DNA from: Streptomyces sp. NRRL F-5135
Lineage (GTDB): Bacteria > Actinomycetota > Actinomycetes > Streptomycetales > Streptomycetaceae
Assembly (NCBI RefSeq): GCF_000719775.1
Contig: NZ_JOHR01000010.1
Span: 124,001 to 188,000 of the forward strand
DNA: 64,000 nt
Reading direction: 5' to 3'
Shown here: positions 1 through 64,000 of the stretch, one piece after another
How the letters are laid out: each line of letters starts with the position of its first letter
How positions within the stretch are numbered: the stretch's first letter is position 1
Notes under the pieces: generated by a model
The model's input: only the letters and a program-made list of their open reading frames with translations
Told to the model about the DNA's origin: nothing
Databases searched by the model: none
Position numbers and translations under genes: made by a program

Positions 1-717
1 CGCCCTCCGATGAACGCGCTGGACACCGCGGTCCAGGACCGGCTGCGCGAGCTCGCCGAGGAGGCGGGGCGGCGCGAGGACGTGCGCGCCGTGATCCTGT
101 ACGGCGGTGAGAAGGTCTTCGCGGCGGGCGCCGACATCAAGGAGATGCGCGCGATGGACCACGCCGCGATGGTCGTGCGCTCCCGGGCGCTCCAGGAGTC
201 GTTCACCGCCGTCGCCCGGATCCCCAAGCCCGTCGTCGCGGCGGTCACCGGCTACGCGCTGGGCGGCGGCTGTGAGCTGGCGCTCTGCGCGGACATCAGG
301 ATCGCCGGGGCCGGTGCGAAGCTCGGTCAGCCCGAGATCCTGCTGGGGCTGATCCCCGGCGCCGGCGGCACCCAGCGGCTGGCCCGGCTGGTCGGCCCCT
401 CGCGCGCCAAGGACCTCATCTTCACGGGTCGTCAGGTGAAGGCCGAGGAGGCGCTGGCGATCGGCCTGGTCGACCGGGTGGTCCCGGACGCGGAGGTGTA
501 CGAGCAGGCGCACGCCTGGGCCGCCAAGCTCGCCCAGGGGCCCGCGCTCGCGCTGCGCGCGGCCAAGGAATCGGTCGACGCGGGGCTCGGGACGGACCTG
601 GAGACGGGGCTCGCCATTGAACGCAATTGGTTCGCCGGCCTGTTCGCGACCGAGGACCGCGAGCGCGGGATGCGGTCGTTCGTCGAGGACGGTCCGGGGA
701 AGGCGAAGTTCCTTTGA
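1..717 (+). CDS. enoyl-CoA hydratase/isomerase (5' end outside window)
   Basis: Crotonase-fold enzyme that hydrates trans-2-enoyl-CoA in fatty-acid or related acyl-CoA breakdown, in the cytoplasm. The frame is open from base 1 and begins RPPMNALD, which in this family lies a dozen or more residues after the true start, so the N-terminus is missing. Visible motifs are the CoA-binding and oxyanion-hole segment AAGADIKEM, the second oxyanion glycine segment GYALGGGCELAL, and the glutamate-bearing GQPEILLGLIPGAGGTQRL that carries the catalytic acid. The C-terminus (FVEDGPGKAKF, then stop) is normal for the family. Substrate range cannot be read from sequence. Confidence 0.93.
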   Translation, partial: RPPMNALDTAVQDRLRELAEEAGRREDVRAVILYGGEKVFAAGADIKEMRAMDHAAMVVRSRALQESFTAVARIPKPVVAAVTGYALGGGCELALCADIRIAGAGAKLGQPEILLGLIPGAGGTQRLARLVGPSRAKDLIFTGRQVKAEEALAIGLVDRVVPDAEVYEQAHAWAAKLAQGPALALRAAKESVDAGLGTDLETGLAIERNWFAGLFATEDRERGMRSFVEDGPGKAKFL

Positions 718-737
718 CCCGTGACCAGTTGTGACCT

Positions 738-764
738 CTCGGTGTGTCCCGCAGGCACACCGGG
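738..764 (+). terminator. possible intrinsic terminator after the enoyl-CoA hydratase gene
   Basis: A 7-bp perfect stem (CGGTGTG/CACACCG) that can extend to 9 bp including a G-T pair, with a 9-nt loop, about 20 bp after the stop. There is no T tract, which is common for Streptomyces terminators. Confidence 0.4.
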
Positions 765-1012
765 GCGCCCTCCGTCGTCCGCGGACACCCGTGCGTCAAC
801 CGGGTGCACGGCTTGGCGTGGCCTTAAGGGAGCATTAAGGAAATCGGATCCGATCGGCATCGGTGATCATTGAATCAGAGGGCGTCGACGCAGCTCAGTG
901 TCATCACCGGGGGTATCCAGTGCCTTGGGCATATGCCGTCGCGCCCCTTGGAATGATTCATTCCGCAGGGGCGATTCCCTTGGAACGGCCACGGGGGAGC
1001 TGCTGGGCGGCC

Positions 1013-1540
1013 ATGATGGTGCACATGGCGGGCCTGGAGGGTAGGGAGCAGCCGCGGCAGTGCGGTGATGCGGCCACTGTGCGGTGGATACCGTCCGTCG
1101 AAGACGAACTGGGCCGTAAGGCCCTTGAATTGTACGGAAATCCGACAGACGCCGAAGTCCAGCTCCCGTCCCGCCCCGAATCCGCCGCCGCCGCTCGTCG
1201 CATCACCCACAGTGTTGTTCTGCGCCAGTGGGCACTCTCCCCGCAGACGGCGGAATCCGCTGTGCTGCTCGTCTCGGAACTCGTCGGCAATGCCGTGCGG
1301 CACACCGGCGCCCGGGTATTCGGGCTGCGGATGCTGCGCCGCCGCGGCTGGATCAGGATCGAGGTCCGGGACCCGTCCCGCGGACTGCCGTGTCTGATGC
1401 CCGTACAGGAATTGGACACGAGCGGGCGGGGGCTTTTCCTGGTGGACCGGCTGTCCGACCGCTGGGGCGTGGATCTGCTGCCGCGCGGCAAGACCACCTG
1501 GTTCGAGATGAGGATCGCTGCGGACCGCCAGTCCACCTGA
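1013..1540 (+). CDS. anti-sigma-factor-like ATP-binding protein (RsbW/HATPase_c)
   Basis: Small GHKL-fold protein of the serine-kinase anti-sigma type; Streptomyces has dozens and most have no assigned partner. The N-box is LLVSELVGNAVRHTG. A G1-like EVRDPSRGLP follows, then SGRGLFLVDRLSDRWGV, and the C-terminal GKTTWFEM strand is characteristic. The frame is open from 863, but the start at 1013 (ATG-ATG) is preferred: it follows GGGGGAG by about 14 nt and the family conservation begins there. It stands alone with no sigma factor or antagonist next to it, so the partner is unknown. Confidence 0.8.
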   Translation: MMVHMAGLEGREQPRQCGDAATVRWIPSVEDELGRKALELYGNPTDAEVQLPSRPESAAAARRITHSVVLRQWALSPQTAESAVLLVSELVGNAVRHTGARVFGLRMLRRRGWIRIEVRDPSRGLPCLMPVQELDTSGRGLFLVDRLSDRWGVDLLPRGKTTWFEMRIAADRQST

Positions 1541-1606
1541 CGACCCGCAGGATCCCCTATCGGGTCAATCATCACCTTTTGACATGATCCGCCCTTAAAT
1601 GGGGGC

Positions 1607-2551
1607 GTGATCGACGACGACCGCCACCGTATCGAACGCGCAGACCCCCCGGACCGCCGCCGCGCGCTGCGCGGTGCGGCCGGAGCGGCCCTCGCGGGCG
1701 CCTTCGCCGCCGGCGGTACGGGAGCCGTCGTCGCCGGCTGTACGGGCGGCGGCCGTACGGACACCGGCCACGAGCACACCGGCCGAGCCGCCACCGGCCA
1801 GGGGGACACCGGTGACACGCACGGCGGCAGCAGCGGCACGGGCAGCGGCAGCGGTGGCACGGACAGTGGTCGCGGTACGGACACACCCGGCCGTACGGAC
1901 ACCGGCCGCCCTGCCGCCCGGTCCGCCCCGTCCCCCCGCCGCTTCCCCGGACAGCCCGTCGAGATCGCGCACGGCCCCCGCGACCGCGGCCGCGTCGCCC
2001 TCACCTTCCACGGCCAGGGCGACCCGGCCACCGCCACCGCCGTTCTGAAGGAGGCGGAGCGGGCCGGGGCCGGGATCACCGTGCTCGCCGTGGGCACCTG
2101 GCTCGACGAACACCCCTCACTCGCCCGCCGGATCCTGGACGGCGGCCACGACCTGGGCAACCACACCCTGCACCACACCGACATCTCCGCGATGGACGAG
2201 GACGAGGCGTTCGCGGAGATCACCGGGTGCGCCACGCGGCTGCGGCGGCTGACCGGCTCGATCGGCAGCTGGTTCCGCCCCTCGCGCACCCAGCACGCCA
2301 CCCCGCTCGTCCAGCGGCTGGCCCGGCGGGCCGGTTACCCGCACGTCCTGTCCTACGACGTCGACTCGCTCGACTTCACCTCGCCGGGCGCCGCGGCCGT
2401 CACACGTACCGTCACCGGCCGTGTCCGCGACGGCTCGATCGTGAGCCTGCACTTCGGCTACGCCGACACGGTCGCCGCACTGCCCGCCCTCCTCGACGCA
2501 CTCGAACGCCGCGACCTGCGCGCGGTGACGACCACGGAGCTGCTGACCTGA
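1607..2551 (+). CDS. exported polysaccharide-deacetylase-fold lipoprotein, degenerate first metal motif
   Basis: NodB-homology protein, 314 aa, GTG start. The N-terminus has a Tat-like DRRRALRG followed by an Ala/Gly-rich stretch and a lipobox ending VVAGC45, so it is probably an exported lipoprotein. A Thr/Gly/Asp-rich low-complexity linker (about 46-115) leads to the deacetylase fold. Motif 2 (GNHTLHH, the two metal-binding histidines) and a motif-3-like WFRPS are present. Motif 1, normally TFDDGP, reads TFHGQGD, so the catalytic-base and metal-ligand aspartates are not in their usual places. It may have altered chemistry or be a binding protein. Its stop overlaps the next start (TGATG), so the two genes are translationally coupled. 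Confidence 0.82.
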   Translation: MIDDDRHRIERADPPDRRRALRGAAGAALAGAFAAGGTGAVVAGCTGGGRTDTGHEHTGRAATGQGDTGDTHGGSSGTGSGSGGTDSGRGTDTPGRTDTGRPAARSAPSPRRFPGQPVEIAHGPRDRGRVALTFHGQGDPATATAVLKEAERAGAGITVLAVGTWLDEHPSLARRILDGGHDLGNHTLHHTDISAMDEDEAFAEITGCATRLRRLTGSIGSWFRPSRTQHATPLVQRLARRAGYPHVLSYDVDSLDFTSPGAAAVTRTVTGRVRDGSIVSLHFGYADTVAALPALLDALERRDLRAVTTTELLT

Positions 2552-3777
2552 TGCACCGGATGTCTCCCCCCACGCGCCGCACCACCGTCCCGGCCGCCGC
2601 CCTGCTCGCCGGTGTGGCGCTGCTGTCCCCGCTCGCCGGCTGCGCCGGTTCGGACGGGCCGCGACCGGACCGTACGGCGACGGACGCCGCCACCCGGGCG
2701 GCCGCCCGGCCCGTCACCCCGGAGCGGTCCGAGCCGTCCAGGTCGGCCGCCCTCCCGGGCATGCCACCGGTGCGCGACCCCAAGGACATCTACGCGGCGG
2801 ACCGGCCGGGCATGCTCTCGCCCGTCGTGCGCAAGTTCCCGTCCCGGGTGTACGTCCCCAACACCAACTCCGACACGGTCTCGGTCATCGACCCGAAGAC
2901 GTACAAGGTCATCGAGACCATCCCGGTCGGCCGCCAGCCGCAGCACGTGGTGCCCTCCTGGGACCTGAAGACCCTGTGGGTGAACAACAACCGCGGGCAC
3001 ACCCTCACACCGATCGACCCCGCCACCGGAAAGGCGGGCGAGCCGGTCGAGGTGCACGACCCGTACAACCTCTACTTCACGCCGGACGGCAAGTACGCCG
3101 TGGTCATGGCCTCGCTGGACCGCGAGCTGGTCTTCCGCGACCCGCACACGATGAAGGTGAGGAAGACCGAGCCCGTCGACTGCGCGGGCGTCAACCACGC
3201 CGATTTCTCCGCCGACGGCCGCTACTTCATCGTCTCGTGCGAGTTCTCCGGCGAACTGCTGAAGGTGGACACGACGAAGATGAAGGTCGTCGCGAAGCTC
3301 AAGCTGCCCTTCGAGGGGGCGATGCCGCAGGACGTGAAGCTCTCGCCCGACGGCACGAGGTACTACATCGCCGACATGATGGCGCACGGGGTATGGGTGC
3401 TGGACGGCGCGAAGTTCACCGTCCCGAAGCTGCTGCCGACGGGCGAGGGCGCCCACGGCGTCTATGTGAGCCGCGATTCCAAGGTCATGTACATCTCCAA
3501 CCGGGGCGAGGGGACGATCTCCGTCTTCGACTTCGCACGCGACCGCCTGGTGAAGAAGTGGCGGCTGCCGGACGGCGGCAGCCCGGACATGGGCGGGGTC
3601 TCGGCGGACGGAAAGGTCCTGTGGCTGTCCGGCCGGTACGACTCCGAGGTGTACGCGATCGACACCACCGACGGGAAGGAACTGGCCCGTATCCCGGTCG
3701 GCGGAGGCCCGCACGGTCTGGCGGTGTACCCGCAGCCCGGCCGCTACTCGCTCGGGCACACGGGGGTCTTCCGCTGA
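2551..3777 (+). CDS. YncE-like beta-propeller lipoprotein
   Basis: 408-aa exported protein starting at the ATG that overlaps the upstream stop. The signal peptide ends in a lipobox SPLAGC31. From residue about 95 onward it is a series of about 40-residue blades of the YncE/cytochrome-D1 heme-domain type (RVYVPNTNSDTVSVID, KTLWVNNNRGHTLTPID, and later YISNRGEGTISVFD and VLWLSGRYDSEVYAID). No heme or metal ligands can be assigned. The coupling to a deacetylase-fold lipoprotein suggests the two work together outside the membrane; the ligand is unknown. Confidence 0.82.
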   Translation: MHRMSPPTRRTTVPAAALLAGVALLSPLAGCAGSDGPRPDRTATDAATRAAARPVTPERSEPSRSAALPGMPPVRDPKDIYAADRPGMLSPVVRKFPSRVYVPNTNSDTVSVIDPKTYKVIETIPVGRQPQHVVPSWDLKTLWVNNNRGHTLTPIDPATGKAGEPVEVHDPYNLYFTPDGKYAVVMASLDRELVFRDPHTMKVRKTEPVDCAGVNHADFSADGRYFIVSCEFSGELLKVDTTKMKVVAKLKLPFEGAMPQDVKLSPDGTRYYIADMMAHGVWVLDGAKFTVPKLLPTGEGAHGVYVSRDSKVMYISNRGEGTISVFDFARDRLVKKWRLPDGGSPDMGGVSADGKVLWLSGRYDSEVYAIDTTDGKELARIPVGGGPHGLAVYPQPGRYSLGHTGVFR

Positions 3778-3793
3778 GGCCCGGCGCCCGGCG

Positions 3794-3813
3794 CCCGGGG
3801 CCCGCGCCCCGGG
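3794..3813 (+). terminator. GC-rich hairpin after the lipoprotein gene pair
   Basis: Perfect 7-bp stem CCCGGGG/CCCCGGG with a 6-nt loop, 16 bp after the stop codon. Placement fits a terminator for the two-gene lipoprotein operon. Confidence 0.5.
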
Positions 3814-3838
3814 ACGGGCCCAGAGGTCCAGGCTTTTC

Positions 3839-3886
3839 GGGCGTTCGGGCGTTCGGGCGTTCGGGCGTTCGGGCGTTTGGGCGTTC
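3839..3886. repeat. 8-bp tandem repeat, six copies of GGGCGTTC
   Basis: Six head-to-tail copies of GGGCGTTC; the fifth has one change (GGGCGTTT). It lies in the 241-bp gap between the propeller lipoprotein and the ADP-ribosyltransferase gene. It looks like a variable-number simple repeat. Confidence 0.9.
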
Positions 3887-4018
3887 GGGACGCTGAGGGG
3901 CACCGTCCACGCGCAGGACACCCCCCGGCGGCCACGAGCGGCGGAACGGCGGTCTGACACGCCCCCATTCGGGTGACGGTCCACCGCCCGTCGCCGTGCG
4001 GCGTGAAAGGTGCTCCTC

Positions 4019-4669
4019 ATGACCATCTCTCGCTCGCGACGCCGGGCCGCTGCCGTCACCCTGTCCGTCGCCGCCCTGCTGGTGCCCGCCGCCGCCACCG
4101 AGGCCGCGCCCGCGCCGCCCTCCGGAGCCACCGCCCCCGCTCCGGCCCCCGCCCACGCCTCCGCCGCCGGCAAGAAGGGCGAGCGCTGCCCCGCCGTCGC
4201 CGACCCCATGTTCGCCGCGGCCGACCACGGTGTCGAAGTGGCCCGGATCAGCCCGAAGCCCGCCTGGCGCACCGACTGCAAGCAGCTCTACCGCGCCGAC
4301 AGCCGCGGCCCCGAGGCCGTCTTCGAGCAGGGCTTCCACCCCAAGGCGCCGATGGACGGGCAGTACGACCTGGAGAAGTACGTCCTGGTCAACCAGCCGT
4401 CGCCGTACGTCTCGACCTCGTACGACCACGACCTCTACAAGCAGTTCTCGAAGAGCGGGTTCAACTACTACATCGACGCCCCCGGCGGGATCGACATCAA
4501 CAAGACGATCGGGGACACCCACAAGTACGCGTCCCAGGAGGAGGTCGCCTTCCCGGGTGGCGTCTCGCGGGAGCGCATCGTCGGGGTCTGCCCGGTGGAC
4601 CGCCACAAGAAGATCGAGATCATGGCGCAGTGCCTCGACAATCCGCACTACGAGCCCTGGCGCGGCTGA
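4019..4669 (+). CDS. secreted Scabin/ScARP-type (pierisin-like) ADP-ribosyltransferase
   Basis: 216-aa exported toxin-type mono-ADP-ribosyltransferase. Its closest relatives, as recalled, are ScARP (SCO5461) of S. coelicolor and Scabin of S. scabies, which modify guanine bases of DNA and nucleosides using NAD. It has an N-terminal signal peptide (about 1-30) and a Pro/Ala linker. The catalytic core shows the NAD-binding arginine in LYR92, the STS motif at 132-134, and the ARTT-loop motif SQEE with Q173 and E175, the Gln-x-Glu signature of guanine-modifying members. Cysteines at about 58, 87, 191 and 205 could form disulfides. ATG 4019 is preferred over GTG 4010 because GAAAGG lies 8 nt before it. 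No immunity gene is adjacent. Confidence 0.88.
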   Translation: MTISRSRRRAAAVTLSVAALLVPAAATEAAPAPPSGATAPAPAPAHASAAGKKGERCPAVADPMFAAADHGVEVARISPKPAWRTDCKQLYRADSRGPEAVFEQGFHPKAPMDGQYDLEKYVLVNQPSPYVSTSYDHDLYKQFSKSGFNYYIDAPGGIDINKTIGDTHKYASQEEVAFPGGVSRERIVGVCPVDRHKKIEIMAQCLDNPHYEPWRG

Positions 4670-4785
4670 CGTTCGCGCGCGTACGGCGGTGGCCCGGCAT
4701 CCCCTGGTGCCGGACCACCGCCGTACGAGTGAACGCGAGCGGATAATCTGACCCCATCGGAACAGCACCACGAAGGGGCGGGACA

Positions 4786-5004
4786 GTGGCGGACATCGAC
4801 GAGGCGCGCAAGGCGTTCGAGCGGTTCGACGTGAACGGCGACGGGCTCATCACGGCCACCGAGTACAAGAGCGCGATGGCGCAGCTCGGGGACTTCCACG
4901 TGACCGAGACCGTGGCGCAGGCCGTCATCAACGCCCATGACGCCAACGGCGACGGGCTGCTGACGTTCGACGAGTTCTGGGCCGCTCGCAACAAGGAGCA
5001 GTGA
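4786..5004 (+). CDS. small EF-hand calcium-binding protein (CabB-like)
   Basis: 72-aa cytoplasmic calmodulin-like protein with two complete EF-hand loops: DVNGDGLITATE at 15-26 and DANGDGLLTFDE at 52-63. All usual ligand positions (1, 3, 5, 12) are Asp/Asn/Glu, so both hands should bind calcium. GTG start with GAAGGGG upstream. The last codons overlap the next start (GTGA), coupling it to the CopD-like membrane protein. From memory it corresponds to one of the S. coelicolor Cab proteins. Confidence 0.92.
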   Translation: MADIDEARKAFERFDVNGDGLITATEYKSAMAQLGDFHVTETVAQAVINAHDANGDGLLTFDEFWAARNKEQ

Positions 5005-6137
5005 ACGGGGGAGCCGGGAGATCCGGGGGTCGCGGCGCCCGCCCCCGTAGCCCTGGCGATGGCGATGGCTTTCGCGTCGGCGAGGGAGGTGGCGCCGGGC
5101 TCCGCACGACGGCCGTGACACGGGCCGTGTTCGTGGCGGGCGGCACGGCGACCGCCCTCCTCGTCGCGCTGTTCGGCGCGGGGACCGCCGCCCGGGGCAC
5201 GGGCGAGCTGCGGATCCCGGCGGCGGGTGCCACCACCGCACTGCGCACGGTGGTCTTCGTGGCCCTCGCCCTCCACCTGGGCGAGTTGGCCGGACGGCGG
5301 TTCGCCGGGGCGGGGCCGCTACCGCGCGGCTGGTCCGTCGCCGCCGCGGGCGCCGGGGCCCTCGCCTCGGCCGGGCAGATCGGGCTGCTGGCGCGGGTCA
5401 GCGCACTCGATCTCACATCGGTGTACGGCACGGCCGAGGGCCGCCTCCTGCTGGTCATGGCCAACGGCTTCCTGCTGGCCGCCGCGTGCGCCGCGACCCG
5501 CCGGCCCCGGACGGCCGCCGTCCCGCTGGCCGTGGTCGTGGGCGCGGAGGCGCTGCGCGCACACCCCGAGGCGTACACCCCGTTGCTCGGCGCGGCGCTC
5601 ACCGTCGTACATCTGACGGCGGCGTCGCTGTGGACGGGCGGGCTGCTGTACGTGCTGCGCACCCTGTGGCTGCGCCGGGGCGATCCGGCCGGTGCCAGGG
5701 AGGTGCTGCGCCGTTACGCCCGGCCGGCCGGGTGGCTCTTCGTCGCCCTGGCCGCCACGGGAACGCTCTCCACGCTGCGCAGACTCCCCGCGGACGTCGT
5801 GTTCACGACGGCGTACGGGCGAGTGCTCATCGCGAAGCTGCTGCTGGTGGCGGTGGCGAGCGCGCTGGCCCTGAGGGCCGGAGCCCGGCTGCGCGGAGCG
5901 GCCGGGGCGCGTACGGCGACAGCGGGCGCCGGGGAAGCCGGTGCCGGCGCGGCGGGCAGCGTGGGCGTGGCGATCCCGGGCGTGGGCACGGGGACGGCGG
6001 AAGCGTGGCCGGACGGGACGGGCGTCGCCGGGGCGGCCCGGCTCGCGCGGGCGGAACTGGTCGTGCTGGGGATGGTCGTCGTGGTCTCCGCGGTCCTGAC
6101 GGTGGTCCCCGACCCGCACTGGCTCAGCACGCGCTGA
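5001..6137 (+). CDS. CopD-family polytopic membrane protein
   Basis: 378-aa integral membrane protein with about eight hydrophobic segments. The copper-resistance-D signature region is present: HLTAASLWTGGLLYVL (about 196-211), then RRYARPAGW and FTTAYGRVLIAKLLLV. CopD proteins are linked to copper uptake across the membrane. The C-terminal part carries an Ala/Gly/Thr-rich low-complexity insertion (about 300-345) before a last membrane helix. It starts at a GTG overlapping the EF-hand gene stop, so the two are co-translated. Whether calcium binding by the small protein affects this one is only a guess from coupling. Confidence 0.8.
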   Translation: MNGGAGRSGGRGARPRSPGDGDGFRVGEGGGAGLRTTAVTRAVFVAGGTATALLVALFGAGTAARGTGELRIPAAGATTALRTVVFVALALHLGELAGRRFAGAGPLPRGWSVAAAGAGALASAGQIGLLARVSALDLTSVYGTAEGRLLLVMANGFLLAAACAATRRPRTAAVPLAVVVGAEALRAHPEAYTPLLGAALTVVHLTAASLWTGGLLYVLRTLWLRRGDPAGAREVLRRYARPAGWLFVALAATGTLSTLRRLPADVVFTTAYGRVLIAKLLLVAVASALALRAGARLRGAAGARTATAGAGEAGAGAAGSVGVAIPGVGTGTAEAWPDGTGVAGAARLARAELVVLGMVVVVSAVLTVVPDPHWLSTR

Positions 6138-6224
6138 GGCCACGACGGACGCGAGCGGCGTACGTCCGCACGCGGACCTGCTCGTGTGCGGACGCGCCCG
6201 CCCGCACGCGCCCGGTTGTGCCGT

Positions 6225-6268
6225 GTGTCGTGCCGTCAACGTGTCGTGCCGTCAACGTGTCGTGCCGT
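6225..6268. repeat. 16-bp tandem repeat, 2.75 copies
   Basis: Two full copies of GTGTCGTGCCGTCAAC plus 12 bp of a third, in the 270-bp gap before the LPMO gene. The gap holds no gene. Confidence 0.85.
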
Positions 6269-6407
6269 GCCGTCCCTTCCGGGGCGGGCGGGACGGGCCC
6301 GGCCCAACTTTCCGCCGACGTACTGAACGCCCGGCGGGCGGACGCCGTAATACACGGCAGGCTGCCGGGTCCGAGGCCGCCCGGGTCGCCGAGGAGGTCA
6401 GTCACGG

Positions 6408-7652
6408 ATGTTCCGCCACCGCACCGCCGCAGTTGTTCCCGAGACCGCTGTCGGCCGCAGGGCTCGGGACGGTGAAGCAGCCGCTGTGAGCACCGTCGGG
6501 ACTGTCAAGGGCGTCAGGGCCGTCACGGCTGCCAGTGCTGTCCGGGCTGTCCGGGCCGTCCGGGCTGTCCGGGCCGTCTCCGCGATCCTGGCGGTGACGG
6601 TGCCGACGGCGACGGCGCTGGTGGCGCTGACCACGAGCCCGGCGTACGCCCACGGCGCTCCCACCGATCCGGTCAGCCGGGTGGCCGCCTGCGGTTCCCA
6701 GGGACAGCTCGCGCGCACGGACGCCTGCCGGGCGGCCGTCGCCGCCAACGGCGGGCGGGGCTTCGAGGAGTTCGACAACATGCGCGTTGCCGGTGTGAAC
6801 GGCCGGGACCGCGAGGTCATCCCCGACGGCAAGCTGTGCAGTGGCGGCCTCGACGCGTACAAGGGGCTCGACGTCGCTCGCACCGACTGGCCCGCCACGC
6901 GGCTGCGCGCAGGGGACGCTTTCACGCTGACGTACGTGTCCACCATTCCCCACGAGGGCACCTTCAGCCTCTACCTCACCACGGAGGGCTACGATCCGAC
7001 CGCCCCGCTGACCTGGTCCGACCTGGCCCCGCAGCCGTTCCTCACGGTCGACAACCCACCCCTGGACGACGGCGCCTACCGCGTCTCCGGCACGCTTCCC
7101 ACCGGTCTGACGGGCCGCCACATGCTCTACACGATCTGGCGCAACACCAGTACGCCGGACACGTACTACTCCTGTTCCGACGTCGTCTTCGACGGCGTCG
7201 GCGCCGGCAGCGACGACGGCGACACGTCCGCGGGGGGTGACGGAACCGGGAACGGAGCCGACACCGGAGCGGGCACCGGCGCCGGTGGCGCGGGGAACGG
7301 TCTCGGCGGCGTCGGCAACAGCGCCGCCGTCACCGGGACGGTGCCGCCGCGGCCCGACGCCTCCGGCACGGCCTCACCCGCCGCCTCCGCCCCGCCGTCC
7401 GTCCCCGAGGGTGACGGACCCGGGAACACCACCTCCGGATCGTCCGCCGATGCCGCCGCTCCCCAGGCCGACGCCACTCCCACCTCTCCTCAGCGGGCCA
7501 CGCCGTCCTTCCCCGTAGCCGCCGGTACCCAGCTCGACTACGTGGCGATCGCGGCGGGCGGTGCGCTGGTGGCCGCGGGCATCGCGGTGTTCGCCTCGCG
7601 TCGGCGGCGCGCGGCGGCGGCCGTGGGCCCGTCCCGTAAGCACCGACCGTAA
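6408..7652 (+). CDS. membrane-anchored lytic polysaccharide monooxygenase (AA10/CBP21 family)
   Basis: Secreted copper enzyme that oxidatively cleaves chitin or cellulose. After signal cleavage at SPAYA81, the mature protein begins HGAPTDPVSR, whose N-terminal His82 is one half of the copper histidine brace; H182 in STIPHEGTF is the other. The catalytic domain ends near SCSDVVFDG (about 265). A long Gly/Thr/Ser/Pro linker and a final membrane helix followed by SRRRR (about 377-408) anchor it at the cell surface; there is no LPxTG. The leader is unusually long and contains a VRAV tetrapeptide repeat encoded by a short DNA repeat. ATG 6408 is chosen because of the GAGGAGG 10 nt upstream; GTG 6486 is an alternative. 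The next gene begins 13 bp later. Confidence 0.88.
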   Translation: MFRHRTAAVVPETAVGRRARDGEAAAVSTVGTVKGVRAVTAASAVRAVRAVRAVRAVSAILAVTVPTATALVALTTSPAYAHGAPTDPVSRVAACGSQGQLARTDACRAAVAANGGRGFEEFDNMRVAGVNGRDREVIPDGKLCSGGLDAYKGLDVARTDWPATRLRAGDAFTLTYVSTIPHEGTFSLYLTTEGYDPTAPLTWSDLAPQPFLTVDNPPLDDGAYRVSGTLPTGLTGRHMLYTIWRNTSTPDTYYSCSDVVFDGVGAGSDDGDTSAGGDGTGNGADTGAGTGAGGAGNGLGGVGNSAAVTGTVPPRPDASGTASPAASAPPSVPEGDGPGNTTSGSSADAAAPQADATPTSPQRATPSFPVAAGTQLDYVAIAAGGALVAAGIAVFASRRRRAAAAVGPSRKHRP

Positions 7653-7664
7653 GGAGACTTCGCC

Positions 7665-8948
7665 GTGTCCCAGTCCCCCGAAGCGGGCATCCTGCGCAGT
7701 GCCGCGCACAGCCCGTCCTGGGCCATGCTGAGCCGCCTCACGCCGAGCGCTCCGAGCATCCCGGCCGAGGTTTCCGAACCGCAGGCGGGGCGCGAGCTCC
7801 GGGCTCACACTCCCCAGCCGCCGCGCGAGCGGGTCGACTTCTGCATTCCGTGCAACCCGTACTTCCCGACGCCGGACATGTTCGCCCGCATGCGCGGCTC
7901 GCTGGAGACGATCCTCAAGTACTACCCGAGCGACGCCGACACGGTCACCGCCGAACTCTGCTCGGTGCTCGGCCTCAACCCGCAGACGGTGGCCATGGGC
8001 AACGGCTCCACCGAGCTGATCACCTGGATCGACCACCTGCTCGTACGGGAGAGCCTGGCCATCCCGATCCCCACCTTCGGGCGTTGGACCGACCAGCCGC
8101 TGGAGACCGGCAAGCGGGTGGACATGTTCCCCCTGCACGAGGACCAGGACTTCACGCTCGACCTCCAGGAGTACGTCCGCTTCATCCGGCGCCGCGGCTC
8201 CCGCGTCGCCGTGATCTGCAACCCCAACAACCCGGACGGCGGCTATCTGCGCCGGCACCAGGTGCTGTGGCTGCTGGACGAGCTGTCGGACCTGGACCTG
8301 GTCGTGGTGGACGAGTCGTTCATCGACTTCGTGGACGCCGAACGGGCCCCGTCCGTCGCGGACGAGGCGGCGATCCGGTCGAATGTGATCGTTCTGAAGA
8401 GCCTCGGCAAGAACTTCGGTCTGCACGGCATCAGATTCGGCTACATGGTCGCCAACCCCGCCCTGGCGGCGACCGTTCGCAAGGCACTGCCGAAGTGGAA
8501 CCTCAACTCCTTCGCGGAGTACGTCGTCTTCATGCTCAGGGAGTACGGCGTCGAGTACCACCAGAGCCTCGCACTGCTCTCCCGCGACCGCGCCGACATG
8601 GCCCAGGCGCTGGCCGCGATCCCCGACCTCGTCGTCTTCCTCTCGCAGGGAAACTTCCTGCTGGTCAAGCTGCCCGACGGCATCGACGGCGCGGTCCTGC
8701 GCGACCGGCTGCTGACCGAGCACGGTGTCTTCATCCGCGAGTGCGGCAACAAGCTCGGCAGCAGCAGCCAGTTCCTGCGCCTGGTGGTCCGCCCGCACGA
8801 GGACGTCCAGCGCCTGCTCACCGCGCTGCAGGCGTGCATGCCCACGGGCCCGACCGGTCTGGCCCGCCGGTCCGAGCCCAGATACGTCGCGGCGGCGACG
8901 GCCCCGTCCCCGTCCCCCCAGGTCCCGGCGCTGATCCCGGCCAGGTGA
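7665..8948 (+). CDS. PLP-dependent class I/II aminotransferase (HisC/CobD-like)
   Basis: 427-aa fold-type I PLP enzyme. Recognisable elements are the substrate-phosphate loop GNGSTELITW (112-121), CNPNNPDGG (185-193), VVVDESFIDF (213-222), and the Schiff-base lysine K249 in KSLGKNFGLHGIRFGY. This layout matches histidinol-phosphate aminotransferases and CobD-like threonine-phosphate decarboxylases; the reaction is unassigned. The first 55 residues precede the domain and are not conserved in that family. GTG start with AAGGAGA 7 nt upstream, 13 bp after the LPMO gene, so they are probably one transcript despite no obvious pathway link. Confidence 0.85.
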   Translation: MSQSPEAGILRSAAHSPSWAMLSRLTPSAPSIPAEVSEPQAGRELRAHTPQPPRERVDFCIPCNPYFPTPDMFARMRGSLETILKYYPSDADTVTAELCSVLGLNPQTVAMGNGSTELITWIDHLLVRESLAIPIPTFGRWTDQPLETGKRVDMFPLHEDQDFTLDLQEYVRFIRRRGSRVAVICNPNNPDGGYLRRHQVLWLLDELSDLDLVVVDESFIDFVDAERAPSVADEAAIRSNVIVLKSLGKNFGLHGIRFGYMVANPALAATVRKALPKWNLNSFAEYVVFMLREYGVEYHQSLALLSRDRADMAQALAAIPDLVVFLSQGNFLLVKLPDGIDGAVLRDRLLTEHGVFIRECGNKLGSSSQFLRLVVRPHEDVQRLLTALQACMPTGPTGLARRSEPRYVAAATAPSPSPQVPALIPAR

Positions 8949-8965
8949 CGCCGGGTTCAGGGGGT

Positions 8966-10000
8966 TCAGGGGGTGAGAATGACCTTGAGCGCTTCCCGCT
9001 GGTCCATGGCCCGGTAGCCCTCGGGGGTCTGCTCCAGGGGGAGGGCGCGGTCGAAGACGCGGCCCGGTTCGACGGTGCCGTCCAGGACGCCGGGCAGCAG
9101 GGGCTCGATATAGGCGCGGGCGGGCGCCGGGCCGCCGGTGAGGGTGACATTGGGGCCGAAGAGGCTGCCGAAGCCCACGGGCGCGTCCTCGTACTGGGGC
9201 ACACCGACGCGGCTGATGACACCGCCCGGCCGGACGGTGCCGACGGCCATCTCGTAGGCGGGCATGTGGCCGACGGCCTCCAGGACGGCGCGGGTGCCGT
9301 GCCCGCCGGTCAGGTCACGGACCCTGGCGATGCCTTCCTCGCCGCGTTCGGCGACGACGTCGGTGGCCCCGAAGTAGCGTCCGAGGTCGGTGCGGTCCTT
9401 GTGCCGGCCCATGAGGATGATGCGCTCGGCGCCGAGCTGCTTGGCCGACAGGACGGCGAGCAGGCCGACGGCGCCGTCGCCGATGACGGTGACCGAGTCG
9501 CCCGGCTCGACACGGGCCCGGTGGGCGGCGTGGTAGCCGGTGGCGTACACGTCGGCGAGGGTCAGCAGGGACGGCAGCAGCTTCTCGTCGACGTCCTTGG
9601 GGAGCCGGACCAGGGTGCCCTGGGCCTGGGGGACGCGTACGGCCTCGGCCTGGGCGCCGCCGACCCCGGCGGCGAAGAAGCCGCCCTGGGGGCAGGAGGT
9701 GTGCAGGCCCTCGCGGCAGAACTCGCAGGTGTTGTCGGCGAACGCGAACGGCGCCACCACGAGGTCGCCGCGCCTGAAGCCGGAGACCTCGGAGCCGACG
9801 TCCTCGACCGTGCCGAGGAACTCGTGTCCCATGGGAACGGGCCCGTCGGCGGCGGACATGGTGTGGTACGGGTGCAGGTCGCTGCCGCACACGCAGGAGC
9901 GCACGACGCGCACGATCGCGTCGGTGGGCTGCTCGATGACCGGGTCGGGCGCGTCCTGGACGCGTACGTCGCCGGCTTCGTACAAGAAGGTGGCCCGCAT
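8966..10000 (-). CDS. zinc-dependent alcohol dehydrogenase family protein
   Basis: 344-aa medium-chain dehydrogenase/reductase. It has catalytic zinc ligands in SCVCGSDLHPYH and GHEFLG, a structural zinc cluster (CEFCREGLHTSC), and the Rossmann glycine motif VIGDGAVGLLAV. It oxidises an alcohol or reduces an aldehyde using NAD(P); the substrate is not evident. The start at 10000 (MRATFLYEAG) is where family similarity begins, although the frame stays open to 10189. It is convergent with the aminotransferase gene (17-bp gap) and divergent from the LamG gene. Confidence 0.9.
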   Translation of the reverse strand: MRATFLYEAGDVRVQDAPDPVIEQPTDAIVRVVRSCVCGSDLHPYHTMSAADGPVPMGHEFLGTVEDVGSEVSGFRRGDLVVAPFAFADNTCEFCREGLHTSCPQGGFFAAGVGGAQAEAVRVPQAQGTLVRLPKDVDEKLLPSLLTLADVYATGYHAAHRARVEPGDSVTVIGDGAVGLLAVLSAKQLGAERIILMGRHKDRTDLGRYFGATDVVAERGEEGIARVRDLTGGHGTRAVLEAVGHMPAYEMAVGTVRPGGVISRVGVPQYEDAPVGFGSLFGPNVTLTGGPAPARAYIEPLLPGVLDGTVEPGRVFDRALPLEQTPEGYRAMDQREALKVILTP

Positions 10001-10120
10001 GGGGACGACTCGCTTTCTTCTCGTGTGGGTTCCCGGCGCTCGGCCGTCGGGACGAGCGGTACGGGCGGCGGCGCCGGGCGGCGGACTGCCAATGATCTCC
10101 GACGTGCCCCGTATTCCTGG

Positions 10121-10148
10121 CAGTTGACGCTCGAGTCGCAGTTGACGC
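10121..10148. repeat. direct repeat CAGTTGACGC, 18-bp period
   Basis: Two copies of CAGTTGACGC at 10121-10130 and 10139-10148, upstream of the alcohol dehydrogenase gene. The spacing is close to two helical turns, as for an operator or a double -35 element. The rest of the 600-bp divergent gap (10001-10602) shows no gene. Confidence 0.4.
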
Positions 10149-10521
10149 CTGAGCGGGACCGGACCGGGCGGGGACTCCTTTTCCGCCACGGCTGTTTTCC
10201 TTCTCTTTCCGTTTCCCGGTCGAAGGCTGTTCTTCTTGACGTTCGCTGTCCAGCGTCACACTCGGGCGGACCGCCGTGCGGCGGACAGTTCCCTCTTCTC
10301 TTCACCCGATCCGGCGACGCGGACGTGGTACGCCGACTGGAAAACGCCGCACGCGCCGGCGTCGCGCAATCGCGCGTGCACCACCCCGTCGCCGGTGGAC
10401 TCTCCTCGCCTCCTGGGGCGCCGACCAGCACATTTCGGCCCCCTCGGAGTGACGCCGACCGCTCCCCCCCAGGAGTGACGGGCGCGTGGAGAGACAAATT
10501 CCGCCATCCTCTTGATCACTA

Positions 10522-10551
10522 TTGACAACTCTGTGCGACTCCGCGTTAACT
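10522..10551 (+). promoter_or_regulatory. candidate housekeeping promoter of the LamG gene
   Basis: TTGACA at 10522-10527 is followed after 18 bp by TTAACT at 10546-10551. This would start transcription about 45 bp before the preferred ATG. Inferred from consensus only. Confidence 0.4.
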
Positions 10552-10602
10552 CTGCGAAGTTGTGTGATTTGCGTGAAGACTGGGGCGGGGTTCGTGGGTG
10601 AG

Positions 10603-13600
10603 ATGGGGGAGATTCGTGCTGTCCGGGTGCCGAGACGTCAGGGCGGTCGGTCGAGGTGGGGAGCGGTGGCGTGCGGTGTGGTGATGGCGCTGTCGGCCGC
10701 ACTCGTGCCGGCCACCGCCCTTCCGGCCGTGGCGGCGCCGCAGCCGCAGCGTTCCGAGAGCTCCGCTCGCAGTGGTGAGAGGAGCGGCGAGGGGAGCACG
10801 GAGCCGGCCCTGACCACCGACGAGGCACTGGCCGAGGCAAAGCGCATCGGAAAGCCCGTCGAGGTCGGCTCGGCCAGGGGCGAGCGCCGCGATGTGTTCG
10901 CCCAGCCGGACGGCTCGTTGGAGGCGCGCGAGTATCTGCGTCCGGTGCGGGCCCGGGTCGGCGGTGAGTGGAAACCGGTCGACACCGAGCTGGCGAAGAG
11001 CGCGGACGGAGCGGTCGCCCCGAAGGCGAGCACGGTGGCGCTGCGGTTCTCCGGGGGCGGGGACGAGCCCCTGGTGCGGATGGAAAAGGCCGGACGCGAG
11101 GTGGCACTGTCCTGGCCCGACGAGCTGCCGGCACCGGAACTGGACGGTGCGACGGCCACGTACCGCGAGGTGCTGCCGGGCGTGGACCTGCGGATGGGGG
11201 CGCAGGAGGACGGTTTCACGCAACTGCTCGTGGTGAAGTCGGCCGAGGCGGCTGCCAGTGAGAAGCTCGCGGCCCTCCGTCTGGGACTCGCGGCCGAGGG
11301 TGTGGACGTGCGGGAGACGGCGGAGGGCGGCCTGGAAGCGGTCGACCAGGGCGCGAAGGGCGCGGTGTTCGAGGCGCCGAAGCCGATGATGTGGGACTCC
11401 AGCGCCCCTGCCGGCGAGGACGCCCGGTCCGCCAGGACGGCCAAGTCCGAGAATGCCACCGCCGCGGACGGCACGGATGCGGGCACGAGTGCGGATGCGG
11501 CGGACGGCGTGACGGAACCGGGTGCGGGCGAGACGGGCAAGCTCGCCGCCGTCGACGTGGACGTTCCCGCCACCGGCGACGCGCTGGTCCTGACCCCGGA
11601 CGCGGATGTGCTGACCGGTGAGGACACGGTGTATCCGGTGTTCATCGACCCGCAGTGGTACTCGCCCAAGGCCTCGGCCTGGACGATGGCGTCGGAGTAC
11701 TGGGCGTCGTCTCCGCAGTGGAAGTTCAACGGCGAGTCGACCGCCGGCATGGGCTACTGCAACTGGTCCTACTGCAAACCGAACGACACCAAGCGGCTCT
11801 TCTACCGGATCCCGACCTCGCAGTTCGCGGGGAAGTCCGTCCTGAGCGCGGAGTTCGTGGTCCGGAACACCTGGTCCGCCTCGTGCGACGCGCGCTCCGT
11901 GGAGCTGTGGCGGACGAAGGACATCTCGTCGTCCACGACATGGAACTCGCAGAAGGCCGCAGGCTTCTGGATCAAGGAACTGTCGTCGCGGTCCTTCGCC
12001 TACGGCTACGAGGGCTGCTCGGCCAAGGACGCCGAGTTCGACGTGAAGTCCGCCGTGCAGGAGGCCGCGAACGGCAAGTGGTCCACCATGACGTTCGGCC
12101 TGCGGGCGGCGAGCGAGTCCGACGCGTACGGCTGGAAGCGGTTCTCGGACAAGGCGTTCCTGCGGGTGAAGTACAACCGGCCACCGCCGCAGATCAAAAT
12201 GTCCCAGCTGGCGATGGAGTACGGCGGCACCTGCAAGAAGCCGGCGAACGCCGCCCGGGTGCGCACCCTCGGCAAGATCTACGCGAACAACGTCACCGAC
12301 CCCGACGGGGACAACGTCTCCGTGCAGTTCCAGGCGTCCTGGGACACCGGGGACGGCAAGGGCATGGTCGCCCGCTGGAGCCCGGCCCGTACCTCGGCCA
12401 AGAAGTCCGGTTCGAGCTTCGCGGTGAGCCTGCCGTCCTCGATACCGAAGAACAAGCAGGTGGCGTGGTACGCACGCTCCTACGACGGTGCCCAGTACTC
12501 AGCCTGGTCGACCGCGGGTGACCCGACGGGCTGCTACTTCACCTACGACACCAGCGTCCCGAAGGCCCCAACGATCAGCTCCGGTGACTATCCGGCCTCC
12601 GACCCGGAGAATCCGGAGGATCCCTGGCTGGACGGAGTCGGCAAGTACGGTGCGTTCGAGCTGAAGGGCGCCGACGGTGACGTGACGAAGTACTGGTACG
12701 GCGTCAACGGCGACCCGACGTCGAAGAACACCGTGACCACCACCGGCGGCGCGGCGAAGACCGTGCGGGTCCTGCCGTCCGAGCCGGGCTTGAACTTCCT
12801 CACGGCCCAGGCCTTCGACACGGCCGGCAACGGCAGTGAGATCCGCACGTACCAGTACCGGGTCAAGGCGGGCCAGCCGGAGAAGGCCACCTGGACGATG
12901 GACGATGCGGCTGGCGCGGCAGAGGCGCAGGGAGCGGGCGGCACACGTGTGGCCGAGCTGCGCGGCGGCGCCACCCCAGGCGTCCCTGGGCAGATCGGAA
13001 CGGCGGTGTCGTTCGACGGCGTCGACGACTACGCGCAGACCGACATCCCCACCGTGGCCACGGAGACCGGATTCTCCGCCGCCGCCTGGGTGAAACTGTC
13101 GAAGATGCCGGACGCCGCCGCGATCATCGCCGCGCAGCCCGGCAACCACAGCCCCGGCTTCGAGCTCTACTACTCCAAGTCCTACGACCGGTGGGTTTTC
13201 AACCAGTACACGTCCGACTCACCGACCGCGGATGCCGTACGTGCCATGAGCGCGACCCCGGGCGACGCGAAGGCCGGGGAGTGGACGCACCTGGCGGGCA
13301 CCTACAGCTCGGCCTCGAAGGAGCTGAAGCTGTACGTCCAAGGGAAGCTGGTCGGCACCACGACGCACACCAGTCCCTGGGACGCTCGGCGCGGCCTGCA
13401 GATCGGGGCCGGTTCCTACAGCGGGAAGCCCGACTCGTTCTTCCCCGGCACCATCGACGACGTACGGATCTACGACAAGCCGATCTCCGAGACCGAAGTC
13501 GCCAACCTGCACCAGAAGCAGCCCATCGGCGCGGGCCGCCCGGCCCGCGCGGTCTTCCCGATGGACGAGCCGGCCGACGCCACCCGGATCACCGGCCGCG

Positions 13601-14961
13601 CCGATGTGTATCCGGCGGTCCTCAAGGGCGGCGCCACCCCGGGACAGCCCGGTGTGGCTGGCAAGGCGCTCACTCTGGACGGTAAGGACGACCACGCCGT
13701 CGCCGGCGCACCGCACCTGAACAACCAGCGCAGCTTCACCGTCTCGGCCTGGGCGAAGCTCCCCAAGGCCAAGCCCGACCACGCCGCGATCATCGCGACC
13801 CAGGCGGGAGTGCACAAGTCGGGGTTCGAGCTGTACTACTCCAGCGCCTACGACCGGTGGGTCTTCAACCAGTTCATCTCCGACACCTCGGACTCCGGCG
13901 CGATCCGGGCCATGCAGGCCGAAGGCAAGACCGCGTACGGCGGTGAGTGGACCCACCTGGTGGGCGTGCACGACACGGTCGCCGACCAGCTGACCCTGTA
14001 CGTCAACGGGGTCGAAGCGGGCCGGGCAGATGTCTCCCAGACCTGGTACGCCGGGGGCCCGGTCCAGATCGGTGCCGGCTCCTACGAGGGCAAGCCCGGT
14101 TCGTACTTCCCCGGCCAGATCGACGACGTACGGCTCTTCGACCGGCCGGTCTCGGCGGACGAGGTGCGGCAGCTGTTCAAGCGGACCGCGGTGCTCAAGG
14201 GGCGGTGGAGCTTCGAGGAAGCCACCAGCGGTACGTCACCCACCACGCCCGACCTGTCCGAGGAGAAGAACCCCATGACCCTCTCCGGAGGAGCGGCGCT
14301 CGGGGCGGGAATGATCGGCGACAGGGGGCTCCAACTGGACGGGGTGAAAGCCTCCGCGGCGACAGGCCTCGTGCCCGTCGACACCAGCGCCAGTTTCACG
14401 GTCACCGCGTGGGCGCAGGCCGCGGCATTGCCCGAGCGCCCGGCGGCGGTGGTGAGTGGCGAAGGTACGAGCGGGAGCGCGTTCACGGTGCGTTTCGTCC
14501 CGGACGCGAAGGATCCGGAAGGCCGGGGGCGATGGGAGCTGGCGCTGCCGGACGAGGACAGCTCCAAGGCTTCCGTGGAGCGCGTCGGCAACAGCGATTT
14601 CATCGACGTACGGGAGTGGAACCACTTGGCCGTGGTGTACGACGGCTTCGCCAAGGAGGCCCGTCTGTACGTCAACGGACGTCTCCAGGAGAGCGCGTGC
14701 GGCGACCAGGACGGCGACGGCCAGGCGGACGACGTCGCATGTGAGGACCTGATCGCGTGGGCCGATGACGTACTGACCTTCAAGGCCGGGAGGTCCCTCC
14801 AAGTGGGCAGGGCCAAGACCGACGGCGCCTGGGGCGAGCACTTCTCGGGTTCGGTCGACGACGTCTGGGCGTTCCAGGGTGCCCTTGACGACAGTCAGGT
14901 TGAGCGGCTGGCGAAGACGTGGTTCGAGCTGCCGACCGAGGTGCCGCCTCCCGGCGACTGA
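10603..14961 (+). CDS. large secreted LamG / concanavalin-like domain protein next to rhs
   Basis: 1452-aa exported protein of unknown role. After a signal peptide (about 1-45, ending LPAVAAPQ) there is an Ala/Thr-rich region. A DNRLRE-type segment follows, with repeated aromatics around PVFIDPQWYSPKASAW (about 345-520), then a stretch of beta-sandwich repeats. Three laminin-G-like domains close the protein (about 763-980, 981-1195 and 1197-1445). The first two are near duplicates, for example GFELYYS followed by YDRWVFNQ in both. Such proteins often lie directly before Streptomyces rhs genes, as here, which suggests an accessory surface or delivery role. Start choice is uncertain: ATG 10603 (MGEIRAVRV) is preferred; GTG 10627, after GGGGGAG, is possible. 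Confidence 0.8.
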   Translation: MGEIRAVRVPRRQGGRSRWGAVACGVVMALSAALVPATALPAVAAPQPQRSESSARSGERSGEGSTEPALTTDEALAEAKRIGKPVEVGSARGERRDVFAQPDGSLEAREYLRPVRARVGGEWKPVDTELAKSADGAVAPKASTVALRFSGGGDEPLVRMEKAGREVALSWPDELPAPELDGATATYREVLPGVDLRMGAQEDGFTQLLVVKSAEAAASEKLAALRLGLAAEGVDVRETAEGGLEAVDQGAKGAVFEAPKPMMWDSSAPAGEDARSARTAKSENATAADGTDAGTSADAADGVTEPGAGETGKLAAVDVDVPATGDALVLTPDADVLTGEDTVYPVFIDPQWYSPKASAWTMASEYWASSPQWKFNGESTAGMGYCNWSYCKPNDTKRLFYRIPTSQFAGKSVLSAEFVVRNTWSASCDARSVELWRTKDISSSTTWNSQKAAGFWIKELSSRSFAYGYEGCSAKDAEFDVKSAVQEAANGKWSTMTFGLRAASESDAYGWKRFSDKAFLRVKYNRPPPQIKMSQLAMEYGGTCKKPANAARVRTLGKIYANNVTDPDGDNVSVQFQASWDTGDGKGMVARWSPARTSAKKSGSSFAVSLPSSIPKNKQVAWYARSYDGAQYSAWSTAGDPTGCYFTYDTSVPKAPTISSGDYPASDPENPEDPWLDGVGKYGAFELKGADGDVTKYWYGVNGDPTSKNTVTTTGGAAKTVRVLPSEPGLNFLTAQAFDTAGNGSEIRTYQYRVKAGQPEKATWTMDDAAGAAEAQGAGGTRVAELRGGATPGVPGQIGTAVSFDGVDDYAQTDIPTVATETGFSAAAWVKLSKMPDAAAIIAAQPGNHSPGFELYYSKSYDRWVFNQYTSDSPTADAVRAMSATPGDAKAGEWTHLAGTYSSASKELKLYVQGKLVGTTTHTSPWDARRGLQIGAGSYSGKPDSFFPGTIDDVRIYDKPISETEVANLHQKQPIGAGRPARAVFPMDEPADATRITGRADVYPAVLKGGATPGQPGVAGKALTLDGKDDHAVAGAPHLNNQRSFTVSAWAKLPKAKPDHAAIIATQAGVHKSGFELYYSSAYDRWVFNQFISDTSDSGAIRAMQAEGKTAYGGEWTHLVGVHDTVADQLTLYVNGVEAGRADVSQTWYAGGPVQIGAGSYEGKPGSYFPGQIDDVRLFDRPVSADEVRQLFKRTAVLKGRWSFEEATSGTSPTTPDLSEEKNPMTLSGGAALGAGMIGDRGLQLDGVKASAATGLVPVDTSASFTVTAWAQAAALPERPAAVVSGEGTSGSAFTVRFVPDAKDPEGRGRWELALPDEDSSKASVERVGNSDFIDVREWNHLAVVYDGFAKEARLYVNGRLQESACGDQDGDGQADDVACEDLIAWADDVLTFKAGRSLQVGRAKTDGAWGEHFSGSVDDVWAFQGALDDSQVERLAKTWFELPTEVPPPGD

Positions 14962-15087
14962 CCTCAACGGGCCGCGCGCCGCCGATTTTCGGGCGCGGCC
15001 ATTTCAACGATCCATTCTTTTCGTTCACGGTCCGCGTCGGGACTGCCCCCGTTGGCTTCCGACGCCCGGCAGCGATGGATACCACAC

Positions 15088-18000
15088 ATGAGAAGATCCA
15101 GCTTCGTCCAGTTCCCCCGATCCAGATCCGGCTCTCTGCTCCGACGGACATCCATAACGCTGTCCGTGGTGCTGATCGGCACCATCCTGCAGAACGCCGC
15201 GATACCCGCACCGGCGGTGGCGGACAGCAACCTCCCCGGCCCGCCCGCGTCGGAGAAACCGGTGCCGGGGACGTACGGCGGCAAGACCGTCCCGCGTGCG
15301 ACGCCGCCGGAGGTCAGGAGGCCCGAGGCGCCTCCTCGTGCGGAGTGGCCGGGAGCCGTCACCCGGACGGTCACGGTGACGCCTGCCGAGAACGGCGGCG
15401 CAGCACGGTTCACTGAGGTCAACGACACACCTCTGGGCCTCGCGGCGGCCGAGCAGTCCGGTGCCGCAGCGTCGAGCTCGGCACGAGGTACCCGCGCGCA
15501 GACCGAGCCTGCCAGTGTCGAAGCGCGCGTACACGATCGTAAGAAGGCTGAGAAGGCCGGTGTGAAGGGCCTGCTGTTCTCCCTTCAGCCCACAGCGACA
15601 ACGGCAACCACGGCGCACAAGCGAAGCGCAGCCGCCCCCGCCCCCGACCCCACGCCGACGCCCGCGTCCGTCGCACTCACCGTTGACTACGGGGACTTCG
15701 CCGGAGCCTTCGGCGGTTCGTACGCCTCCCGGATGCGGCTGGTACAGCTGCCCGCCTGCGCGCTGACCTCCCCGGCCAAGGACGCCTGCCGGACCGCGAC
15801 ACCCGTCGCCGCCATCAACGACACCGTCAAGCGGACACTCACGGCGAAGTCACTCAGCCTCCCGGACGGTGCGCCGACGGTCCTCGCGGCTGCGGCCGAC
15901 ACGGACGGCGACAAGGGCGACTACAAGGCCACCTCGCTCGCGCCCTCGGCCTCGTGGAGCACGAACCTCAACACCGGTGACTTCAGCTGGTCGTACGACA
16001 TGCCGACGCCGGACGTTCCCGGCGGCCTGGCGCCGACGGTCGGTCTCTCCTACTCGTCGGCCACGATCGACGGCCGCGCGGGCGGCACCAACAACCAGGC
16101 GTCCTGGGCCGGTGACGGCTTCGACCTCTGGCCCGGTTTCATCGAGCGCCGGTACAAGCCGTGCGCGGACGACGGCCAGAAGAACGCCGACGGTAACAAA
16201 CCGGGTGACCTGTGCTGGGCGTACGACAACGCCTTCCTCACCTTCAACGGCAAGGGCGGTGAACTGGTACCGCTCGGCGGCGACGAGTTCAAGCTGAAGC
16301 AGGACGACGGCACCAAGATCACGCGCCTGAAGTCCACGGACCGTGGCAACGGGGACAACGACGGCGAGTACTGGCGGCTGACCGTGCCCGACGGTACCCG
16401 CTACTACTTCGGTTACCACCGGCTTCCGGGCTGGACGGAGGGCAAGGAGGCCACGGACTCCACCTGGACGGTTCCCGTCTACGGCAATAACTCGGGCGAG
16501 CCCTGCCACGCCTCCGACTTCGCCGGCTCCTGGTGCCAGCAGGCCTGGCGCTGGAACCTCGACTACGTCGTCGACCCGCACGGCAACGCGATCGGCTACC
16601 ACTACACCAAGGAGTCCAACTCCTACGGTCGCAACCTGAAGAAGGACGACGACACTCCGTACACCCGTGGCGGCTACCTCGACCGCATCGACTACGGCGT
16701 GAAATCCGACCGGATGTACGCGGACAAGCCGCAGGCCCAGGTCGTCTTTGGCAACGCCGAACGCTGCCTCCCCGTTTCGGGCGTCACCTGCGATCCGTCC
16801 ACCATCGACGACAAGGCGCCCTACTGGTACGACACACCCTGGGACCTGAACTGCAAGGCCGGTACAGCCTGTGACGACGGACGGCTGTCGCCCTCCTTCT
16901 GGACCCGTAAGCGCCTGACCGACGTCACCACGCAGACCCTCAACGCCGACGGCAGCTACGCGCAGGTGGACTCCTGGAAGCTGGGTCACCGCTGGGGAAT
17001 GGCGGACACCGACTACCAGCTGCTGCTCGACTCCGTTCAGCACACCGGCCAGTCCGCGACCCCGGCCATCACCCTTCCGAAGACGACTTTCGCCTACACC
17101 CAGCTGGAGAACCGGCTGGACAAGACCGGCGACGGCTACGCGCCGTTCATCAAGGACCGTCTGTCCACGGTCGCCGACGAGATGGGCGGTCAGGTCGACG
17201 TCAACTACTCGGCTCCCACCTGCGACTGGAACGCGCTCCCGACACCGCAGACGAACACCACCCGCTGCTTCCCGCAGTACATCGGTGGCGACAGCTCGGA
17301 CGATCCCGAGCGGCAGTGGTTCAACAAGTACGTCGTCACCTCCACGACCACCACGGACCGCATGGGCGGCGCTCCCGACGCGGTTACCACGTACCAGTAC
17401 CTGGGCAGCGCGGCCTGGCACTTCGACGATGACGACGGCCTGACCAAGGAGAAGCACCGCACCTGGTCTCAATGGCGCGGGTACGGTCAGGTCCGCGTCC
17501 AGACCGGCGGCCAGGGCGGCGCGTCGGCCATGAAGTCCCAGCAGGACACGTACTTCCTCCGGGGCATGGACGGCGACCGCAAGGACACGAGCGGTGGCAC
17601 CAAGGCCGTGACGGTTTCCCTCGCCGAAGGCGAAGGTGACCCGATCACCGATCACTCGTCCGCGGCCGGCTTCAGCTACAAGACAGTCACCTTCGACAAG
17701 CCCGGCGGCAACGTCCTCGCCAAGTCGGTCAGCCGCCCCTGGCACCACGAGACGGCGAAAAAGGTACGTGACTGGGGCACGGTGACCGCCAACTTCACCG
17801 GCACCTCCAGCACCAAGGAGTGGACGTCCCTCGACAAGGGGGCGGGCAGCTCGTGGCGCACCACGTCCACGGCCACCAAGCAGGACACCGTCGCGGGGCG
17901 GGTGATCCAGGTCGACGACTTCGGCGACACGACCACGTCCGACGACAATCAGTGCACCCGCACCACCTACGCCACAAACGCCGACGATACGATCCTCGTC

Positions 18001-21000
18001 CTCCCCTCCCGCGTCGAGACCGTGGCGAAGGCGTGCGACGCCACCACCGACCGCTCCAAGGACGTGATCTCCGACGTCCGCACCGCCTATGACGGTGGCG
18101 CCTACGGGGCGGTACCGGCCAAGGGCGACGTGACGGCGACGGCGACGCTGAAGAGCCATGACGGGACCAAGGCCACCTACCTGGAATCCGGCGCCACCTA
18201 CGACGGCTACGGGCGTGGGCTGACGAGCACCGACCTGACCGCAGACGTCACCGTCAGCGGTGACGGCGCACCCGTACGCACCGCACGCGCCGACGGCCGT
18301 ACCACCACCACCGCCTACGCACCGGCTACCGGCCTGCCCACCCAGGTCAAGACCACCACACCGCCCGCGAAGGCCGGCGACACGTCGACCGCGCTGACCA
18401 CCACTCAGAGCATCGGACCTCGTGGTCTGGTGCTGACGGAGACCGACGCCAACGGCAGGGTCACCAAGTCCTCCTACGACGCCCTCGGCCGCTCCACCAA
18501 GGTGTGGCTCGCCGACCGCCCGAGCGACCTGACACCGAGCCGCGAATTCGTCTATCGCGTCGAGGAGGGCAAACCCGCGGCGGTCGCGACCAAAGTTCTG
18601 AACAATAACGGTGGTCAGGTCACCTCGTGGACCATCTACGACGGTTTCTTGAGGGAACGCCAGACTCAGACTCCGGGGCCGGACGGTGGAAGCGTTCTGA
18701 CGGACGTCTTCTACGACGAGCGTGGCCTGGCCGCCAAGACATTCGCTCCGTACTACGCGACCGGTAAGCCGACCTTCACCCTGTTCGAGCCCGAGAACGC
18801 GCTGTCGGTCGAGACCCAGACCCGCACCAGCTTCGACGGCCTGGGCCGTCCGACGGAAACCCGTCAGATCGCCGGCAACGGCGACGGCGGCACCGTACTC
18901 GCCACCACCACGACCAGCTACGGCGGCGATCGCACGACCGTCATCCCGCCGGTCGGCGGTATCGCCACCACCACGCTGACGGACGCCAGAGGCCGCACCA
19001 CCGAACTGCGCCAGCACCACGAGCGCAGCGCGAGCGCCCCGTACGACACCACGTCCTACGCGTACACGCCCCGCGGCGAGACGGCGAAGGTGACCGGCCC
19101 GGCCGGCAGCACTTGGAGCTACGCGTACGACCAGCTCGGCCGGAAGATCAAGGACGTCGACCCCGACAAGGGCACCACGACGAGCACGTACGACGACCGT
19201 GGACAGCTGACCTCCACGACTGACGCGCGTGGCACGACCCTCGTCAACATCTACGACAACCTCGGCCGCAAGAGGGAACTCCGGGAGGGCACCCCGACCG
19301 GCACGCTGCGCGCCGCATGGGTGTACGACACGGTCAGCAGCGCCAAGGGACAGCTCGCCGAAGCCACGCGGTACGTGGGAGGTGAGGCGTACACGTCCCG
19401 GGTCACCGAATACGACAGGCTCTACCGGCCCAAGAAGACCGCTGTGGTCATTCCGGCCGCTGAAGGAAAGCTGCAAGGCACCTACCAGACGGGGATGGCG
19501 ATTCAGCCTTCCGGCCTGCTCGTGGCCACCAGTTACTCGTCGGCCGGGTCGCTTCCCGGTGGCTCGACCCTCTACGACTACGACGACGCGACGCTGCGCT
19601 TGAACGCCGTCCGTGGCGACGGGTCGGTGGGTGCCATCAATTACAGCCTGACCGGCAAGCCGTTGCAGTACTCCATGTACCAGTCCGGTGGCGGCAAGAA
19701 GACGCAGGTCACCAACACGTACGAGTGGGGGACGCAACGTCTGGCCACGACACGGGTGGACCGTGAGGAGCAGAACGGCGTCGACCGTTTCCTCACCTAC
19801 CGGTACGACGAGGTCGGCAACGTCCTGTCCATGTCGGACGTCTCGCGCACCGGGACCGACAACCAGTGCTTCACCTACGACCACCTCGCCCGCCTGACCG
19901 AAGCCTGGACCCAGAACACCTCGTCCTGTTCGCCGGCGCCGGCAGGGGGATCGATCGGCGGCCCGGCTCCCTACTGGCACAGCTACACCTACGACAAGGC
20001 CAGCAACCGCGCCACCGAGACACAGCACAACACGACCGGTGACAGCGCAAAGGACGTCAAGCGGACCTACGCCTACCCGGGCCAGGGCAAGCCGCAGGCC
20101 CACTCCCTGACCTCGGTCACCACCTCCGGCGCTTCGGGCACCACCACCGACGCGTACGCCTACGACAAGGCCGGCAACACCACCGCCCGGCCCGGCCAGC
20201 AGTTCGACTGGGACGCGGAAGGCCACCTGGCCAAGGTCACCGAGGGCACCAAGACCACCGAATACCTCTACGACGCCGACGGCAACCGCCTCATCGGCCG
20301 CACCCCGACCGAGACCACCCTCTACCTCGGCCACACGGAAATCACCCTGGCCAAGGGTGCCGACAAGCCCAAAGGCACCCGCTACGCCGACATCGGCGGC
20401 GGACAGATGGCCGTCTACAACGACGACCGCACCACCACCTTCACCATCGGCGACCACCACGGCACCGGCCAACTCGCCGTCAAGGCCACCGACCTGAGCA
20501 TTACCCAGCGCCGCACGCTCCCCTTCGGCGCCATCCGAGGCGACGCACCCACATCCTGGCCCGGCACGAAGGGCTTCGTCGGCGGCACCGACGACACCAA
20601 GGCCACCGGCCTCACCCACCTCGGCGCCCGCGAATACGACCCCACCACAGGCCGCTTCATCAGCGTCGACCCGCTCCTCCAGACCGACATCCCGCAAACC
20701 CTCAACGGCTACACCTACGCGGCCCAGAACCCCCACACCAACACCGACCCGAGCGGCCTCGGCCTTGCCTGCGGTGGTGCCGGCGGATCGACCGAGGCCT
20801 GCCCCACGACCTCAGAGGGAAAGCCCGGCAACGGACGTCCCGGCGAAGCCGTCAAGTGTAAATGGGAATGTGGAAGCTGGAAGTCGGAAGGTAATTCGGC
20901 GGCTGACCTCAACAATGACGGATATGTGAATGTGTTTCCGGGGGTCATAATTCCCAAGAAGTGGGAATGGTCCCCGAAGGTCACGCGGGCTTTCATCGCG

Positions 21001-22005
21001 GAGTTTTACTCTCGAATTGAAAAGGTGTGCAGCGGATTTGGCGGCGGGGTAAACTGCCTGGTCGAGTATCCGGACGAATACCAAATCGCCATTAACGCGT
21101 TTTTTGCGTGTGGCGCCGCTCATTGTTCCGACACGCGAGAGTTGTGGGCGAACGTTCTGCGTGGTGTGACGCCGGAGATGGCGGCGATGGGGCCGGGGGC
21201 TGGCGCAAGGGGAATCAGAGGGAAACTCGGGTCCAGGGCGGGCTGCACCCAGTGCTTCCTGGCTGGTACCGACGTCCTCATGGCCGACGGAAAAACCAAG
21301 GACATTGAGGACGTCGAAATCGGGGACAAGGTCCTGGCGACGGACCCTGAAACCGGCGAGTCGGGTTCCCGTACGGTAACCCGGTTGATCGTCACCGAGG
21401 ACGACAAGCACTTCAATAAGCTGTCGATCGCCACAGGCGACGGAATCGAAACCCTGACGGCTACGCACGAGCATCCCTTCTGGTCCCCCTCGGAGCAAGA
21501 ATGGGTCGAGGCATCTGACCTCACACCCGGCATGACCCTGCTCACCGACGACGGCACCACCGTCATCGTCACCGCCAACCGCGCCTTCACCAAGCACGCC
21601 CGCACCTACAACCTCACAGTCGACGACCTCCACACGTACTATGTGCTGGCGGGGCAGACGCCGGTCCTCGTTCACAACAGCAACTGTGACTTCAAGATTG
21701 GGGTTGCGGACGAGAAATATGACAAGCATGTCTTGGGGCTCGATGATTCCGGGAATCCGACCCGTAGGCCTGATATGCCGGAATACGATACGGATGATGG
21801 CTTTGAAAGATACGTTGCGGACGCGCAGGCGCTGATGTGTCCCGGTAGCTGTCCCGCTGCTGCACGTGAAGCTGTCAGAAGTGACGGTGTCATCATTCGA
21901 ATGGACTCCCAAGGGAGAATTGGAATGAGAGACGGGAACACCATCACGACCTATTTCCGGCCAGATGATCCGCTCGCATACTTCCAGAGAGAGGCGGCCC
22001 GATGA
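15088..22005 (+). CDS. secreted Rhs/YD-repeat polymorphic toxin with Hint domain and C-terminal toxin tip
   Basis: 2305-aa protein. Signal peptide about 1-48 (basic start, hydrophobic SVVLIGTILQ, AVADS). Residues about 300-1890 are the Rhs shell with YD repeats (YDNLGRK, YDKAGNTTAR, YLYDADGNRL). It ends in the Rhs-core signature GLTHLGAREYDPTTGRFISV and DPSGL. A 165-residue spacer follows, then a Hint protease-like domain from C2056 (CFLAGTDVLMADG) through THEHPFW to LVHN2197, which should self-cleave and free the tip. The tip (about 2198-2305) ends ITTYFRPDDPLAYFQ. This resembles small BECR-fold RNase toxins, but the family is not certain. The tip and spacer have lower third-position GC than the shell, as expected of acquired modules. 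ATG 15088 is chosen for the signal peptide; a TTG at 15052 is unlikely. Confidence 0.9.
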   Translation: MRRSSFVQFPRSRSGSLLRRTSITLSVVLIGTILQNAAIPAPAVADSNLPGPPASEKPVPGTYGGKTVPRATPPEVRRPEAPPRAEWPGAVTRTVTVTPAENGGAARFTEVNDTPLGLAAAEQSGAAASSSARGTRAQTEPASVEARVHDRKKAEKAGVKGLLFSLQPTATTATTAHKRSAAAPAPDPTPTPASVALTVDYGDFAGAFGGSYASRMRLVQLPACALTSPAKDACRTATPVAAINDTVKRTLTAKSLSLPDGAPTVLAAAADTDGDKGDYKATSLAPSASWSTNLNTGDFSWSYDMPTPDVPGGLAPTVGLSYSSATIDGRAGGTNNQASWAGDGFDLWPGFIERRYKPCADDGQKNADGNKPGDLCWAYDNAFLTFNGKGGELVPLGGDEFKLKQDDGTKITRLKSTDRGNGDNDGEYWRLTVPDGTRYYFGYHRLPGWTEGKEATDSTWTVPVYGNNSGEPCHASDFAGSWCQQAWRWNLDYVVDPHGNAIGYHYTKESNSYGRNLKKDDDTPYTRGGYLDRIDYGVKSDRMYADKPQAQVVFGNAERCLPVSGVTCDPSTIDDKAPYWYDTPWDLNCKAGTACDDGRLSPSFWTRKRLTDVTTQTLNADGSYAQVDSWKLGHRWGMADTDYQLLLDSVQHTGQSATPAITLPKTTFAYTQLENRLDKTGDGYAPFIKDRLSTVADEMGGQVDVNYSAPTCDWNALPTPQTNTTRCFPQYIGGDSSDDPERQWFNKYVVTSTTTTDRMGGAPDAVTTYQYLGSAAWHFDDDDGLTKEKHRTWSQWRGYGQVRVQTGGQGGASAMKSQQDTYFLRGMDGDRKDTSGGTKAVTVSLAEGEGDPITDHSSAAGFSYKTVTFDKPGGNVLAKSVSRPWHHETAKKVRDWGTVTANFTGTSSTKEWTSLDKGAGSSWRTTSTATKQDTVAGRVIQVDDFGDTTTSDDNQCTRTTYATNADDTILVLPSRVETVAKACDATTDRSKDVISDVRTAYDGGAYGAVPAKGDVTATATLKSHDGTKATYLESGATYDGYGRGLTSTDLTADVTVSGDGAPVRTARADGRTTTTAYAPATGLPTQVKTTTPPAKAGDTSTALTTTQSIGPRGLVLTETDANGRVTKSSYDALGRSTKVWLADRPSDLTPSREFVYRVEEGKPAAVATKVLNNNGGQVTSWTIYDGFLRERQTQTPGPDGGSVLTDVFYDERGLAAKTFAPYYATGKPTFTLFEPENALSVETQTRTSFDGLGRPTETRQIAGNGDGGTVLATTTTSYGGDRTTVIPPVGGIATTTLTDARGRTTELRQHHERSASAPYDTTSYAYTPRGETAKVTGPAGSTWSYAYDQLGRKIKDVDPDKGTTTSTYDDRGQLTSTTDARGTTLVNIYDNLGRKRELREGTPTGTLRAAWVYDTVSSAKGQLAEATRYVGGEAYTSRVTEYDRLYRPKKTAVVIPAAEGKLQGTYQTGMAIQPSGLLVATSYSSAGSLPGGSTLYDYDDATLRLNAVRGDGSVGAINYSLTGKPLQYSMYQSGGGKKTQVTNTYEWGTQRLATTRVDREEQNGVDRFLTYRYDEVGNVLSMSDVSRTGTDNQCFTYDHLARLTEAWTQNTSSCSPAPAGGSIGGPAPYWHSYTYDKASNRATETQHNTTGDSAKDVKRTYAYPGQGKPQAHSLTSVTTSGASGTTTDAYAYDKAGNTTARPGQQFDWDAEGHLAKVTEGTKTTEYLYDADGNRLIGRTPTETTLYLGHTEITLAKGADKPKGTRYADIGGGQMAVYNDDRTTTFTIGDHHGTGQLAVKATDLSITQRRTLPFGAIRGDAPTSWPGTKGFVGGTDDTKATGLTHLGAREYDPTTGRFISVDPLLQTDIPQTLNGYTYAAQNPHTNTDPSGLGLACGGAGGSTEACPTTSEGKPGNGRPGEAVKCKWECGSWKSEGNSAADLNNDGYVNVFPGVIIPKKWEWSPKVTRAFIAEFYSRIEKVCSGFGGGVNCLVEYPDEYQIAINAFFACGAAHCSDTRELWANVLRGVTPEMAAMGPGAGARGIRGKLGSRAGCTQCFLAGTDVLMADGKTKDIEDVEIGDKVLATDPETGESGSRTVTRLIVTEDDKHFNKLSIATGDGIETLTATHEHPFWSPSEQEWVEASDLTPGMTLLTDDGTTVIVTANRAFTKHARTYNLTVDDLHTYYVLAGQTPVLVHNSNCDFKIGVADEKYDKHVLGLDDSGNPTRRPDMPEYDTDDGFERYVADAQALMCPGSCPAAAREAVRSDGVIIRMDSQGRIGMRDGNTITTYFRPDDPLAYFQREAAR
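21631..21654 (+). repeat. 24-bp direct repeat, left copy: candidate attL core inside rhs
   Basis: Twenty-four bases identical to 32196-32219, in frame in rhs and encoding HTYYVLAG near the Hint C-terminus (eight whole codons). Identity stops at both flanks: left neighbours differ at once. To the right the copies diverge with 6 mismatches in the next 24 bases while still encoding TPVLVHNSNC. Proposed as the integration core of the AICE. Biochemically untested. Confidence 0.65.
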
Positions 22006-22415
22006 CTCAAGGCGCTTGGGACTTCCGTGACGCGTTCTCCAACTTCGTCAGAGAGTCTGGTCGGTGGCGTGACGTTGAACCGGAGGCACTCCTGTCTCGC
22101 TGGCGTGGTTTCGTCGAAAGTTGCGAACAGGGCTATCGGGATGACGCCGAAGACTACTTCAATGATCTGACGTCGAGGGATTCGCTGGCGCGAGCTCTTG
22201 ATGCTGCGGAACTGCAACGCTTTCCCGAGCTTGCGCTACTTCGTGCAGAAGTGGAAGCGGTAGACGCAAGATTCCGCGCACTCCTGATGCCAGATGCGTT
22301 CCCAAGAATCTCTGAGGAATCCTGGTGGGCGCGCGGCGTGGTGAAATTTGCGCGGAGGCGGCTGGTGGAGGACCTGTGGCGGGAATACCACCTTGAAGTG
22401 GCACTGCTCGAATAG
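22002..22415 (+). CDS. putative immunity protein for the Rhs toxin tip
   Basis: 137-aa acidic, helix-rich cytoplasmic protein with no family recognised from sequence. It starts ATG overlapping the rhs stop by 4 bp (ATGA), the usual arrangement of a polymorphic-toxin immunity gene, so the pair is made together. No signal or membrane segment. Third-position GC is lower than in neighbouring core genes, matching the toxin tip. The role is inferred from position only. A hairpin follows the stop, closing the toxin-immunity transcript before the oppositely oriented int gene. Confidence 0.65.
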   Translation: MTQGAWDFRDAFSNFVRESGRWRDVEPEALLSRWRGFVESCEQGYRDDAEDYFNDLTSRDSLARALDAAELQRFPELALLRAEVEAVDARFRALLMPDAFPRISEESWWARGVVKFARRRLVEDLWREYHLEVALLE

Positions 22416-22440
22416 TTCTTGAAGGTTCGCCTCAGTAAAT

Positions 22441-22475
22441 AGAAGCTCCGCCAGGTGCGTCCTGACGGGGCTTCT
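22441..22475. terminator. hairpin between immunity gene and int
   Basis: AGAAGCTCCG pairs with CGGGGCTTCT (10 bp with one G-T), 15-nt loop. It lies between convergent genes and could stop transcription from both sides. Confidence 0.55.
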
Positions 22476-22483
22476 GCGTGGGG

Positions 22484-22506
22484 TGACGGCAGTAGTTGAC
22501 GGCAAC
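22484..22506. repeat. end repeat near int, copy 1
   Basis: TGACGGCAGTAG followed by TTGACGGCAAC, next to the int stop codon. A near-identical direct copy is at 32083-32104. Each copy itself holds two GACGGCA units, as expected of arm-type integrase binding sites. Confidence 0.5.
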
Positions 22507-22507
22507 G

Positions 22508-23815
22508 TCAGCGGACGAGGGCGGCGCAAGGTGGCGGTTCGTCGCCGTCGGAGCGTGCTGTCTTGATGGTCTCCGGACTGCCGAGTGCGGTGCTGAGGGT
22601 GTCGATGGCGTGGCGCTGAAGGCGGAGTCGGACGTGGGCGTAGACGGTGGCGGTGACGCCGATGTGGGCGTGGCCGAGGAGTTCCTTGATCACGACGAGT
22701 TCGACTCCCTGCTCCAGGAGCAAGGTCGCGGTCGAGTGCCTGAGGTCGTGGAAGCGGATGCGGCGGAGGCCGGCGCGGTGGAGGAGCGTGGTGAAGGTCC
22801 GGGTGAGGTTGGTCGGGTCGATCGCTCTGCCCTGGGCAGTGGTGAAGACGTGCCCGCTGTGCTGCCACGCCGTGCCCGCGGCCTCACGTTCGCGCTGCTG
22901 CTGTTCATGGTGGAGTTTCAGCGACTGGAGGCAGCGGGCTGGGAGGGCGATGCGGCGTTCGGAGGCCCGCGTCTTGGTGGGCAGCGTGGTGAGCCCGCCT
23001 GTGCTGGTGCGCTGGAGTGTGCGGCGGATGGCGGCGGTGCCGGCGTCGAGGTCGAGGTCTTCCCAGCGCAGGCCCAGGAGTTCGCCCTTGCGGAGCCCGG
23101 TGTGGAGAGCGAGTTCGAACAGCGCGTGCAGTCGGTGAGCGTGTGCGGTGGTGAGGAGTTGGCGGGCTTCGTCGGCGGTGAGGGGTTCGAAGCGTCGGGG
23201 TCGTGGGGTGCCGGTGCGGACGTTGCGGGCGACGTTGCGTGGGATCTCTTCCTCGCGCACCGCGTGCTCCAGGGCGGACTTGAGTACGGAGTGGATGTAG
23301 GTGAGCGTCAGCGGGGACAGCAGCTTGCGGCAGCAGGCCCCCGTGGCGCAGCATCGGGGCTGATCACGCCGGGCGTCGATGCCGCGTGCGCAGCACTGGC
23401 AGGTGGTGCGGAGCTGGTTGAGCCAGGTGCGGACGTCCTTGGCGGTGAGCTTGGTGAGCTTCTTCTTGCCGAGGCCGGAAATGAGGTACCGGTGTACGCA
23501 GGTGGTGTAGCGGGTGTGGGTGTTCTCGCGGAGGTCGTGGACGGCGACGTTCTCCAGCCAGTACGTCAGGTACGCGGCCACGCTGCCCTGCGCGGACGGG
23601 ACGGGGACGCCGCGGTTGCTGGCGGCGATCTTCTCGGTGAGCTTGGCCAGCGCGTCCTTGCGGGTGGTGCCGTAGACGCGGACGCGGCGACGGGTGTTGC
23701 CGGGGGCGAGGACGTATCCGGCGGCCTCCCAGCGGCCGTCCTTGCGCTGGTAGACGGTCCCGTCGCCGTTGGCGCGCACGCGGCGGGAGGCGGGGGTGTC
23801 TCGGGGCGTGGTCAT
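22508..23815 (-). CDS. int: tyrosine-recombinase integrase of the AICE
   Basis: 435-aa site-specific recombinase. Catalytic residues are visible: R242 (TGLRKGE), K281, H356 and R359 (HDLRH), H382 (GHAHI) and nucleophile Y392 (ATVYAH). An AP2-like arm-binding N-terminus (DGTVYQRKDGRWEA) and a SAM-like core-binding domain precede it. A Cys-rich insertion (about 139-162, CC pairs) may bind metal; it occurs in other Streptomyces AICE integrases as recalled. The start overlaps the xis stop by one base (TGATG), so the pair is coupled. It would carry out integration at, and with Xis excision from, the proposed 24-bp core in rhs. Usual AICE targets are tRNA genes, so an rhs target would be unusual. 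Confidence 0.95.
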   Translation of the reverse strand: MTTPRDTPASRRVRANGDGTVYQRKDGRWEAAGYVLAPGNTRRRVRVYGTTRKDALAKLTEKIAASNRGVPVPSAQGSVAAYLTYWLENVAVHDLRENTHTRYTTCVHRYLISGLGKKKLTKLTAKDVRTWLNQLRTTCQCCARGIDARRDQPRCCATGACCRKLLSPLTLTYIHSVLKSALEHAVREEEIPRNVARNVRTGTPRPRRFEPLTADEARQLLTTAHAHRLHALFELALHTGLRKGELLGLRWEDLDLDAGTAAIRRTLQRTSTGGLTTLPTKTRASERRIALPARCLQSLKLHHEQQQREREAAGTAWQHSGHVFTTAQGRAIDPTNLTRTFTTLLHRAGLRRIRFHDLRHSTATLLLEQGVELVVIKELLGHAHIGVTATVYAHVRLRLQRHAIDTLSTALGSPETIKTARSDGDEPPPCAALVR

Positions 23816-24039
23816 CAGGCAGGGTCCTCTTCGAGGCGGGTGCGGACGAAGTCGGCCAGCACGTGGGCGGGGATGCGACGGGCGCGGCCGAGGGTGATCG
23901 AGGCGAGCTGGCGGGTGCGGAGCAGGTCGTAGACGGCGGAGCGGCCGAGTTGGAGGCGCGCCATGACCTGCGGCACCGTCAGCAACTCTTCCGCCGTGCT
24001 CGGCCCCTGGTGGGGCGGGGCGGGTGCATGCGTGGTCAT
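23815..24039 (-). CDS. xis: excisionase-type helix-turn-helix protein
   Basis: 74-aa MerR-like winged-helix DNA-binding protein. The excisionase motif is clear: LLTVPQVMARLQLGRSAVYD (19-38), then LRTRQLASITLGRARRIPAHVLADFV. It should direct Int toward excision. It is tightly packed: its ATG overlaps the rep stop and its stop overlaps the int start, so rep-xis-int form one coupled unit as in pSAM2. Confidence 0.9.
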   Translation of the reverse strand: MTTHAPAPPHQGPSTAEELLTVPQVMARLQLGRSAVYDLLRTRQLASITLGRARRIPAHVLADFVRTRLEEDPA

Positions 24040-25484
24040 CAGCAGCCGCCTTCCGCGATGAACTGCCGTGCGAGTTCTCTGCGGTGCCATACGGAGGCGG
24101 CAAGGAGGGCCGCGCCGGGGCTGTAGCCGGAGCCGAGGTAGGCCCAGTGGCCGACGACGAGGGTGGTGTCCGGGTCGGGCTTGGGCAGGCCGGCGTGGGT
24201 GCGGGCCTGTTCGGTGCGCCAGGCGCGGCGGGCGTCGCGCAATGCGCCGAGGGTGGTGGAGTAGGAGCGGGACTTGGTGGAGAAGTGGCCCCGGAAGCCG
24301 AGCATGTGCGCCCACTTCCAGAGCTTCAGGCCAGCGAACTCCGGCAGCCTGCCCAGCTCCCAGCAGGTGCGGATCATCTGCCGCACATGGCGTGCGACCG
24401 CGAGCCGTGGCAGTGGGCGGGCCTGTCCGGTGCCGTCGCAGGCGGTGCAGGGGAGCGGGGTTCCGTGGGGCAGGAGGGTGGCGCCGCGTCCCTGGCAGGG
24501 GCGGCAGTACAGGGCGCGGTCGAGGGTGCCGGAGGCGTCGGCGGACTTGGTGGCGTACTTGGCCACGTAGGCGGCCACGGCCTGGTCGGTGAAGTCGGCG
24601 TCAGCGCCGAAGGCGGCGATCTCGCGTACGTCGAGCTGTTCGCCCCAGGAGAGTTCTCGTTCCCCGACTGCGTCCGACTCGACCGTGACGCGGACCCGTG
24701 CGGCGGCGGCCCGTACGGCGTCGGCGAGAACGGCGACGGTGGCGTACGGCGGCGGGGGCTGGCTGGTGCAGTCGGGGCCGTCGAGTCGGATGACGGCGTG
24801 GAAGTGGACCAGGCCGCGCTGCTGGTACTCGGCGACCTTGGCGAAGGAGACCCGCAGGACCGCGTGGGCGGCCTTCTGGGTCATGCCGAGTCGGGCGGCG
24901 AGCTCCCGGCGCAGGTAGGTGGTGAAGCGGGCCCACAGCGCGGAGGCGTGGGCGTTGAAGAGGACCGCGCCCGCGTAGTCGTACGTTGCCGGGTTCAGGG
25001 GCGTACCGAGCAGGGCGTCGGTGGGTTCGTGGAGCTTGCGGCAGCGGCAGGGGCGGATGTCGCCGCCGGGGGTGGTGGGGCGGTTGTGGACGGGGCCGAA
25101 GGACGGCGGGGTGAGGGTGACGAAGACGCGGGGGTGGGTGCGGACGGTGTCGGGCACGGTCTTGCCGCCGGAGAGGCCGGCGCGGATGAGGTGGTAGGTG
25201 TCGGCGGCGTAGAGGCGGGAGCAGGCCGGGCAGCGGGAGGCGCGGCGGTTCCCGCACGCGGTGAGCAGGCTGCCCGTGGGCTCCTCGGACGTGCTGTAGG
25301 CGCGCAGGACCTCGCCGGTCGTGGTGTCGACGGTGGTGGTGCGGCCGGTCAGGCGGACGGGTTCGGTGCAGCCGCCGAGGCGTTCGATCTGCTGGTGTGC
25401 GTGGTTAAAGTCGGGGTGGTTCACGAGGTTGAGCAGGTCCCGTACGGCGGGGCTTGCCACGTGGCGCAGGTCCAGGGTGACCAT
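24039..25484 (-). CDS. rep: RepSA-like rolling-circle replication initiator
   Basis: 481-aa replication initiator of the pSAM2 RepSA type, which nicks the element's double-strand origin so the excised circle can replicate. Motif 1 is FVTLTPPSFG (121-130), the HUH metal motif is LVHFHAVIRL (225-234) and the nicking tyrosine motif is AAYVAKYATK (304-313). Two Cys-rich zinc-finger-like parts are present: CGNRRASRCPACSRLY, and CRPCQGRG with CTACDGTG. The start at 25484 (MVTLDLRHVA) follows an AGAAGGGA site; the frame is open further but without similarity. Confidence 0.93.
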   Translation of the reverse strand: MVTLDLRHVASPAVRDLLNLVNHPDFNHAHQQIERLGGCTEPVRLTGRTTTVDTTTGEVLRAYSTSEEPTGSLLTACGNRRASRCPACSRLYAADTYHLIRAGLSGGKTVPDTVRTHPRVFVTLTPPSFGPVHNRPTTPGGDIRPCRCRKLHEPTDALLGTPLNPATYDYAGAVLFNAHASALWARFTTYLRRELAARLGMTQKAAHAVLRVSFAKVAEYQQRGLVHFHAVIRLDGPDCTSQPPPPYATVAVLADAVRAAAARVRVTVESDAVGERELSWGEQLDVREIAAFGADADFTDQAVAAYVAKYATKSADASGTLDRALYCRPCQGRGATLLPHGTPLPCTACDGTGQARPLPRLAVARHVRQMIRTCWELGRLPEFAGLKLWKWAHMLGFRGHFSTKSRSYSTTLGALRDARRAWRTEQARTHAGLPKPDPDTTLVVGHWAYLGSGYSPGAALLAASVWHRRELARQFIAEGGC

Positions 25485-25514
25485 TCGGGGCGTGTCCCTT
25501 CTGTCGGGATGGGG

Positions 25515-25564
25515 CCCCGAGCAGCAACCGGCCACGGTCGTAGGCGTGTTGGTGCTGCTCGGGG
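25515..25564. promoter_or_regulatory. hairpin upstream of rep
   Basis: 12-bp perfect stem (CCCCGAGCAGCA/TGCTGCTCGGGG) around a 26-nt loop, in the 146-bp gap between the spdB-like gene and rep. It could be a terminator for the upstream genes or a leader controlling rep. Not distinguishable by eye. Confidence 0.45.
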
Positions 25565-25630
25565 CATGACGAACCAGGCCCATCGAGGGCGTGGGTTTCG
25601 GAGGGGTGATCCGGCCGGTGGCCGGGTGGC

Positions 25631-26398
25631 TCAGAGTTGCGCGAGGGCGGCGGTGGCCACCGGCAGGGCGATGCCCATGCGGGTAGCGAGCTGGGCGGCG
25701 GTGACCGGTGTTCCGTGCTCGGCGTGGTGGGTGTCCGCGATGCGCCGGGCCGCACTCAGCAGTGCGGCGGGCAGGGCCGGGCGAGGGCCGGTGGCAGGGG
25801 CCTTGGCGACGGCCGGGGCGGAGCCGGGCGCCTCCATCACGGCGGGTGCTTCGGCCAGGGTCGGCGCAGGTGTCGCGGTGGGGACCGGTTCAGGGGCCGG
25901 GGCCGGGGGCGCGGTCTCGGGAGCGGGCGCGGTAGTGGGCACCGGCTCGGCGATGGGCGCGGGGGCTGGGGTGGTTGTGGTGGCGTCCTCCTGGTGTGCG
26001 GCGGTGTGGAAGTGGGCGAGGAAGGTGGGGCCGACGTGGCCCCAGCCCAGGAGTAGGAGCGGGGCGACGGTGTCCAGGCAGGCCCGGCCGTAGCGTCCGG
26101 TCAGCAGGGGTTCGGCGGTGTTCAGTGCGAGGGTGAGCAGCCCGCACAGGTGCAGCAGCCGGGTGCCGGCCTTCAGCTCCGCCTTGGGGGCGCCGCGCAG
26201 GGCCAGGTACCGGAGCGCGCCCAGGAGGCCGACGACGGACAGGTCCACCATGGGCGCGATCAGCGGCGCGATAGGGCGGGGGACGCCGAGCCGCAGGGCG
26301 AGCGCCCAGACGTTCCCGAAGGAGAAGACGAAGGCCAAGACCGCGATGACCGCCATGACCACGGTCACGGTGCGCCGGGTGAACCGTTCCTCCGCCAT
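25631..26398 (-). CDS. SpdB/DUF2637-like membrane protein, plasmid spread
   Basis: 255-aa protein with four N-terminal membrane helices (about 11-31, 42-62, 78-98, 106-126). A Pro/Ala/Thr-rich tail (about 138-205) leads to a C-terminal winged-helix-like segment (AARRIADTHHAEHGTPVTAA). This matches DUF2637/SpdB proteins, which are needed for spreading of conjugative DNA between hyphal compartments after mating. It sits just after traB, as in other AICEs. Confidence 0.8.
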   Translation of the reverse strand: MAEERFTRRTVTVVMAVIAVLAFVFSFGNVWALALRLGVPRPIAPLIAPMVDLSVVGLLGALRYLALRGAPKAELKAGTRLLHLCGLLTLALNTAEPLLTGRYGRACLDTVAPLLLLGWGHVGPTFLAHFHTAAHQEDATTTTPAPAPIAEPVPTTAPAPETAPPAPAPEPVPTATPAPTLAEAPAVMEAPGSAPAVAKAPATGPRPALPAALLSAARRIADTHHAEHGTPVTAAQLATRMGIALPVATAALAQL

Positions 26399-26436
26399 GC
26401 GCGGAACCTCCTCTCAATGCGTGGGATCGGGGGCGT

Positions 26437-27855
26437 TCAGGGCTTGGACAGGGAGACGACCGGACCGTCCGGCCCGTCGTCGTCGCCGGGGTTCGTGTGG
26501 CCGGTGGCGTCGAGGAGGGCATCCAGGCACAGGACAGGGTCGGCGGTCAGATGGGAGGTGGCTTCCGCGATGCGGGCGGCGTCGGTGTCGGAGACGTAGG
26601 GGGTGCGGATGCGGGTGAAGCCGGGGCGGCCTTGCATCGCCATCACCGCTACCCCGACATAGGCGGGGTCCTGCAAGGTGACCGGGCTGGCGTCCGGCCA
26701 GTTGCGGATGTCGTCGCCCAGCGCGGCCACGGCGGCTTCCACGGTCTTCTGCGCGAACGACAGCCCGACTGGGCACACGTCACGGATGAAGGTCGGGATG
26801 GCATCCCCGGTGGTCTTCTGGCTGATCAGGATCACGAGGATGCCGACGCTGCGGCCCTTCTTGACCAGGTCTTCCACCAGGCGGGCGTTCTCCGCCGTCA
26901 GCGCGGCCAAACGTTTCGTCTCGGCGTCGCTGCCCTTGTACTCACGGAAGAACGTGTGCGCCTCATCGATGAGCACCACCGTGAGCGGCCAAAGCCGCGA
27001 GGGGCCGATGTGCCACATGTTCTTCACGCCCAGCATGTCGCGGATCAGCGAGGACCGACGCCGACGCAGCGCTACCAGGCGCTTGAACAGCGCGTTGGCC
27101 TCGTCCAGGTCGTCACCGCAGAATGCGAACATTCGCTTGACCAGATCCGCGTAGTCGCCTTCCTCGGCCCGCGACACCTTCCCGTCGAAGCCCACGATCT
27201 GCACGGCCGCCGACGGCGCGAGGTCACAGACGAACTTGTTCACTGCCGAGGTCTTGCCCGCGCCCGGGGTGCCGGCCACGGTCACCCCGGGCACATTTGC
27301 CAAGGACACGCACACCGGTGCCGCGTACTCGTCCACGCCCAACTCCCAGCGCGACACCTCCTCCGGCGGGCGGCCGGTGGGACGGTGCTCGGTCGGCGTG
27401 GTCAACGGGTCGGAGCGCACGCCACGGATCACCACCCGGCCGGGCCCGTCCGGCAGCACGGAGACCCGCGTGCACCGCCAGGCGTCGGCCAGGAATCGCG
27501 CTGCCCTCTGGTACTCCTCCAGACCCACCTGCGGCAGCGTCCTGGCCCGCACGATCACGCCGAACCGGTCCGGCTTGACTTTGATCCTGGGAGTCAGCAC
27601 CCGGGGCGCGGGGGCAGGACTGTCCTTCTGCGCGGTGATCTGTGCCAGCAGGCCCGGGGTCTTGTCGGTGACCGTCAGTCCGGCCATCCGCGCCAGCCGT
27701 ACCCAGCCCCAACGCACCCGCATGGCCTGCCGGATGCTGACCCGCGTGCCCCGGTCGGCACGGATATAGCGCACCATTGCCCACAGCAGCCGCGTGCCCG
27801 CCAGCACGGCTACGATCAGCAGCACCTGCGGCGCGCGGTCGGTCAGGTCCTCCAC
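26437..27855 (-). CDS. traB: TraB-like FtsK/SpoIIIE conjugative DNA translocase
   Basis: 472-aa single-protein conjugation motor of actinomycete elements, moving double-stranded DNA between mycelia. One N-terminal membrane segment (about 10-28) anchors it. Walker A is AGTPGAGKTS (194-203) and Walker B is LTVVLIDEAH (291-300). A downstream ILVILISQKTTGDAIPT matches the FtsK sensor region. GTG start with GAGGGGG 8 nt upstream. It shares orientation with the regulator upstream and the spread gene downstream, forming the transfer module. Confidence 0.92.
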   Translation of the reverse strand: MEDLTDRAPQVLLIVAVLAGTRLLWAMVRYIRADRGTRVSIRQAMRVRWGWVRLARMAGLTVTDKTPGLLAQITAQKDSPAPAPRVLTPRIKVKPDRFGVIVRARTLPQVGLEEYQRAARFLADAWRCTRVSVLPDGPGRVVIRGVRSDPLTTPTEHRPTGRPPEEVSRWELGVDEYAAPVCVSLANVPGVTVAGTPGAGKTSAVNKFVCDLAPSAAVQIVGFDGKVSRAEEGDYADLVKRMFAFCGDDLDEANALFKRLVALRRRRSSLIRDMLGVKNMWHIGPSRLWPLTVVLIDEAHTFFREYKGSDAETKRLAALTAENARLVEDLVKKGRSVGILVILISQKTTGDAIPTFIRDVCPVGLSFAQKTVEAAVAALGDDIRNWPDASPVTLQDPAYVGVAVMAMQGRPGFTRIRTPYVSDTDAARIAEATSHLTADPVLCLDALLDATGHTNPGDDDGPDGPVVSLSKP

Positions 27856-27856
27856 G

Positions 27857-27994
27857 TCAGTCCCCCTCGGTATCGGATATCAGGCGGAGCATCTCGGCCA
27901 GGCCCAGCCCGGCCGCGTCCACTGGGGTCAGGCCGAGCCGGGCGAGCACAGCACCGGAGGCGGCGAACGTCGCCTTGCCCTCGGTGCCCGGCAA
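27857..27994 (-). CDS. short open frame before traB, possible gene remnant
   Basis: Reading from a TTG at 27994 gives 45 aa beginning LPGTEGKATF and ending MLRLISDTEGD. It looks protein-like, with biased codons and GLTPVDAAGLGLAEML. It is in the same frame as the SCO3933-type gene upstream, separated from it only by that gene's stop, and ends just before the traB start. I cannot name a family. It may be a small gene with a weak start or a fragment. Confidence 0.3.
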   Translation of the reverse strand: MPGTEGKATFAASGAVLARLGLTPVDAAGLGLAEMLRLISDTEGD

Positions 27995-28045
27995 GGGGCG
28001 CAGCGCGTGCAGCCTCCGCTGCGGCCCCCCGGCTGTCGGGTCGGA

Positions 28046-28399
28046 TCACTGGGCCGCCTCCGCCGCGACCAGCTCCAGGCGGGCGGCGCGGTAGGCGATG
28101 CCGTCGGAGAGCTGCCCGTTGAAGATCCGCGCCCACGGGGTCGCGAACAACTCCACCGGCCGCACCATCACGCCCGGCTTCAGCCCCGTCGCGAGGCCCG
28201 CCTCCGGGACGGTGATCTTCAGGACCTCGGCCCGGCCGTCCTCCATGAGCATCACGGTCACGGTGTACAGCGACGCGCCGGTCTCCCGGTCGGTGGCGAC
28301 CTCCCCGGTCTGCTGGTCCTTGATCTTCAGCACCGGCTCGGTGCCCGCGATGCACACCGCCGACGGCAGCAGAGCAACACGAATTCGAGACATGGCCAT
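28046..28399 (-). CDS. SCO3933-family AICE regulatory protein
   Basis: 117-aa cytoplasmic protein matching the small family that precedes traB/FtsK genes in many Streptomyces integrative elements. The recognisable signature is LKIKDQQTGEVATDRETGAS followed by VTVPEAGLATGLKPG and FATPW. The biochemical role is not established as far as I know. AAGGGATG lies before the ATG. It is divergent from the GntR-type repressor gene, so both share the control region between them. Confidence 0.75.
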   Translation of the reverse strand: MAMSRIRVALLPSAVCIAGTEPVLKIKDQQTGEVATDRETGASLYTVTVMLMEDGRAEVLKITVPEAGLATGLKPGVMVRPVELFATPWARIFNGQLSDGIAYRAARLELVAAEAAQ

Positions 28400-28577
28400 G
28401 CCATCACATCCCTTGATCGATAGAGCCGCTTGATCGGCTCGCTAGGAGCATAAGGAGATCATCGCTCAACTTGCAAGGTCGATTAGATCGTGAAGGCGAT
28501 CAGGTTGTGAGGCGGTCAGGCGGGGAACACGTGGATGTGCCTGTAGCGCTACGGCTGGCTGGCGATACCGTGGTGGC
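28400..28577. promoter_or_regulatory. divergent control region of the transfer genes and GntR repressor
   Basis: The 178-bp gap contains two CTTGATCG copies 17 bp apart (28412-28419, 28429-28436) and further GATC-rich motifs near 28480-28500. A related TTGATCAAG occurs at 29510-29518 after the repressor gene. These are candidate operators for the GntR-type protein, by analogy with KorSA control of pSAM2. Confidence 0.45.
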
Positions 28578-29447
28578 ATGACCCTGCCCTTGGACGAGGA
28601 CTCCCGGCCGCCGTATCTCCAGGCCGCCGAGGCTCTGCGGGACGCGATCTTGAACGGTGAGTTCCGCCCCGGCGAGCGCCTGCCCTCGGCCAACGTGCTG
28701 CGGGACCGGTTCGGTGTCTCCAGCTCCACCGTCCAAAACGCCCTGCGTGTGCTCAAGCAGGAAGGGCTCGTCTACTCCCAGCTCGGTCGGGGCAGCTACG
28801 TCAGCGCCTCAGCCGGCCAGAGTGCCGGACCAGCTGACGACGACCACGGCGATGCCGAGTCCGAAGGCCCGGACTGGCCGGTCGACCTCATCCACAACGA
28901 AGACAGCCGCCCGCCGTACGTTCAGGTGGCCGACATCCTCCGTCGCGAGATCGAGGAAGGCACCTATCCGCCCGGCTCTCAGCTTCCTCCCGCCCGTGAG
29001 ATCCAGGAGCGATTCCAAGTCGCCAACTCCACCGCACAGAACGCCTACCGGAGCCTCAAGCAGGCAGGACTTGTGTACGCGGTCAAGGGGCGCGGTGTCT
29101 TCGTGCGCCAGGCCCCGGAGCCGGGCAAGCACCGCGGGCCGATCACGAACTACCTGCTGCGAGACGAGATCGCCCGCGAGGCCCGTGCGGCTGCCGCCGA
29201 GTTCGCCGACCTCAGCGATGACGAGTTGCTGGAGCGGGAAGCGGAGCTGGACCGGCGATGGGTCACGATCCGCGAGGAGCATCAGCGAGTCTTCAACGAG
29301 CGCCGGAAGGTAAAACGCGAGAAGAGCCGACGCGGCCTGTTCCTGCCACCCCTCCATGACGACGACACCACGTCGGACGTGTCGCCGAGCCAGAAGCTGG
29401 AGGCCGCACTGGCCGAGTCGAGGAAACGCCGGCAGCAGCGCACCTGA
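28578..29447 (+). CDS. GntR-family regulator with two winged-helix domains
   Basis: 289-aa transcription factor, likely the transfer repressor of the element (KorA-like role). Unusually it has two GntR DNA-binding domains in tandem. The first (about 10-75) reads RPPYLQAAEALRDAILNGEF, with VLRDRFGVSSSTVQNALRVL inside. The second (about 108-175) reads RPPYVQVADILRREIEEGTY, with IQERFQVANSTAQNAYRSLK inside. A charged coiled-coil-like C-terminus follows (about 195-289). No effector-binding FadR/HutC domain is seen. It could contact paired operators as a monomer or loop DNA. Confidence 0.85.
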   Translation: MTLPLDEDSRPPYLQAAEALRDAILNGEFRPGERLPSANVLRDRFGVSSSTVQNALRVLKQEGLVYSQLGRGSYVSASAGQSAGPADDDHGDAESEGPDWPVDLIHNEDSRPPYVQVADILRREIEEGTYPPGSQLPPAREIQERFQVANSTAQNAYRSLKQAGLVYAVKGRGVFVRQAPEPGKHRGPITNYLLRDEIAREARAAAAEFADLSDDELLEREAELDRRWVTIREEHQRVFNERRKVKREKSRRGLFLPPLHDDDTTSDVSPSQKLEAALAESRKRRQQRT

Positions 29448-30001
29448 TCGACAGCCTGACAGATCGACCAGTGGTGAGCTGTTCAGAGTTTCTTTACTTG
29501 ATCAAGGCGGCCCGCTGGCGCGGGCCGCGCGCGCTCCGGCCCTGCGGGGCCGCCGCCCGCTCCTGTCTCCGCCCCGCTTGCCGTCGGCCCCGCCGGTCCG
29601 GGCGCGCAACAGCCGACACAGCGAACCACCTGGGGCTCTGCCCCAGACCCCGGCCCTCCCTCCGAGGGGCAGTGGGGCCGAGTGCGGGTGCGGCTTCGTC
29701 GTGGTGAGCGGTCGCGGGTCGCGGGTGGTGTCCCTCGCCGCCCGGTCACCGGAGGCGTACCAGGAACCCCCGGGGGCCGCCAAGGCCGAGCGCACGCGTC
29801 ACGATGTGAGCCTTGGCGGCCCCCGGAGAACCCTGGTTCGGCGAAGCTGCCCGACCGACGAGGGACCCCACCCGCTCAGGCCCCGGCCTTGCCGGAGCCC
29901 GGCCCGCCGCGTAGTGGGGCACCTTTGTGGGCGGGTGCCGACCGGATCACCCCGGTTGATGTGCCGGCCGGGCGTACCGTGGAGTGGGAGGTGGTGAGTT
30001 G
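29448..30001. other. non-coding region of the AICE with GC-rich hairpins
   Basis: A 554-bp stretch without a convincing gene. It contains a CCCGC/GCGGG-type hairpin near 29512-29530, the GGGGCTCTGCCCCAG element near 29632-29646 often seen beside Streptomyces plasmid genes, and the long inverted repeat listed at 29770-29826. It could hold a replication origin or small RNA; nothing decides it. Confidence 0.4.
29770..29826. repeat. perfect 16-bp inverted repeat
   Basis: CCGGGGGCCGCCAAGG at 29770-29785 is exactly complementary to 29811-29826, with a 25-nt loop. It is about 175 bp before the XRE gene. A single-strand origin, attenuator or terminator would all look like this. Confidence 0.6.
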
Positions 30002-31249
30002 ATGACCACGGAACTGGCTGACAACGTCCGCAAGTACCGGCGTCGCGCGGGGATGAGCCAGGAGGAACTCGCCCACGCCGCAGGTGTATCGCCGGGCACC
30101 GTGCGCAAGGCCGAGCAGGGCGGCACCATCCGCATGGAGACCCTGCACACGCTTGCCCGCGCGCTGGGGGTGACCACGGCCGCGCTGATGGCCTCAGACG
30201 CACCGGAGCCCGTCGGTCGGGCCGAGGAGCCGAATCGTGTCAACCTGATCCAGCTCCGCGCTGCCCTCACCCCAGCCGTCGGACTCGTGGACCAGGACAT
30301 CGAAGCCGTGACCGAGGAACCGAACCTGCGCACCTTCCAGCGGATGCTGCTAGACGCACGGGTGTTGTACTTCTCCGATAGCTACAAGAGCGTCGCGGCT
30401 CAACTGCCGGGCCTGCTGCGCGATGCAGCTCAAGCCGTCGCCTACTACGACAGTGGGGACGAGCACCGGCAGGCCCTGTTGGCCCGCGCCGAGGCGCTGC
30501 GTCTGGCCGGCACCTACCTCACCCAGGTACGGCAGTACGACATCGCGTACGCCGCTGTGCGCGGCGCCATCATGGACGCCCGTCAGGCCGGAGACATGCT
30601 CGCGGCGGGCTCCGGTGTCGGCTGCATGTGCTGGCTGCTGGTGAGGCAGGGACGGTTGGACGAGGCGGAACAGGTCGCCGCCCAGAGCATGGACGCGGTG
30701 GAGCCGAAGATCACCGGGGCCGAGCCGGACCACTACGCGGTGTGGGGTGGCCTGGCGATGGAGGCCGCCGCCGCAGCCGCGAGGAACAACCGTCCCGACG
30801 AGGCGAAGGAGTACCGTCAAGCCGCCCGGGTCGCGGCAACCGCTATCGGGACGGCGCATCGCAACGTCTCCCGGCACTGGTCTGTCTTCGGGCCGGTCAC
30901 AGCCGCGGTCAAAGCACTCGAAGACGACATGGTGATCGGCGACGCCCGCGCGGTGGTGCGCAAGTCAGGCGAGCAGGAGGAGTTGTCGCCCAAGGCGTGG
31001 AAGCGCTTGGGCAGGCCCAGCACTAACGACGGGAACCGCTTCACCCTCGATGTGGCGCGCGCCCACACCCGGACCGGCGACTTGTCAGCCGCCATGGACG
31101 AGTTGACCCGTGCCAGGGAAGCCGCCCCGCAGTGGCTGCGGCACCAGAACGGGGCCGCCGAGACCATGCAGGAGATCCTGCGCAAGCGCAAGCGCACCCT
31201 CACGACGGAGATGCGCGAAATGGCCGACTACCTGGGCGTTGTCGGGTAG
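30002..31249 (+). CDS. XRE-family regulator with TPR-like C-terminal domain
   Basis: 415-aa protein. The N-terminal helix-turn-helix (about 8-62) includes VRKYRRRAGMSQEELAHAAG and VSPGTVRKAEQG. The rest is an all-helical repeat array with features such as QLPGLLRDAAQAVAYYDSGD and LRLAGTYLTQVRQYDIAYAA, similar to the TPR-bearing XRE proteins common in Streptomyces elements. It probably senses a peptide or protein partner and controls nearby element genes. ATG 30002 is preferred, behind GGGAGGTGG. Three small features downstream (palindromes and two short genes) belong to the same module. Confidence 0.82.
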   Translation: MTTELADNVRKYRRRAGMSQEELAHAAGVSPGTVRKAEQGGTIRMETLHTLARALGVTTAALMASDAPEPVGRAEEPNRVNLIQLRAALTPAVGLVDQDIEAVTEEPNLRTFQRMLLDARVLYFSDSYKSVAAQLPGLLRDAAQAVAYYDSGDEHRQALLARAEALRLAGTYLTQVRQYDIAYAAVRGAIMDARQAGDMLAAGSGVGCMCWLLVRQGRLDEAEQVAAQSMDAVEPKITGAEPDHYAVWGGLAMEAAAAAARNNRPDEAKEYRQAARVAATAIGTAHRNVSRHWSVFGPVTAAVKALEDDMVIGDARAVVRKSGEQEELSPKAWKRLGRPSTNDGNRFTLDVARAHTRTGDLSAAMDELTRAREAAPQWLRHQNGAAETMQEILRKRKRTLTTEMREMADYLGVVG

Positions 31250-31296
31250 CTGCCACGCAACGTGGCAGTTCGTAAACCAAGAGTCGCGAACTGCCA
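31250..31296. promoter_or_regulatory. operator-like palindromes around CTGCCA
   Basis: CTGCCACG/CGTGGCAG with a 3-nt spacer lies at 31250-31268. It overlaps a second inverted repeat TGGCAGTTCG (31263-31272) / CGAACTGCCA (31287-31296). The three overlapping half-sites follow the XRE gene stop directly and precede the next gene, so they may be binding sites for the XRE protein. Confidence 0.45.
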
Positions 31297-31376
31297 TGGC
31301 TCCCACCTGGGGTGACGATCAGCCAGCGCCTACGGTCAGTGTGTCCACCGTCAGTGACCCAGGCCCGGGAGTGCCA

Positions 31377-31745
31377 GTGAGCCAGCCCAGGAGCGAAGCC
31401 GACCGCATGCGCCGCAGAGAGCTGTACGACGCCGCGTCGGGCGGGGGAGGTCCCCGCTTACTGCCGTGGACCAGCCCGGAGGGGAAGCCCTGCTACCTGA
31501 GCAGCGACGGCCGGGGTTACCTCTCCACCCTCGCCGACAGCATCGAGACGGTACAGCTCAGCATGGGCCAAGAGCTGTTGGAGTACTCCCGCGATGTCAC
31601 GTCGCCCGGCGCGAAATCCCTGTCGGCGAGCGAATACCGTTGGTTGGCCTGCCGGTTGGCAGAAGCCCTGGCGGACGCGCTCAGGGTCGCAGACTCGCGC
31701 GGACAGCGCATCCCGGGTCAGGAAGAGGCGGCCGAGGATGCCTGA
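31377..31745 (+). CDS. hypothetical protein of the XRE module
   Basis: 122-aa soluble protein starting MSQPRSEADRMRRRELYDAA, with a central LLPWTSPEGKPCYLSSDGRG and a helical C-terminus (YRWLACRLAEALADALRVAD). As recalled, similar proteins occur next to TPR-type XRE regulators in Streptomyces, but no function is known. GTG 31377 is favoured because GGGAG lies 5-6 nt upstream; an ATG at 31296 would add 27 residues and overlap the palindromes. Its end overlaps the start of the next frame by 8 bp. Confidence 0.65.
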   Translation: MSQPRSEADRMRRRELYDAASGGGGPRLLPWTSPEGKPCYLSSDGRGYLSTLADSIETVQLSMGQELLEYSRDVTSPGAKSLSASEYRWLACRLAEALADALRVADSRGQRIPGQEEAAEDA

Positions 31746-32026
31746 CTCTCCGAACGTCGGCGCACCAGCACGCAACGCCTCTCGGGGACGCTACCGCTTC
31801 CGCGAGTACCACGTGACCACCGTCCCCGCCCCCCCTGGCGCTACCAGCGTTCGAGGCGGTCTGCGTCACTGGCGAAGAGCGCAACTGCGGCGCCACCTCG
31901 GGCACGCTGCACACCCCGGACGAACTCACCCGCTGGATTGCCGGACACTGCGCCCAGAGCGGCCACGAACTGTACGAGCAGACCGTCCGCGCCCTCGTCC
32001 GCGCCGAACCCGGCGCATGGCAGTAA
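31738..32026 (+). pseudogene. frameshifted DUF7848-like small protein gene
   Basis: The first frame gives MPDSPNVGAPARNASRGRYR then FREYHVTTVPAP. The rest of the protein (LALPAFEAVCVTGEERNCGA and on to LVRAEPGAWQ, stop 32024-32026) is in a different frame. Removing one C from the seven-C run at 31829-31835 restores a single 95-codon reading frame. The joined product resembles small Streptomyces proteins with conserved Cys and a GxWQ end (DUF7848, as recalled). It is either a real single-base inactivation, phase variation in the C run, or a sequencing error. Confidence 0.65.
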
Positions 32027-32082
32027 AGTCCCCCTGCGCCGACACCACGCCAGCGGCAACGCGACTATGCGGCCCAAGCCGC

Positions 32083-32104
32083 TGACGGCAGTAGCGACGG
32101 CAAC
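32083..32104. repeat. end repeat, copy 2
   Basis: TGACGGCAGTAG then CGACGGCAAC, the direct counterpart of 22484-22506. Nearby TCCACG repeats (about 32114-32136) and an inverted ACTGCCGTTGACC (32151-32163) add to the impression of recombinase arm sites at the right end of the element. Confidence 0.5.
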
Positions 32105-32195
32105 AGCCACGGATTTCCACGCACATCCACGGACACCAGCGGACTGCGAAACTGCCGTTGACCTGCGAATATGCAGGTGGAGAGGGGTCGCGTAG

Positions 32196-32219
32196 CACAC
32201 GTACTATGTGCTGGCGGGG
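32196..32219 (+). repeat. 24-bp direct repeat, right copy: candidate attR core
   Basis: Identical to 21631-21654. The base triplet immediately before it, in the rhs reading frame, is TAG, so nothing upstream can read into the tip. Homology to rhs begins exactly at its first base and continues rightward with divergence. Confidence 0.65.
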
Positions 32220-32597
32220 GCTACGCCGGTCTTGGTTCACAATTCAAATTGTGGCCCGGCACTGAAGGATTTGCAGAAGGACTACCCTCGGCGCACAGTG
32301 GGAATCCTTGATGTCGGAAACGATCAGCTTCCGATGATCAGTGGTCCAGGCGGGCAGTCAGGGCTCCTCAAGAATCTTCCGGGCAGGGCGAAGGCCAACG
32401 GAGAGCATGTGGAGACGCACGCGGCAGCGTTCTTGCGCATGAACCCAGGCATCAGAAAGGCCGTGCTCTACATCGACTACCCAACGGGGGCGTGTCCAAC
32501 ATGCAAAAGTACCTTGCCTGGCATGTTGCCCAAGGGTACTCAACTGTGGGTGATATCGCCACGAAGGACTGAGAAATTCACCGGACTTCCTGATTGA
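32196..32597 (+). pseudogene. orphan Rhs toxin tip, DddA/SCP1.201-type deaminase, lacking its rhs body
   Basis: 133 codons with no proper start: HTYYVLAG, then TPVLVHNSNC (Hint end), then a 115-residue tip. The tip carries the deaminase zinc signature H71-V-E73 and C100-P-T-C103, in GEHVETHAAAFLRMN and YPTGACPTCKSTLPGMLPKG. The spacing and surrounding words match the double-stranded-DNA cytidine deaminase DddA and the SCP1.201 family named for a Streptomyces plasmid gene. Expression would need fusion to an rhs gene; GTG 32208 has no ribosome site. Catalytic residues look intact, so the module is silent rather than decayed. See the AICE entry for how it may be reactivated. Confidence 0.8.
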
Positions 32598-32606
32598 GTC
32601 AAGGGA

Positions 32607-32647
32607 ATTAATTGGCGGCCGATCCGTTGGACCGGCCGCCAATTAAT
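32607..32647. terminator. strong bidirectional terminator between convergent genes
   Basis: A perfect 15-bp stem (ATTAATTGGCGGCCG at 32607-32621 with its complement at 32633-32647), 11-nt loop, and A/T-rich feet on both sides. It sits between the orphan tip and the oppositely oriented 32659-33354 gene. Confidence 0.8.
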
Positions 32648-32658
32648 GTTCTGGTTGC

Positions 32659-33354
32659 CTACCAGGGAAGTGGCTCATCGGTTGTGTAGTCCTGAACCCC
32701 AGAGTATGAGCGCCACTTGACTCCTGCTAGGTTCTCTGCCCAAGCAAGATCCCCTGGCGCAATCGCTGCCAGGGTGATGTCCTGGCCTGCCTCAGGGTCG
32801 TCGCTCGGGTGGACGAGAGCAAGCCAGCTCTCGCCGATGAGGATTCGTGAACCGGGGGCTGGCCAGTTCCATGCAGGGAAGGGGAATTCACGAACCCCTT
32901 CCTGGGACCAGAGCCAATACGCTTGTACTCCTTGCGTGACCTTCGTTGCAGGAGCACCGAGGATGGCTTCCAAGACTGTGGCGTGAATCAAGAATTCTGA
33001 GAGCCGCTCGCCGGTCCGCTTCCAAGGGGCCGGTTCGTCGGACGGTTCTCGCTCGTACACGGAGTGATCTTCATCGTTCGGGTCGAATGCCCAAACCCGA
33101 GTTCCTTGGTTCTCAACCCAGAACGGAATCTTTCCGTCTTCTACTGCCAGTTCCGTCAGAGGGATGGCGTAGTTGTGTGACGCGATCGCCCCGTCCCACT
33201 GGGCGGAGATTTCATGCCACTCGACAAGCTCCCTAGGTGTTTCAGGTGATTCCTCCAATCTCGGATTGGGTGATTTAGGAGCGCCATACCATCTCCGCAG
33301 AAAACGCAGTAGGCCCTGATTGTCCGTGGGGGCGAGAGAGGTCATGTGAGACAT
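32659..33354 (-). CDS. hypothetical protein, possible immunity protein of the orphan deaminase tip
   Basis: 231-aa soluble protein rich in Trp and acidic residues, with no family I can name surely. The N-terminal half (LRFLRRWYGAP, then RELVEWHEISAQWDGAI) recalls SUKH/SMI1-type immunity proteins, which pair with nuclease and deaminase toxins. It lies directly after the orphan tip but on the opposite strand, which is unusual for an immunity gene. Third-position GC is lower than in the flanking core genes, consistent with acquisition together with the tip. It starts MSHMTSLAP; the second ATG (33345) is an alternative. The assignment as immunity is inference from position and composition. Confidence 0.5.
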   Translation of the reverse strand: MSHMTSLAPTDNQGLLRFLRRWYGAPKSPNPRLEESPETPRELVEWHEISAQWDGAIASHNYAIPLTELAVEDGKIPFWVENQGTRVWAFDPNDEDHSVYEREPSDEPAPWKRTGERLSEFLIHATVLEAILGAPATKVTQGVQAYWLWSQEGVREFPFPAWNWPAPGSRILIGESWLALVHPSDDPEAGQDITLAAIAPGDLAWAENLAGVKWRSYSGVQDYTTDEPLPW

Positions 33355-33368
33355 TATGCGCTACACGC

Positions 33369-33458
33369 CAGACGGGGCTGGCGATTCAGCCTTCCGAGAT
33401 GACCGGCCTGCTCGTCGCCACCAGTTACTCGGCGGCCAGCCCGCTGCCTGGCGGGGCC
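33369..33458 (+). pseudogene. 30-codon remnant of rhs core
   Basis: Read in frame from 33369 it gives QTGLAIQPSEMTGLLVATSY then SAASPLPGGA. This is clearly homologous to rhs residues 1467-1493 (19486-19566) apart from a three-residue insertion. It lies between the 32659-33354 gene and sdaA, so the rhs locus once extended, or was duplicated, to here. Confidence 0.8.
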
Positions 33459-33517
33459 GTCAGATGGGTCAGTCGATTGGGGCATGCGTAGCTATTCGGC
33501 CGCTCCGGCGCGGGGGC

Positions 33518-34900
33518 TCAGCATTCGATGATGTTGACCGCCAGGCCGCCGCGGGCCGTTTCCTTGTATTTGACGGACATGTCCGCGCCCGTGTCCTTCA
33601 TCGTCTTGATGACCTTGTCGAGGGACACCTTGTGGCTGCCATCGCCGCGCAGGGCCATCTTCGCGGCCGTCACGGCCTTCACCGCGGCCATGCCGTTGCG
33701 TTCGATGCAGGGGATCTGGACCAGGCCGCCGACCGGGTCGCAGGTCAGGCCGAGGTTGTGTTCCATGCCGATCTCGGCGGCGTTCTCGACCTGTTCCGGA
33801 GTGCCGCCCAGGACCTCGGCCAGGGCGCCGGCGGCCATGGAGCAGGCCGAGCCGACCTCGCCCTGGCAGCCGACCTCCGCGCCGGAGATGGAGGCGTTCT
33901 CCTTGAAGAGCATGCCGATGGCGCCGGCCGCGAGGAGGAAGCGGATCACGCCCTCTTCCTTCTCCTCCTCCGTGGCGCCGCCCGCCGCGAAGTTCATGTA
34001 GTAGTGCAGGACCGCCGGGATGATGCCCGCCGCGCCGTTGGTGGGGGCGGTCACGACGCGGCCCCCCGCCGCGTTCTCCTCGTTGACGGCCATCGCGTAG
34101 AGCGTGATCCACTCCATCGCGTGCGTGCTCGGGGCGCCCTCCGCGCGGAGCTGGCGGGCCGAGTGGGCGGCGCGGCGGCGGACCTTCAGGCCGCCGGGGA
34201 GGATGCCCTCGCGGGACATGCCGCGCGAGACGCAGGCGCGCATCACCTGCCAGATCTCCAGCAGCCCGGCCCGGATCTCGTCCTCCGTGCGCCACGCCTT
34301 CTCGTTCTCCAGCATCAGCGCGGGGATCGACAGGCCCGTCTCGCGCGCCAGCCGCAGCAGCTCGTCGCCGGTGCGGAACGGGTACTTCAGGACGGTGTCG
34401 TCCAGCTTGATCCGGTCCTCGCCCACGGCGTCCTCGTCCACCACGAAGCCGCCGCCCACCGAGTAGTACGTCTTCTCCAGCAGTGTGCCGCCCTCGGCGT
34501 CGTGGGCGCGGACCGTCATGCCGTTCGCGTGGTACGGCAGCGCCTTGCGCCGGTGCAGGACGACGTCCTTGTCGGCGTCGAAGGCGATCTCGTGCACGCC
34601 CAGCAGGTTCAGCCGGCCGCCGGCGCGGATGGCCTCGATCCGATCGTCGGCGCCCTCCACGTCCACCGTCCTCGGCGACTCGCCCTCCAGGCCGAGCAGG
34701 ACCGCCTTCGGGGTGCCGTGGCCGTGGCCGGTCGCGCCGAGCGAGCCGTACAGCTCGGCCCGTACGGACGCGGTGTGCGCGATCAGGCCCTCGTTCTTGA
34801 GCCTGGCGGCGAAAAGCCGGGCCGCGCGCATCGGGCCGACCGTGTGCGAGCTGGACGGGCCGATGCCGACCGAGAACAGGTCGAAGACCGAGATGGCCAC
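33518..34900 (-). CDS. sdaA: L-serine ammonia-lyase (L-serine dehydratase), iron-sulfur type
   Basis: 460-aa cytoplasmic enzyme converting L-serine to pyruvate and ammonia with a [4Fe-4S] cluster. Single-chain form: the beta-type domain opens [20 protein letters not shown], and the alpha-type domain holds the cluster cysteines in [14 protein letters not shown] and [16 protein letters not shown]. It ends [10 protein letters not shown], where the C-terminal Cys is typical. GTG 34900 is chosen for AAGGAG 10 nt upstream and because family similarity begins there. It is the last gene of the glycine/serine cluster, 214 bp after glyA with a hairpin between, so it may be transcribed separately in part. 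Confidence 0.96.
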
Positions 34901-34987
34901 GGGATGACTCCTTGCTGGTGGGTGGGACGCCGCCGGCCGCGGGGGTGGTGCGGCCCGGCGGGTGCCGGTCGGTGCGTGTGCCGCGCG

Positions 34988-35064
34988 GACCGGGTGTGGT
35001 GCCGCACCGACCGGGTGGCGCCGCATCGACCGGGTGACGCCGCATCGACCGGGTGACGCCGTGC
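34988..35064. repeat. imperfect 19-20-bp tandem repeat, four copies, in the glyA-sdaA gap
   Basis: Units built on CGACCGGGTGACGCCGCAT: 34988-35007 (diverged), 35008-35026, 35027-35045 and 35046-35064. The last runs into the terminator hairpin. Copy number probably varies between strains. Confidence 0.8.
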
Positions 35065-35089
35065 GGACCGGGTTACGGTCCGCACGGCG
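35057..35089 (-). terminator. terminator hairpin after glyA
   Basis: 13-bp perfect stem (CGCCGTGCGGACC with its complement), 7-nt loop, 25 bp after the glyA stop. Confidence 0.65.
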
Positions 35090-35114
35090 CGCGGCTGCTG
35101 CTACCGCCCGCCGG

Positions 35115-36383
35115 TCACAGGTTCGGGTACAGCGGGTGCTTCTCGGCGAGCGCGGTGACCCGGGCCGCCAGCGCCTCGCGGTCGAACGACGGCTTCAGCG
35201 CCGCCGCGATGATCTCCGCGACCTCGGTGAAGTCCTCGGCCGTGAAACCGCGGGTGGCCAGCGCCGGGGTGCCGATGCGCAGACCGGAGGTGACCATCGG
35301 GGGGCGGGGGTCGTTCGGGACGGCGTTGCGGTTGACCGTGATCCCGACCTCGTGCAGCCGGTCCTCGGCCTGCTGCCCGTCCAGCTCCGAGTTCCGCAGG
35401 TCCACGAGGACCAGGTGGACGTCCGTACCACCGGACAGGACGGACACGCCCGCCTCGGCGACGTCCGGCCGGCCCAGGCGCTCGGCGAGGATCCGGGCGC
35501 CCTCCAGCGTGCGCTGCTGGCGCTCCTTGAACTCCTCCGAGGCCGCCACCTTGAACGAGACCGCCTTGCCCGCGATGACATGCTCCAGCGGGCCACCCTG
35601 CTGACCGGGGAAGACCGCGGAGTTGATCTTCTTCGCCAGCTCCTTCGTGGAGAGGATCACGCCGCCACGCGGACCGCCGAGCGTCTTGTGCGTCGTGGTG
35701 GTGACGACATGGGCGTGCGGCACCGGGTTGGGGTGCAGACCGGCCGCGACCAGCCCGGCGAAGTGCGCCATGTCGACCATCAGGTACGCGCCGACCTCGT
35801 CCGCGATCCGGCGGAAGGCCGCGAAGTCCAGCTGGCGCGGGTACGCGGACCAGCCGGCGACGATCAGCTTCGGCCGGGACTCCTTGGCGAGGCGCTCGAC
35901 CTCGGCCATGTCGACCTGGCCGGTCTCGTCGTCCACGTGGTAGGCGACCACGTTGTAGAGCTTGCCGGAGAAGTTGATCTTCATGCCATGGGTCAGATGG
36001 CCGCCGTGCGCCAGGTTCAGGCCCATGATCGTGTCACCGGGGGACAGCAGCGCGAACATCGCGGCCGCGTTCGCCTGGGCGCCCGAGTGCGGCTGTACGT
36101 TCGCGGCCTCGGCGCCGAAGAGCGCCTTGACGCGGTCGATCGCGATCTTCTCGACGACGTCGACGTGCTCACAGCCACCGTAGTAGCGGCGGCCCGGGTA
36201 GCCCTCGGCGTACTTGTTGGTCAGCACGGAGCCCTGCGCCTCCATGACCGCGACCGGAGCGAAGTTCTCCGAGGCGATCATTTCGAGGGTGGACTGCTGA
36301 CGGTGGAGTTCGGCGTCGACGGCGGCGGCGACGTCGGGGTCGACCTCGTGGAGCGAGGCGGTGAGAAGCGGCTTCGAAGACAT
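35115..36383 (-). CDS. glyA: serine hydroxymethyltransferase
   Basis: 422-aa PLP enzyme that interconverts serine and glycine with transfer of a one-carbon unit to tetrahydrofolate. It has the expected N-terminal IASENFAP and the tetrahydrofolate-side [18 protein letters not shown]. The PLP-binding SGAQANAAA and [13 protein letters not shown] are present, and the Schiff-base lysine is K233 in [14 protein letters not shown]. Full length for the family. It lies downstream of gcvT-gcvH, linking the glycine cleavage system to serine formation, and upstream of sdaA, which disposes of serine. Confidence 0.98.
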
Positions 36384-36528
36384 CTCAGTCCCTGGGTGTC
36401 TGAATGCTGATGCTGATGGGTACCGGGGGCGATCGGCGGTCGCCGCCGCGCCGGGGCGGTGGGCTGCCGCGGTCGGCCGGCGTGGTCGGCTGACCGCGAC
36501 GGCTGTCGCGGCCGGCCGTCCGTCGCGG

Positions 36529-36906
36529 TCAGCCGTTGGAGAACTCCGTGTACGCGTCGGCGGAGAGCAGGTCCTCCGGCTCCTCGGCGACGCGCACCTT
36601 GAACAGCCAGCCGCCCTCGAAGGGAGCGGTGTTCACCAGCGACGGATCGTCCACGACGTCCTGGTTCGCCGCGGTGACCTCGCCGGTCACCGGGGAGTAC
36701 AGATCGCTGACGGACTTGGTCGACTCCAGCTCGCCGCAGGTCTCGCCCGCGGTCACCGTGTCGCCCACCGCCGGGAGCTGGGCGAACACGACGTCACCGA
36801 GGGCGTTCGCCGCGAACTCCGTGATGCCGACCGTCGCCACGCCGTCCTCGGCGGCCGACAGCCACTCGTGCTCCTTGCTGTAACGAAGCTGCTGGGGGTT
36901 GCTCAT
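36529..36906 (-). CDS. gcvH: glycine cleavage system H protein
   Basis: 125-aa lipoyl carrier that shuttles the aminomethyl group between P, T and L proteins. The lipoylation lysine is K64 in [19 protein letters not shown] near the start and the GEV-VN-PFEGGWL segments are normal. It lies between gcvT and glyA. The gene for the P protein is not in the window and must be elsewhere. Confidence 0.97.
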
Positions 36907-37073
36907 GACCTGAATTCTCCTGTACGCGGGGGTGTGGTGCGGAACTACGGAACGGCTGTCTCACGAACCGAGACGACGACCGACCTGTCGGCCGGTATCG
37001 GCGGCCACGAGGGACACGGCGCCGGCCGCGGGCGTCGTGCGCGTGCACGGCCGCGGTGTCGTCGGTCGCAGTG

Positions 37074-38222
37074 TCATGTGCGGCGCTTGTAGAACGGCAG
37101 TGCCACGACCTCGTACGGCTCGTGCGAGCCGCGGATGTCGACCGTGACGCCCGCCGTGCCGGGGGCGGCGTGCGCGGCGTCCACGTACGCCATGGCGATC
37201 GGCCGGCCCAGCGTGGGGGAGGGGGCGCCGGAGGTGACCACGCCGACGGTCGCGCTGCCGGACATCACGTGGTACCCGGAGCGCGGCACCCGGCGCCCCT
37301 CGGCGACCAGGCCGACCAGCTTGCGCGGCGGGGAGACCGCCGCGAGCTCGGCCGCGGTCGCGAGGGCCATCCGGCCGACGAACTCGCCGCCGTTCGTCGT
37401 CTTCTCGAACTTGACCACCCGGCCGAGGCCCGCGTCGAAGGGGGTGAGATGGGTGCCCAGCTCGTTCCCGTACAGCGGCATGCCGGCCTCCAGCCGCAGC
37501 GTGTCCCGGCAGGAGAGGCCGCAGGGGACCAGGCCCACGCCCTCGCCGGCCTCGGTCAGCGCCCGCCACAGCCGCTCGGCGTGCTCGGGCGCGACGAACA
37601 GCTCGAAGCCGTCCTCGCCCGTGTAGCCGGTGCGCGCGATCAGCGCGGGGACGTCCGCGACGGTGCCGGGCAGGCCCGCGTAGTACTTCAGGCCGTCCAG
37701 ATCGGCGTCGGTGAGCGAGGCCAGGATGCCGGGGGACTCGGGGCCCTGGACGGCCAGCAGCGCGTACGCGTCACGGTCGTCGCGGACCTCGGCGTCGAAG
37801 CCGGCCGCGCGCTCGGTCAGCGAGTCGAGCACGGTCTGCGCGTTGGAGGCGTTGGCGACGACCAGGTACGTCTCGTCGCCGAGGCGGTAGACGATCAGGT
37901 CGTCCAGGATGCCGCCGTCCTCCTGGCAGATCATGGTGTAGCGGGCCCGGCCGACGGCGAGGGCGCCGATGTTGCCGACCAGCGCGTAGTCGAGGAGCGT
38001 GGCGGCGGCGGGGCCGGTGACGGTGATCTCGCCCATGTGGGAGAGGTCGAACAGGCCGGCCTTCGTACGGACCGCCTGGTGCTCGTCCCGCTCGCTGCCG
38101 TACCGCAGGGGCATGTCCCAGCCCGCGAAGTCGGTCATGGTCGCGCCCAGCGCGCGGTGCACGGCGTCGAGCGCCGTCCTGCGGGGGGTACGGGGAGTCG
38201 GGCTCGGGGGGACAGTGCTCAT
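37074..38222 (-). CDS. gcvT: glycine cleavage system T protein (aminomethyltransferase)
   Basis: 382-aa enzyme that releases ammonia from the H-protein-bound aminomethyl group and makes methylene-tetrahydrofolate. Family features: FAGWDMPLRYGSERDEHQAV, the conserved LFDLSHMGEI, GYTGEDGFEL and EAGMPLYGNEL. ATG 38222 is preferred (MSTVPPSPTP) with GGGAG upstream. It is directly downstream of the glycine riboswitch, which should turn the cluster on when glycine is abundant. Confidence 0.97.
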   Translation of the reverse strand: MSTVPPSPTPRTPRRTALDAVHRALGATMTDFAGWDMPLRYGSERDEHQAVRTKAGLFDLSHMGEITVTGPAAATLLDYALVGNIGALAVGRARYTMICQEDGGILDDLIVYRLGDETYLVVANASNAQTVLDSLTERAAGFDAEVRDDRDAYALLAVQGPESPGILASLTDADLDGLKYYAGLPGTVADVPALIARTGYTGEDGFELFVAPEHAERLWRALTEAGEGVGLVPCGLSCRDTLRLEAGMPLYGNELGTHLTPFDAGLGRVVKFEKTTNGGEFVGRMALATAAELAAVSPPRKLVGLVAEGRRVPRSGYHVMSGSATVGVVTSGAPSPTLGRPIAMAYVDAAHAAPGTAGVTVDIRGSHEPYEVVALPFYKRRT

Positions 38223-38289
38223 CGGTGGGGCTCCCAGGGCGTGAGGCGAGAGTCGGGATGACGGGCGACGGGGCGACAGGGTGCGATCG

Positions 38290-38527
38290 GCCCTCCCCAT
38301 CTGTCATCGGAACCTGAGAGGTTCGTCACGACCACGGGGACACACGTCGTGTACGTCGGACACGTACACCGTCGCGGGGCGGCGTGACTTGCACCTTGGG
38401 TGGGGCCACGAGAGCGCGGCCCGCTTTTCAGATCTGCCTCATCCACGCGGTACGGGGCCTGAGAGATTCAAGGGAGGTACTTGCTCCTTCGGCGCCCGGC
38501 GCACACGGCGACCGGGACTCTCCCGCG
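38290..38527 (-). promoter_or_regulatory. tandem glycine riboswitch (gcvT type)
   Basis: Read on the minus strand, two glycine aptamers follow each other. The first has the CGGGAGAGTC closing stem, CGCCGAAGGAGCAA, AATCTCTCAGG and GAGGCAGATCTG. The second has AAGGTGCAAGTC, AACCTCTCAGG and the ATGACAGATGGGG closing strand. These are the conserved bulge and junction words of the class. Position 5' of gcvT fits. Binding of glycine to the pair is known in this class to raise expression of the glycine cleavage genes. Confidence 0.93.
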
Positions 38528-38833
38528 TGGATTCAAACGGCCGGTATGCAGTTGGCGGGCACATCATCGCATGTGCGCGGACGGTGTGGTGAGGCCGGTG
38601 GGAAACGGTCGGAATCCGCCGGTCGGCGGGGGCGGCGCGAGGCGGTGGGCCGGCGGGAGCCCGGCGGGTACCCGGTGGGAACCACGGACGGCGGACCGGC
38701 GTGTGGAACCGTGCGAGGTGTTCCTGGCATACGGGCGCCACGTCCGGAAAGGGTTGTGGCGCATTGCCATTTCTTTACACTTTCGGGGAAGGGTTCTGGG
38801 GACCAGGTCGACTGAGCTGACAGGGGGACGGCG

Positions 38834-39790
38834 ATGATGTCGCAGGGGTCCGGCGCGTATGTGACGGAGGCGGGGGCCGAGGAGGGCGCTGAGGCGGAGA
38901 CGGACGCGGGGGACGCGGCGGACGGGGCGCCGGCGGGGGGCGTCGGTGTGCCGGTGGCCTCCGGGGGGCGGCCCGCACAGGGCGCGCAGGGCGTGAAGGC
39001 CGTGCTGTCCGCGCCGCTGCCAGCGCCGTCCGCTGCCGCGTCGTCCGGCGAGGTGCCGTCCGCTGCCGCGTCGTCCGCCGCGGTGCCGTCCGCTGTCGCC
39101 TCGCCCGCCGCGGTGCCGTCCGCTGTCGCCTCGCCCGCAGCCGCGCCGGGGGGCGCCGGGCGGTCCGAGGGCGTGCCGGCCGTGGTCCGGGACCTGCGCG
39201 GAAGCGGGGGACAGGGCCGACGCGGCGGACGGAGCGGACGGCCGAAGGGACTGGCGTTCGCGCAAGGGGACCTGGTCGTGGTCTCCGGTCTGCCGGGCAG
39301 CGGGAAATCGACGCTGATCCGGCGGGCGGCCGAGGGGCGTGCCATCGATTCCCAGGACACCAGGGACCGCTGGGAGCGGCGCCTGCCGGCCGTGCTGCCG
39401 TACGCGGTCTACCGCCCCCTGGTCCGGGTCGCCCACTACGCGAGGCTGTGGCGCGCGCTGCGCTCGGGCGGGAGCGTCGTCGTGCACGACTGCGGCACGC
39501 AGTCGTGGGTACGGCGCTGGCTCGCCCGCGAGGCCCGTGCGCGCGGGTCCCGCCTGCACCTCGTCCTGCTGGACGTCCCCGCGGAGGTGGCCCGCGCGGG
39601 GCAGCGGGAGCGTGGCAGAGGTGTCTCCGGTTACGCCTTCGCCCGCCATCGCGGCGCGGTCGGCCGTCTCCTGGCGGACGCGGAGGAGGGCCGCCTGCCG
39701 CCCGGCTGCGCCTCGGCCGTGCTCCTGGACCGGGCCTCGGCGACGGCCTTGGCGCGCATCATGTTCCCGGCCCCGGGCACGCGGCGGTGA
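38834..39790 (+). CDS. P-loop ATPase/kinase-like protein with low-complexity N-terminus
   Basis: 318-aa protein. The first about 135 residues are Ala/Ser/Gly/Pro-rich and partly built of a ten-residue repeat (VPSAVASPAA type). The folded part starts with FAQGDLVVVSGLPGSGKST, a clear Walker A. It continues with IDSQDTRDRWE, VVVHDCGTQSWVRRWL and LHLVLLDVPAEVARAGQRER, the pattern of zeta-toxin or APS-kinase-like small-molecule kinases (lid arginines around RERGRG). No antitoxin or pathway neighbour indicates the substrate. ATG 38834 or 38837 starts it, behind a GGGGGAC site. It is divergent from the riboswitch leader. Confidence 0.75.
   Translation: MMSQGSGAYVTEAGAEEGAEAETDAGDAADGAPAGGVGVPVASGGRPAQGAQGVKAVLSAPLPAPSAAASSGEVPSAAASSAAVPSAVASPAAVPSAVASPAAAPGGAGRSEGVPAVVRDLRGSGGQGRRGGRSGRPKGLAFAQGDLVVVSGLPGSGKSTLIRRAAEGRAIDSQDTRDRWERRLPAVLPYAVYRPLVRVAHYARLWRALRSGGSVVVHDCGTQSWVRRWLAREARARGSRLHLVLLDVPAEVARAGQRERGRGVSGYAFARHRGAVGRLLADAEEGRLPPGCASAVLLDRASATALARIMFPAPGTRR
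39025..39144 (+). repeat. 30-bp tandem repeat, four copies, inside the P-loop protein gene
   Basis: Four in-frame 30-bp units beginning GCCGTCCGCTG at 39025, 39055, 39085 and 39115, encoding ten-residue Ala/Ser/Pro repeats. Length variation here would not shift the frame. Confidence 0.9.
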
Positions 39791-39918
39791 ACGAGGCGGA
39801 CAGTGGGGCGGTCAGCGGGGCGGTGTGGTGCGGACGCCAGGCCCCCGTCGGGTGGCTGCACCGCTCGCACGCGCGGCGTTAGGGTGCTCCGGCAGGTTTC
39901 GGCGCGGAGGGGTAAACA

Positions 39919-40650
39919 GTGAACACAGCGTGGCCGGGCAACGAGTTGGAAGAGGTACTGGTCGCCTCGCTCGGCAGTGACGCGGCGGGCGGACGGCTCG
40001 TCGAAGTGCTCGGACGGAGTCGGATCTGGGTGCCGCTGCCCAACGGCGGTGGTCCCGACAGCCGCAGTCTCGACCTGCCGACGGTCGACATCGGCGGCGC
40101 CGCGTACGTGCCGGTGTTCAGCTCGGAGGAGCAGTTCCGCCAGTGCGTGGGCCCCCACATGTCCTTCACCGTGGCCCCGGCCCGGGACTTCGCCCGTGGC
40201 CTGCCCCCGCAGCTCGGAATCGCGGTCAATCCCGGCGGCGCCGTCGGCGTGCCGCTGCCTCCCGGGGCCGTCGCCGAGCTGTGCCGGGTCGGGCGGACGC
40301 CGCTCGACGGTCCGGCCAGCGGCGGCCGGGTGCGGCTCTTCGAGCCGGACTGGCAGGAGGACCCGGTCGACTTCCTCTCCGCCGCCGCGGCCGAGTTCGA
40401 GGCGACCGGGATGGTGGTCAGCGCCCGCCGTGCCCTCGCCAGCGTCGAGGGGGAGACGCCGGTCCTGGTCGTCGGCGTCCAGCTCTCGTCCTGGGAAGCG
40501 GGCGACCGCAACGCCCCGATGGACGCGCTCGGCCGCGCGCTCGGCCGGGCGCAGGCCGCCTGGCCGGTCAACCTGGTCCTGCTGGACCTGGCCCAGGACC
40601 CGGTCGCCGACTGGCTGCTGGCGAAGGTGCGGCCCTTCTACCAGCGTTAG
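39919..40650 (+). CDS. SseB-family protein
   Basis: 243-aa cytoplasmic protein with the SseB N-terminal-type fold (RIWVPLPNGG, YVPVFSSEEQFRQCVG and LGIAVNPGGAVGVPLPPGAV) and a second half like the SseB C-terminal domain. SseB was named for enhanced serine sensitivity in E. coli; its molecular role is unclear. Proximity to the serine/glycine cluster is suggestive but may be chance. GTG start with GGAGGGGT upstream. The next gene is a second SseB-related protein. Confidence 0.78.
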   Translation: MNTAWPGNELEEVLVASLGSDAAGGRLVEVLGRSRIWVPLPNGGGPDSRSLDLPTVDIGGAAYVPVFSSEEQFRQCVGPHMSFTVAPARDFARGLPPQLGIAVNPGGAVGVPLPPGAVAELCRVGRTPLDGPASGGRVRLFEPDWQEDPVDFLSAAAAEFEATGMVVSARRALASVEGETPVLVVGVQLSSWEAGDRNAPMDALGRALGRAQAAWPVNLVLLDLAQDPVADWLLAKVRPFYQR

Positions 40651-40666
40651 CCTCGGACAAGGCGGT

Positions 40667-40696
40667 CGTACGGCGAGGGGGCGTACGGCGAGGGGG
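40667..40696. repeat. 15-bp tandem repeat in the gap between the SseB-like genes
   Basis: Two full copies of CGTACGGCGAGGGGG followed by a partial third. The 368-bp gap (40651-41018) shows nothing else clear. Confidence 0.75.
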
Positions 40697-41018
40697 CGTA
40701 CGGCGCGGAGGTGGCCGCCTCGGGGAGGAATCGCGTAGATCCTGCGAAGGTATGGACCGCTTCCGGACTCCGTCACGGATACCGTCACGCATCGCGGGTA
40801 CGTGTGCGGCGGACCGTCGGTCCCGTTCCGCCTACGCGGCGGGCGCATCCGGCGTCAAGTCGGTGCCGTGAGGGCCGCCTAAGCTGGTTTCATGACGGGG
40901 GAGTGCCGCGAAAGCGGTGCCGCCGCGCCGTACACCTTGGGGACTCCTGCCGTCGTGCGGGCCGGCGGAGGCCCCCGCGGGGGCGGACATGGTGGAACGA
41001 AGAGGGGCGGGACCCAGA

Positions 41019-41816
41019 GTGAGCGCGTCAGGCACCGCGGCGGCCGGGCAGGTCGAGCACATGCTGCGCCAGGTGACCCCAGGCCGCTACGACGCGTACG
41101 AGGCGCTCCTGCACGCCCTCGCCGACGGCGGCGTCTGGATGCTGCTCTGGCACGGCCAGGCCGGCTCCCCCGACGCCCAGTACGGGAACATGGAGGTCGA
41201 CGGGCTGGGTTACGCCCCCTGCGTCACCTCCGGGCAGGAGCTCGCCGCCAGTGGCTGGACCCGGGCGCACGAGATCGTCTCCGGCCGGGACATCGCCCGG
41301 ATCCTCTATCCCGACCGGTGGGGGATCTGGCTCAATCCGCACGCCGCCGGCGGTGGCGTCGGCATCCCGTGGCTCGATCTGCGCCGTATCGCCACCGGCC
41401 TGGACCGGATGCCCGCCGGGCCGCTGCGGCTGTCCGAGCCGGCCATCCAGCTGCCGCAGTTCTACGCCCTGCTCACCCAGAACGCGCACCGCACGCCCGC
41501 CGTCCGCTCGTTGCGCCGCGCCTGGGTGCAGCCGTCGCTCGGCGCCCCGTACCTGGCGATCGGCCTCGACCTGTACGACACGAGCCCGGCGTCCGTCGAC
41601 TCCGTGCGCTCGATGATGAGCCAGTCCGTCTCGGCGGTGCCGGACGGACTGCCCGTCTCCACCGTCGCGATGTCCGACGAGTACGACCCGGTCACGATGT
41701 GGCTGCGGGCCAACTCCCGGCCGTTCTACGACCGCGAGGCGCATGTCGCGCCCGCGCCCGCCGCCGCGCCCGCCCCGGGCTACGGCTACCCGCCGCCCGC
41801 GTCACACGCGTTCTGA
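41019..41816 (+). CDS. SseB C-terminal-like protein
   Basis: 265-aa protein with an N-terminal VEHMLRQVTPGRYDAYEALL helix pair and a WMLLWHGQAGSPDAQYGNME strand region. A duplicated SseB-like half follows (WVQPSLGAPYLAIGLDLYD, FYDREA). The tail is Ala/Pro/Tyr-rich. GTG 41019 (MSASGTAAAG) is chosen because AGAGGGG lies 11 nt upstream; ATG 40989 is possible. Likely co-functional with the preceding gene, role unknown. Confidence 0.75.
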   Translation: MSASGTAAAGQVEHMLRQVTPGRYDAYEALLHALADGGVWMLLWHGQAGSPDAQYGNMEVDGLGYAPCVTSGQELAASGWTRAHEIVSGRDIARILYPDRWGIWLNPHAAGGGVGIPWLDLRRIATGLDRMPAGPLRLSEPAIQLPQFYALLTQNAHRTPAVRSLRRAWVQPSLGAPYLAIGLDLYDTSPASVDSVRSMMSQSVSAVPDGLPVSTVAMSDEYDPVTMWLRANSRPFYDREAHVAPAPAAAPAPGYGYPPPASHAF

Positions 41817-42541
41817 GCCCGGGGCCGCGGGCGCCCGGAGCCGCCTCGCTCGGGCCCTCGCCCCGGTTCCTTGACCCCACCGGGGCCTTGGAGCGTCCCG
41901 CCCCTCGGCCCTCCGCCCCTCGGCGTCCGGCCTCTCGGCGTGCCGCCCTCGGGTTCGCTCCCCGATGTCCGCTCCCCGCGCCGGGGGGTTCCTGTCGCGC
42001 GATCCGGGCCCGTTCCGGCGTGGCGAGGACGCCGTTCCGGCCCCGCGGCCCCTCCACACGTACCGCTCCCGCAACGTACATTTTGAGCCGCGTCCCGACC
42101 CGCACACCGCACCCGTGCGCCGATGGTCCGGACCACATGCCTCGGGCACTCACGGCGGCGACGCGATGGCTGGGCGTCACGTAAAAGGCCGTCAGGCGCA
42201 GTAATTCGCCCCTTTTTCAGGCTCTCTGGATATATCTGCGCCGGATGTTTGATGTGGGGGAATAGTGGCCGGGTTGGTCCGCTGACGTGATTTCCACGTC
42301 CGCATAACGGTAATCCTCTGATCGCATCACGGTTGGGCAACCATTCCCCGTGAGGGCTGGCGGGTGATCGCGCCGTGGCAGAAGACTCCGTCAAGCAAGT
42401 TGTCCCGGCCTTGTGTGCGACGCGCTGACAGAACACAGTTCCCGCCGTGGTGGGGTCACTTGCTCCACACGGACAGCGAACGAGCCGCTACAGCGGCGGT
42501 CATGGGCCGGCCACCGTCGGCCGAGAGGGGTCTCCAGCGTA
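41817..42541. other. 725-bp non-coding leader region before the oligopeptide transporter
   Basis: No convincing gene. The first 380 bp are GC-rich without pattern. From about 42185 the composition drops (TTTTTCAGG, GATATATCTG), as in Streptomyces promoter regions. An inverted repeat GGTTGGGCAACC sits at 42331-42342 inside a wider CACGG/CCGTG pair (42329-42352), about 190 bp before the first transporter gene; it is a candidate operator. Confidence 0.4.
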
Positions 42542-43540
42542 ATGACGGCACCTATCGAGACCACCGGGTCGGCGGCCACGGCGCAGCCGGAAGCGGTCCT
42601 GGAGGGCGCCGGGAGCAAGCAGATCGAGGGCCGCTCGCTCGGCCGGATCGCGTGGACGCGGTTCAAGCGGGACAAGGTCGCCATGGCCGGCGGCGTGGTC
42701 GTGGTCCTGCTGATTCTCGTCGCCGCGCTCTCCAAGCCGATCCAGGCGGTCTTCGGGCTCGACCCCAACGCCTTCAACCAAGATCTGGTCGATCCCACCC
42801 TCCTGGCCCCCAAGGGCAGCTTCGGCGGCATGAGCTGGGACCACCCGCTCGGCGTCGAGCCGCAGACCGGCCGCGACATCCTGGCCCGCATCATCGAGGG
42901 CTCCTGGGTCTCGCTCGTGGTCGCCGCCGGCTCCACGCTGCTGTCGGTGGTGATCGGCGTGATCATGGGCGTCGTGGCCGGCTTCTACGGCGGCTGGGTG
43001 GACAGCGCGATCAGCCGGATGATGGACACCTTCCTGGCGTTCCCGCTCCTCCTCTTCGCGATCTCCATCTCGGCCTCCCTCCAGGGCAACGCGTTCGGCC
43101 TGGAGGGCCTGCCGCTGCGGATCGCCGTGCTGATCTTCGTCATCGGCTTCTTCAACTGGCCGTACATGGGGCGGATCGTGCGGGCGCAGACGATGAGCCT
43201 GCGGGAGCGGGAGTTCGTGGAGGCGGCCAGGTCGCTGGGCGCGCGCGGCCCGTTCATCCTCTTCCGCGAGCTGCTGCCCAACCTGATCGCGCCGATCCTC
43301 GTCTACTCGACGCTGCTGATCCCCACCAACATCCTCTTCGAGGCGTCCCTGAGCTTCCTCGGCGTCGGCATCGCGCCGCCGCAGGCGTCCTGGGGCGGCA
43401 TGCTCTCCACCGCGGTGGACCTGTACCAGGTCGACCCGATGTTCATGATCATCCCCGGCATGGCGATCTTCATCACCGTGCTGGCCTTCAATCTGCTGGG
43501 GGACGGGCTGCGTGACGCGCTCGACCCGCGTGGCAAGTAA
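42542..43540 (+). CDS. oligopeptide/dipeptide ABC transporter permease (OppC/DppC type)
   Basis: 332-aa inner-membrane permease with six helices. N-terminal TM about 50-70 is preceded by FKRDKVAM, as in OppC proteins. The EAA loop that contacts the ATPases is EFVEAARSLGARGPFILFRE. It is the first gene of the operon, with the binding protein 46 bp downstream. ATG 42542 (MTAPIETTGS) is preferred; the frame is open further upstream without similarity. Confidence 0.92.
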   Translation: MTAPIETTGSAATAQPEAVLEGAGSKQIEGRSLGRIAWTRFKRDKVAMAGGVVVVLLILVAALSKPIQAVFGLDPNAFNQDLVDPTLLAPKGSFGGMSWDHPLGVEPQTGRDILARIIEGSWVSLVVAAGSTLLSVVIGVIMGVVAGFYGGWVDSAISRMMDTFLAFPLLLFAISISASLQGNAFGLEGLPLRIAVLIFVIGFFNWPYMGRIVRAQTMSLREREFVEAARSLGARGPFILFRELLPNLIAPILVYSTLLIPTNILFEASLSFLGVGIAPPQASWGGMLSTAVDLYQVDPMFMIIPGMAIFITVLAFNLLGDGLRDALDPRGK

Positions 43541-43586
43541 TCGCGGCCCTGCCGCAACCGGTCAACCGAGGGGGCTTTCCTCAGAG

Positions 43587-45344
43587 ATGAACAACAGAAA
43601 GACGGCATCGGCCATCGCCGTGACGCTCGCGTTGGCCCTGGGTGCCACCGCCTGCGGGAGCAGCGACAAGGACAGTGACGGCAAGGGTGGCGGCTCCGCC
43701 AAGGCCGACGCCGGGCTGACCGGCATCGTCAACGCGTCGGACAAGAAGGGGGGCACGGTCACCTACGAGCACTCCAGTGGCCCCGACTCCCTGGACCCGG
43801 GCAACACGTACTACGGCTGGGTGCAGAACTTCTCCCGGCTCTACGCGCGTTCCCTGGTCACCTTCAAGCCCGCCGCGGGCAAGGAGGGCCTGCAGGTCGT
43901 CCCCGACCTCGCGACCTCGCTCGGCAAGGCCAGCCCCGACGCCAAGACCTGGACGTACACGATCCGCAAGGGCGTGAAGTTCGAGGACGGCACGGAGATC
44001 ACGGCGAAGGACGTCAAGTACGCCGTCGAGCGCTCCAACTTCGCGCCCGAGGCCCTGTCCAACGGCCCCACGTACTTCAAGGCCTACCTGGAGGGTGGCG
44101 ACAAGTACAAGGGTCCGTACAAGGACAAGTCCGAGGCGGGCATCAAGTCCATCGAGACCCCGGACGACTACACGATCGTCTTCAAGCTGGCCAAGCCGTT
44201 CGCGGACATGGACTACCTCGCGGCCTTCTCGCAGACGGCCCCGGTGCCGCGGAAGTCCGACAAGGGCGCCGAGTACGTCCAGAAGATCGTCTCCTCGGGC
44301 CCGTACAAGTTCGACTCGTACAGCGAGAGCCGGGGCGCGACGCTGTCGCGCAACCCGCAGTGGGACCCGAAGTCGGACCCGATCCGCAAGGCGCTGCCCG
44401 ACAAGATCGAGCTGAAGTTCAACGTCAACGCCACCACGGTCGACGAGCACCTGCTGGCCGACACGAGCACGGCGGACATCGCGGGCACCGGCCTCCAGTC
44501 GAAGACCCAGCCGAAGGTTCTCGTCAAGCCCGCCGAGAAGGCCAAGACGGACAACCCGTACGCGGGTGCCACGCAGTACCTGGCGCTGAACGTCAACGTC
44601 GAGCCCTTCAACAACGCCGACTGCCGCAAGGCCGTGCAGTACGCCGCGGACAAGGCCGGCATGGTCAACGCCATCGGCGGCGAGGTCAAGGGCGAGGTGG
44701 CCACCACGCTGATCCCGCCGTCCGTGAGCGGGTACACGAAGTTCGACACGTACCCGTCCGCGGGTGGCAAGGGCGACGCGGCCAAGGCCAAGGAGCACCT
44801 GACCAAGTGCGGTAAGCCGAACGGCTTCAAGACCGTGCTGACCGCGCGCTCCGACCGTCCCGACGAGGTCACCGCCGCCACCCAGCTCCAGGAGAGCCTG
44901 AAGAAGGTCGGCATCACCGCCGAGATCAAGACCTTCCCGGCGGACAAGTACTTCACCGACTTCGCGGGCTCGCCCAAGTGGGTGCACGACAACAAGGCCG
45001 GCATGATGATGATGGCCTGGGGCGCCGACTGGCCGTCGGGCTTCGGCTACCTCGACCAGATCGTCAACGGTTCGGCGATCAAGCCCTCGGGTGGCACCAA
45101 CCTGATGGAGCTGGACGACCCGAAGATCAACAAGGCGCTTCAGGACGGCATCGGCACCATCGACGACGCTCAGCGCCAGGCCAAGTGGGGCGAGGTCGAC
45201 AAGCTGGTCGCCGAGAACGCGTCCGTCGTGCCGCTCTTCTACAAGAAGAACCTGCTCTACCGTCCCGAGTCCGCCACCAATGTGACGGTCGCCGAGGCGT
45301 ACCTGGGCATGTACGACTACGTGCTGATGGGCTCGGCCAAGTAA
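43587..45344 (+). CDS. oligopeptide-binding lipoprotein of the ABC transporter (SBP family 5)
   Basis: 585-aa extracellular solute-binding protein. The signal peptide ends in lipobox LGATAC23. SBP_bac_5 features: DSLDPGNTYYG, the family signature region WTYTIRKGVKFEDGTEITAKDVKYAVER, and SGPYKFDSYSESRGATLSRN. It delivers peptides to the two permeases. GAGGGGG lies 12 nt before the ATG. It is followed by a 147-bp gap with a strong hairpin, which may make this gene more highly expressed than the permease and ATPase genes after it. Confidence 0.94.
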   Translation: MNNRKTASAIAVTLALALGATACGSSDKDSDGKGGGSAKADAGLTGIVNASDKKGGTVTYEHSSGPDSLDPGNTYYGWVQNFSRLYARSLVTFKPAAGKEGLQVVPDLATSLGKASPDAKTWTYTIRKGVKFEDGTEITAKDVKYAVERSNFAPEALSNGPTYFKAYLEGGDKYKGPYKDKSEAGIKSIETPDDYTIVFKLAKPFADMDYLAAFSQTAPVPRKSDKGAEYVQKIVSSGPYKFDSYSESRGATLSRNPQWDPKSDPIRKALPDKIELKFNVNATTVDEHLLADTSTADIAGTGLQSKTQPKVLVKPAEKAKTDNPYAGATQYLALNVNVEPFNNADCRKAVQYAADKAGMVNAIGGEVKGEVATTLIPPSVSGYTKFDTYPSAGGKGDAAKAKEHLTKCGKPNGFKTVLTARSDRPDEVTAATQLQESLKKVGITAEIKTFPADKYFTDFAGSPKWVHDNKAGMMMMAWGADWPSGFGYLDQIVNGSAIKPSGGTNLMELDDPKINKALQDGIGTIDDAQRQAKWGEVDKLVAENASVVPLFYKKNLLYRPESATNVTVAEAYLGMYDYVLMGSAK

Positions 45345-45439
45345 GGGCCGGCTCGGCCGGGCAACGGCCGTTCCGTCATCCGTACTTCTCGTAACACGCA
45401 CCTGTACATCAATCAGCACCCCCCGAAAGGCAGGTGAAG

Positions 45440-45482
45440 GTGTCGGGTCGTGCGGGCGTATCCCGCCCGCACGACCCGACAC
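45440..45482 (+). promoter_or_regulatory. 19-bp perfect hairpin at the start of the second permease gene
   Basis: 45440-45458 pairs exactly with 45464-45482 around a 5-nt loop (TATCC). A Shine-Dalgarno-like AGGTGAAG (45432-45439) touches its 5' foot and GTG 45492 is 9 nt past its 3' foot. It may stabilise the upstream mRNA, terminate part of the transcripts, or bring the ribosome site next to the start codon when folded. Confidence 0.75.
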
Positions 45483-45491
45483 CGCACGGCT

Positions 45492-46502
45492 GTGGCTGCG
45501 TACATCATCCGACGCGTCTTCGCCGCGGTGTTGCTGCTGCTGGTGGTCAGCGCAGTCACGTTCGCGATCTTCTTCCTGGTCCCCCGCCTCGGCGGGCAGA
45601 CCATCGACTCGCTGGCCGCCCAGTACGTGGGCAAGGGCGCCGATCCCGACGCCATCGCCGCGATCAAGAAGAACCTGGGGCTCGACCAGCCCGTCTACCT
45701 CCAGTACTGGCACTTCGTCAAGGGCATCGTGGTGGGCGCCGAGTACAACTTCGGCCCCAACCCCTCGGTGTGCCACGCACCGTGCTTCGGCTACTCGTTC
45801 AAGACGCACGTCGAGGTCTGGCCGGAGATCCTCCAGCGCGTTCCGGTCACGCTCTCGCTGGCCGTCGGCGCGGCGGTCATCTGGGTCCTGTCCGGTGTCG
45901 CCATCGGCGTGCTCTCCGCGCTGAAGCGGGGAACGATCCTCGACCGCATCGCCATGGCCGTCGCCCTGGCCGGCGTCTCGCTGCCGATGTTCTTCACCGG
46001 TCTGGTCTCGCTGGCCCTGTTCGGCTACCACTGGACGATCTGGCAGAACCTGGAGTTCGTCCCGTTCACCGAGAACCCCGGTGAGTGGGCCTGGAACCTG
46101 ATCCTCCCCTGGTGCACGCTCGCCTTCCTGTACTCCGCGCTCTACGCCCGGCTCACCCGGGCCGGGATGCTGGAGACGATGGGCGAGGACTACATCAGAA
46201 CCGCGCGGGCGAAGGGCCTTCGGGAGCGTCAGGTGGTCGTCAAGCACGGCCTGCGCGCCGCGCTCACGCCTCTCGTCACCATCTTCGGCATGGACTTCGC
46301 GCTGCTGCTGGGCGGCGCGGTCATCACCGAGACGGTCTTCTCCTTCCAGGGCATGGGGCAGTACGCCATCACAGGAGTGAAGAGCAGCGACCTGCCCATC
46401 GTCATGGGCGTGACCCTGGTCGCCGCCTTCTTCATCGTTGTCTGCAATCTGCTGGTGGACCTCGTGTACGCCGCGATCGACCCCCGGGTGAGGCTCTCAT
46501 GA
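45492..46502 (+). CDS. oligopeptide/dipeptide ABC transporter permease (OppB/DppB type)
   Basis: 336-aa inner-membrane permease, six helices, starting [20 protein letters not shown], the standard OppB N-terminus. The EAA loop is [20 protein letters not shown] and [18 protein letters not shown] is conserved. Start choice is difficult. GTG 45492 matches the family but its ribosome site would be across a hairpin. GTG 45450 has AGGTGAAGG at good distance but adds 14 unconserved residues and lies within the hairpin stem. The stop overlaps the next ATG by 4 bp. Confidence 0.9.
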
Positions 46503-47629
46503 GCAACGTGCGCAAGACGGACACGGACACCGGCAAGGGAACGGACACCGGTACGGGCGCGGCCTCGGGTTCGGAGACGGCCGCCGCGAAGCCCGCGGGC
46601 GCCCCCGCCGACGCGTTCCTGTCCGTACGGGACCTGCGTATCCACTTCGACACCGACGACGGCCTAGTCAAGTCCGTCGACGGCGTCAGCTTCGACCTCA
46701 AGGCCGGCCAGACCCTCGGCGTCGTCGGCGAGTCCGGCTCCGGCAAGTCCGTGACCTCCCTCGGGATCATGGGTCTGCACAACTCCCAGCGCGCCCGGAT
46801 CTCCGGTCAGATCTGGCTGGACGGCGAGGACCTGGTCGAGGCCGGCCCGGACCGGGTGCGCGAGCTGCGCGGCCACAAGATGGCGATGATCTTCCAGGAT
46901 CCGCTGTCGGCCCTGCACCCGTACTACAGCGTCGGCGCGCAGATCGTGGAGGCGTACCGCGTCCACAACGCCGTCGACAAGAAGACCGCGAAGAAGCGGG
47001 CGATCGAGATGCTCGACCGGGTCGGGATCCCCGAGCCGGCCCGGCGCTTTCACGACTACCCGCACCAGTTCTCCGGCGGCATGCGCCAGCGCGCGATGAT
47101 CGCGATGGCGCTGGTGAACAACCCCGAACTGCTGATCGCCGACGAGCCGACGACCGCCCTGGACGTGACCGTCCAGGCGCAGATCCTCGACCTGATCCGG
47201 GACCTCCAGAAGGAGTTCCACTCGGCGGTCGTCATCATCACCCACGACCTGGGCGTCGTCGCCGAGATCGCGGACGAACTGCTGGTGATGTACGCGGGCC
47301 GGTGCATCGAGCGCGGCCCCGCGGAGAAGGTCTTCTACCAGCCCCAGCACCCCTACACCTGGGGCCTGCTGGGCTCGATGCCCCGGATCGACCGGGAGCA
47401 GACCGACCGGCTCGTCCCCGTCAAGGGCACCCCGCCCAGCCTGATCAACGTCCCGTCCGGCTGCGCCTTCCACCCGCGCTGCCCGTACGCCGACGTGCCC
47501 AAGGACAACATCACCCGCACCGAGCGTCCGGAGCTGCGGCTGGTCACGGACGGACACCACTCCGCGTGCCACATGTCGCCCGCGGAGCGGGAACGGATCT
47601 GGACCGAAGAGATTGCGCCGAAGCTGTGA
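46499..47629 (+). CDS. oligopeptide ABC transporter ATPase (OppD/DppD type)
   Basis: 376-aa cytoplasmic ATPase. Walker A is [10 protein letters not shown], signature [12 protein letters not shown], Walker [13 protein letters not shown] and H-loop THDL. The C-terminal oligopeptide-type extension carries [11 protein letters not shown]. The first about 35 residues are Thr/Gly/Asp-rich and precede the domain. ATGA overlap with the upstream permease and GTGA overlap with the downstream ATPase show translational coupling. It probably pairs with the next gene product as a heterodimer. Confidence 0.95.
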
Positions 47630-48846
47630 CTGAGCCGAAGAAGACGATTCCGCAGCAGGGGGACCGGGGCGGCGACCAGAACGGTGCCCGGGGCAGCGGC
47701 CGGGACACGGCCGAACCGCTGCTCAAGGTCACCGGTCTGGTCAAGCACTTCCCGATCACCAAGGGCGTCCTCAAGCGCAAGGTGGGGGCGGTCCAGGCGG
47801 TCGACGGGCTCAGCTTCGACGTACGCCCCGGGGAGACGCTGGGCGTCGTGGGCGAGTCGGGCTGCGGCAAGTCGACCATGGGCCGGCTGATCACCCGGCT
47901 GCTCGAACCGACCGGCGGCAAGGTCGAGTTCGAGGGCCGGGACATCACGCACCTGTCCGCGGGAGCGATGCGGCCCATGCGCCGCGACGTCCAGATGATC
48001 TTCCAGGACCCGTACGGTTCGCTGAACCCGCGCCACACCATCGGCGGGATCGTCGGCACCCCCTTCAAGCTCCAGGGCATCGAGCCCGAGGGCGGGGTGA
48101 AGAAGGAGGTCCAGCGGCTGCTGGAGCTGGTGGGCCTGAGCCCGGAGCACTACAACCGCTACCCGCACGAGTTCTCCGGCGGCCAGCGCCAGCGCATCGG
48201 CATCGCCCGCGCCCTGGCGCTCAACCCGAAGCTGGTGGTCGCGGACGAGCCGGTCTCGGCGCTGGACGTGTCGATCCAGGCGCAGGTCGTGAACCTGCTG
48301 GACGACCTCCAGGACGAGCTGGGCCTGACGTACGTGATCATCGCGCACGACCTCTCGGTCATCCGGCACGTCTCGGACCGGATCGCGGTGATGTACCTCG
48401 GCAAGATCGTCGAACTGGCGGACCGCACCTCGCTGTACGAGTCGCCCAAGCACCCGTACACGAAGGCGCTGCTGTCGGCCGTGCCGGTGCCGGACCCGAG
48501 CCGGCGCGGGGGCAAGAGCGACCGGATCCTGCTCAAGGGTGACGTGCCGTCGCCGATCTCGCCACCGAGCGGCTGCCGGTTCCACACCCGGTGCTGGAAG
48601 GCGACGGAGGTCTGCCGGACGACCGAGCCGCCGCTGATCCAGCTGGCACCGGGCCACCAGGCGGCCTGCCACCACCCGGAGAACGCGCCCGACCAGGCGC
48701 CCGGGGCGGGCGGCGCGGGCGCGCGGGAGACGGTGGAACTGGCGGAGGCCAAGGGGTCCACGAAGGCCGAGGGGGCCAAGGAGACCACGGAGGCCAAGGC
48801 TTCCAAGGAGACCGAGGCGTCCAACGGCGGGAGTGGCGGCGAGTAG
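47626..48846 (+). CDS. oligopeptide ABC transporter ATPase (OppF/DppF type)
   Basis: 406-aa ATPase. Walker A is [10 protein letters not shown], signature [12 protein letters not shown], Walker [13 protein letters not shown] and H-loop AHDLSV. The oligopeptide C-terminal motif is [12 protein letters not shown]. The last about 50 residues are an added Lys/Glu/Ala/Thr-rich tail that ends ASNGGSGGE and is not part of the family core. GTG start overlaps the previous stop. It is the last gene of the operon, followed by a strong terminator. Confidence 0.95.
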
Positions 48847-48863
48847 GCGCTCCACAGCACGAC

Positions 48864-48905
48864 GGGCCCGCGGGTCCGGTGTCCACACACCGGACCCGCG
48901 GGCCC
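48864..48905 (+). terminator. strong terminator of the oligopeptide transporter operon
   Basis: 19-bp perfect stem (48864-48882 with 48887-48905) around the 4-nt loop CCAC, 18 bp after the last stop. Confidence 0.85.
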
Positions 48906-48941
48906 TCGCCGTATGCGTCACACGGTGTTCACCAACCTAAG

Positions 48942-48955
48942 CTACCGCTCAGTAA
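48942..48955. promoter_or_regulatory. possible TetR-type operator before the thioesterase gene
   Basis: CTACCGCTCAGTAA resembles the imperfect palindromes with TACCG/CGGTA or CAGTA half-sites used by TetR regulators of acyl-CoA metabolism in actinobacteria. It overlaps the expected promoter, 25 bp before the start. Confidence 0.3.
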
Positions 48956-48979
48956 AGCCGTGTTGTAGCGTGTTCCGCC

Positions 48980-49879
48980 ATGGCACAGGCATCAAAAGCC
49001 CCGACATCGGTCACCCGCGCACCGGTCGGTGACGGTGAGTTCGACCGGAGCACGGTCGTCACCCGCCGTGAGACCGTGGAGAACGCGGCGGGAGAGAACA
49101 CGGCGGGGGAAGGCGTGTACGACGCGGACCTTTCGCCGGACTGGACGGTGGCGAACGTCCTGAACGGCGGTTACCTGCTGGCCGTCCTGGGGCGCGCGCT
49201 GGCGGACGCGCTGCCGCACCCCGACCCGTTCGCGCTCTCGGCGCACTACCTGTCGCCGTCCGTACCGGGGCCCGCCGTCATACGGACGCAGACGGTCCGT
49301 GCCGGGCGCACACTCGCCACCGGCCAGGCGTCGCTGTTCCAGACGGGCGAGGACGGCCGGGAGGTCGAGCGGATCCGGGTGCTCGGCTCGTACGGGGATC
49401 TGGCCGCCCTGCCCGACGACGTACGGACCTCGGCGACCCCGCCCGTGATGCCGCCGTCGGAGCGGTGTGTCTCACCCGACGACGGTCCACGACTGCCCGG
49501 CGACTTCGCGTTGATCGACCGGCTCGCGCTGCGGCTCGACCCGGCCACCGTCGGCTGGGCGCTCGGCGAGCCGTCGGGCCGGGGGGAGGTACGGGCCTGG
49601 TTCGACTTCGCGGACGGGCGCGCCCCGGACCCGGTCTCGCTGCTGCTCACGGTGGACGCGCTGCCGCCGACCGCGTTCGACCTCGGCCTGCTGGGCTGGG
49701 CCCCCACGGTCGAGCTGACCGCGCACATCCGCTGCCGTCCGGCGCCCGGCCCGCTCCGGGTGGCGATCACGACGCGCAACCTCGCGGGTGGCTTCCTGGA
49801 GGAGGACGCGGAGGTCTGGGACAGCGCGGACCGGCTGGTGTGCCAGTCCCGCCAGTTGGCGCGGGCGCCGCGCGCCTGA
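48980..49879 (+). CDS. acyl-CoA thioesterase family protein (double hot-dog, TesB-like)
   Basis: 299-aa protein with two hot-dog domains. The first contains LSPDWTVANVLNGGYLLAVL and FALSAHYLSPSVPGPAVIRT; the second contains EVRAWFDFADGRAPDPVSLL, LGWAPTVELTAHIRCRPAPG and WDSADRLVCQSRQLA. This matches TesB-like thioesterases that hydrolyse acyl-CoA. It is monocistronic between two non-coding gaps. The substrate is unknown. The 282-bp gap after it (49880-50161) is GC-rich repeat-like sequence with no gene. Confidence 0.82.
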   Translation: MAQASKAPTSVTRAPVGDGEFDRSTVVTRRETVENAAGENTAGEGVYDADLSPDWTVANVLNGGYLLAVLGRALADALPHPDPFALSAHYLSPSVPGPAVIRTQTVRAGRTLATGQASLFQTGEDGREVERIRVLGSYGDLAALPDDVRTSATPPVMPPSERCVSPDDGPRLPGDFALIDRLALRLDPATVGWALGEPSGRGEVRAWFDFADGRAPDPVSLLLTVDALPPTAFDLGLLGWAPTVELTAHIRCRPAPGPLRVAITTRNLAGGFLEEDAEVWDSADRLVCQSRQLARAPRA

Positions 49880-50161
49880 GCCGACGGAGCGCCGAGGGCG
49901 GCGGCCGGGGCTGGGCGGCGAGGGCGGCGGCCGGGGGCCGGGCGGCGAGACCCGGGCGGGGCGGTCCTGGCGGGCCCGGCCGGAGGTTCCGAGGTCCCGA
50001 CGGGCGGTGGCGAGGCCCGGGCGGGTCCGGCCACGGGCTCCGGAGGGCCCCGGTCCGCGCGGGCCCGGCGAGTCCGGCGCGGGGGCCGGGCGGCCCCGGC
50101 CCGGGGTCCCGGCCACCGGCGGCGTCACCGTGCGCGTACGGCTCGTAGAATCGGGATCACC

Positions 50162-51325
50162 ATGGCTTACCTCGACCACGCAGCGACCACTCCGATGCTG
50201 CCGGAGGCGATCGAGGCGATGACCGCCCAGTTCGCCCGCGCCGGCAACGCGTCCTCGCTCCACGCCGCCGGGCGCCGGGCCCGCCGCACCGTCGAGGAGG
50301 CCCGCGAAACGCTCGCGGCGGCTCTCGGCGCTCGGCCCAGCGAGGTGGTCTTCACCTCCGGCGGTACGGAGGCCGACAACCTCGCGGTGAAGGGCCTGTA
50401 CTGGTCGCGCCGCGCCGCCGACCCCGCCAGGACACGGGTGCTGGCCAGCCCCGTCGAGCACCACGCCGTCCTCGACGCCGTCGACTGGCTCGGCGAGCAC
50501 GAGGGCGCGACCGTCGAGTACCTGCCCGTGGACACGTACGGCAGGGTGCGGCCCGAGGCTCTGCGGGAGGCGATCGAGCGCGACCCGGACAGTGTCGCCC
50601 TCGCCACCGTCATGTGGGCCAACAACGAGATCGGCACCATCCTGCCCGTGCCCGAACTCGCAGCGGTGGCAGCCGAGTTCGGGGTGCCGACCCACTCGGA
50701 CGCGGTCCAGGCGTTCGGCCAGACCGAGCTGGACTTCGGCACCTCGGGGCTCGCCGCCATGACCGTGTCGGGCCACAAGATCGGCGGGCCGTACGGCATC
50801 GGCGCGCTGCTGCTCGGCCGTGAGCACAGCCCCGTACCCGTACTGCACGGTGGCGGCCAGGAGCGGCATGTGCGCTCCGGGACCCTCGACGTCCCCGCGA
50901 TCGCCGCCTTCGCCGTCGCGGGCGAACTCGCCGCACGGCGGCGCGCGGACTTCGCCCGGGACATCGGTGCGCTGCGGGACGAGCTGGTCGAGGCCGTCCG
51001 GGCCGCCGTGCCGGACGCGGTCCTCGGCGGCGACCCCGAGCACCGGCTGCCCGCCAACGCGCACTTCAGCTTCCCCGGCTGCGAGGGCGACTCCCTGCTG
51101 CTCCTGCTCGACGCGCAGGGCATCGAGTGCTCGACGGGCTCCGCCTGTACGGCCGGGGTCGCCCAGCCGAGCCATGTCCTGCTGGCGACCGGCAGCGACC
51201 CCGAACTGGCCAGGGGCACCCTGCGCTTCTCGCTCGGTCACACCACCACCAGGGCCGACATCGAGGCCGTGGCGAAGGTCATCGGCCCGGCGGTGGACCG
51301 CGCCAGGAGCGCCGGGCTGAGCTGA
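50162..51325 (+). CDS. cysteine desulfurase (NifS/IscS family)
   Basis: 387-aa PLP enzyme that takes sulfur from cysteine and leaves alanine. It starts [19 protein letters not shown]-binding features are [24 protein letters not shown] and Schiff-base lysine K206 in [10 protein letters not shown]. The active-site persulfide cysteine is C329 in [18 protein letters not shown]. The close position to mnmA, 1.1 kb downstream, supports a role as sulfur donor for tRNA thiolation and possibly Fe-S assembly. It is not in a suf operon here. Confidence 0.95.
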
Positions 51326-51494
51326 GTACGCGGGGCGACCTCCAAGGGCCCCTGAGCGCGGGCCGGGCGTGAACGGCCCCCCGGGCACGCGGTGCGCCGG
51401 TGCCCTGTGACGGCCGCCCGCATCCCGCCCGACGAGCCGTCCCCGGCGAGGCCCACGCGGCCGCGGCGCGGGGCCCATGGCGCCGCGGGCGGGC

Positions 51495-52385
51495 CTACGC
51501 CGCCCCGGGGGCCGTCGCGCCGTCCCGGGGGAGCCGCACCTCCCGTACGAGCTTCAGGTACCGGTCCCAGTCCCAGTGCGGCCCCGGGTCGGTGTGGTCC
51601 GTGCCCGGCACCTCCACATGGCCGACGATGTGCTCCCGGTCCACCGGTATCCCGTACCGCGCGCAGATCCCGGCCGTCAGCTCGGCCGAGGCGCGGTACA
51701 TCGCGTCCGTGAAGGACTCCGGCCGGTCCACCCAGCCTTCGTGCTCGATGCCGATCGACCGCTCGTTGTACGGGCGGTTCCCCGCGTGGTACGCCACGTC
51801 CAGCTCGCGGATCATCTGCGCCACCTGGCCGCGCTTGCCGACCACGTAGTGCGTGGCGGCGCCGTGCGTGGGATTGCGGAAGACGCGCTGCGCCACCTCG
51901 TAGCTGCCCTGGACGACATGGACCACCACGCGGTCGATCGTGTAGTCCTCCGGGCGGTCCGCCCGACGGTAGTTGGCGCGCGAGGCCGCGACCCACTGGG
52001 CGCCCGCGTGGTCCAGCTCGCCCTCCTTGCGCGGCTTCTCCACGCCCGGCATCAGGTACCAGTACCGCTCCAGCTCGTCACGGGCCGCCACACCGCCGCC
52101 GACCACCGCGGCGGCGCCGCCGATCAGCACCGCCCGGCGCCCGATCCGCCGACGGCCGTCCGCGGGCGCACGCCGCCGGCCGCCCCGGCCGCCGCCACCC
52201 GAGCGGCTCCCGCCGGGGCCGCCGTCGCCCGGGCCGCCGGCGGTGCCCCCGCGGCCGTGACCACCGGCGAATCCGCCGTCGGCGCGGCCGTCGGCAGCGC
52301 TGTCGGGCCCGGCGGCGGGGCCGCCGGCAGCCGTCGCGCGGGTGGCCGGGTTCATCCCGGCGCGCTCGTCCACGTGCTCGTCCAT
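51495..52385 (-). CDS. Tat-exported N-acetylmuramoyl-L-alanine amidase (amidase_2/PGRP fold)
   Basis: 296-aa cell-wall hydrolase that cuts between muramic acid and the stem peptide. A long Gly-rich N-terminus precedes a twin-arginine signal ([20 protein letters not shown]). The amidase domain shows the zinc and catalytic pattern: [44 protein letters not shown] and [13 protein letters not shown]. Start at 52385 or at the internal ATG 52355. Divergent from mnmA with 61 bp between, so the two share a promoter region. Confidence 0.88.
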
Positions 52386-52446
52386 ATGGACGACAACGCA
52401 TACTCACACGCATGTGGTTCCCTCCGGGCCGTACCCTGGTGGAGCT

Positions 52447-53580
52447 ATGACTGAGAACTCCCAGCGCCCCCTCCGTGTCCTGGCCGCCATGTCCGGCGGC
52501 GTGGACTCCGCCGTCGCCGCCGCCCGCGCCGCCGAGGCGGGACACGACGTCACCGGAGTGCACCTGGCGCTCTCCGCGAACCCGCAGTCCTTCCGCACGG
52601 GCGCGCGGGGCTGCTGCACGATCGAGGACTCCCGCGACGCGCGCCGGGCGGCCGACGTCATCGGCATCCCCTTCTACGTGTGGGACCTCGCCGAGCGCTT
52701 CCGCGAGGACGTCGTCGAGGACTTCGTCGCGGAGTACGAGGCGGGCCGGACCCCGAATCCCTGCCTGCGCTGCAACGAGAAGATCAAGTTCGCCGCGCTC
52801 CTCGACAAGGCGCTCGCGCTCGGCTTCGACGCGGTGTGCACGGGCCACTACGCGACGATCGTCACCGGCCCGGACGGCGCCCGGGAGCTGCACCGCGCCA
52901 GCGACATGGCCAAGGACCAGTCGTACGTCCTCGGGGTGCTGGACGAGCGGCAGCTCGCGCACGCGATGTTCCCGCTCGGGGACACGCTCACCACCAAGGA
53001 CGAGATCCGCGCGGAGGCGGAGCGGCGGGGCCTGGCCGTGGCGAAGAAGCCCGACAGCCACGACATCTGCTTCATCGCCGACGGCGACACCCAGGGCTTC
53101 CTGGCGAACCGGCTGGGGAAGGCCGAGGGCGACATCGTCGACGAGTCCGGTACGAAGGTGGGCAGCCACGACGGCGCGTACGGCTTCACCGTCGGCCAGC
53201 GCAAGGGCCTGCGCATCGGCCACCCGGCCGCCGACGGCAAGCCGCGTTACGTACTGGACATCTCGCCCGTCGACAACACGGTCACGGTCGGCCCGGCCGC
53301 CTCGCTGGACGTCACGGCGCTGACGGCCGTCAAGCCCCGCTGGTGCGGCACCGCCCCCACGGGCCCCGGCGCCTACACGGCCCAGCTGCGCGCCCACGGC
53401 GGTGAGACCGCGGTCACCGCGGAGCTGCGGGACGACACGCTCCACGTCCGCTTCGCGGAGCCGGTACGGGGAGTGGCCCCGGGCCAGGCGATCGTGCTGT
53501 ACGACGCGACGCGCGTGGTCGGCTCGGCGACGATCGCGACGACGGAGCGGAGGACGCGGGCACAGGCACTGGCGGGGTGA
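52447..53580 (+). CDS. mnmA: tRNA-specific 2-thiouridylase
   Basis: 377-aa enzyme that thiolates U34 of Lys, Glu and Gln tRNAs. PP-loop [12 protein letters not shown] (SGGVDS at 16-21); catalytic cysteines in [12 protein letters not shown] and in [16 protein letters not shown] and [11 protein letters not shown] are conserved. It needs a sulfur relay from a cysteine desulfurase, which is encoded just upstream. The ATG follows GGTGGAG. Confidence 0.97.
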
Positions 53581-53659
53581 GGCGGGGGCGCGGTGTGTGA
53601 ACCCGCCCGAGCGGTATCAGGCGCCCCCGGCGAAGGGCGGGAGCCGGCGTGCGGGGGCG

Positions 53660-54508
53660 TCAGCCGAGTTCGAGGCTGGTGATGCCGTACAGCCCCGAGA
53701 GGTCCACGTCGGGCGTCTCCCCGGTGTACATCCGCGCGGCCTCGAAGCTCGGTGTCAGCCCCAGGCGCTCCGCGAGGCGCACGGCGGGCCGGTTGACGTC
53801 GGGCACGTCGATCGCCACGAGCGCGCCCGGCACGGCCGCGGCCAGCCCGCGCACCAGCGCCGCCGCCACGCCGGGGCCGGAGGCGTACAGCGGCCCGATC
53901 CGGGACGCCCCGCTGCAGGGCCGCACGGCGGCGAAGCCGTGCAGCGCGCCGTCCCGTACGGCCACCAGGCCGACACGGTCGGGCAGCCCGATCCACGAGG
54001 CGAGGAAGGCGTCGCGCCGCTCGGGGAAGAACCGCCGGTCGTACGCGGCGAGCTGGTCGAAGGGGACGGTACGGGCATCGGCCAACGCCACCCCGTCCGC
54101 GCCGTCGTGCCCGTCCGGGCTCGGCACACCCTCGTAACGGATGTTGTTCCACGCCCTGCGGAACCCGGACTTGCGGTAGTTCTCCTGCTGGTCCACGACG
54201 CCGTCGAGACCCACGTTCCGGCCCGCCAGCCGCGCCGTCGCCGCGCGCCACACCTGGATGCCGTAGCCCTGCCCCCGGACTTCGGGGCGGGTGATGTAGA
54301 ACCCGATGAACCCGAAACCGCTCCCGTACCGCACGGCGGAGACGGAGGCGACGGCCTCGCCGTCCAGGCGCCCGAAGAGGAACCCCGAGGGATCGGTGGG
54401 GAAGAAGGCATGGCCATCGGTGAGGCCCGGATTCCAGCCCTCCTCGTCGGCCCAGGTGGTGAGCTGCCGGATGTGGTGAGCGTTGGCGGTCACGATGTCG
54501 AACGGCAT
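53660..54508 (-). CDS. GNAT-family N-acetyltransferase
   Basis: 282-aa protein with a GNAT domain in the first half. The acetyl-CoA-binding loop is RPEVRGQGYGIQVW, preceded by GFGFIGFYITR. A second C-terminal acetyltransferase-like domain holds FAAVRPCSGASRIGPLYA and VNRPAVRLAERLGL. This two-domain form matches the C-terminal DUF1248-type GNAT proteins. The substrate is unknown. ATG 54508 is supported by GGAGG 8 nt upstream. Confidence 0.87.
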   Translation of the reverse strand: MPFDIVTANAHHIRQLTTWADEEGWNPGLTDGHAFFPTDPSGFLFGRLDGEAVASVSAVRYGSGFGFIGFYITRPEVRGQGYGIQVWRAATARLAGRNVGLDGVVDQQENYRKSGFRRAWNNIRYEGVPSPDGHDGADGVALADARTVPFDQLAAYDRRFFPERRDAFLASWIGLPDRVGLVAVRDGALHGFAAVRPCSGASRIGPLYASGPGVAAALVRGLAAAVPGALVAIDVPDVNRPAVRLAERLGLTPSFEAARMYTGETPDVDLSGLYGITSLELG

Positions 54509-54730
54509 GAACGGCCTCCGGAACGGGGGGAGTCTCGTAGCGTAGCCGGTGTGGGACACGCGGTGACGGTGAGAGGGCGCTCGCCCGGGAACCGGGGCCG
54601 CCCGTGACGTCCCGAGCGGCCCCGTCCGCCCTCCGGGCGCCCGGTACTCACGGGTGTCCACCGGGCAGGGCCTCTCGGGACCGGTCTTCTTGGGCCCGGC
54701 CCCCTCGGGACCGGGCTCCCGGCACCGGCC

Positions 54731-56395
54731 CTACTCCACCGTGTCCCTGGCGTCCGGCGCCACCGGCCGTCCTCGCCGCGCCCGGCCCCCGGCCCGGATC
54801 AGCAGTGGTGCGGCGACGGCGGCCAGTATGACCACCACCAGCACCGGCACGGAGTCGAACGTCTCGACGACCGAAACGGCGATGTCCCGTCCCGGTGAGC
54901 CGGACAGGCAGAGGGGGACGGTCCGGTTCTCCTCGGCCGCGCAGCCGAGCCGTACCCCCTGGAGCCGCGCGGCCCACGTCCACAGCAGGGCGAACAGCCA
55001 GCCGCCCACCACGGACACCGCCGGTACCGCAAGGGTCAGGAACGCCGGCATACGGGTCGCGGCCGGATCGGTGCGGTGGTGGAGCGCGCCGAGCGCGGTG
55101 GTCCAGGCGCAGAGCAGCAGCAGACCGCAGAACAGGCCCGCCAACAGCAGCGGGTCCAGCGGATACCCCGACTCGCTGAAGCCGGACACCTGTGTGAACA
55201 GAGCCAGATGACTGCCCCCGGCCACGCCCGCGGTCAGCACACCGGCGGTCGCCACGAGCCGTCCCGGGCCGGTGCGCCCGCCGTACCAGTGATGCCGCCA
55301 CAGGGCGAAGGCCAGAAAGAGCGTCAGCGGCAGCCCGACGACCACCCCGGTCACCAGCGTGGTGGCCGGTTTCCCCGCGTCGTCCGCGGCGCGCCGGAGC
55401 ATGTCCTGGAGGGTCTCGAAGAGCACCCCGGCGACCGTCGCCCCGAGAAACAGCCGGCCGGGCGACGACGCCAGGATCCGACCCGGTGCCAGCGCCACAC
55501 CGAGCCGGTCCGCGCCGAGGGGATGATGCCGCAGCCAGGCCCCGAGCCTGGCGGTGCTCTGTCCGGCCACACCGTCCCGCACCGCGGCGATCAGCGCCTC
55601 GCGGTCCGCCGCACCGCCCCGCAGATCGGCCTCGTGCTCGCGCAGCCGCAGGAACGCGCGGGCGATCAGCTCGCCGAGCAGGGTGAGCAGGACGACGCGT
55701 GAGACGGCGGCCAGCAGGTCGGACGCGGTGGCGCCGTTGCCGTGGCCGAGGTCGAGGATCACGGCGAAGAGGACGAAGGCGCCGGCGTACATGTTCGACC
55801 AACGCAGCACGGTCACCAGGAAGTGCAGCCACAGGTCCCGCGCCTGGAGATGCGCGAGTTCGTGCCGGACCACCACGTCGAACACCCGGCGCGCGGACCC
55901 GCCCTTGTCGTGCATCGCCAGCAGTTCGGGGCCGAGGACCAGATGGGGCCGGCCGGGCGGCCCCGCGACGTGGGCGCCCGCCCGCAGCCGCTGTCCCACC
56001 AGCAGCGTGGGCGACGCGGGCAGCGCGGCGGCGGCGACCAGCGCGCGTACGGTCTCCGCCGCGCCCCGGAAAGGGCTCGTCTCCAACGGCACGTGCCGCC
56101 GGATCCGCAGCCGGGAGGCGAACGCGAATCCCGCGACGCCGGGTACCAGCACCTGGAAGAGGCCGGTGAGCGTGCCGGTGAACACGGCTCCGGCGTCCTT
56201 CGGACAGGAAAGGACCGGACCGCTCGGCGCGTAGGAGGCCCGTGAGCAGTCCACCGGGGCCTGTAACTCGGCCAGCCAGCGGGCGAAGAAGAAGTCGCCT
56301 GCCAGCACGCTCGCCGCGAGCAGCAGGAAGAGGAGAGTGAGGTCGGAGGGGAAGGCGCGGACGTCGATCTGCCCGTTCGTGTCGTGGCGCGTCAC
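54731..56395 (-). CDS. M48-like integral membrane zinc metallopeptidase
   Basis: 554-aa polytopic membrane protein. The zinc motif is HELAH at 178-182 (VVRHELAHLQARDLWLH), with the expected downstream glutamate ligand in LREHEADLRGG. N-terminal membrane helices (about 12-32 and 55-80) and several C-terminal ones surround the protease domain. Members of this group clip membrane proteins in quality control or signalling. GTG 56395 overlaps the stop of the upstream gene (GTGA), so the two are made together. Confidence 0.85.
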   Translation of the reverse strand: MTRHDTNGQIDVRAFPSDLTLLFLLLAASVLAGDFFFARWLAELQAPVDCSRASYAPSGPVLSCPKDAGAVFTGTLTGLFQVLVPGVAGFAFASRLRIRRHVPLETSPFRGAAETVRALVAAAALPASPTLLVGQRLRAGAHVAGPPGRPHLVLGPELLAMHDKGGSARRVFDVVVRHELAHLQARDLWLHFLVTVLRWSNMYAGAFVLFAVILDLGHGNGATASDLLAAVSRVVLLTLLGELIARAFLRLREHEADLRGGAADREALIAAVRDGVAGQSTARLGAWLRHHPLGADRLGVALAPGRILASSPGRLFLGATVAGVLFETLQDMLRRAADDAGKPATTLVTGVVVGLPLTLFLAFALWRHHWYGGRTGPGRLVATAGVLTAGVAGGSHLALFTQVSGFSESGYPLDPLLLAGLFCGLLLLCAWTTALGALHHRTDPAATRMPAFLTLAVPAVSVVGGWLFALLWTWAARLQGVRLGCAAEENRTVPLCLSGSPGRDIAVSVVETFDSVPVLVVVILAAVAAPLLIRAGGRARRGRPVAPDARDTVE

Positions 56396-57009
56396 CGAGG
56401 TGGCTCCGGTACCGCCTCGGGGCCGGGGTCCGGCGCGTTCCGGCCGGCGCGCTCCGTGCGCGTGTGGTCCCTGTTCTCCCGGCTCTCCCCGCTCTCGTCT
56501 CTTTCCTCGTTCTCCTCGCGCAGCAGGGCCAGTTCTCCCACCACGGCGTCGGCGAGCACCGCGGCCCGGTCCGGGCCCACGCCCAGGGCCTCGGCCTTGG
56601 CCCGTACGGAGTCGCGTACGGCGCCGAGCCGGCCGGGGGCCAGCTCCGCCACGGGGACACTGACCGCGGCGCCGCCGGTCCGGGGTTCGCGCCGGAACCG
56701 GTCCAGGAGGGAGCCGGTGAGCCGGGCGCCCTGGTTGGCCAGCTCCGCGGCGGCCCCCTGCGCGAGCGCCCCGAGAGCCCATCCGGTGACCACCACGACG
56801 GTCGGTGTGAGTGCCCCGGCCAGGTCGAGCCCCGACGCCAGCGGGGGCCCGCCGCGCCCCCGGCCACGCGCCGCCCGGCCGCCGAACGACGGATCGTCCA
56901 GATACGGCTGGGCGATCAGCTCGAACGAGGCCGTCTCGTCGGGGGCGAGCCGCTCCACGACACCGCGGGCGAGTTGAGCGTGTGAGATGGCGACGGCTGC
57001 GTCACGCAT
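56392..57009 (-). CDS. hypothetical protein coupled to the M48-like peptidase
   Basis: 205-aa protein with no family recognised. The N-terminal half holds AISHAQLARGVVERLAPDET and the repeated hydrophobic stretch PTVVVVTGWALGALAQGAAA (about 75-95). The rest is helical and charged (VRAKAEALGVGPDRAAVLAD) with a Glu/Arg-rich tail. ATG 57009 follows GAGGAG. Because it overlaps the peptidase gene it may be its partner or regulator; inferred from coupling only. Confidence 0.6.
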   Translation of the reverse strand: MRDAAVAISHAQLARGVVERLAPDETASFELIAQPYLDDPSFGGRAARGRGRGGPPLASGLDLAGALTPTVVVVTGWALGALAQGAAAELANQGARLTGSLLDRFRREPRTGGAAVSVPVAELAPGRLGAVRDSVRAKAEALGVGPDRAAVLADAVVGELALLREENEERDESGESRENRDHTRTERAGRNAPDPGPEAVPEPPR

Positions 57010-57140
57010 CGGCGACTCCTCGGGGTACGGATGGCCGGTCGCCACGGTGGGGGCGACACGGGTACGTTCCGGAGCGTATCGCCGAGGAGCTGTCCGTAAC
57101 CGGCGGTTCGTGGCATGCGCTCCGTAGGGCGAAGCCCGGA

Positions 57141-57902
57141 TCAGGAGTGGAGCGTGGCGTCGGCCAGCGCGACGACGAGTCTGTCGCTTTCGCCGCACTC
57201 GCCGGTGGAGGTGATCCGGAGTCTGACGACACCCGTCACGTCCACGGTCACGGCGTGCGGCCGGTTGATCTCCGCGCCCACAGTCTTCCGGTCCATGCCG
57301 TCGCCCTGGATCGTCACCTTGATCAGTTCGGCCACACCGTTGTCGTCCAGTCCGACGGTGAACGTGAGTGACGTGTACCGCTCGTTGACGCTGTAGTCGA
57401 TGGGGGCTCCGGAGCAGGGCAGGGCCAGGACCATGGCACTCTCGTAGGACTTGGACCCCATGGTCACCGACCGGAGGGTGAACGAGTCGGCGCCTCTCAC
57501 CGGCGAGAGGTCGGTCAGCGGCACCGAGCCCGAGGGCAGCGGCGCCGGAGCAGGCGGCTTCGCCGTGCCGTCGTTGTCGGAGCCGGACGCGGGCGGGGCG
57601 GGCGCTGTCACCGTGACCGTCGCTGTCGCTGTCGCGGTTGCCGTTGTGGCGGGCGTCGCGGTCTGCGCGGTGGGCGAGTCGACCACCGCCGGCAGGCCGA
57701 AGAAACCGAGCAGCACACCGGCCACGGCCGCCAAGGAGGAGATCAGCGCCGCGACGTCACCCAGCTTGCGGCCGGGGGGCGGCGGTGCCGGATCCGGCAT
57801 CGGTGCCGGGGGAACCGGCGGGACCGGCGCGGGGCCGGTCGAGGGGGCGGGGGGATCCACGGGAACCGGCGGTATCCCACTCGGTGGTAATGCCTCGCTC
57901 AC
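57141..57902 (-). CDS. membrane-anchored protein with NPCBM-like C-terminal domain
   Basis: 253-aa protein: a Pro-rich N-terminus (about 1-45), one membrane helix (about 48-72, LISSLAAVAGVLLGFFGLPA), a Thr/Ala linker, then a beta-sandwich. The domain (about 125-253) has SVNERYTSLTFTVGLDDNG, VTIQGDGMDRKTVGAEI and VDVTGVVRLRI, the pattern of the novel putative carbohydrate-binding module (NPCBM). It probably binds a sugar outside the cell. GTG start. The 189-bp gap after it toward the DUF397 gene shows nothing clear. Confidence 0.72.
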   Translation of the reverse strand: MSEALPPSGIPPVPVDPPAPSTGPAPVPPVPPAPMPDPAPPPPGRKLGDVAALISSLAAVAGVLLGFFGLPAVVDSPTAQTATPATTATATATATVTVTAPAPPASGSDNDGTAKPPAPAPLPSGSVPLTDLSPVRGADSFTLRSVTMGSKSYESAMVLALPCSGAPIDYSVNERYTSLTFTVGLDDNGVAELIKVTIQGDGMDRKTVGAEINRPHAVTVDVTGVVRLRITSTGECGESDRLVVALADATLHS

Positions 57903-58091
57903 GTTCTGCCCCCTTCAGACGCGGTCGGATCGCTCCATATTGAACCCGATCGCACCCAGGAGAAACAGGGCATCACAGGCACATGGGGCCCGGGACGGCT
58001 CGCCGAGGCGGAGTGCTCGGAGTGCTTTCCTCGGAGGGAGTGCCACTGTCGGGTCCACTCGGGGGCCCGTATTCGGCGGTCCGCCGAGAGC

Positions 58092-58301
58092 TCAGGCCGA
58101 CGGGCGAGCGAATGCCTCGGACTTGAGCCCCCGCACCAACGCGCGGAACGCGGTGCTGGGGGTGGTCACGGTCCGATCCGGCCGGGTGCTGTCGCGTAGT
58201 GCCACGCGGCCGGTGCCGCTGAGCGCGACCTCGAGGCAGTTGTTGCCGCCGTCACCTGAGAAGGACGACTTCACCCAGCACAACTCCGCCTCGAACGACA
58301 T
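58092..58301 (-). CDS. DUF397 small protein of a WhiJ-like module
   Basis: 69-aa protein with the full DUF397 signature: WVKSSFSGDGGNNCLEVAL, ALRDSTRPDRTV and FRALVRGLK. Such proteins accompany XRE/DUF5753 regulators and act with them in developmental control in Streptomyces. It begins 3 bp after the XRE gene stop. Confidence 0.92.
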   Translation of the reverse strand: MSFEAELCWVKSSFSGDGGNNCLEVALSGTGRVALRDSTRPDRTVTTPSTAFRALVRGLKSEAFARPSA

Positions 58302-58304
58302 GCC

Positions 58305-59156
58305 TTACAACTCCTTGGCAATGGAGTGGATGAGGTCTCTCGTCTCAGTCTGAGTCAATGCCGTCTGCTCGGCCAAGTCCAGGCGGGTGCGGAAGTTGGC
58401 TAGCTGGGTCGGGGAGTCGATGAACACCGGCCCCGTGGGCGCGTCCATCTGGACCGTGTCCAGGTGCGGGTTGGCCGCTTCCATGTACAGGAGTGAGGTG
58501 TCGAGGAGGGCGAACCCTCCTGCCGCGAAGGGAATCACTCGCAATGTGACGTTGGGGCGTTCGCACGCGTCCAACAGGTGGAGCAGTTGCCTGTGGGCGA
58601 TCTCCCGGCTGCCGAGTTGCATCCGCAGCGCGGCTTCGTGGATGACACCGGTGTAGGGCGTGGCGTTCTCGCCGCAGACCACCGACTGCCTCGCCATTCG
58701 ATGCGCCACACGAAGCTCCACCTCAAGACGGGGCAGCGGCGGCACAGGAAGTTCGAACGCGGCTCGTGCGTGATCCTCGGTCTGGAAGAGGCCGGGCAGA
58801 TGGGCGGTTTGTGCCGTCCGTAGTCGCACCGCGTCGTGTTCGAGTTCGGAGATGTCGAGAAAGCCCGGCGGGATCTTGCCTCGGTACTCGTCCCACCAGC
58901 CGCTTTTGCGCCCGCCGGTCATGGCCGCCAGGCAATTGATCAGCTCCGGGTCGTCGCACTCGTAGATGCTGGCCAGCCGGCGCAGCCGATCCTCGCTGAC
59001 GCCGAAGCGTCCGGCTTCGATGTTGGAGATCATCGTGCGGTCCGAGCCCAGTAGTTCGGCCGCCGCCGGCCCGGACATGCCCGCCGCCTCGCGGAGTCTG
59101 CGAAGTTCCGCCCCGAATCGGCGCTGACGGATGGTCGGGGTCTGTCGGGGTGCCAT
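58305..59156 (-). CDS. XRE-family regulator with DUF5753 domain (WhiJ-like)
   Basis: 283-aa transcription factor. The helix-turn-helix (about 8-65) includes FGAELRRLREAAGMSGPAAA and LGSDRTMISNIEAGRFG. The C-terminal DUF5753 domain includes LPGLFQTEDHARAAF and VTLRVIPFAAGG. It is the central member of a triad with the DUF397 protein downstream and the divergent ATP-binding protein at 59442. ATG 59156 follows GAGAGGA. Confidence 0.92.
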   Translation of the reverse strand: MAPRQTPTIRQRRFGAELRRLREAAGMSGPAAAELLGSDRTMISNIEAGRFGVSEDRLRRLASIYECDDPELINCLAAMTGGRKSGWWDEYRGKIPPGFLDISELEHDAVRLRTAQTAHLPGLFQTEDHARAAFELPVPPLPRLEVELRVAHRMARQSVVCGENATPYTGVIHEAALRMQLGSREIAHRQLLHLLDACERPNVTLRVIPFAAGGFALLDTSLLYMEAANPHLDTVQMDAPTGPVFIDSPTQLANFRTRLDLAEQTALTQTETRDLIHSIAKEL

Positions 59157-59441
59157 GTGTTCCTCTCCTCGTTCGCACACAGTCTGATGAGGAGTCCGCT
59201 GCGCAGGTCACCATAAGCAGGATTAAAACCCGTTTGAGTGAAGCGGGTAGCACGAGTTATAGATTCTGCCCTACTGTCAGCGGCGGACCGCTCACAGTAC
59301 GTCAGCGGAAACCCGGCGAACGCGCCTGCCCACCCGGAACAGCAAGGCGCACACCCGCGCTCCGCCAAGCCTGCGACGCCGACACACGTGTGCCGCGTCC
59401 GTCCGTCTCATGTCAAGAACTCGCGCCCCAGGAGGTGCATC

Positions 59442-60104
59442 GTGTGCACGAATCGACACGAGAAACCCGCCCCCGGCACTGACCCCGAACCGTCGCCCGC
59501 CCCGGACGGCGGCGGTGACCCCGCCTCGCGATCGCTTACGGAACCGGCCCCGGGGCCGCACCCCGTTCCCATCCCCTTCGCTGAGCCCTGGCAGTACGAA
59601 CTCCGGTTCCCGTGCGACCCTCGTGCGCCCCGTGTCGCCCGCACCACACTGAGGGCCGTGCTCACCGCCCATGGCCTGGCCGAACTCGCCTACCGCGCCG
59701 AGTTACTGGCGTCGGAGCTGACCACCAACTCCGTCCGTCATACGAAGGGCCCCGCGTCCGTCCGGCTGCACTGGCTGTTCCCCGTACTCCGCGTCAGTGT
59801 CTGGGACATGGGTCCCGATTTGCCCGAGCTTCGCCGCCCGCACGCGGAGGCAGACGGCGGCCGAGGGCTGGCGATCCTCGATCTCGTCGCGGATCGGTGG
59901 GGCGGGTGCACCATAAGGGAAGGACCATACGGCCCTGGCGGTAAGACCATCTGGTTCGAACTCGCGCTCACCGCGGATCCTCCGCCTCCACTCGGCGACG
60001 GGCCTGAGCTTGCTGCCGGCCTTGCCGGTGTCGCCGGTCCTCACACCTGTCCCCGTCATACGCCTGACATCGGTCCGGGTGGCGGAGCGGCACTCGTCGC
60101 CTGA
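59442..60104 (+). CDS. anti-sigma-like ATP-binding protein, divergent partner of the WhiJ-like module
   Basis: 220-aa protein with a GHKL ATP-binding fold: the N-box is LLASELTTNSVRHTKGPASV, then VWDMGPDLPEL and GRGLAILDLVADRWGG, ending GGKTIWFEL. The N-terminus (about 1-60) is Pro/Glu-rich. GTG 59442 is preferred because AGGAGG ends 6-7 nt before it. It is transcribed away from the XRE gene across a 285-bp gap containing an A/T-rich stretch (59214-59280) likely to hold both promoters. Confidence 0.82.
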   Translation: MCTNRHEKPAPGTDPEPSPAPDGGGDPASRSLTEPAPGPHPVPIPFAEPWQYELRFPCDPRAPRVARTTLRAVLTAHGLAELAYRAELLASELTTNSVRHTKGPASVRLHWLFPVLRVSVWDMGPDLPELRRPHAEADGGRGLAILDLVADRWGGCTIREGPYGPGGKTIWFELALTADPPPPLGDGPELAAGLAGVAGPHTCPRHTPDIGPGGGAALVA

Positions 60105-60119
60105 ACCGTGGACCGGTTG

Positions 60120-60718
60120 TCATCTCCTGGCCCGCCTCGTGGCTACCGCTCCCGGCTGCCGCCGCGTGGCCGTCGTCCGTCCTCCGCCGCACCCAACCCG
60201 CCCAGCTCGTCCCAAGGTAATCCGCGTCAGGAACGTACCGCCACGCCGACTGCCGCAGTACCAGATCAGCCACACCCGGTCGCCCTTGGCGGCGGTGGCG
60301 CAGCCCTTCAAGGGCGCGTCAGGAAGGCGACCTTCCGGTCACCAGATCGCTCCACCTTCGGTGCTCCAGCCGACGAGCCCGGCTGCCGGCTCCGGATGCC
60401 CTCCGTAGATGCCTTCATCCCCGTAAGCCGTCCAGATTGATCCGCCGTGATCGGTCACCAGAGAAGGGATGTCATCGCCGATGCAGAAGGTGGCCTCCTG
60501 CTCGCCGCTCTTCAGAGGCAACACCACAGCGTTCGGCTTCCACGAGCCCGTGTCCTCCTTGCCCGCGCGACCGCTTGCAATGAGGAGTCGGGAGTCCGGG
60601 AGAAGGGCGATGCGACTGGGCCGGACCTGTACGTCCTCGATCAGTCGTCGTTGAACTGACCCGTCAGCCTGGCGAATCACCAGTACTCCATCGGCCTCGG
60701 CTGACCGGAGTCTGATGC
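60120..60718 (-). pseudogene. decayed gene with internal stop
   Basis: On the minus strand one frame reads RSAEADGVLVIRQADGSVQR, continues through LVTDHGGSIWTAYGDEGIYG to WSTEGGAIW, meets TGA (60341-60339), and then continues in the same frame with PEGRLPDAPLKGCATAAKGD and VWLIWYCGSRRGGTF. Sequence on both sides of the stop has the character of one protein family (propeller-like, recalled from other Streptomyces). The N-terminus is missing and the last about 25 codons look random. So it is truncated at both ends and carries a nonsense mutation. Confidence 0.7.
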
Positions 60719-60720
60719 GC

Positions 60721-60759
60721 GGATGCTCCCGCTGCCCCTATCGGGCGGCGGGAGCATCC
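60721..60759 (-). terminator. terminator of the DUF4352-like gene
   Basis: 17-bp stem with one G-T pair (GGATGCTCCCGCTGCCC with its partner at 60743-60759), 5-nt loop, 9 bp beyond the stop. Confidence 0.8.
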
Positions 60760-60768
60760 CTGTGTCCG

Positions 60769-61377
60769 TCAGGAGACGTTGCCGCGAACGCCGTCGCTGA
60801 ACAGGCCGTCGGTGTAGGTCACATACTTCGGGGTGAAATCGCCCTTGCCGGTGACGGTGCCGGTCAGGTTCTCGCCAGGCGCCAGGTCGACAGTGTCGAT
60901 CTGGTTCTCGTCGGCGCCCAGTTCAGCAGTGTGTTTGCTGCCGTTGGTGTCGGTGATGGAGAAGTACAGCGGGTTGACGCTGATCTCCTTCTCACTGTCG
61001 TTGGTGATGGTGACCTGCACGCTGGTGAAGTTGGTGCCGTCGGCGATGATGCTCGCCTTGAACGCCGTCTTCTTGGCTGTGATCTTGACCGGGGCGTCCT
61101 CGGCCGGTTCTTCCTTCGGTTCGTCGGCCTTGCCGTCATCGGCCTTGTCGTCGGCCTTGTCAGGTTTCGACGGCTGAGTGGCCGCGGGATCGCTGTTGCC
61201 GGAGGCCGAGGAGGCGTCGTCGCCGCCTCCGCCGACGAGCGCGGCGAGGATACCGATGAGGAGGAACAGGCCGACAATGCCGAGGCAGCTGAAACCGATG
61301 ATTTTGCCGGCGCCCACCTTCTTCGGGGCAGGTGGCTGCTGGCCCCAATTGGGCTGATGCGGCTGTTGGTACGACAT
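60769..61377 (-). CDS. membrane-anchored DUF4352-like protein
   Basis: 202-aa protein: a short Gln/Pro-rich cytoplasmic N-terminus, one membrane helix (about 26-49), and an Asp/Lys-rich linker (PDKADDKADDGKADE). An immunoglobulin-like extracellular domain (about 95-202) follows, with ITNDSEKEISVNPLYFSITD and KYVTYTDGLF. The pattern matches DUF4352 (telokin-like) proteins of Gram-positive cell surfaces. Function unknown. Confidence 0.78.
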   Translation of the reverse strand: MSYQQPHQPNWGQQPPAPKKVGAGKIIGFSCLGIVGLFLLIGILAALVGGGGDDASSASGNSDPAATQPSKPDKADDKADDGKADEPKEEPAEDAPVKITAKKTAFKASIIADGTNFTSVQVTITNDSEKEISVNPLYFSITDTNGSKHTAELGADENQIDTVDLAPGENLTGTVTGKGDFTPKYVTYTDGLFSDGVRGNVS

Positions 61378-61528
61378 GAGTCCCCCCGAGTGGTTTGTGG
61401 ACGATGACCCTAACGAGGGAGTCGTGCGGTACGTGACGGGTGTGCGCGGGTAGTAATCATGTTGTGACTAAAACGTGGAGGTGTAATGGTTCTGCCGGTT
61501 GCGGCGGGGGATGGGCAGGTGTCTGCTT

Positions 61529-61548
61529 CGCCTCCAGACTCGGAGGCG
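61529..61548 (-). terminator. weak hairpin after the alpha/beta hydrolase gene
   Basis: 7-bp stem CGCCTCC/GGAGGCG with a 6-nt loop, 20 bp beyond the minus-strand stop. Confidence 0.4.
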
Positions 61549-61567
61549 CGTTCCCACGACCTACGCC

Positions 61568-62386
61568 TCACGCCGCGAAGAAATCCTCCAGCACCGGCGC
61601 CAGCACCTGCGGGGCCACCTCGTGCGTCTGGCCCGTCAGGGTGCGGTGACGGCCACGCGGGAGTGCCTCCGCCACCGCCTTCGCCGCCGAACGCAGGGGC
61701 GCGGGGCTGCATCCGCCCTCGGTGACCATCGCCCTGGTACGAGTCACCCGTAACCGTTCCGTGGGGACCAGACCCGTCCCCATCACCGCGTCGTCGTACG
61801 CGAGGGTGTGTGCCAGGGCCGTCATGGCGTGCCACACCGGCGCCTGCCGCATCACGGCGATCGTTTCGGGCGGGGTGCCCGCCCGGGACAGGAACAGTTC
61901 GACCGCGTCCCCCCTGCGGCCCGCCGCCAGCAACGCGGTCAGGCGCTCCCTGTACGCCCCGGCCGCCCCCAGGTCCGCGGCGTCGGACCCGTACGGCGGT
62001 TCGTACACCGCGAGCTGGCTGATCGGGAGGCCCGCGGCCGCCGCCTCCAGGGCCAGGGCCGCGCCCGACGAGACGCCGCACACCGACGCCGTGCCGCCCG
62101 CCTCGGCGATCAGCGCCGCCAGGTCCTCGATCTCCCGCTCCACCGCGTACGGCGCGGTGTCACCGCTGGCGCCGCGCCCGCGCCGGTCGTACGTGATGAC
62201 GTCGAAGCGCCGGTCGAGCAGCCCGGCCAGGGTGGCCGACGACTCGGCGGTGCTGAACGCACCGCCCACCACGATCACCGGGCGGCCACGGCCCGACCGC
62301 CGGTAGGCGATCCGCGTGCCGTCCCGTGATGTCACCTTCGACTTCGACGCCTTCGACTCCGACCGCACCGCGCACATGTTGTCCAT
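61568..62386 (-). CDS. alpha/beta-hydrolase
   Basis: 272-aa cytoplasmic hydrolase. The oxyanion region is VIVVGGAFST, the nucleophile elbow CGVSSGAALAL with the central Ser, and the catalytic histidine is probably in GQTHEVAP. FDVITYDRRGRGASGD is the usual strand-4 region. The substrate cannot be told. No linked pathway genes. Confidence 0.87.
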   Translation of the reverse strand: MDNMCAVRSESKASKSKVTSRDGTRIAYRRSGRGRPVIVVGGAFSTAESSATLAGLLDRRFDVITYDRRGRGASGDTAPYAVEREIEDLAALIAEAGGTASVCGVSSGAALALEAAAAGLPISQLAVYEPPYGSDAADLGAAGAYRERLTALLAAGRRGDAVELFLSRAGTPPETIAVMRQAPVWHAMTALAHTLAYDDAVMGTGLVPTERLRVTRTRAMVTEGGCSPAPLRSAAKAVAEALPRGRHRTLTGQTHEVAPQVLAPVLEDFFAA

Positions 62387-62476
62387 ACAGAGACGGACCG
62401 GCGCGGGCGCCTCAACTCATCGCTCCGGCGGGGAAGTTTTCCGGATCGCCGTGGCGTCACACGAACGTCGTCGCTG

Positions 62477-62806
62477 TCAGTCGTCGACGACCTCCGTGTC
62501 GTAGAAGCAGAAGTGCCCCTTGATCCCGGCGACTTCCGTCTTGGGCTCGGTGTAGGCCCACACGAGATCCGGGGCGTCGGGCAGCGACCAGTAGGAGGCG
62601 TCGCCCTTGAAGGGGCAGTGGGTGCTCGTGTCGGAGGGGATCAGCAGCTCGGTACGTACGTCCTCGGGCGGGAGGTAGTAGCGCACGGGGCAGCCCGTCT
62701 CGCGCAGCAGCAGCGGTCCGCGGCTGTCCGCCAGCACCTGGCCGTCGCGTACGACGCGTACGTGCTCGGTGCCCTGCTCGACCGTGATGCGGTGTCCTTC
62801 GGTCAT
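62477..62806 (-). CDS. DUF427 family protein
   Basis: 109-aa protein of the DUF427 fold: VEQGTEHVRVVRDGQVLADS, CPVRYYLPPEDVRTELL, THCPFKGDASYWSL and KGHFCFYDTEVVDD. The single-domain form is full length. Function unknown. ATG 62806 is preferred, behind GGGACGAG. Confidence 0.88.
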   Translation of the reverse strand: MTEGHRITVEQGTEHVRVVRDGQVLADSRGPLLLRETGCPVRYYLPPEDVRTELLIPSDTSTHCPFKGDASYWSLPDAPDLVWAYTEPKTEVAGIKGHFCFYDTEVVDD

Positions 62807-63014
62807 CGTCGCTCGTCCCTTTCCGGTTTCAGGGGGGAGGTGGGGTGGCTCTCGGGCCCTGTCTCCCGGGCCACGGGCCCACACTCTTCAGCACCGGCGG
62901 GCCGTGTCCTCTTCCCGGGACGCGGCCACACCTACCGAACGTACCGCCACACGCCGACAGGCCGCCCCGCAGTCGCCCGCTGTCCCGCGCCCGCCCGATG
63001 CGTACCGTTGCCCC

Positions 63015-63554
63015 ATGAATATCTGCGTCTTCCTCTCCGCCGCCGACCTCGACGAGCGCTACACCCGCCCCGCCCGCGAATTCGCCGAGCTCATCGGCAA
63101 GGGCGGCCACACCCTCGTCTGGGGCGGCTCCGACAGCGGCCTGATGAAGGTCGTCGCCGACGGGGTCCAGAAGGCCGGCGGGCGGCTGGTCGGGGTGTCG
63201 GTGGACTTCCTCCGGGACGTGGCGCGGCCGGACGCCGACGAGATGCTGGTCGCCAAGGACCTCGCCGAGCGCAAGGCGCTGCTGCTCTCCCGGGCCGACG
63301 CCGTCGTGGTCATGGTCGGTGGCACGGGCACGCTGGACGAGGCCACCGAGATCCTGGAGCTGAAGAAGCACTCCCTGCACACCAAGCCCGTCGTCCTGCT
63401 CAACACGGCCGGTTTCTACGACGGGCTCAAGGAGCAGTTCCGGCGGATGGAGGAGGAGGGGTTCCTGCCGATGCCCCTCACAGACCTGGTCTTCTTCGCC
63501 GAGGACGGGGTCGGCGTCCTCGCCTACCTCGAAGAGTCGGTGGGTGTTCGGTGA
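63015..63554 (+). CDS. LOG-like nucleotide phosphoribohydrolase family protein
   Basis: 179-aa Rossmann-fold protein of the LOG/lysine-decarboxylase-like family, some members of which release adenine-type bases from nucleoside monophosphates to make active cytokinins. It shows LVWGGSDSGLMKVVADG near the N-terminus and the signature VGGTGTLDEATE; the usual PGG is VGG here. ATG 63015 is chosen by family length. The substrate of this member is unknown. Confidence 0.82.
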   Translation: MNICVFLSAADLDERYTRPAREFAELIGKGGHTLVWGGSDSGLMKVVADGVQKAGGRLVGVSVDFLRDVARPDADEMLVAKDLAERKALLLSRADAVVVMVGGTGTLDEATEILELKKHSLHTKPVVLLNTAGFYDGLKEQFRRMEEEGFLPMPLTDLVFFAEDGVGVLAYLEESVGVR

Positions 63555-63583
63555 CCGCGCCGGGGTGATGCGACCATGACCGC

Positions 63584-64000
63584 ATGGCTACCCCTACCCA
63601 CCTCATCACCGGAGCCGGTTCGGGCATCGGCGCCGCCGTCGCGCGCCGGCTGCACGCGCGCGGCGACGGCCTGTTGCTGCTCGCGCGCGACGCCGGCCGC
63701 GCGAAGGAACTCGCCGCCGCCTTCCCCGGCGCCCGTACCCTCGTCGGCGACCTCGGCAACCCCGACCGGCTCTCCTGGGCCCTGTCCCACCAGTCGCTGC
63801 CCGACCGGCTCGATTCGGTCCTGCACATCGCGGGCGTGGTCGACCTGGGGGCGGTCGGGGAGCTGACCACCAGGACCTGGCGCGCCCAGCTCGACGTGAA
63901 CCTGATCGCCCCGGCCGAGCTGACCCGGCTCGTCCTGCCGCAGTTGAGGGTTTCCCAGGGACAGGTGGTGTTCGTCAACTCCGGCGCCGGGCTGTACGCG
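63584..64000 (+). CDS. short-chain dehydrogenase/reductase (3' end outside window)
   Basis: The first 139 codons of an NAD(P)-dependent SDR. The cofactor motif LITGAGSGIGAAVARRL (7-23), the acidic GDLGNPDR, the IAGVVDLG segment in the place of NNAG, and the catalytic-Ser strand VVFVNSGAGLYA at the window edge are visible. The catalytic YxxxK would lie beyond base 64000. ATG 63584 is 30 bp after the LOG gene, so they may be co-transcribed. Confidence 0.88.
   Translation, partial: MATPTHLITGAGSGIGAAVARRLHARGDGLLLLARDAGRAKELAAAFPGARTLVGDLGNPDRLSWALSHQSLPDRLDSVLHIAGVVDLGAVGELTTRTWRAQLDVNLIAPAELTRLVLPQLRVSQGQVVFVNSGAGLYA

What the first reader, a model, noticed from the sequence alone, without database searches (positions are those of the whole stretch)
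21631..32219. AICE integrated at the Hint-coding end of an rhs toxin gene: a candidate toxin-swapping integrative element
Seen: a perfect 24-bp direct repeat (21631-21654, 32196-32219) brackets a 10,565-bp segment with int, xis, rep, spdB-like and traB genes. The left copy is in frame in rhs (eight codons, HTYYVLAG). At the right copy, homology to rhs starts exactly at the first base of the repeat, directly after a TAG in that frame, and continues into a different toxin tip. Known: tyrosine integrases recombine short identical cores, and AICEs excise and reintegrate. Inference: the element inserted into the codons for the conserved Hint end. It restored the rhs frame with its own tip and immunity gene and disconnected the resident deaminase tip. 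Excision would fuse rhs to the deaminase tip, so conjugation and recombination could change the effector of the host. I know of no described AICE that uses an rhs gene as attachment site, but could not search.
Basis: partly seen in the sequence, partly recalled or inferred. Interest (0 to 1): 0.95.

Follow-up and report, generated by a model that had tools for sequence, protein, structure and literature searches.

The report
Conjugative element that swaps toxin tips
In Streptomyces, a family of mobile DNA elements sits at one exact spot inside large secreted-toxin genes and carries a replacement toxin tip with a predicted immunity gene; strains of one species show the old tip pushed downstream where elements went in, so these elements likely let bacteria trade weapons by conjugation.

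Summary
Observation confirmed; interpretation supported and widened. The 24-bp repeat brackets a 10,565-bp AICE-type element (Int, HTH_17 Xis-like, RepSA, DUF2637, FtsK/TraB-like) lying in frame in the intein-like C-terminal codons of an rhs/PT-HINT gene. It belongs to a family. In 150 sampled Streptomyces genomes, 41 of 48 integrase matches at 68% identity or more have the HTYYVLAG core within 3.5 kb on the 3' side; 0 of 45 matches at 51% or less do (4 of 4 loci examined at 50-51% lie beside tRNA-Arg). Between core and int lie a tip and a presumed immunity ORF: 122 tips fall into 73 families, and of 32 element pairs with integrases at least 90% identical only 2 share a tip. Natural experiment: two S. 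goshikiensis strains have one core (shell fused to tip Z); a third has the same locus with a 26,271-bp insert of three tandem elements bounded by the core, a new tip fused to the shell and tip Z displaced. The window's displaced DddA-like tip is element cargo in another genome. Excision, transfer and toxicity are inferred, not shown. Ten literature searches listed no AICE using a toxin gene this way; displacement by incoming modules was proposed for CDI orphans in 2016.

The parts
10522..14961 (+). LamG-domain protein gene just upstream of rhs (partner gene at several related loci)
   Evidence: Laminin_G_3 E 3e-74; a LamG-annotated gene lies upstream of the HINT toxin gene in eight plasmid records
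15052..22005 (+). rhs/YD-repeat polymorphic toxin gene: shell, PT-HINT and the element-borne tip in one open frame
   Evidence: 2317 codons open; RHS_repeat, PT-HINT; Rhs_assc_core. The true start codon was not determined
21280..21681 (+). PT-HINT (pretoxin Hint) domain; its last codons hold the attachment core
   Evidence: PF07591 E 1.6e-23, residues 2077-2210; intein_Cterm 2185-2210
21631..21654 (+). attL core (HTYYVLAG codons)
   Evidence: exact 24-bp direct repeat; same place in 59 shell-bearing copies, the window's included
21679..22005 (+). element-borne toxin tip (after VHN), no Pfam match
   Evidence: no family; 97-99% identical tips on shells 41-70% identical
22002..22415 (+). presumed immunity gene of the element-borne tip
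   Evidence: overlaps the tip stop codon; found with the tip in G280 (82% aa); this position holds Barstar, SUKH or CdiI family members in some relatives
22508..23815 (-). tyrosine integrase (435 aa)
   Evidence: PF00589 E 4.4e-29 (longer ORF); 78 loci encode relatives
23815..24039 (-). HTH_17 protein, likely excisionase
   Evidence: PF12728 E 2.9e-8; position directly before int
24039..25583 (-). RepSA replication initiator
   Evidence: PF20199 E 6.4e-154
25631..26398 (-). DUF2637 (SpdB-like) protein
   Evidence: PF10935 E 2.7e-7
26437..27855 (-). FtsK/SpoIIIE-type transfer protein (TraB-like)
   Evidence: PF01580 E 2.4e-8, above gathering; NCBIfam TraB only below cut-off
28046..28399 (-). 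conserved small protein of the element
   Evidence: no family; 52-97% identical in the relatives that have it
28578..29447 (+). double GntR regulator
   Evidence: PF00392, two stretches, E 1.4e-37
29984..31249 (+). HTH/XRE regulator
   Evidence: PF01381 E 2.2e-13
32193..32195 (+). in-frame TAG abutting the right core (element end)
   Evidence: TAG at this place in 42 of 62 element-side copies
32196..32219 (+). attR core
   Evidence: exact repeat
32244..32597 (+). displaced DddA-like deaminase tip (after VHN)
   Evidence: PF14428 E 2.6e-10; 90-91% identical tip is element cargo in L020 and G149/L200
32659..33354 (-). presumed immunity gene of the displaced tip
   Evidence: no Pfam family; 80-90% identical beside the same tip in L020 and L200-L203

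Best explanation
The 21631-32219 segment is an AICE-type element that sits in the Hint codons of an rhs toxin gene and supplies the tip now fused to the shell, most likely put there by its own tyrosine integrase, which would have pushed an older DddA-like tip downstream behind a stop codon. Shown here: position, frame, gene content, the family-wide link of this integrase clade to the same core, and one locus at which strains differ by such an insertion. Inferred mechanism: attP on the excised circle is [element right end-TAG-core-tip-immunity-int]. Int recombines the core (conserved part CGTACTATGT, likely overlap CGTACTA between short ACA/TGT arms) with the same codons of any PT-HINT gene. 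Because the core is in frame and lies eight codons before the HN cleavage point, the shell reads straight into the new tip, and the new immunity gene arrives with it. The old tip and its immunity gene stay intact beyond attR. A second arrival inserts in front of or behind the first (accretion); excision would re-arm the next tip in line; TraB-like transfer would carry tip and immunity to other strains.
For: Integrase-site link: 41 of 48 against 0 of 45 integrase matches with the core within 3.5 kb on the 3' side, from 59 of 150 sampled Streptomyces genomes. Of 125 core copies in 78 loci plus the window, 59 have an open shell frame upstream and 57 of these 59 have int within 2.2 kb downstream. 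Natural insertion polymorphism: S. goshikiensis NBC_00909 and CGMCC 4.1796 have one core in the stretch read; NBC_01191 has four, an insert of 26,271 bp (9,608 + 6,370 + 10,293). Against CGMCC 4.1796 the right block is 99.87% identical over 3,799 bases from the first core base, with 0 matching bases directly before it, and the left 2,000 bases are 99.55% identical; the displaced tip's immunity protein has the same accession (WP_271245322.1) in both strains. Tips move separately from shells: identity steps at the core from about 74% to 94% or more in pairs such as L015/L076 and L018/L027 (30 pairs, not all showing it); the window's tip is 99% identical in Peterkaempfera bronchialis on a shell 42% identical. 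Same tip as cargo and as displaced copy: DddA tip. Cargo looks like toxin plus immunity: EndoU, RNase A, REase-9, DddA and other toxin families among 73 tips, most of which have no family; Barstar, SUKH and CdiI among 72 following ORFs. Nucleotide-level conservation: second Tyr is TAT in 58 of 59 shell copies against 7 of 99 Tyr codons in the window's rhs.
Against: Seven of 48 close integrase matches lack the core, two of them for certain at a contig edge. Among the loci, L023 and L059 have no core on the int side, L043 and L067 none at all, L035 only an altered copy (DTYYVLAG) without shell, and in L025 the copies lie on the same strand as int. Tips related to the window's (79%, 62%, and a partial copy) sit without any int of the family nearby (L187-L189). 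NBC_00283 carries a different tip on the same shell with no integrase left, so swaps are also visible without an intact element. Only 13 of 44 closed relatives have rep, spd, tra and gntR matches. Not every same-tip pair shows a step at the core. No free circle with a single core was recognised among plasmids; the one small circular record that I read (14 kb, 45% integrase) lacks the core. No strain lacking this very insertion in the window's species could be examined.
Confidence: 0.93

Rival explanations
1. The element simply uses a conserved coding sequence as a landing site and carries a 3' gene end to keep the target gene intact, as tRNA-targeting elements do; tip diversity is a by-product.
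For: Restoring the target gene's 3' end is a usual solution of integrases that target gene ends (recalled); the core is conserved in docking genes with and without an element.
Against: The restored end is not the same end: 122 tips in 73 families, toxin families and immunity families among the cargo, and only 2 of 32 pairs with integrases at least 90% identical share a tip.
Confidence: 0.15
2. Tips are exchanged by ordinary homologous recombination between shells and orphan tips, as shown for Salmonella rhs; the AICEs came later and are bystanders.
For: Orphan tips keep the conserved Hint end; Salmonella rhs switching is explained by recombination over 522 bp (PMC3967940, passages read); some swaps here have no intact element (NBC_00283, L187, L188).
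Against: The shared stretch is only a few tens of bases, and similarity begins at the core; element ends with a conserved arm abut the core; the S. goshikiensis insert begins and ends at the core and consists of three elements each with an integrase of the family.
Confidence: 0.05
3. The window's element is a fossil: it integrated by this mechanism once but can no longer excise or transfer.
For: Many relatives are shorter and lack tra matches, and some integrases are broken.
Against: In the window int, the HTH_17 gene, RepSA and the FtsK-type gene are open frames, and the two cores are identical.
Confidence: 0.25

Closest known systems
Actinomycete integrative and conjugative elements (AICEs; pSAM2, SLP1 and kin)
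   Same: Int, HTH Xis-like gene, RepSA, FtsK/TraB-like gene, regulators, direct repeats at both ends, int next to one end, tandem accretion at one site
   Different: A survey says that the vast majority of AICEs with tyrosine integrases lie in tRNA 3' ends, except all of the pSLS sub-family, whose sites its main text does not name (PMC3218068; section 6 and passages read; 'rhs' and 'toxin' 0 hits). Here the site is the Hint end of toxin genes, and the cargo is that gene's own replaceable tip plus presumed immunity.
AICEs of a Streptomyces population with protein-coding targets
   Same: 14 of 51 insertion sites were protein-coding, one of them rlmN; accretion and decay described (PMC9513070; passages and section 13 read)
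   Different: 'rhs', 'polymorphic toxin' and 'hint' have 0 hits in the main text, and the hits for 'toxin' concern toxin/antitoxin cargo; most of the coding sites are in a supplementary table that I could not read
Orphan rhs-CT/rhsI modules and their switching in Salmonella
   Same: Main shell plus displaced tip and immunity gene downstream; fusion changes the deployed toxin (PMC3967940, passages read)
   Different: Switching there is explained by homologous recombination over 522 bp ('integrase' and 'site-specific' 0 hits)
CDI orphan arrays in E. coli islands
   Different: In the passages read no element, attachment core or responsible recombinase is identified
Integron gene cassettes
   Same: Cassettes put behind a fixed expression unit by a tyrosine recombinase (recalled)
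   Different: The units here carry their own int; the integron integrase model scores far below its cut-off (54 against 265 bits)

Membership tests
AICE | site-specific integrase next to one end | tested here: met
   int 22508-23815, 0.88 kb from the attL core
AICE | AICE-type replication initiator (RepSA, RepAM or Prim-Pol) | tested here: met
   Pfam RepSA E 6.4e-154, above gathering; the NCBIfam RepSA equivalog scores 582 bits, below its cut-off of 700
AICE | single FtsK/SpoIIIE-type transfer protein | tested here: met
   PF01580 34.1 bits, gathering 24; the narrower TraB model is below cut-off
AICE | direct repeats at both ends (attL/attR) | tested here: met
AICE | excision as a circle and conjugal transfer | not testable with these tools
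   no reads or experiments; no free circle recognised among plasmid hits
AICE | tRNA 3' end as site (usual, not defining) | tested here: not met
   no tRNA in the window
Polymorphic toxin system with PT-HINT | long shell, Hint peptidase and variable C-terminal toxin | tested here: met
Polymorphic toxin system with PT-HINT | immunity gene next to the tip | tested here: inconclusive
   an ORF of 60 codons or more lies between tip and int in 72 of 73 cases; Pfam matches include Barstar 4, CdiI_2 2, SUKH-3 2 and single SUKH-4/5/6 hits; the window's own has no family; neutralisation untested
Integron | IntI-type integrase and cassettes without their own int | tested here: not met
   TIGR02249 54 bits against cut-off 265; 57 of 59 shell-fused tips are followed by an int
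pSLS integrase sub-family (PMC3218068) | integrase in that clade | not tested
   the pSLS sequence was not at hand; no record listed (30 of 1898) is named pSLS

The most novel reading that the evidence does not exclude
A dedicated conjugative warhead-exchange system: the Hint codons of Streptomycetaceae toxin genes are kept as a nucleotide-level docking port, and a clade of AICEs uses it to load, stack and reversibly unload toxin-immunity cartridges. Tandem arrays then act as magazines in which core-to-core recombination decides which tip is fused to the shell.
Probability: 0.55. Interest if true: 0.96.

Novelty: new variant of a known kind. Interest (0 to 1): 0.92.

Why it matters
Tip changes in polymorphic toxins have been put down to recombination with standalone or orphan cassettes (PMC3482391 and PMC3967940, passages); a site-specific agent was suggested for CDI arrays (PMC4927057) but, in what I read, not identified. 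Here the probable agent, the attachment core, the cargo and a natural before/after comparison are at hand, so the question becomes directly testable. It would also explain why a conjugative element pays its way: it arrives with a weapon and its antidote, and loss of the element would expose the cell to its kin. If general, it links conjugation to kin discrimination and weapon turnover in a large group of soil bacteria.

Tried and rejected
Chance repeat: rejected (0 in 100 shuffles). tRNA site: rejected. Phage origin: all phage matches of the int are below 60% identity, and the 12 viral-contig relatives are 25-40% identical; not pursued. Free circle: H13/L083 looked like an excised AICE, but it has no core and only a 45% integrase. 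Same-species empty sites outside S. goshikiensis: the S. longwoodensis pair (L102, L103) and the NBC_00466/NBC_01023 pair (L104, L105) carry identical tips in both records, so they say nothing about insertion; S. clavuligerus F613-1 (L101) has no element (one of 16 clavuligerus records listed was fetched). Literature: ten searches; no listed title or abstract start describes an AICE in a toxin gene, but most subscription papers, preprints and supplementary tables were not searchable. Direct repeats around two 50% integrases gave nothing telling, because only about 1.5 kb was held on each side. No structure was predicted.
Full report
WHAT IS THERE. The repeat, its coordinates, the frame and the stop codon are as described. 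The left core encodes HTYYVLAG at residues 2194-2201 of a 2317-codon rhs/YD-repeat ORF, within PT-HINT and within the intein C-terminal splicing match. Eight further codons (QTPVLVHN) separate it from the point after HN at which such domains cleave (recalled from intein biology). The right core follows GCGTAG and runs into a DddA-like deaminase tip, with a gene of 231 codons on the other strand behind it. Between the cores lie the modules of an AICE.

A FAMILY, NOT A SINGLE EVENT. One scan of species-level genomes with the integrase gave 78 loci (best-segment identity 68-90%; the best 80 of 333 matches were kept), mostly Streptomyces, with some Kitasatospora, Streptacidiphilus, Actinacidiphila and one record named Saccharothrix. 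In these plus the window I counted 125 core copies. Of these, 59 have an open frame of more than 60 codons (or open to the contig edge) upstream, and 57 of the 59 have int within 2.2 kb downstream before the next core. The other 66 have no such frame, and 55 of them have an int of the family upstream, as expected for attR. At least 62 of these 66 have an in-frame stop within 15 codons upstream, in 42 cases a TAG touching the core. Of 44 closed relatives (a core on both sides of int), 13 have rep, spd, tra and gntR matches and span 9.5-10.9 kb; the others lack one or more. Misses: L023 and L059 have no core on the int side, L043 and L067 none at all, L035 an altered one, L025 copies on the same strand as int.

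CONTROL BY INTEGRASE IDENTITY. In 150 Streptomyces genomes drawn evenly from the genus, 59 gave 93 integrase matches. Core positions in those 59 genomes came. Matches at 68% identity or more: 41 of 48 have a core within 3.5 kb on the int 3' side and opposite strand. Matches at 51% or less: 0 of 45. No match fell between. Some matches are pieces of one broken integrase. Of the 7 misses, G022:C169 and G028:C1136 start at a contig edge, and G022:C118 has the coordinates of L042, which ends there too. Four of four loci of the 50-51% group that I scanned hold a tRNA-Arg(acg) 147-471 bases from the integrase. This sample overlaps the loci (equal contig lengths), so the two are not independent.

NATURAL EXPERIMENT. 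On linear plasmids of four S. goshikiensis strains the same locus was read. NBC_00909 and CGMCC 4.1796: one core in the stretch read, shell fused to tip Z. NBC_01191: four cores, three elements in tandem (9,608, 6,370 and 10,293 bp; integrases 70, 79 and 86% identical to the window's), shell fused to a new tip, tip Z displaced by 26,271 bp. Against CGMCC 4.1796 the right block starts at the first base of the core (0 matching bases directly before it, 99.87% over the next 3,799), and the left 2,000 bases are 99.55% identical. The displaced immunity protein has the same accession as in CGMCC 4.1796. NBC_00283 has the same shell (99.2%) with a further tip and no integrase, only a 207-bp stretch at 73% similar to the region at the 3' end of the first element's int. 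So one gene carries three tips in four strains.

TIPS TRAVEL. The 122 tips long enough to compare form 73 families by blastp. Of 30 pairs with tips at least 60% identical, several show a step at the core: L015/L076 and L018/L027 have 74-75% identity before it and 94-97% after it. Not every pair does: in L013/L077 and L014/L082, for example, both sides are at similar identity. The window's tip is 99% identical in Streptomyces sp. NPDC046924 and Peterkaempfera bronchialis, 98% in Streptomyces sp. NPDC005474 and 97% in S. zinciresistens, on shells 70, 42, 59 and 41% identical. Of 32 element pairs with integrases at least 90% identical, 2 share a tip. The window's displaced DddA tip is cargo of a sibling element in G149 (shell-core-DddA-immunity-int-rep-spd-tra-gntR-TAG-core) and lies beside int in L020. 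It is displaced with a partial int in G178, lies beside int stubs in G230, and is fused to a shell near an int stub in G049. In 392 genomes it was found in 7 besides the window's; the window's own tip and immunity DNA in 4 besides its own.

CARGO. Of 73 element-borne tips scanned, Pfam families include EndoU (5), RNase A (2), REase-9 (2), Fic (2), DddA, XOO_2897 deaminase, Ntox27/30/43, GH-E and others; most tips have no family, the window's included. ORFs between tip and int (72 of 73 cases, 60 codons or more) include Barstar (4), CdiI_2 (2), SUKH types and several DUFs. Displaced tips are mostly intact: 50 of 55 are 100 residues or longer, counted from the core, against 59 of 59 shell-fused ones.

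THE CORE AS DNA. In 59 shell copies the Thr codon is ACG in 57 and the second Tyr codon TAT in 58, although the window's rhs uses TAT for 7 of 99 tyrosines. Core copies linked to an integrase read CGTACTATGT in 58 of 58; copies not linked in 55 of 74 (the pattern required the codons of H-T/A-Y-Y-V-x-A-G). Ten plasmid PT-HINT loci (L101-L110) were also read: L101-L105, L109 and L110, with no family int (at most a 33% stretch in L104 and L105), and L108, with one at 79%, carry CACACGTACTATGT; L106 and L107 read CACGCGTACTATGT. So docking genes keep the DNA sequence, with some drift when unoccupied. Of 45 left/right pairs, 44 are identical over CGTACTATGT; the exception is L015, whose right copy may not be its true end. 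L066, missed by the search expression, has a changed base inside that stretch of attL. CAT as first codon occurs in 4 of 59 shell copies and 0 of 62 element-side copies, which suggests a crossover 3' of the third base. I infer a 7-bp overlap CGTACTA between ACA and TGT arms.

HOW IT WORKS (inferred unless marked). Conjugal entry; Int joins attP to a Hint core; the in-frame core makes the shell read into the new tip (frame shown); the new immunity gene comes along; the old pair stays silent behind a stop (arrangement shown). Accretion (arrays seen in NBC_01191, G080, L028, L014) stacks several pairs; excision would expose the next tip. Retention is probably helped by the immunity gene, as proposed for CDI (PMC4927057).

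WHAT IS NOT EXPLAINED. Tip and int lie on the same side of the core, so core recombination alone cannot give an element a new tip. Some decayed copies keep the tip's immunity gene and a C-terminal int stub (64 aa in L202, 68 aa in L203), which could serve as the second recombination arm; untested.

NOVELTY. AICEs, polymorphic toxins and displaced tips are known; coding-gene sites and accretion of AICEs are known (PMC9513070); displacement by incoming modules was proposed for CDI (PMC4927057). I found no report of an AICE clade bound to toxin-gene codons that carries the gene's replaceable tip (titles, abstract starts and passages of five papers seen); the sites of the pSLS sub-family remain an open check. 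I therefore call it a new variant of a known kind.

Noticed in passing
33403-33454: A stray 52-nt stretch 85% identical to rhs 19511-19562 lies just beyond the displaced deaminase immunity gene, perhaps a relic of an earlier rhs copy.
   Followed up: no
L150 (own genome, contig C11) 13039 and upstream, - strand: A second PT-HINT rhs gene of the same genome has the same core (CACACGTACTATGTGCTGGCGGGC) and no family integrase nearby: an apparently empty docking site.
   Followed up: partly
L045 (Streptomyces sp. WAC06614): Five core copies within 20 kb, each starting a frame of 126-154 residues, with three family integrases but no rep or tra match between them: an array of mini-elements.
   Followed up: partly
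L060 5943-9846 and L043 669-4560 (window orientation): In two genomes a similar cluster of ORFs that looks like a multi-gene transposon lies directly behind the shortened 3' end of int (seen in ORF lists only).
   Followed up: no
L177-L180: Integrases at 50-51% identity lie beside a tRNA-Arg(acg)/tRNA-Ser(gct) pair in 4 of 4 loci scanned, which would fit an origin of the Hint-targeting clade from tRNA-targeting AICEs.
   Followed up: partly
element-borne tips in alignment A1: Single cargo tips match Pfam Scabin-like and Enterotoxin_a; noted as annotation only.
   Followed up: no
34996-35071: Three copies of a 19-bp unit in tandem.
   Followed up: no
L084-L088, L108 (large linear plasmids): The family also occurs at rhs genes on large linear Streptomyces plasmids, which would give it a second route of transfer.
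   Followed up: partly
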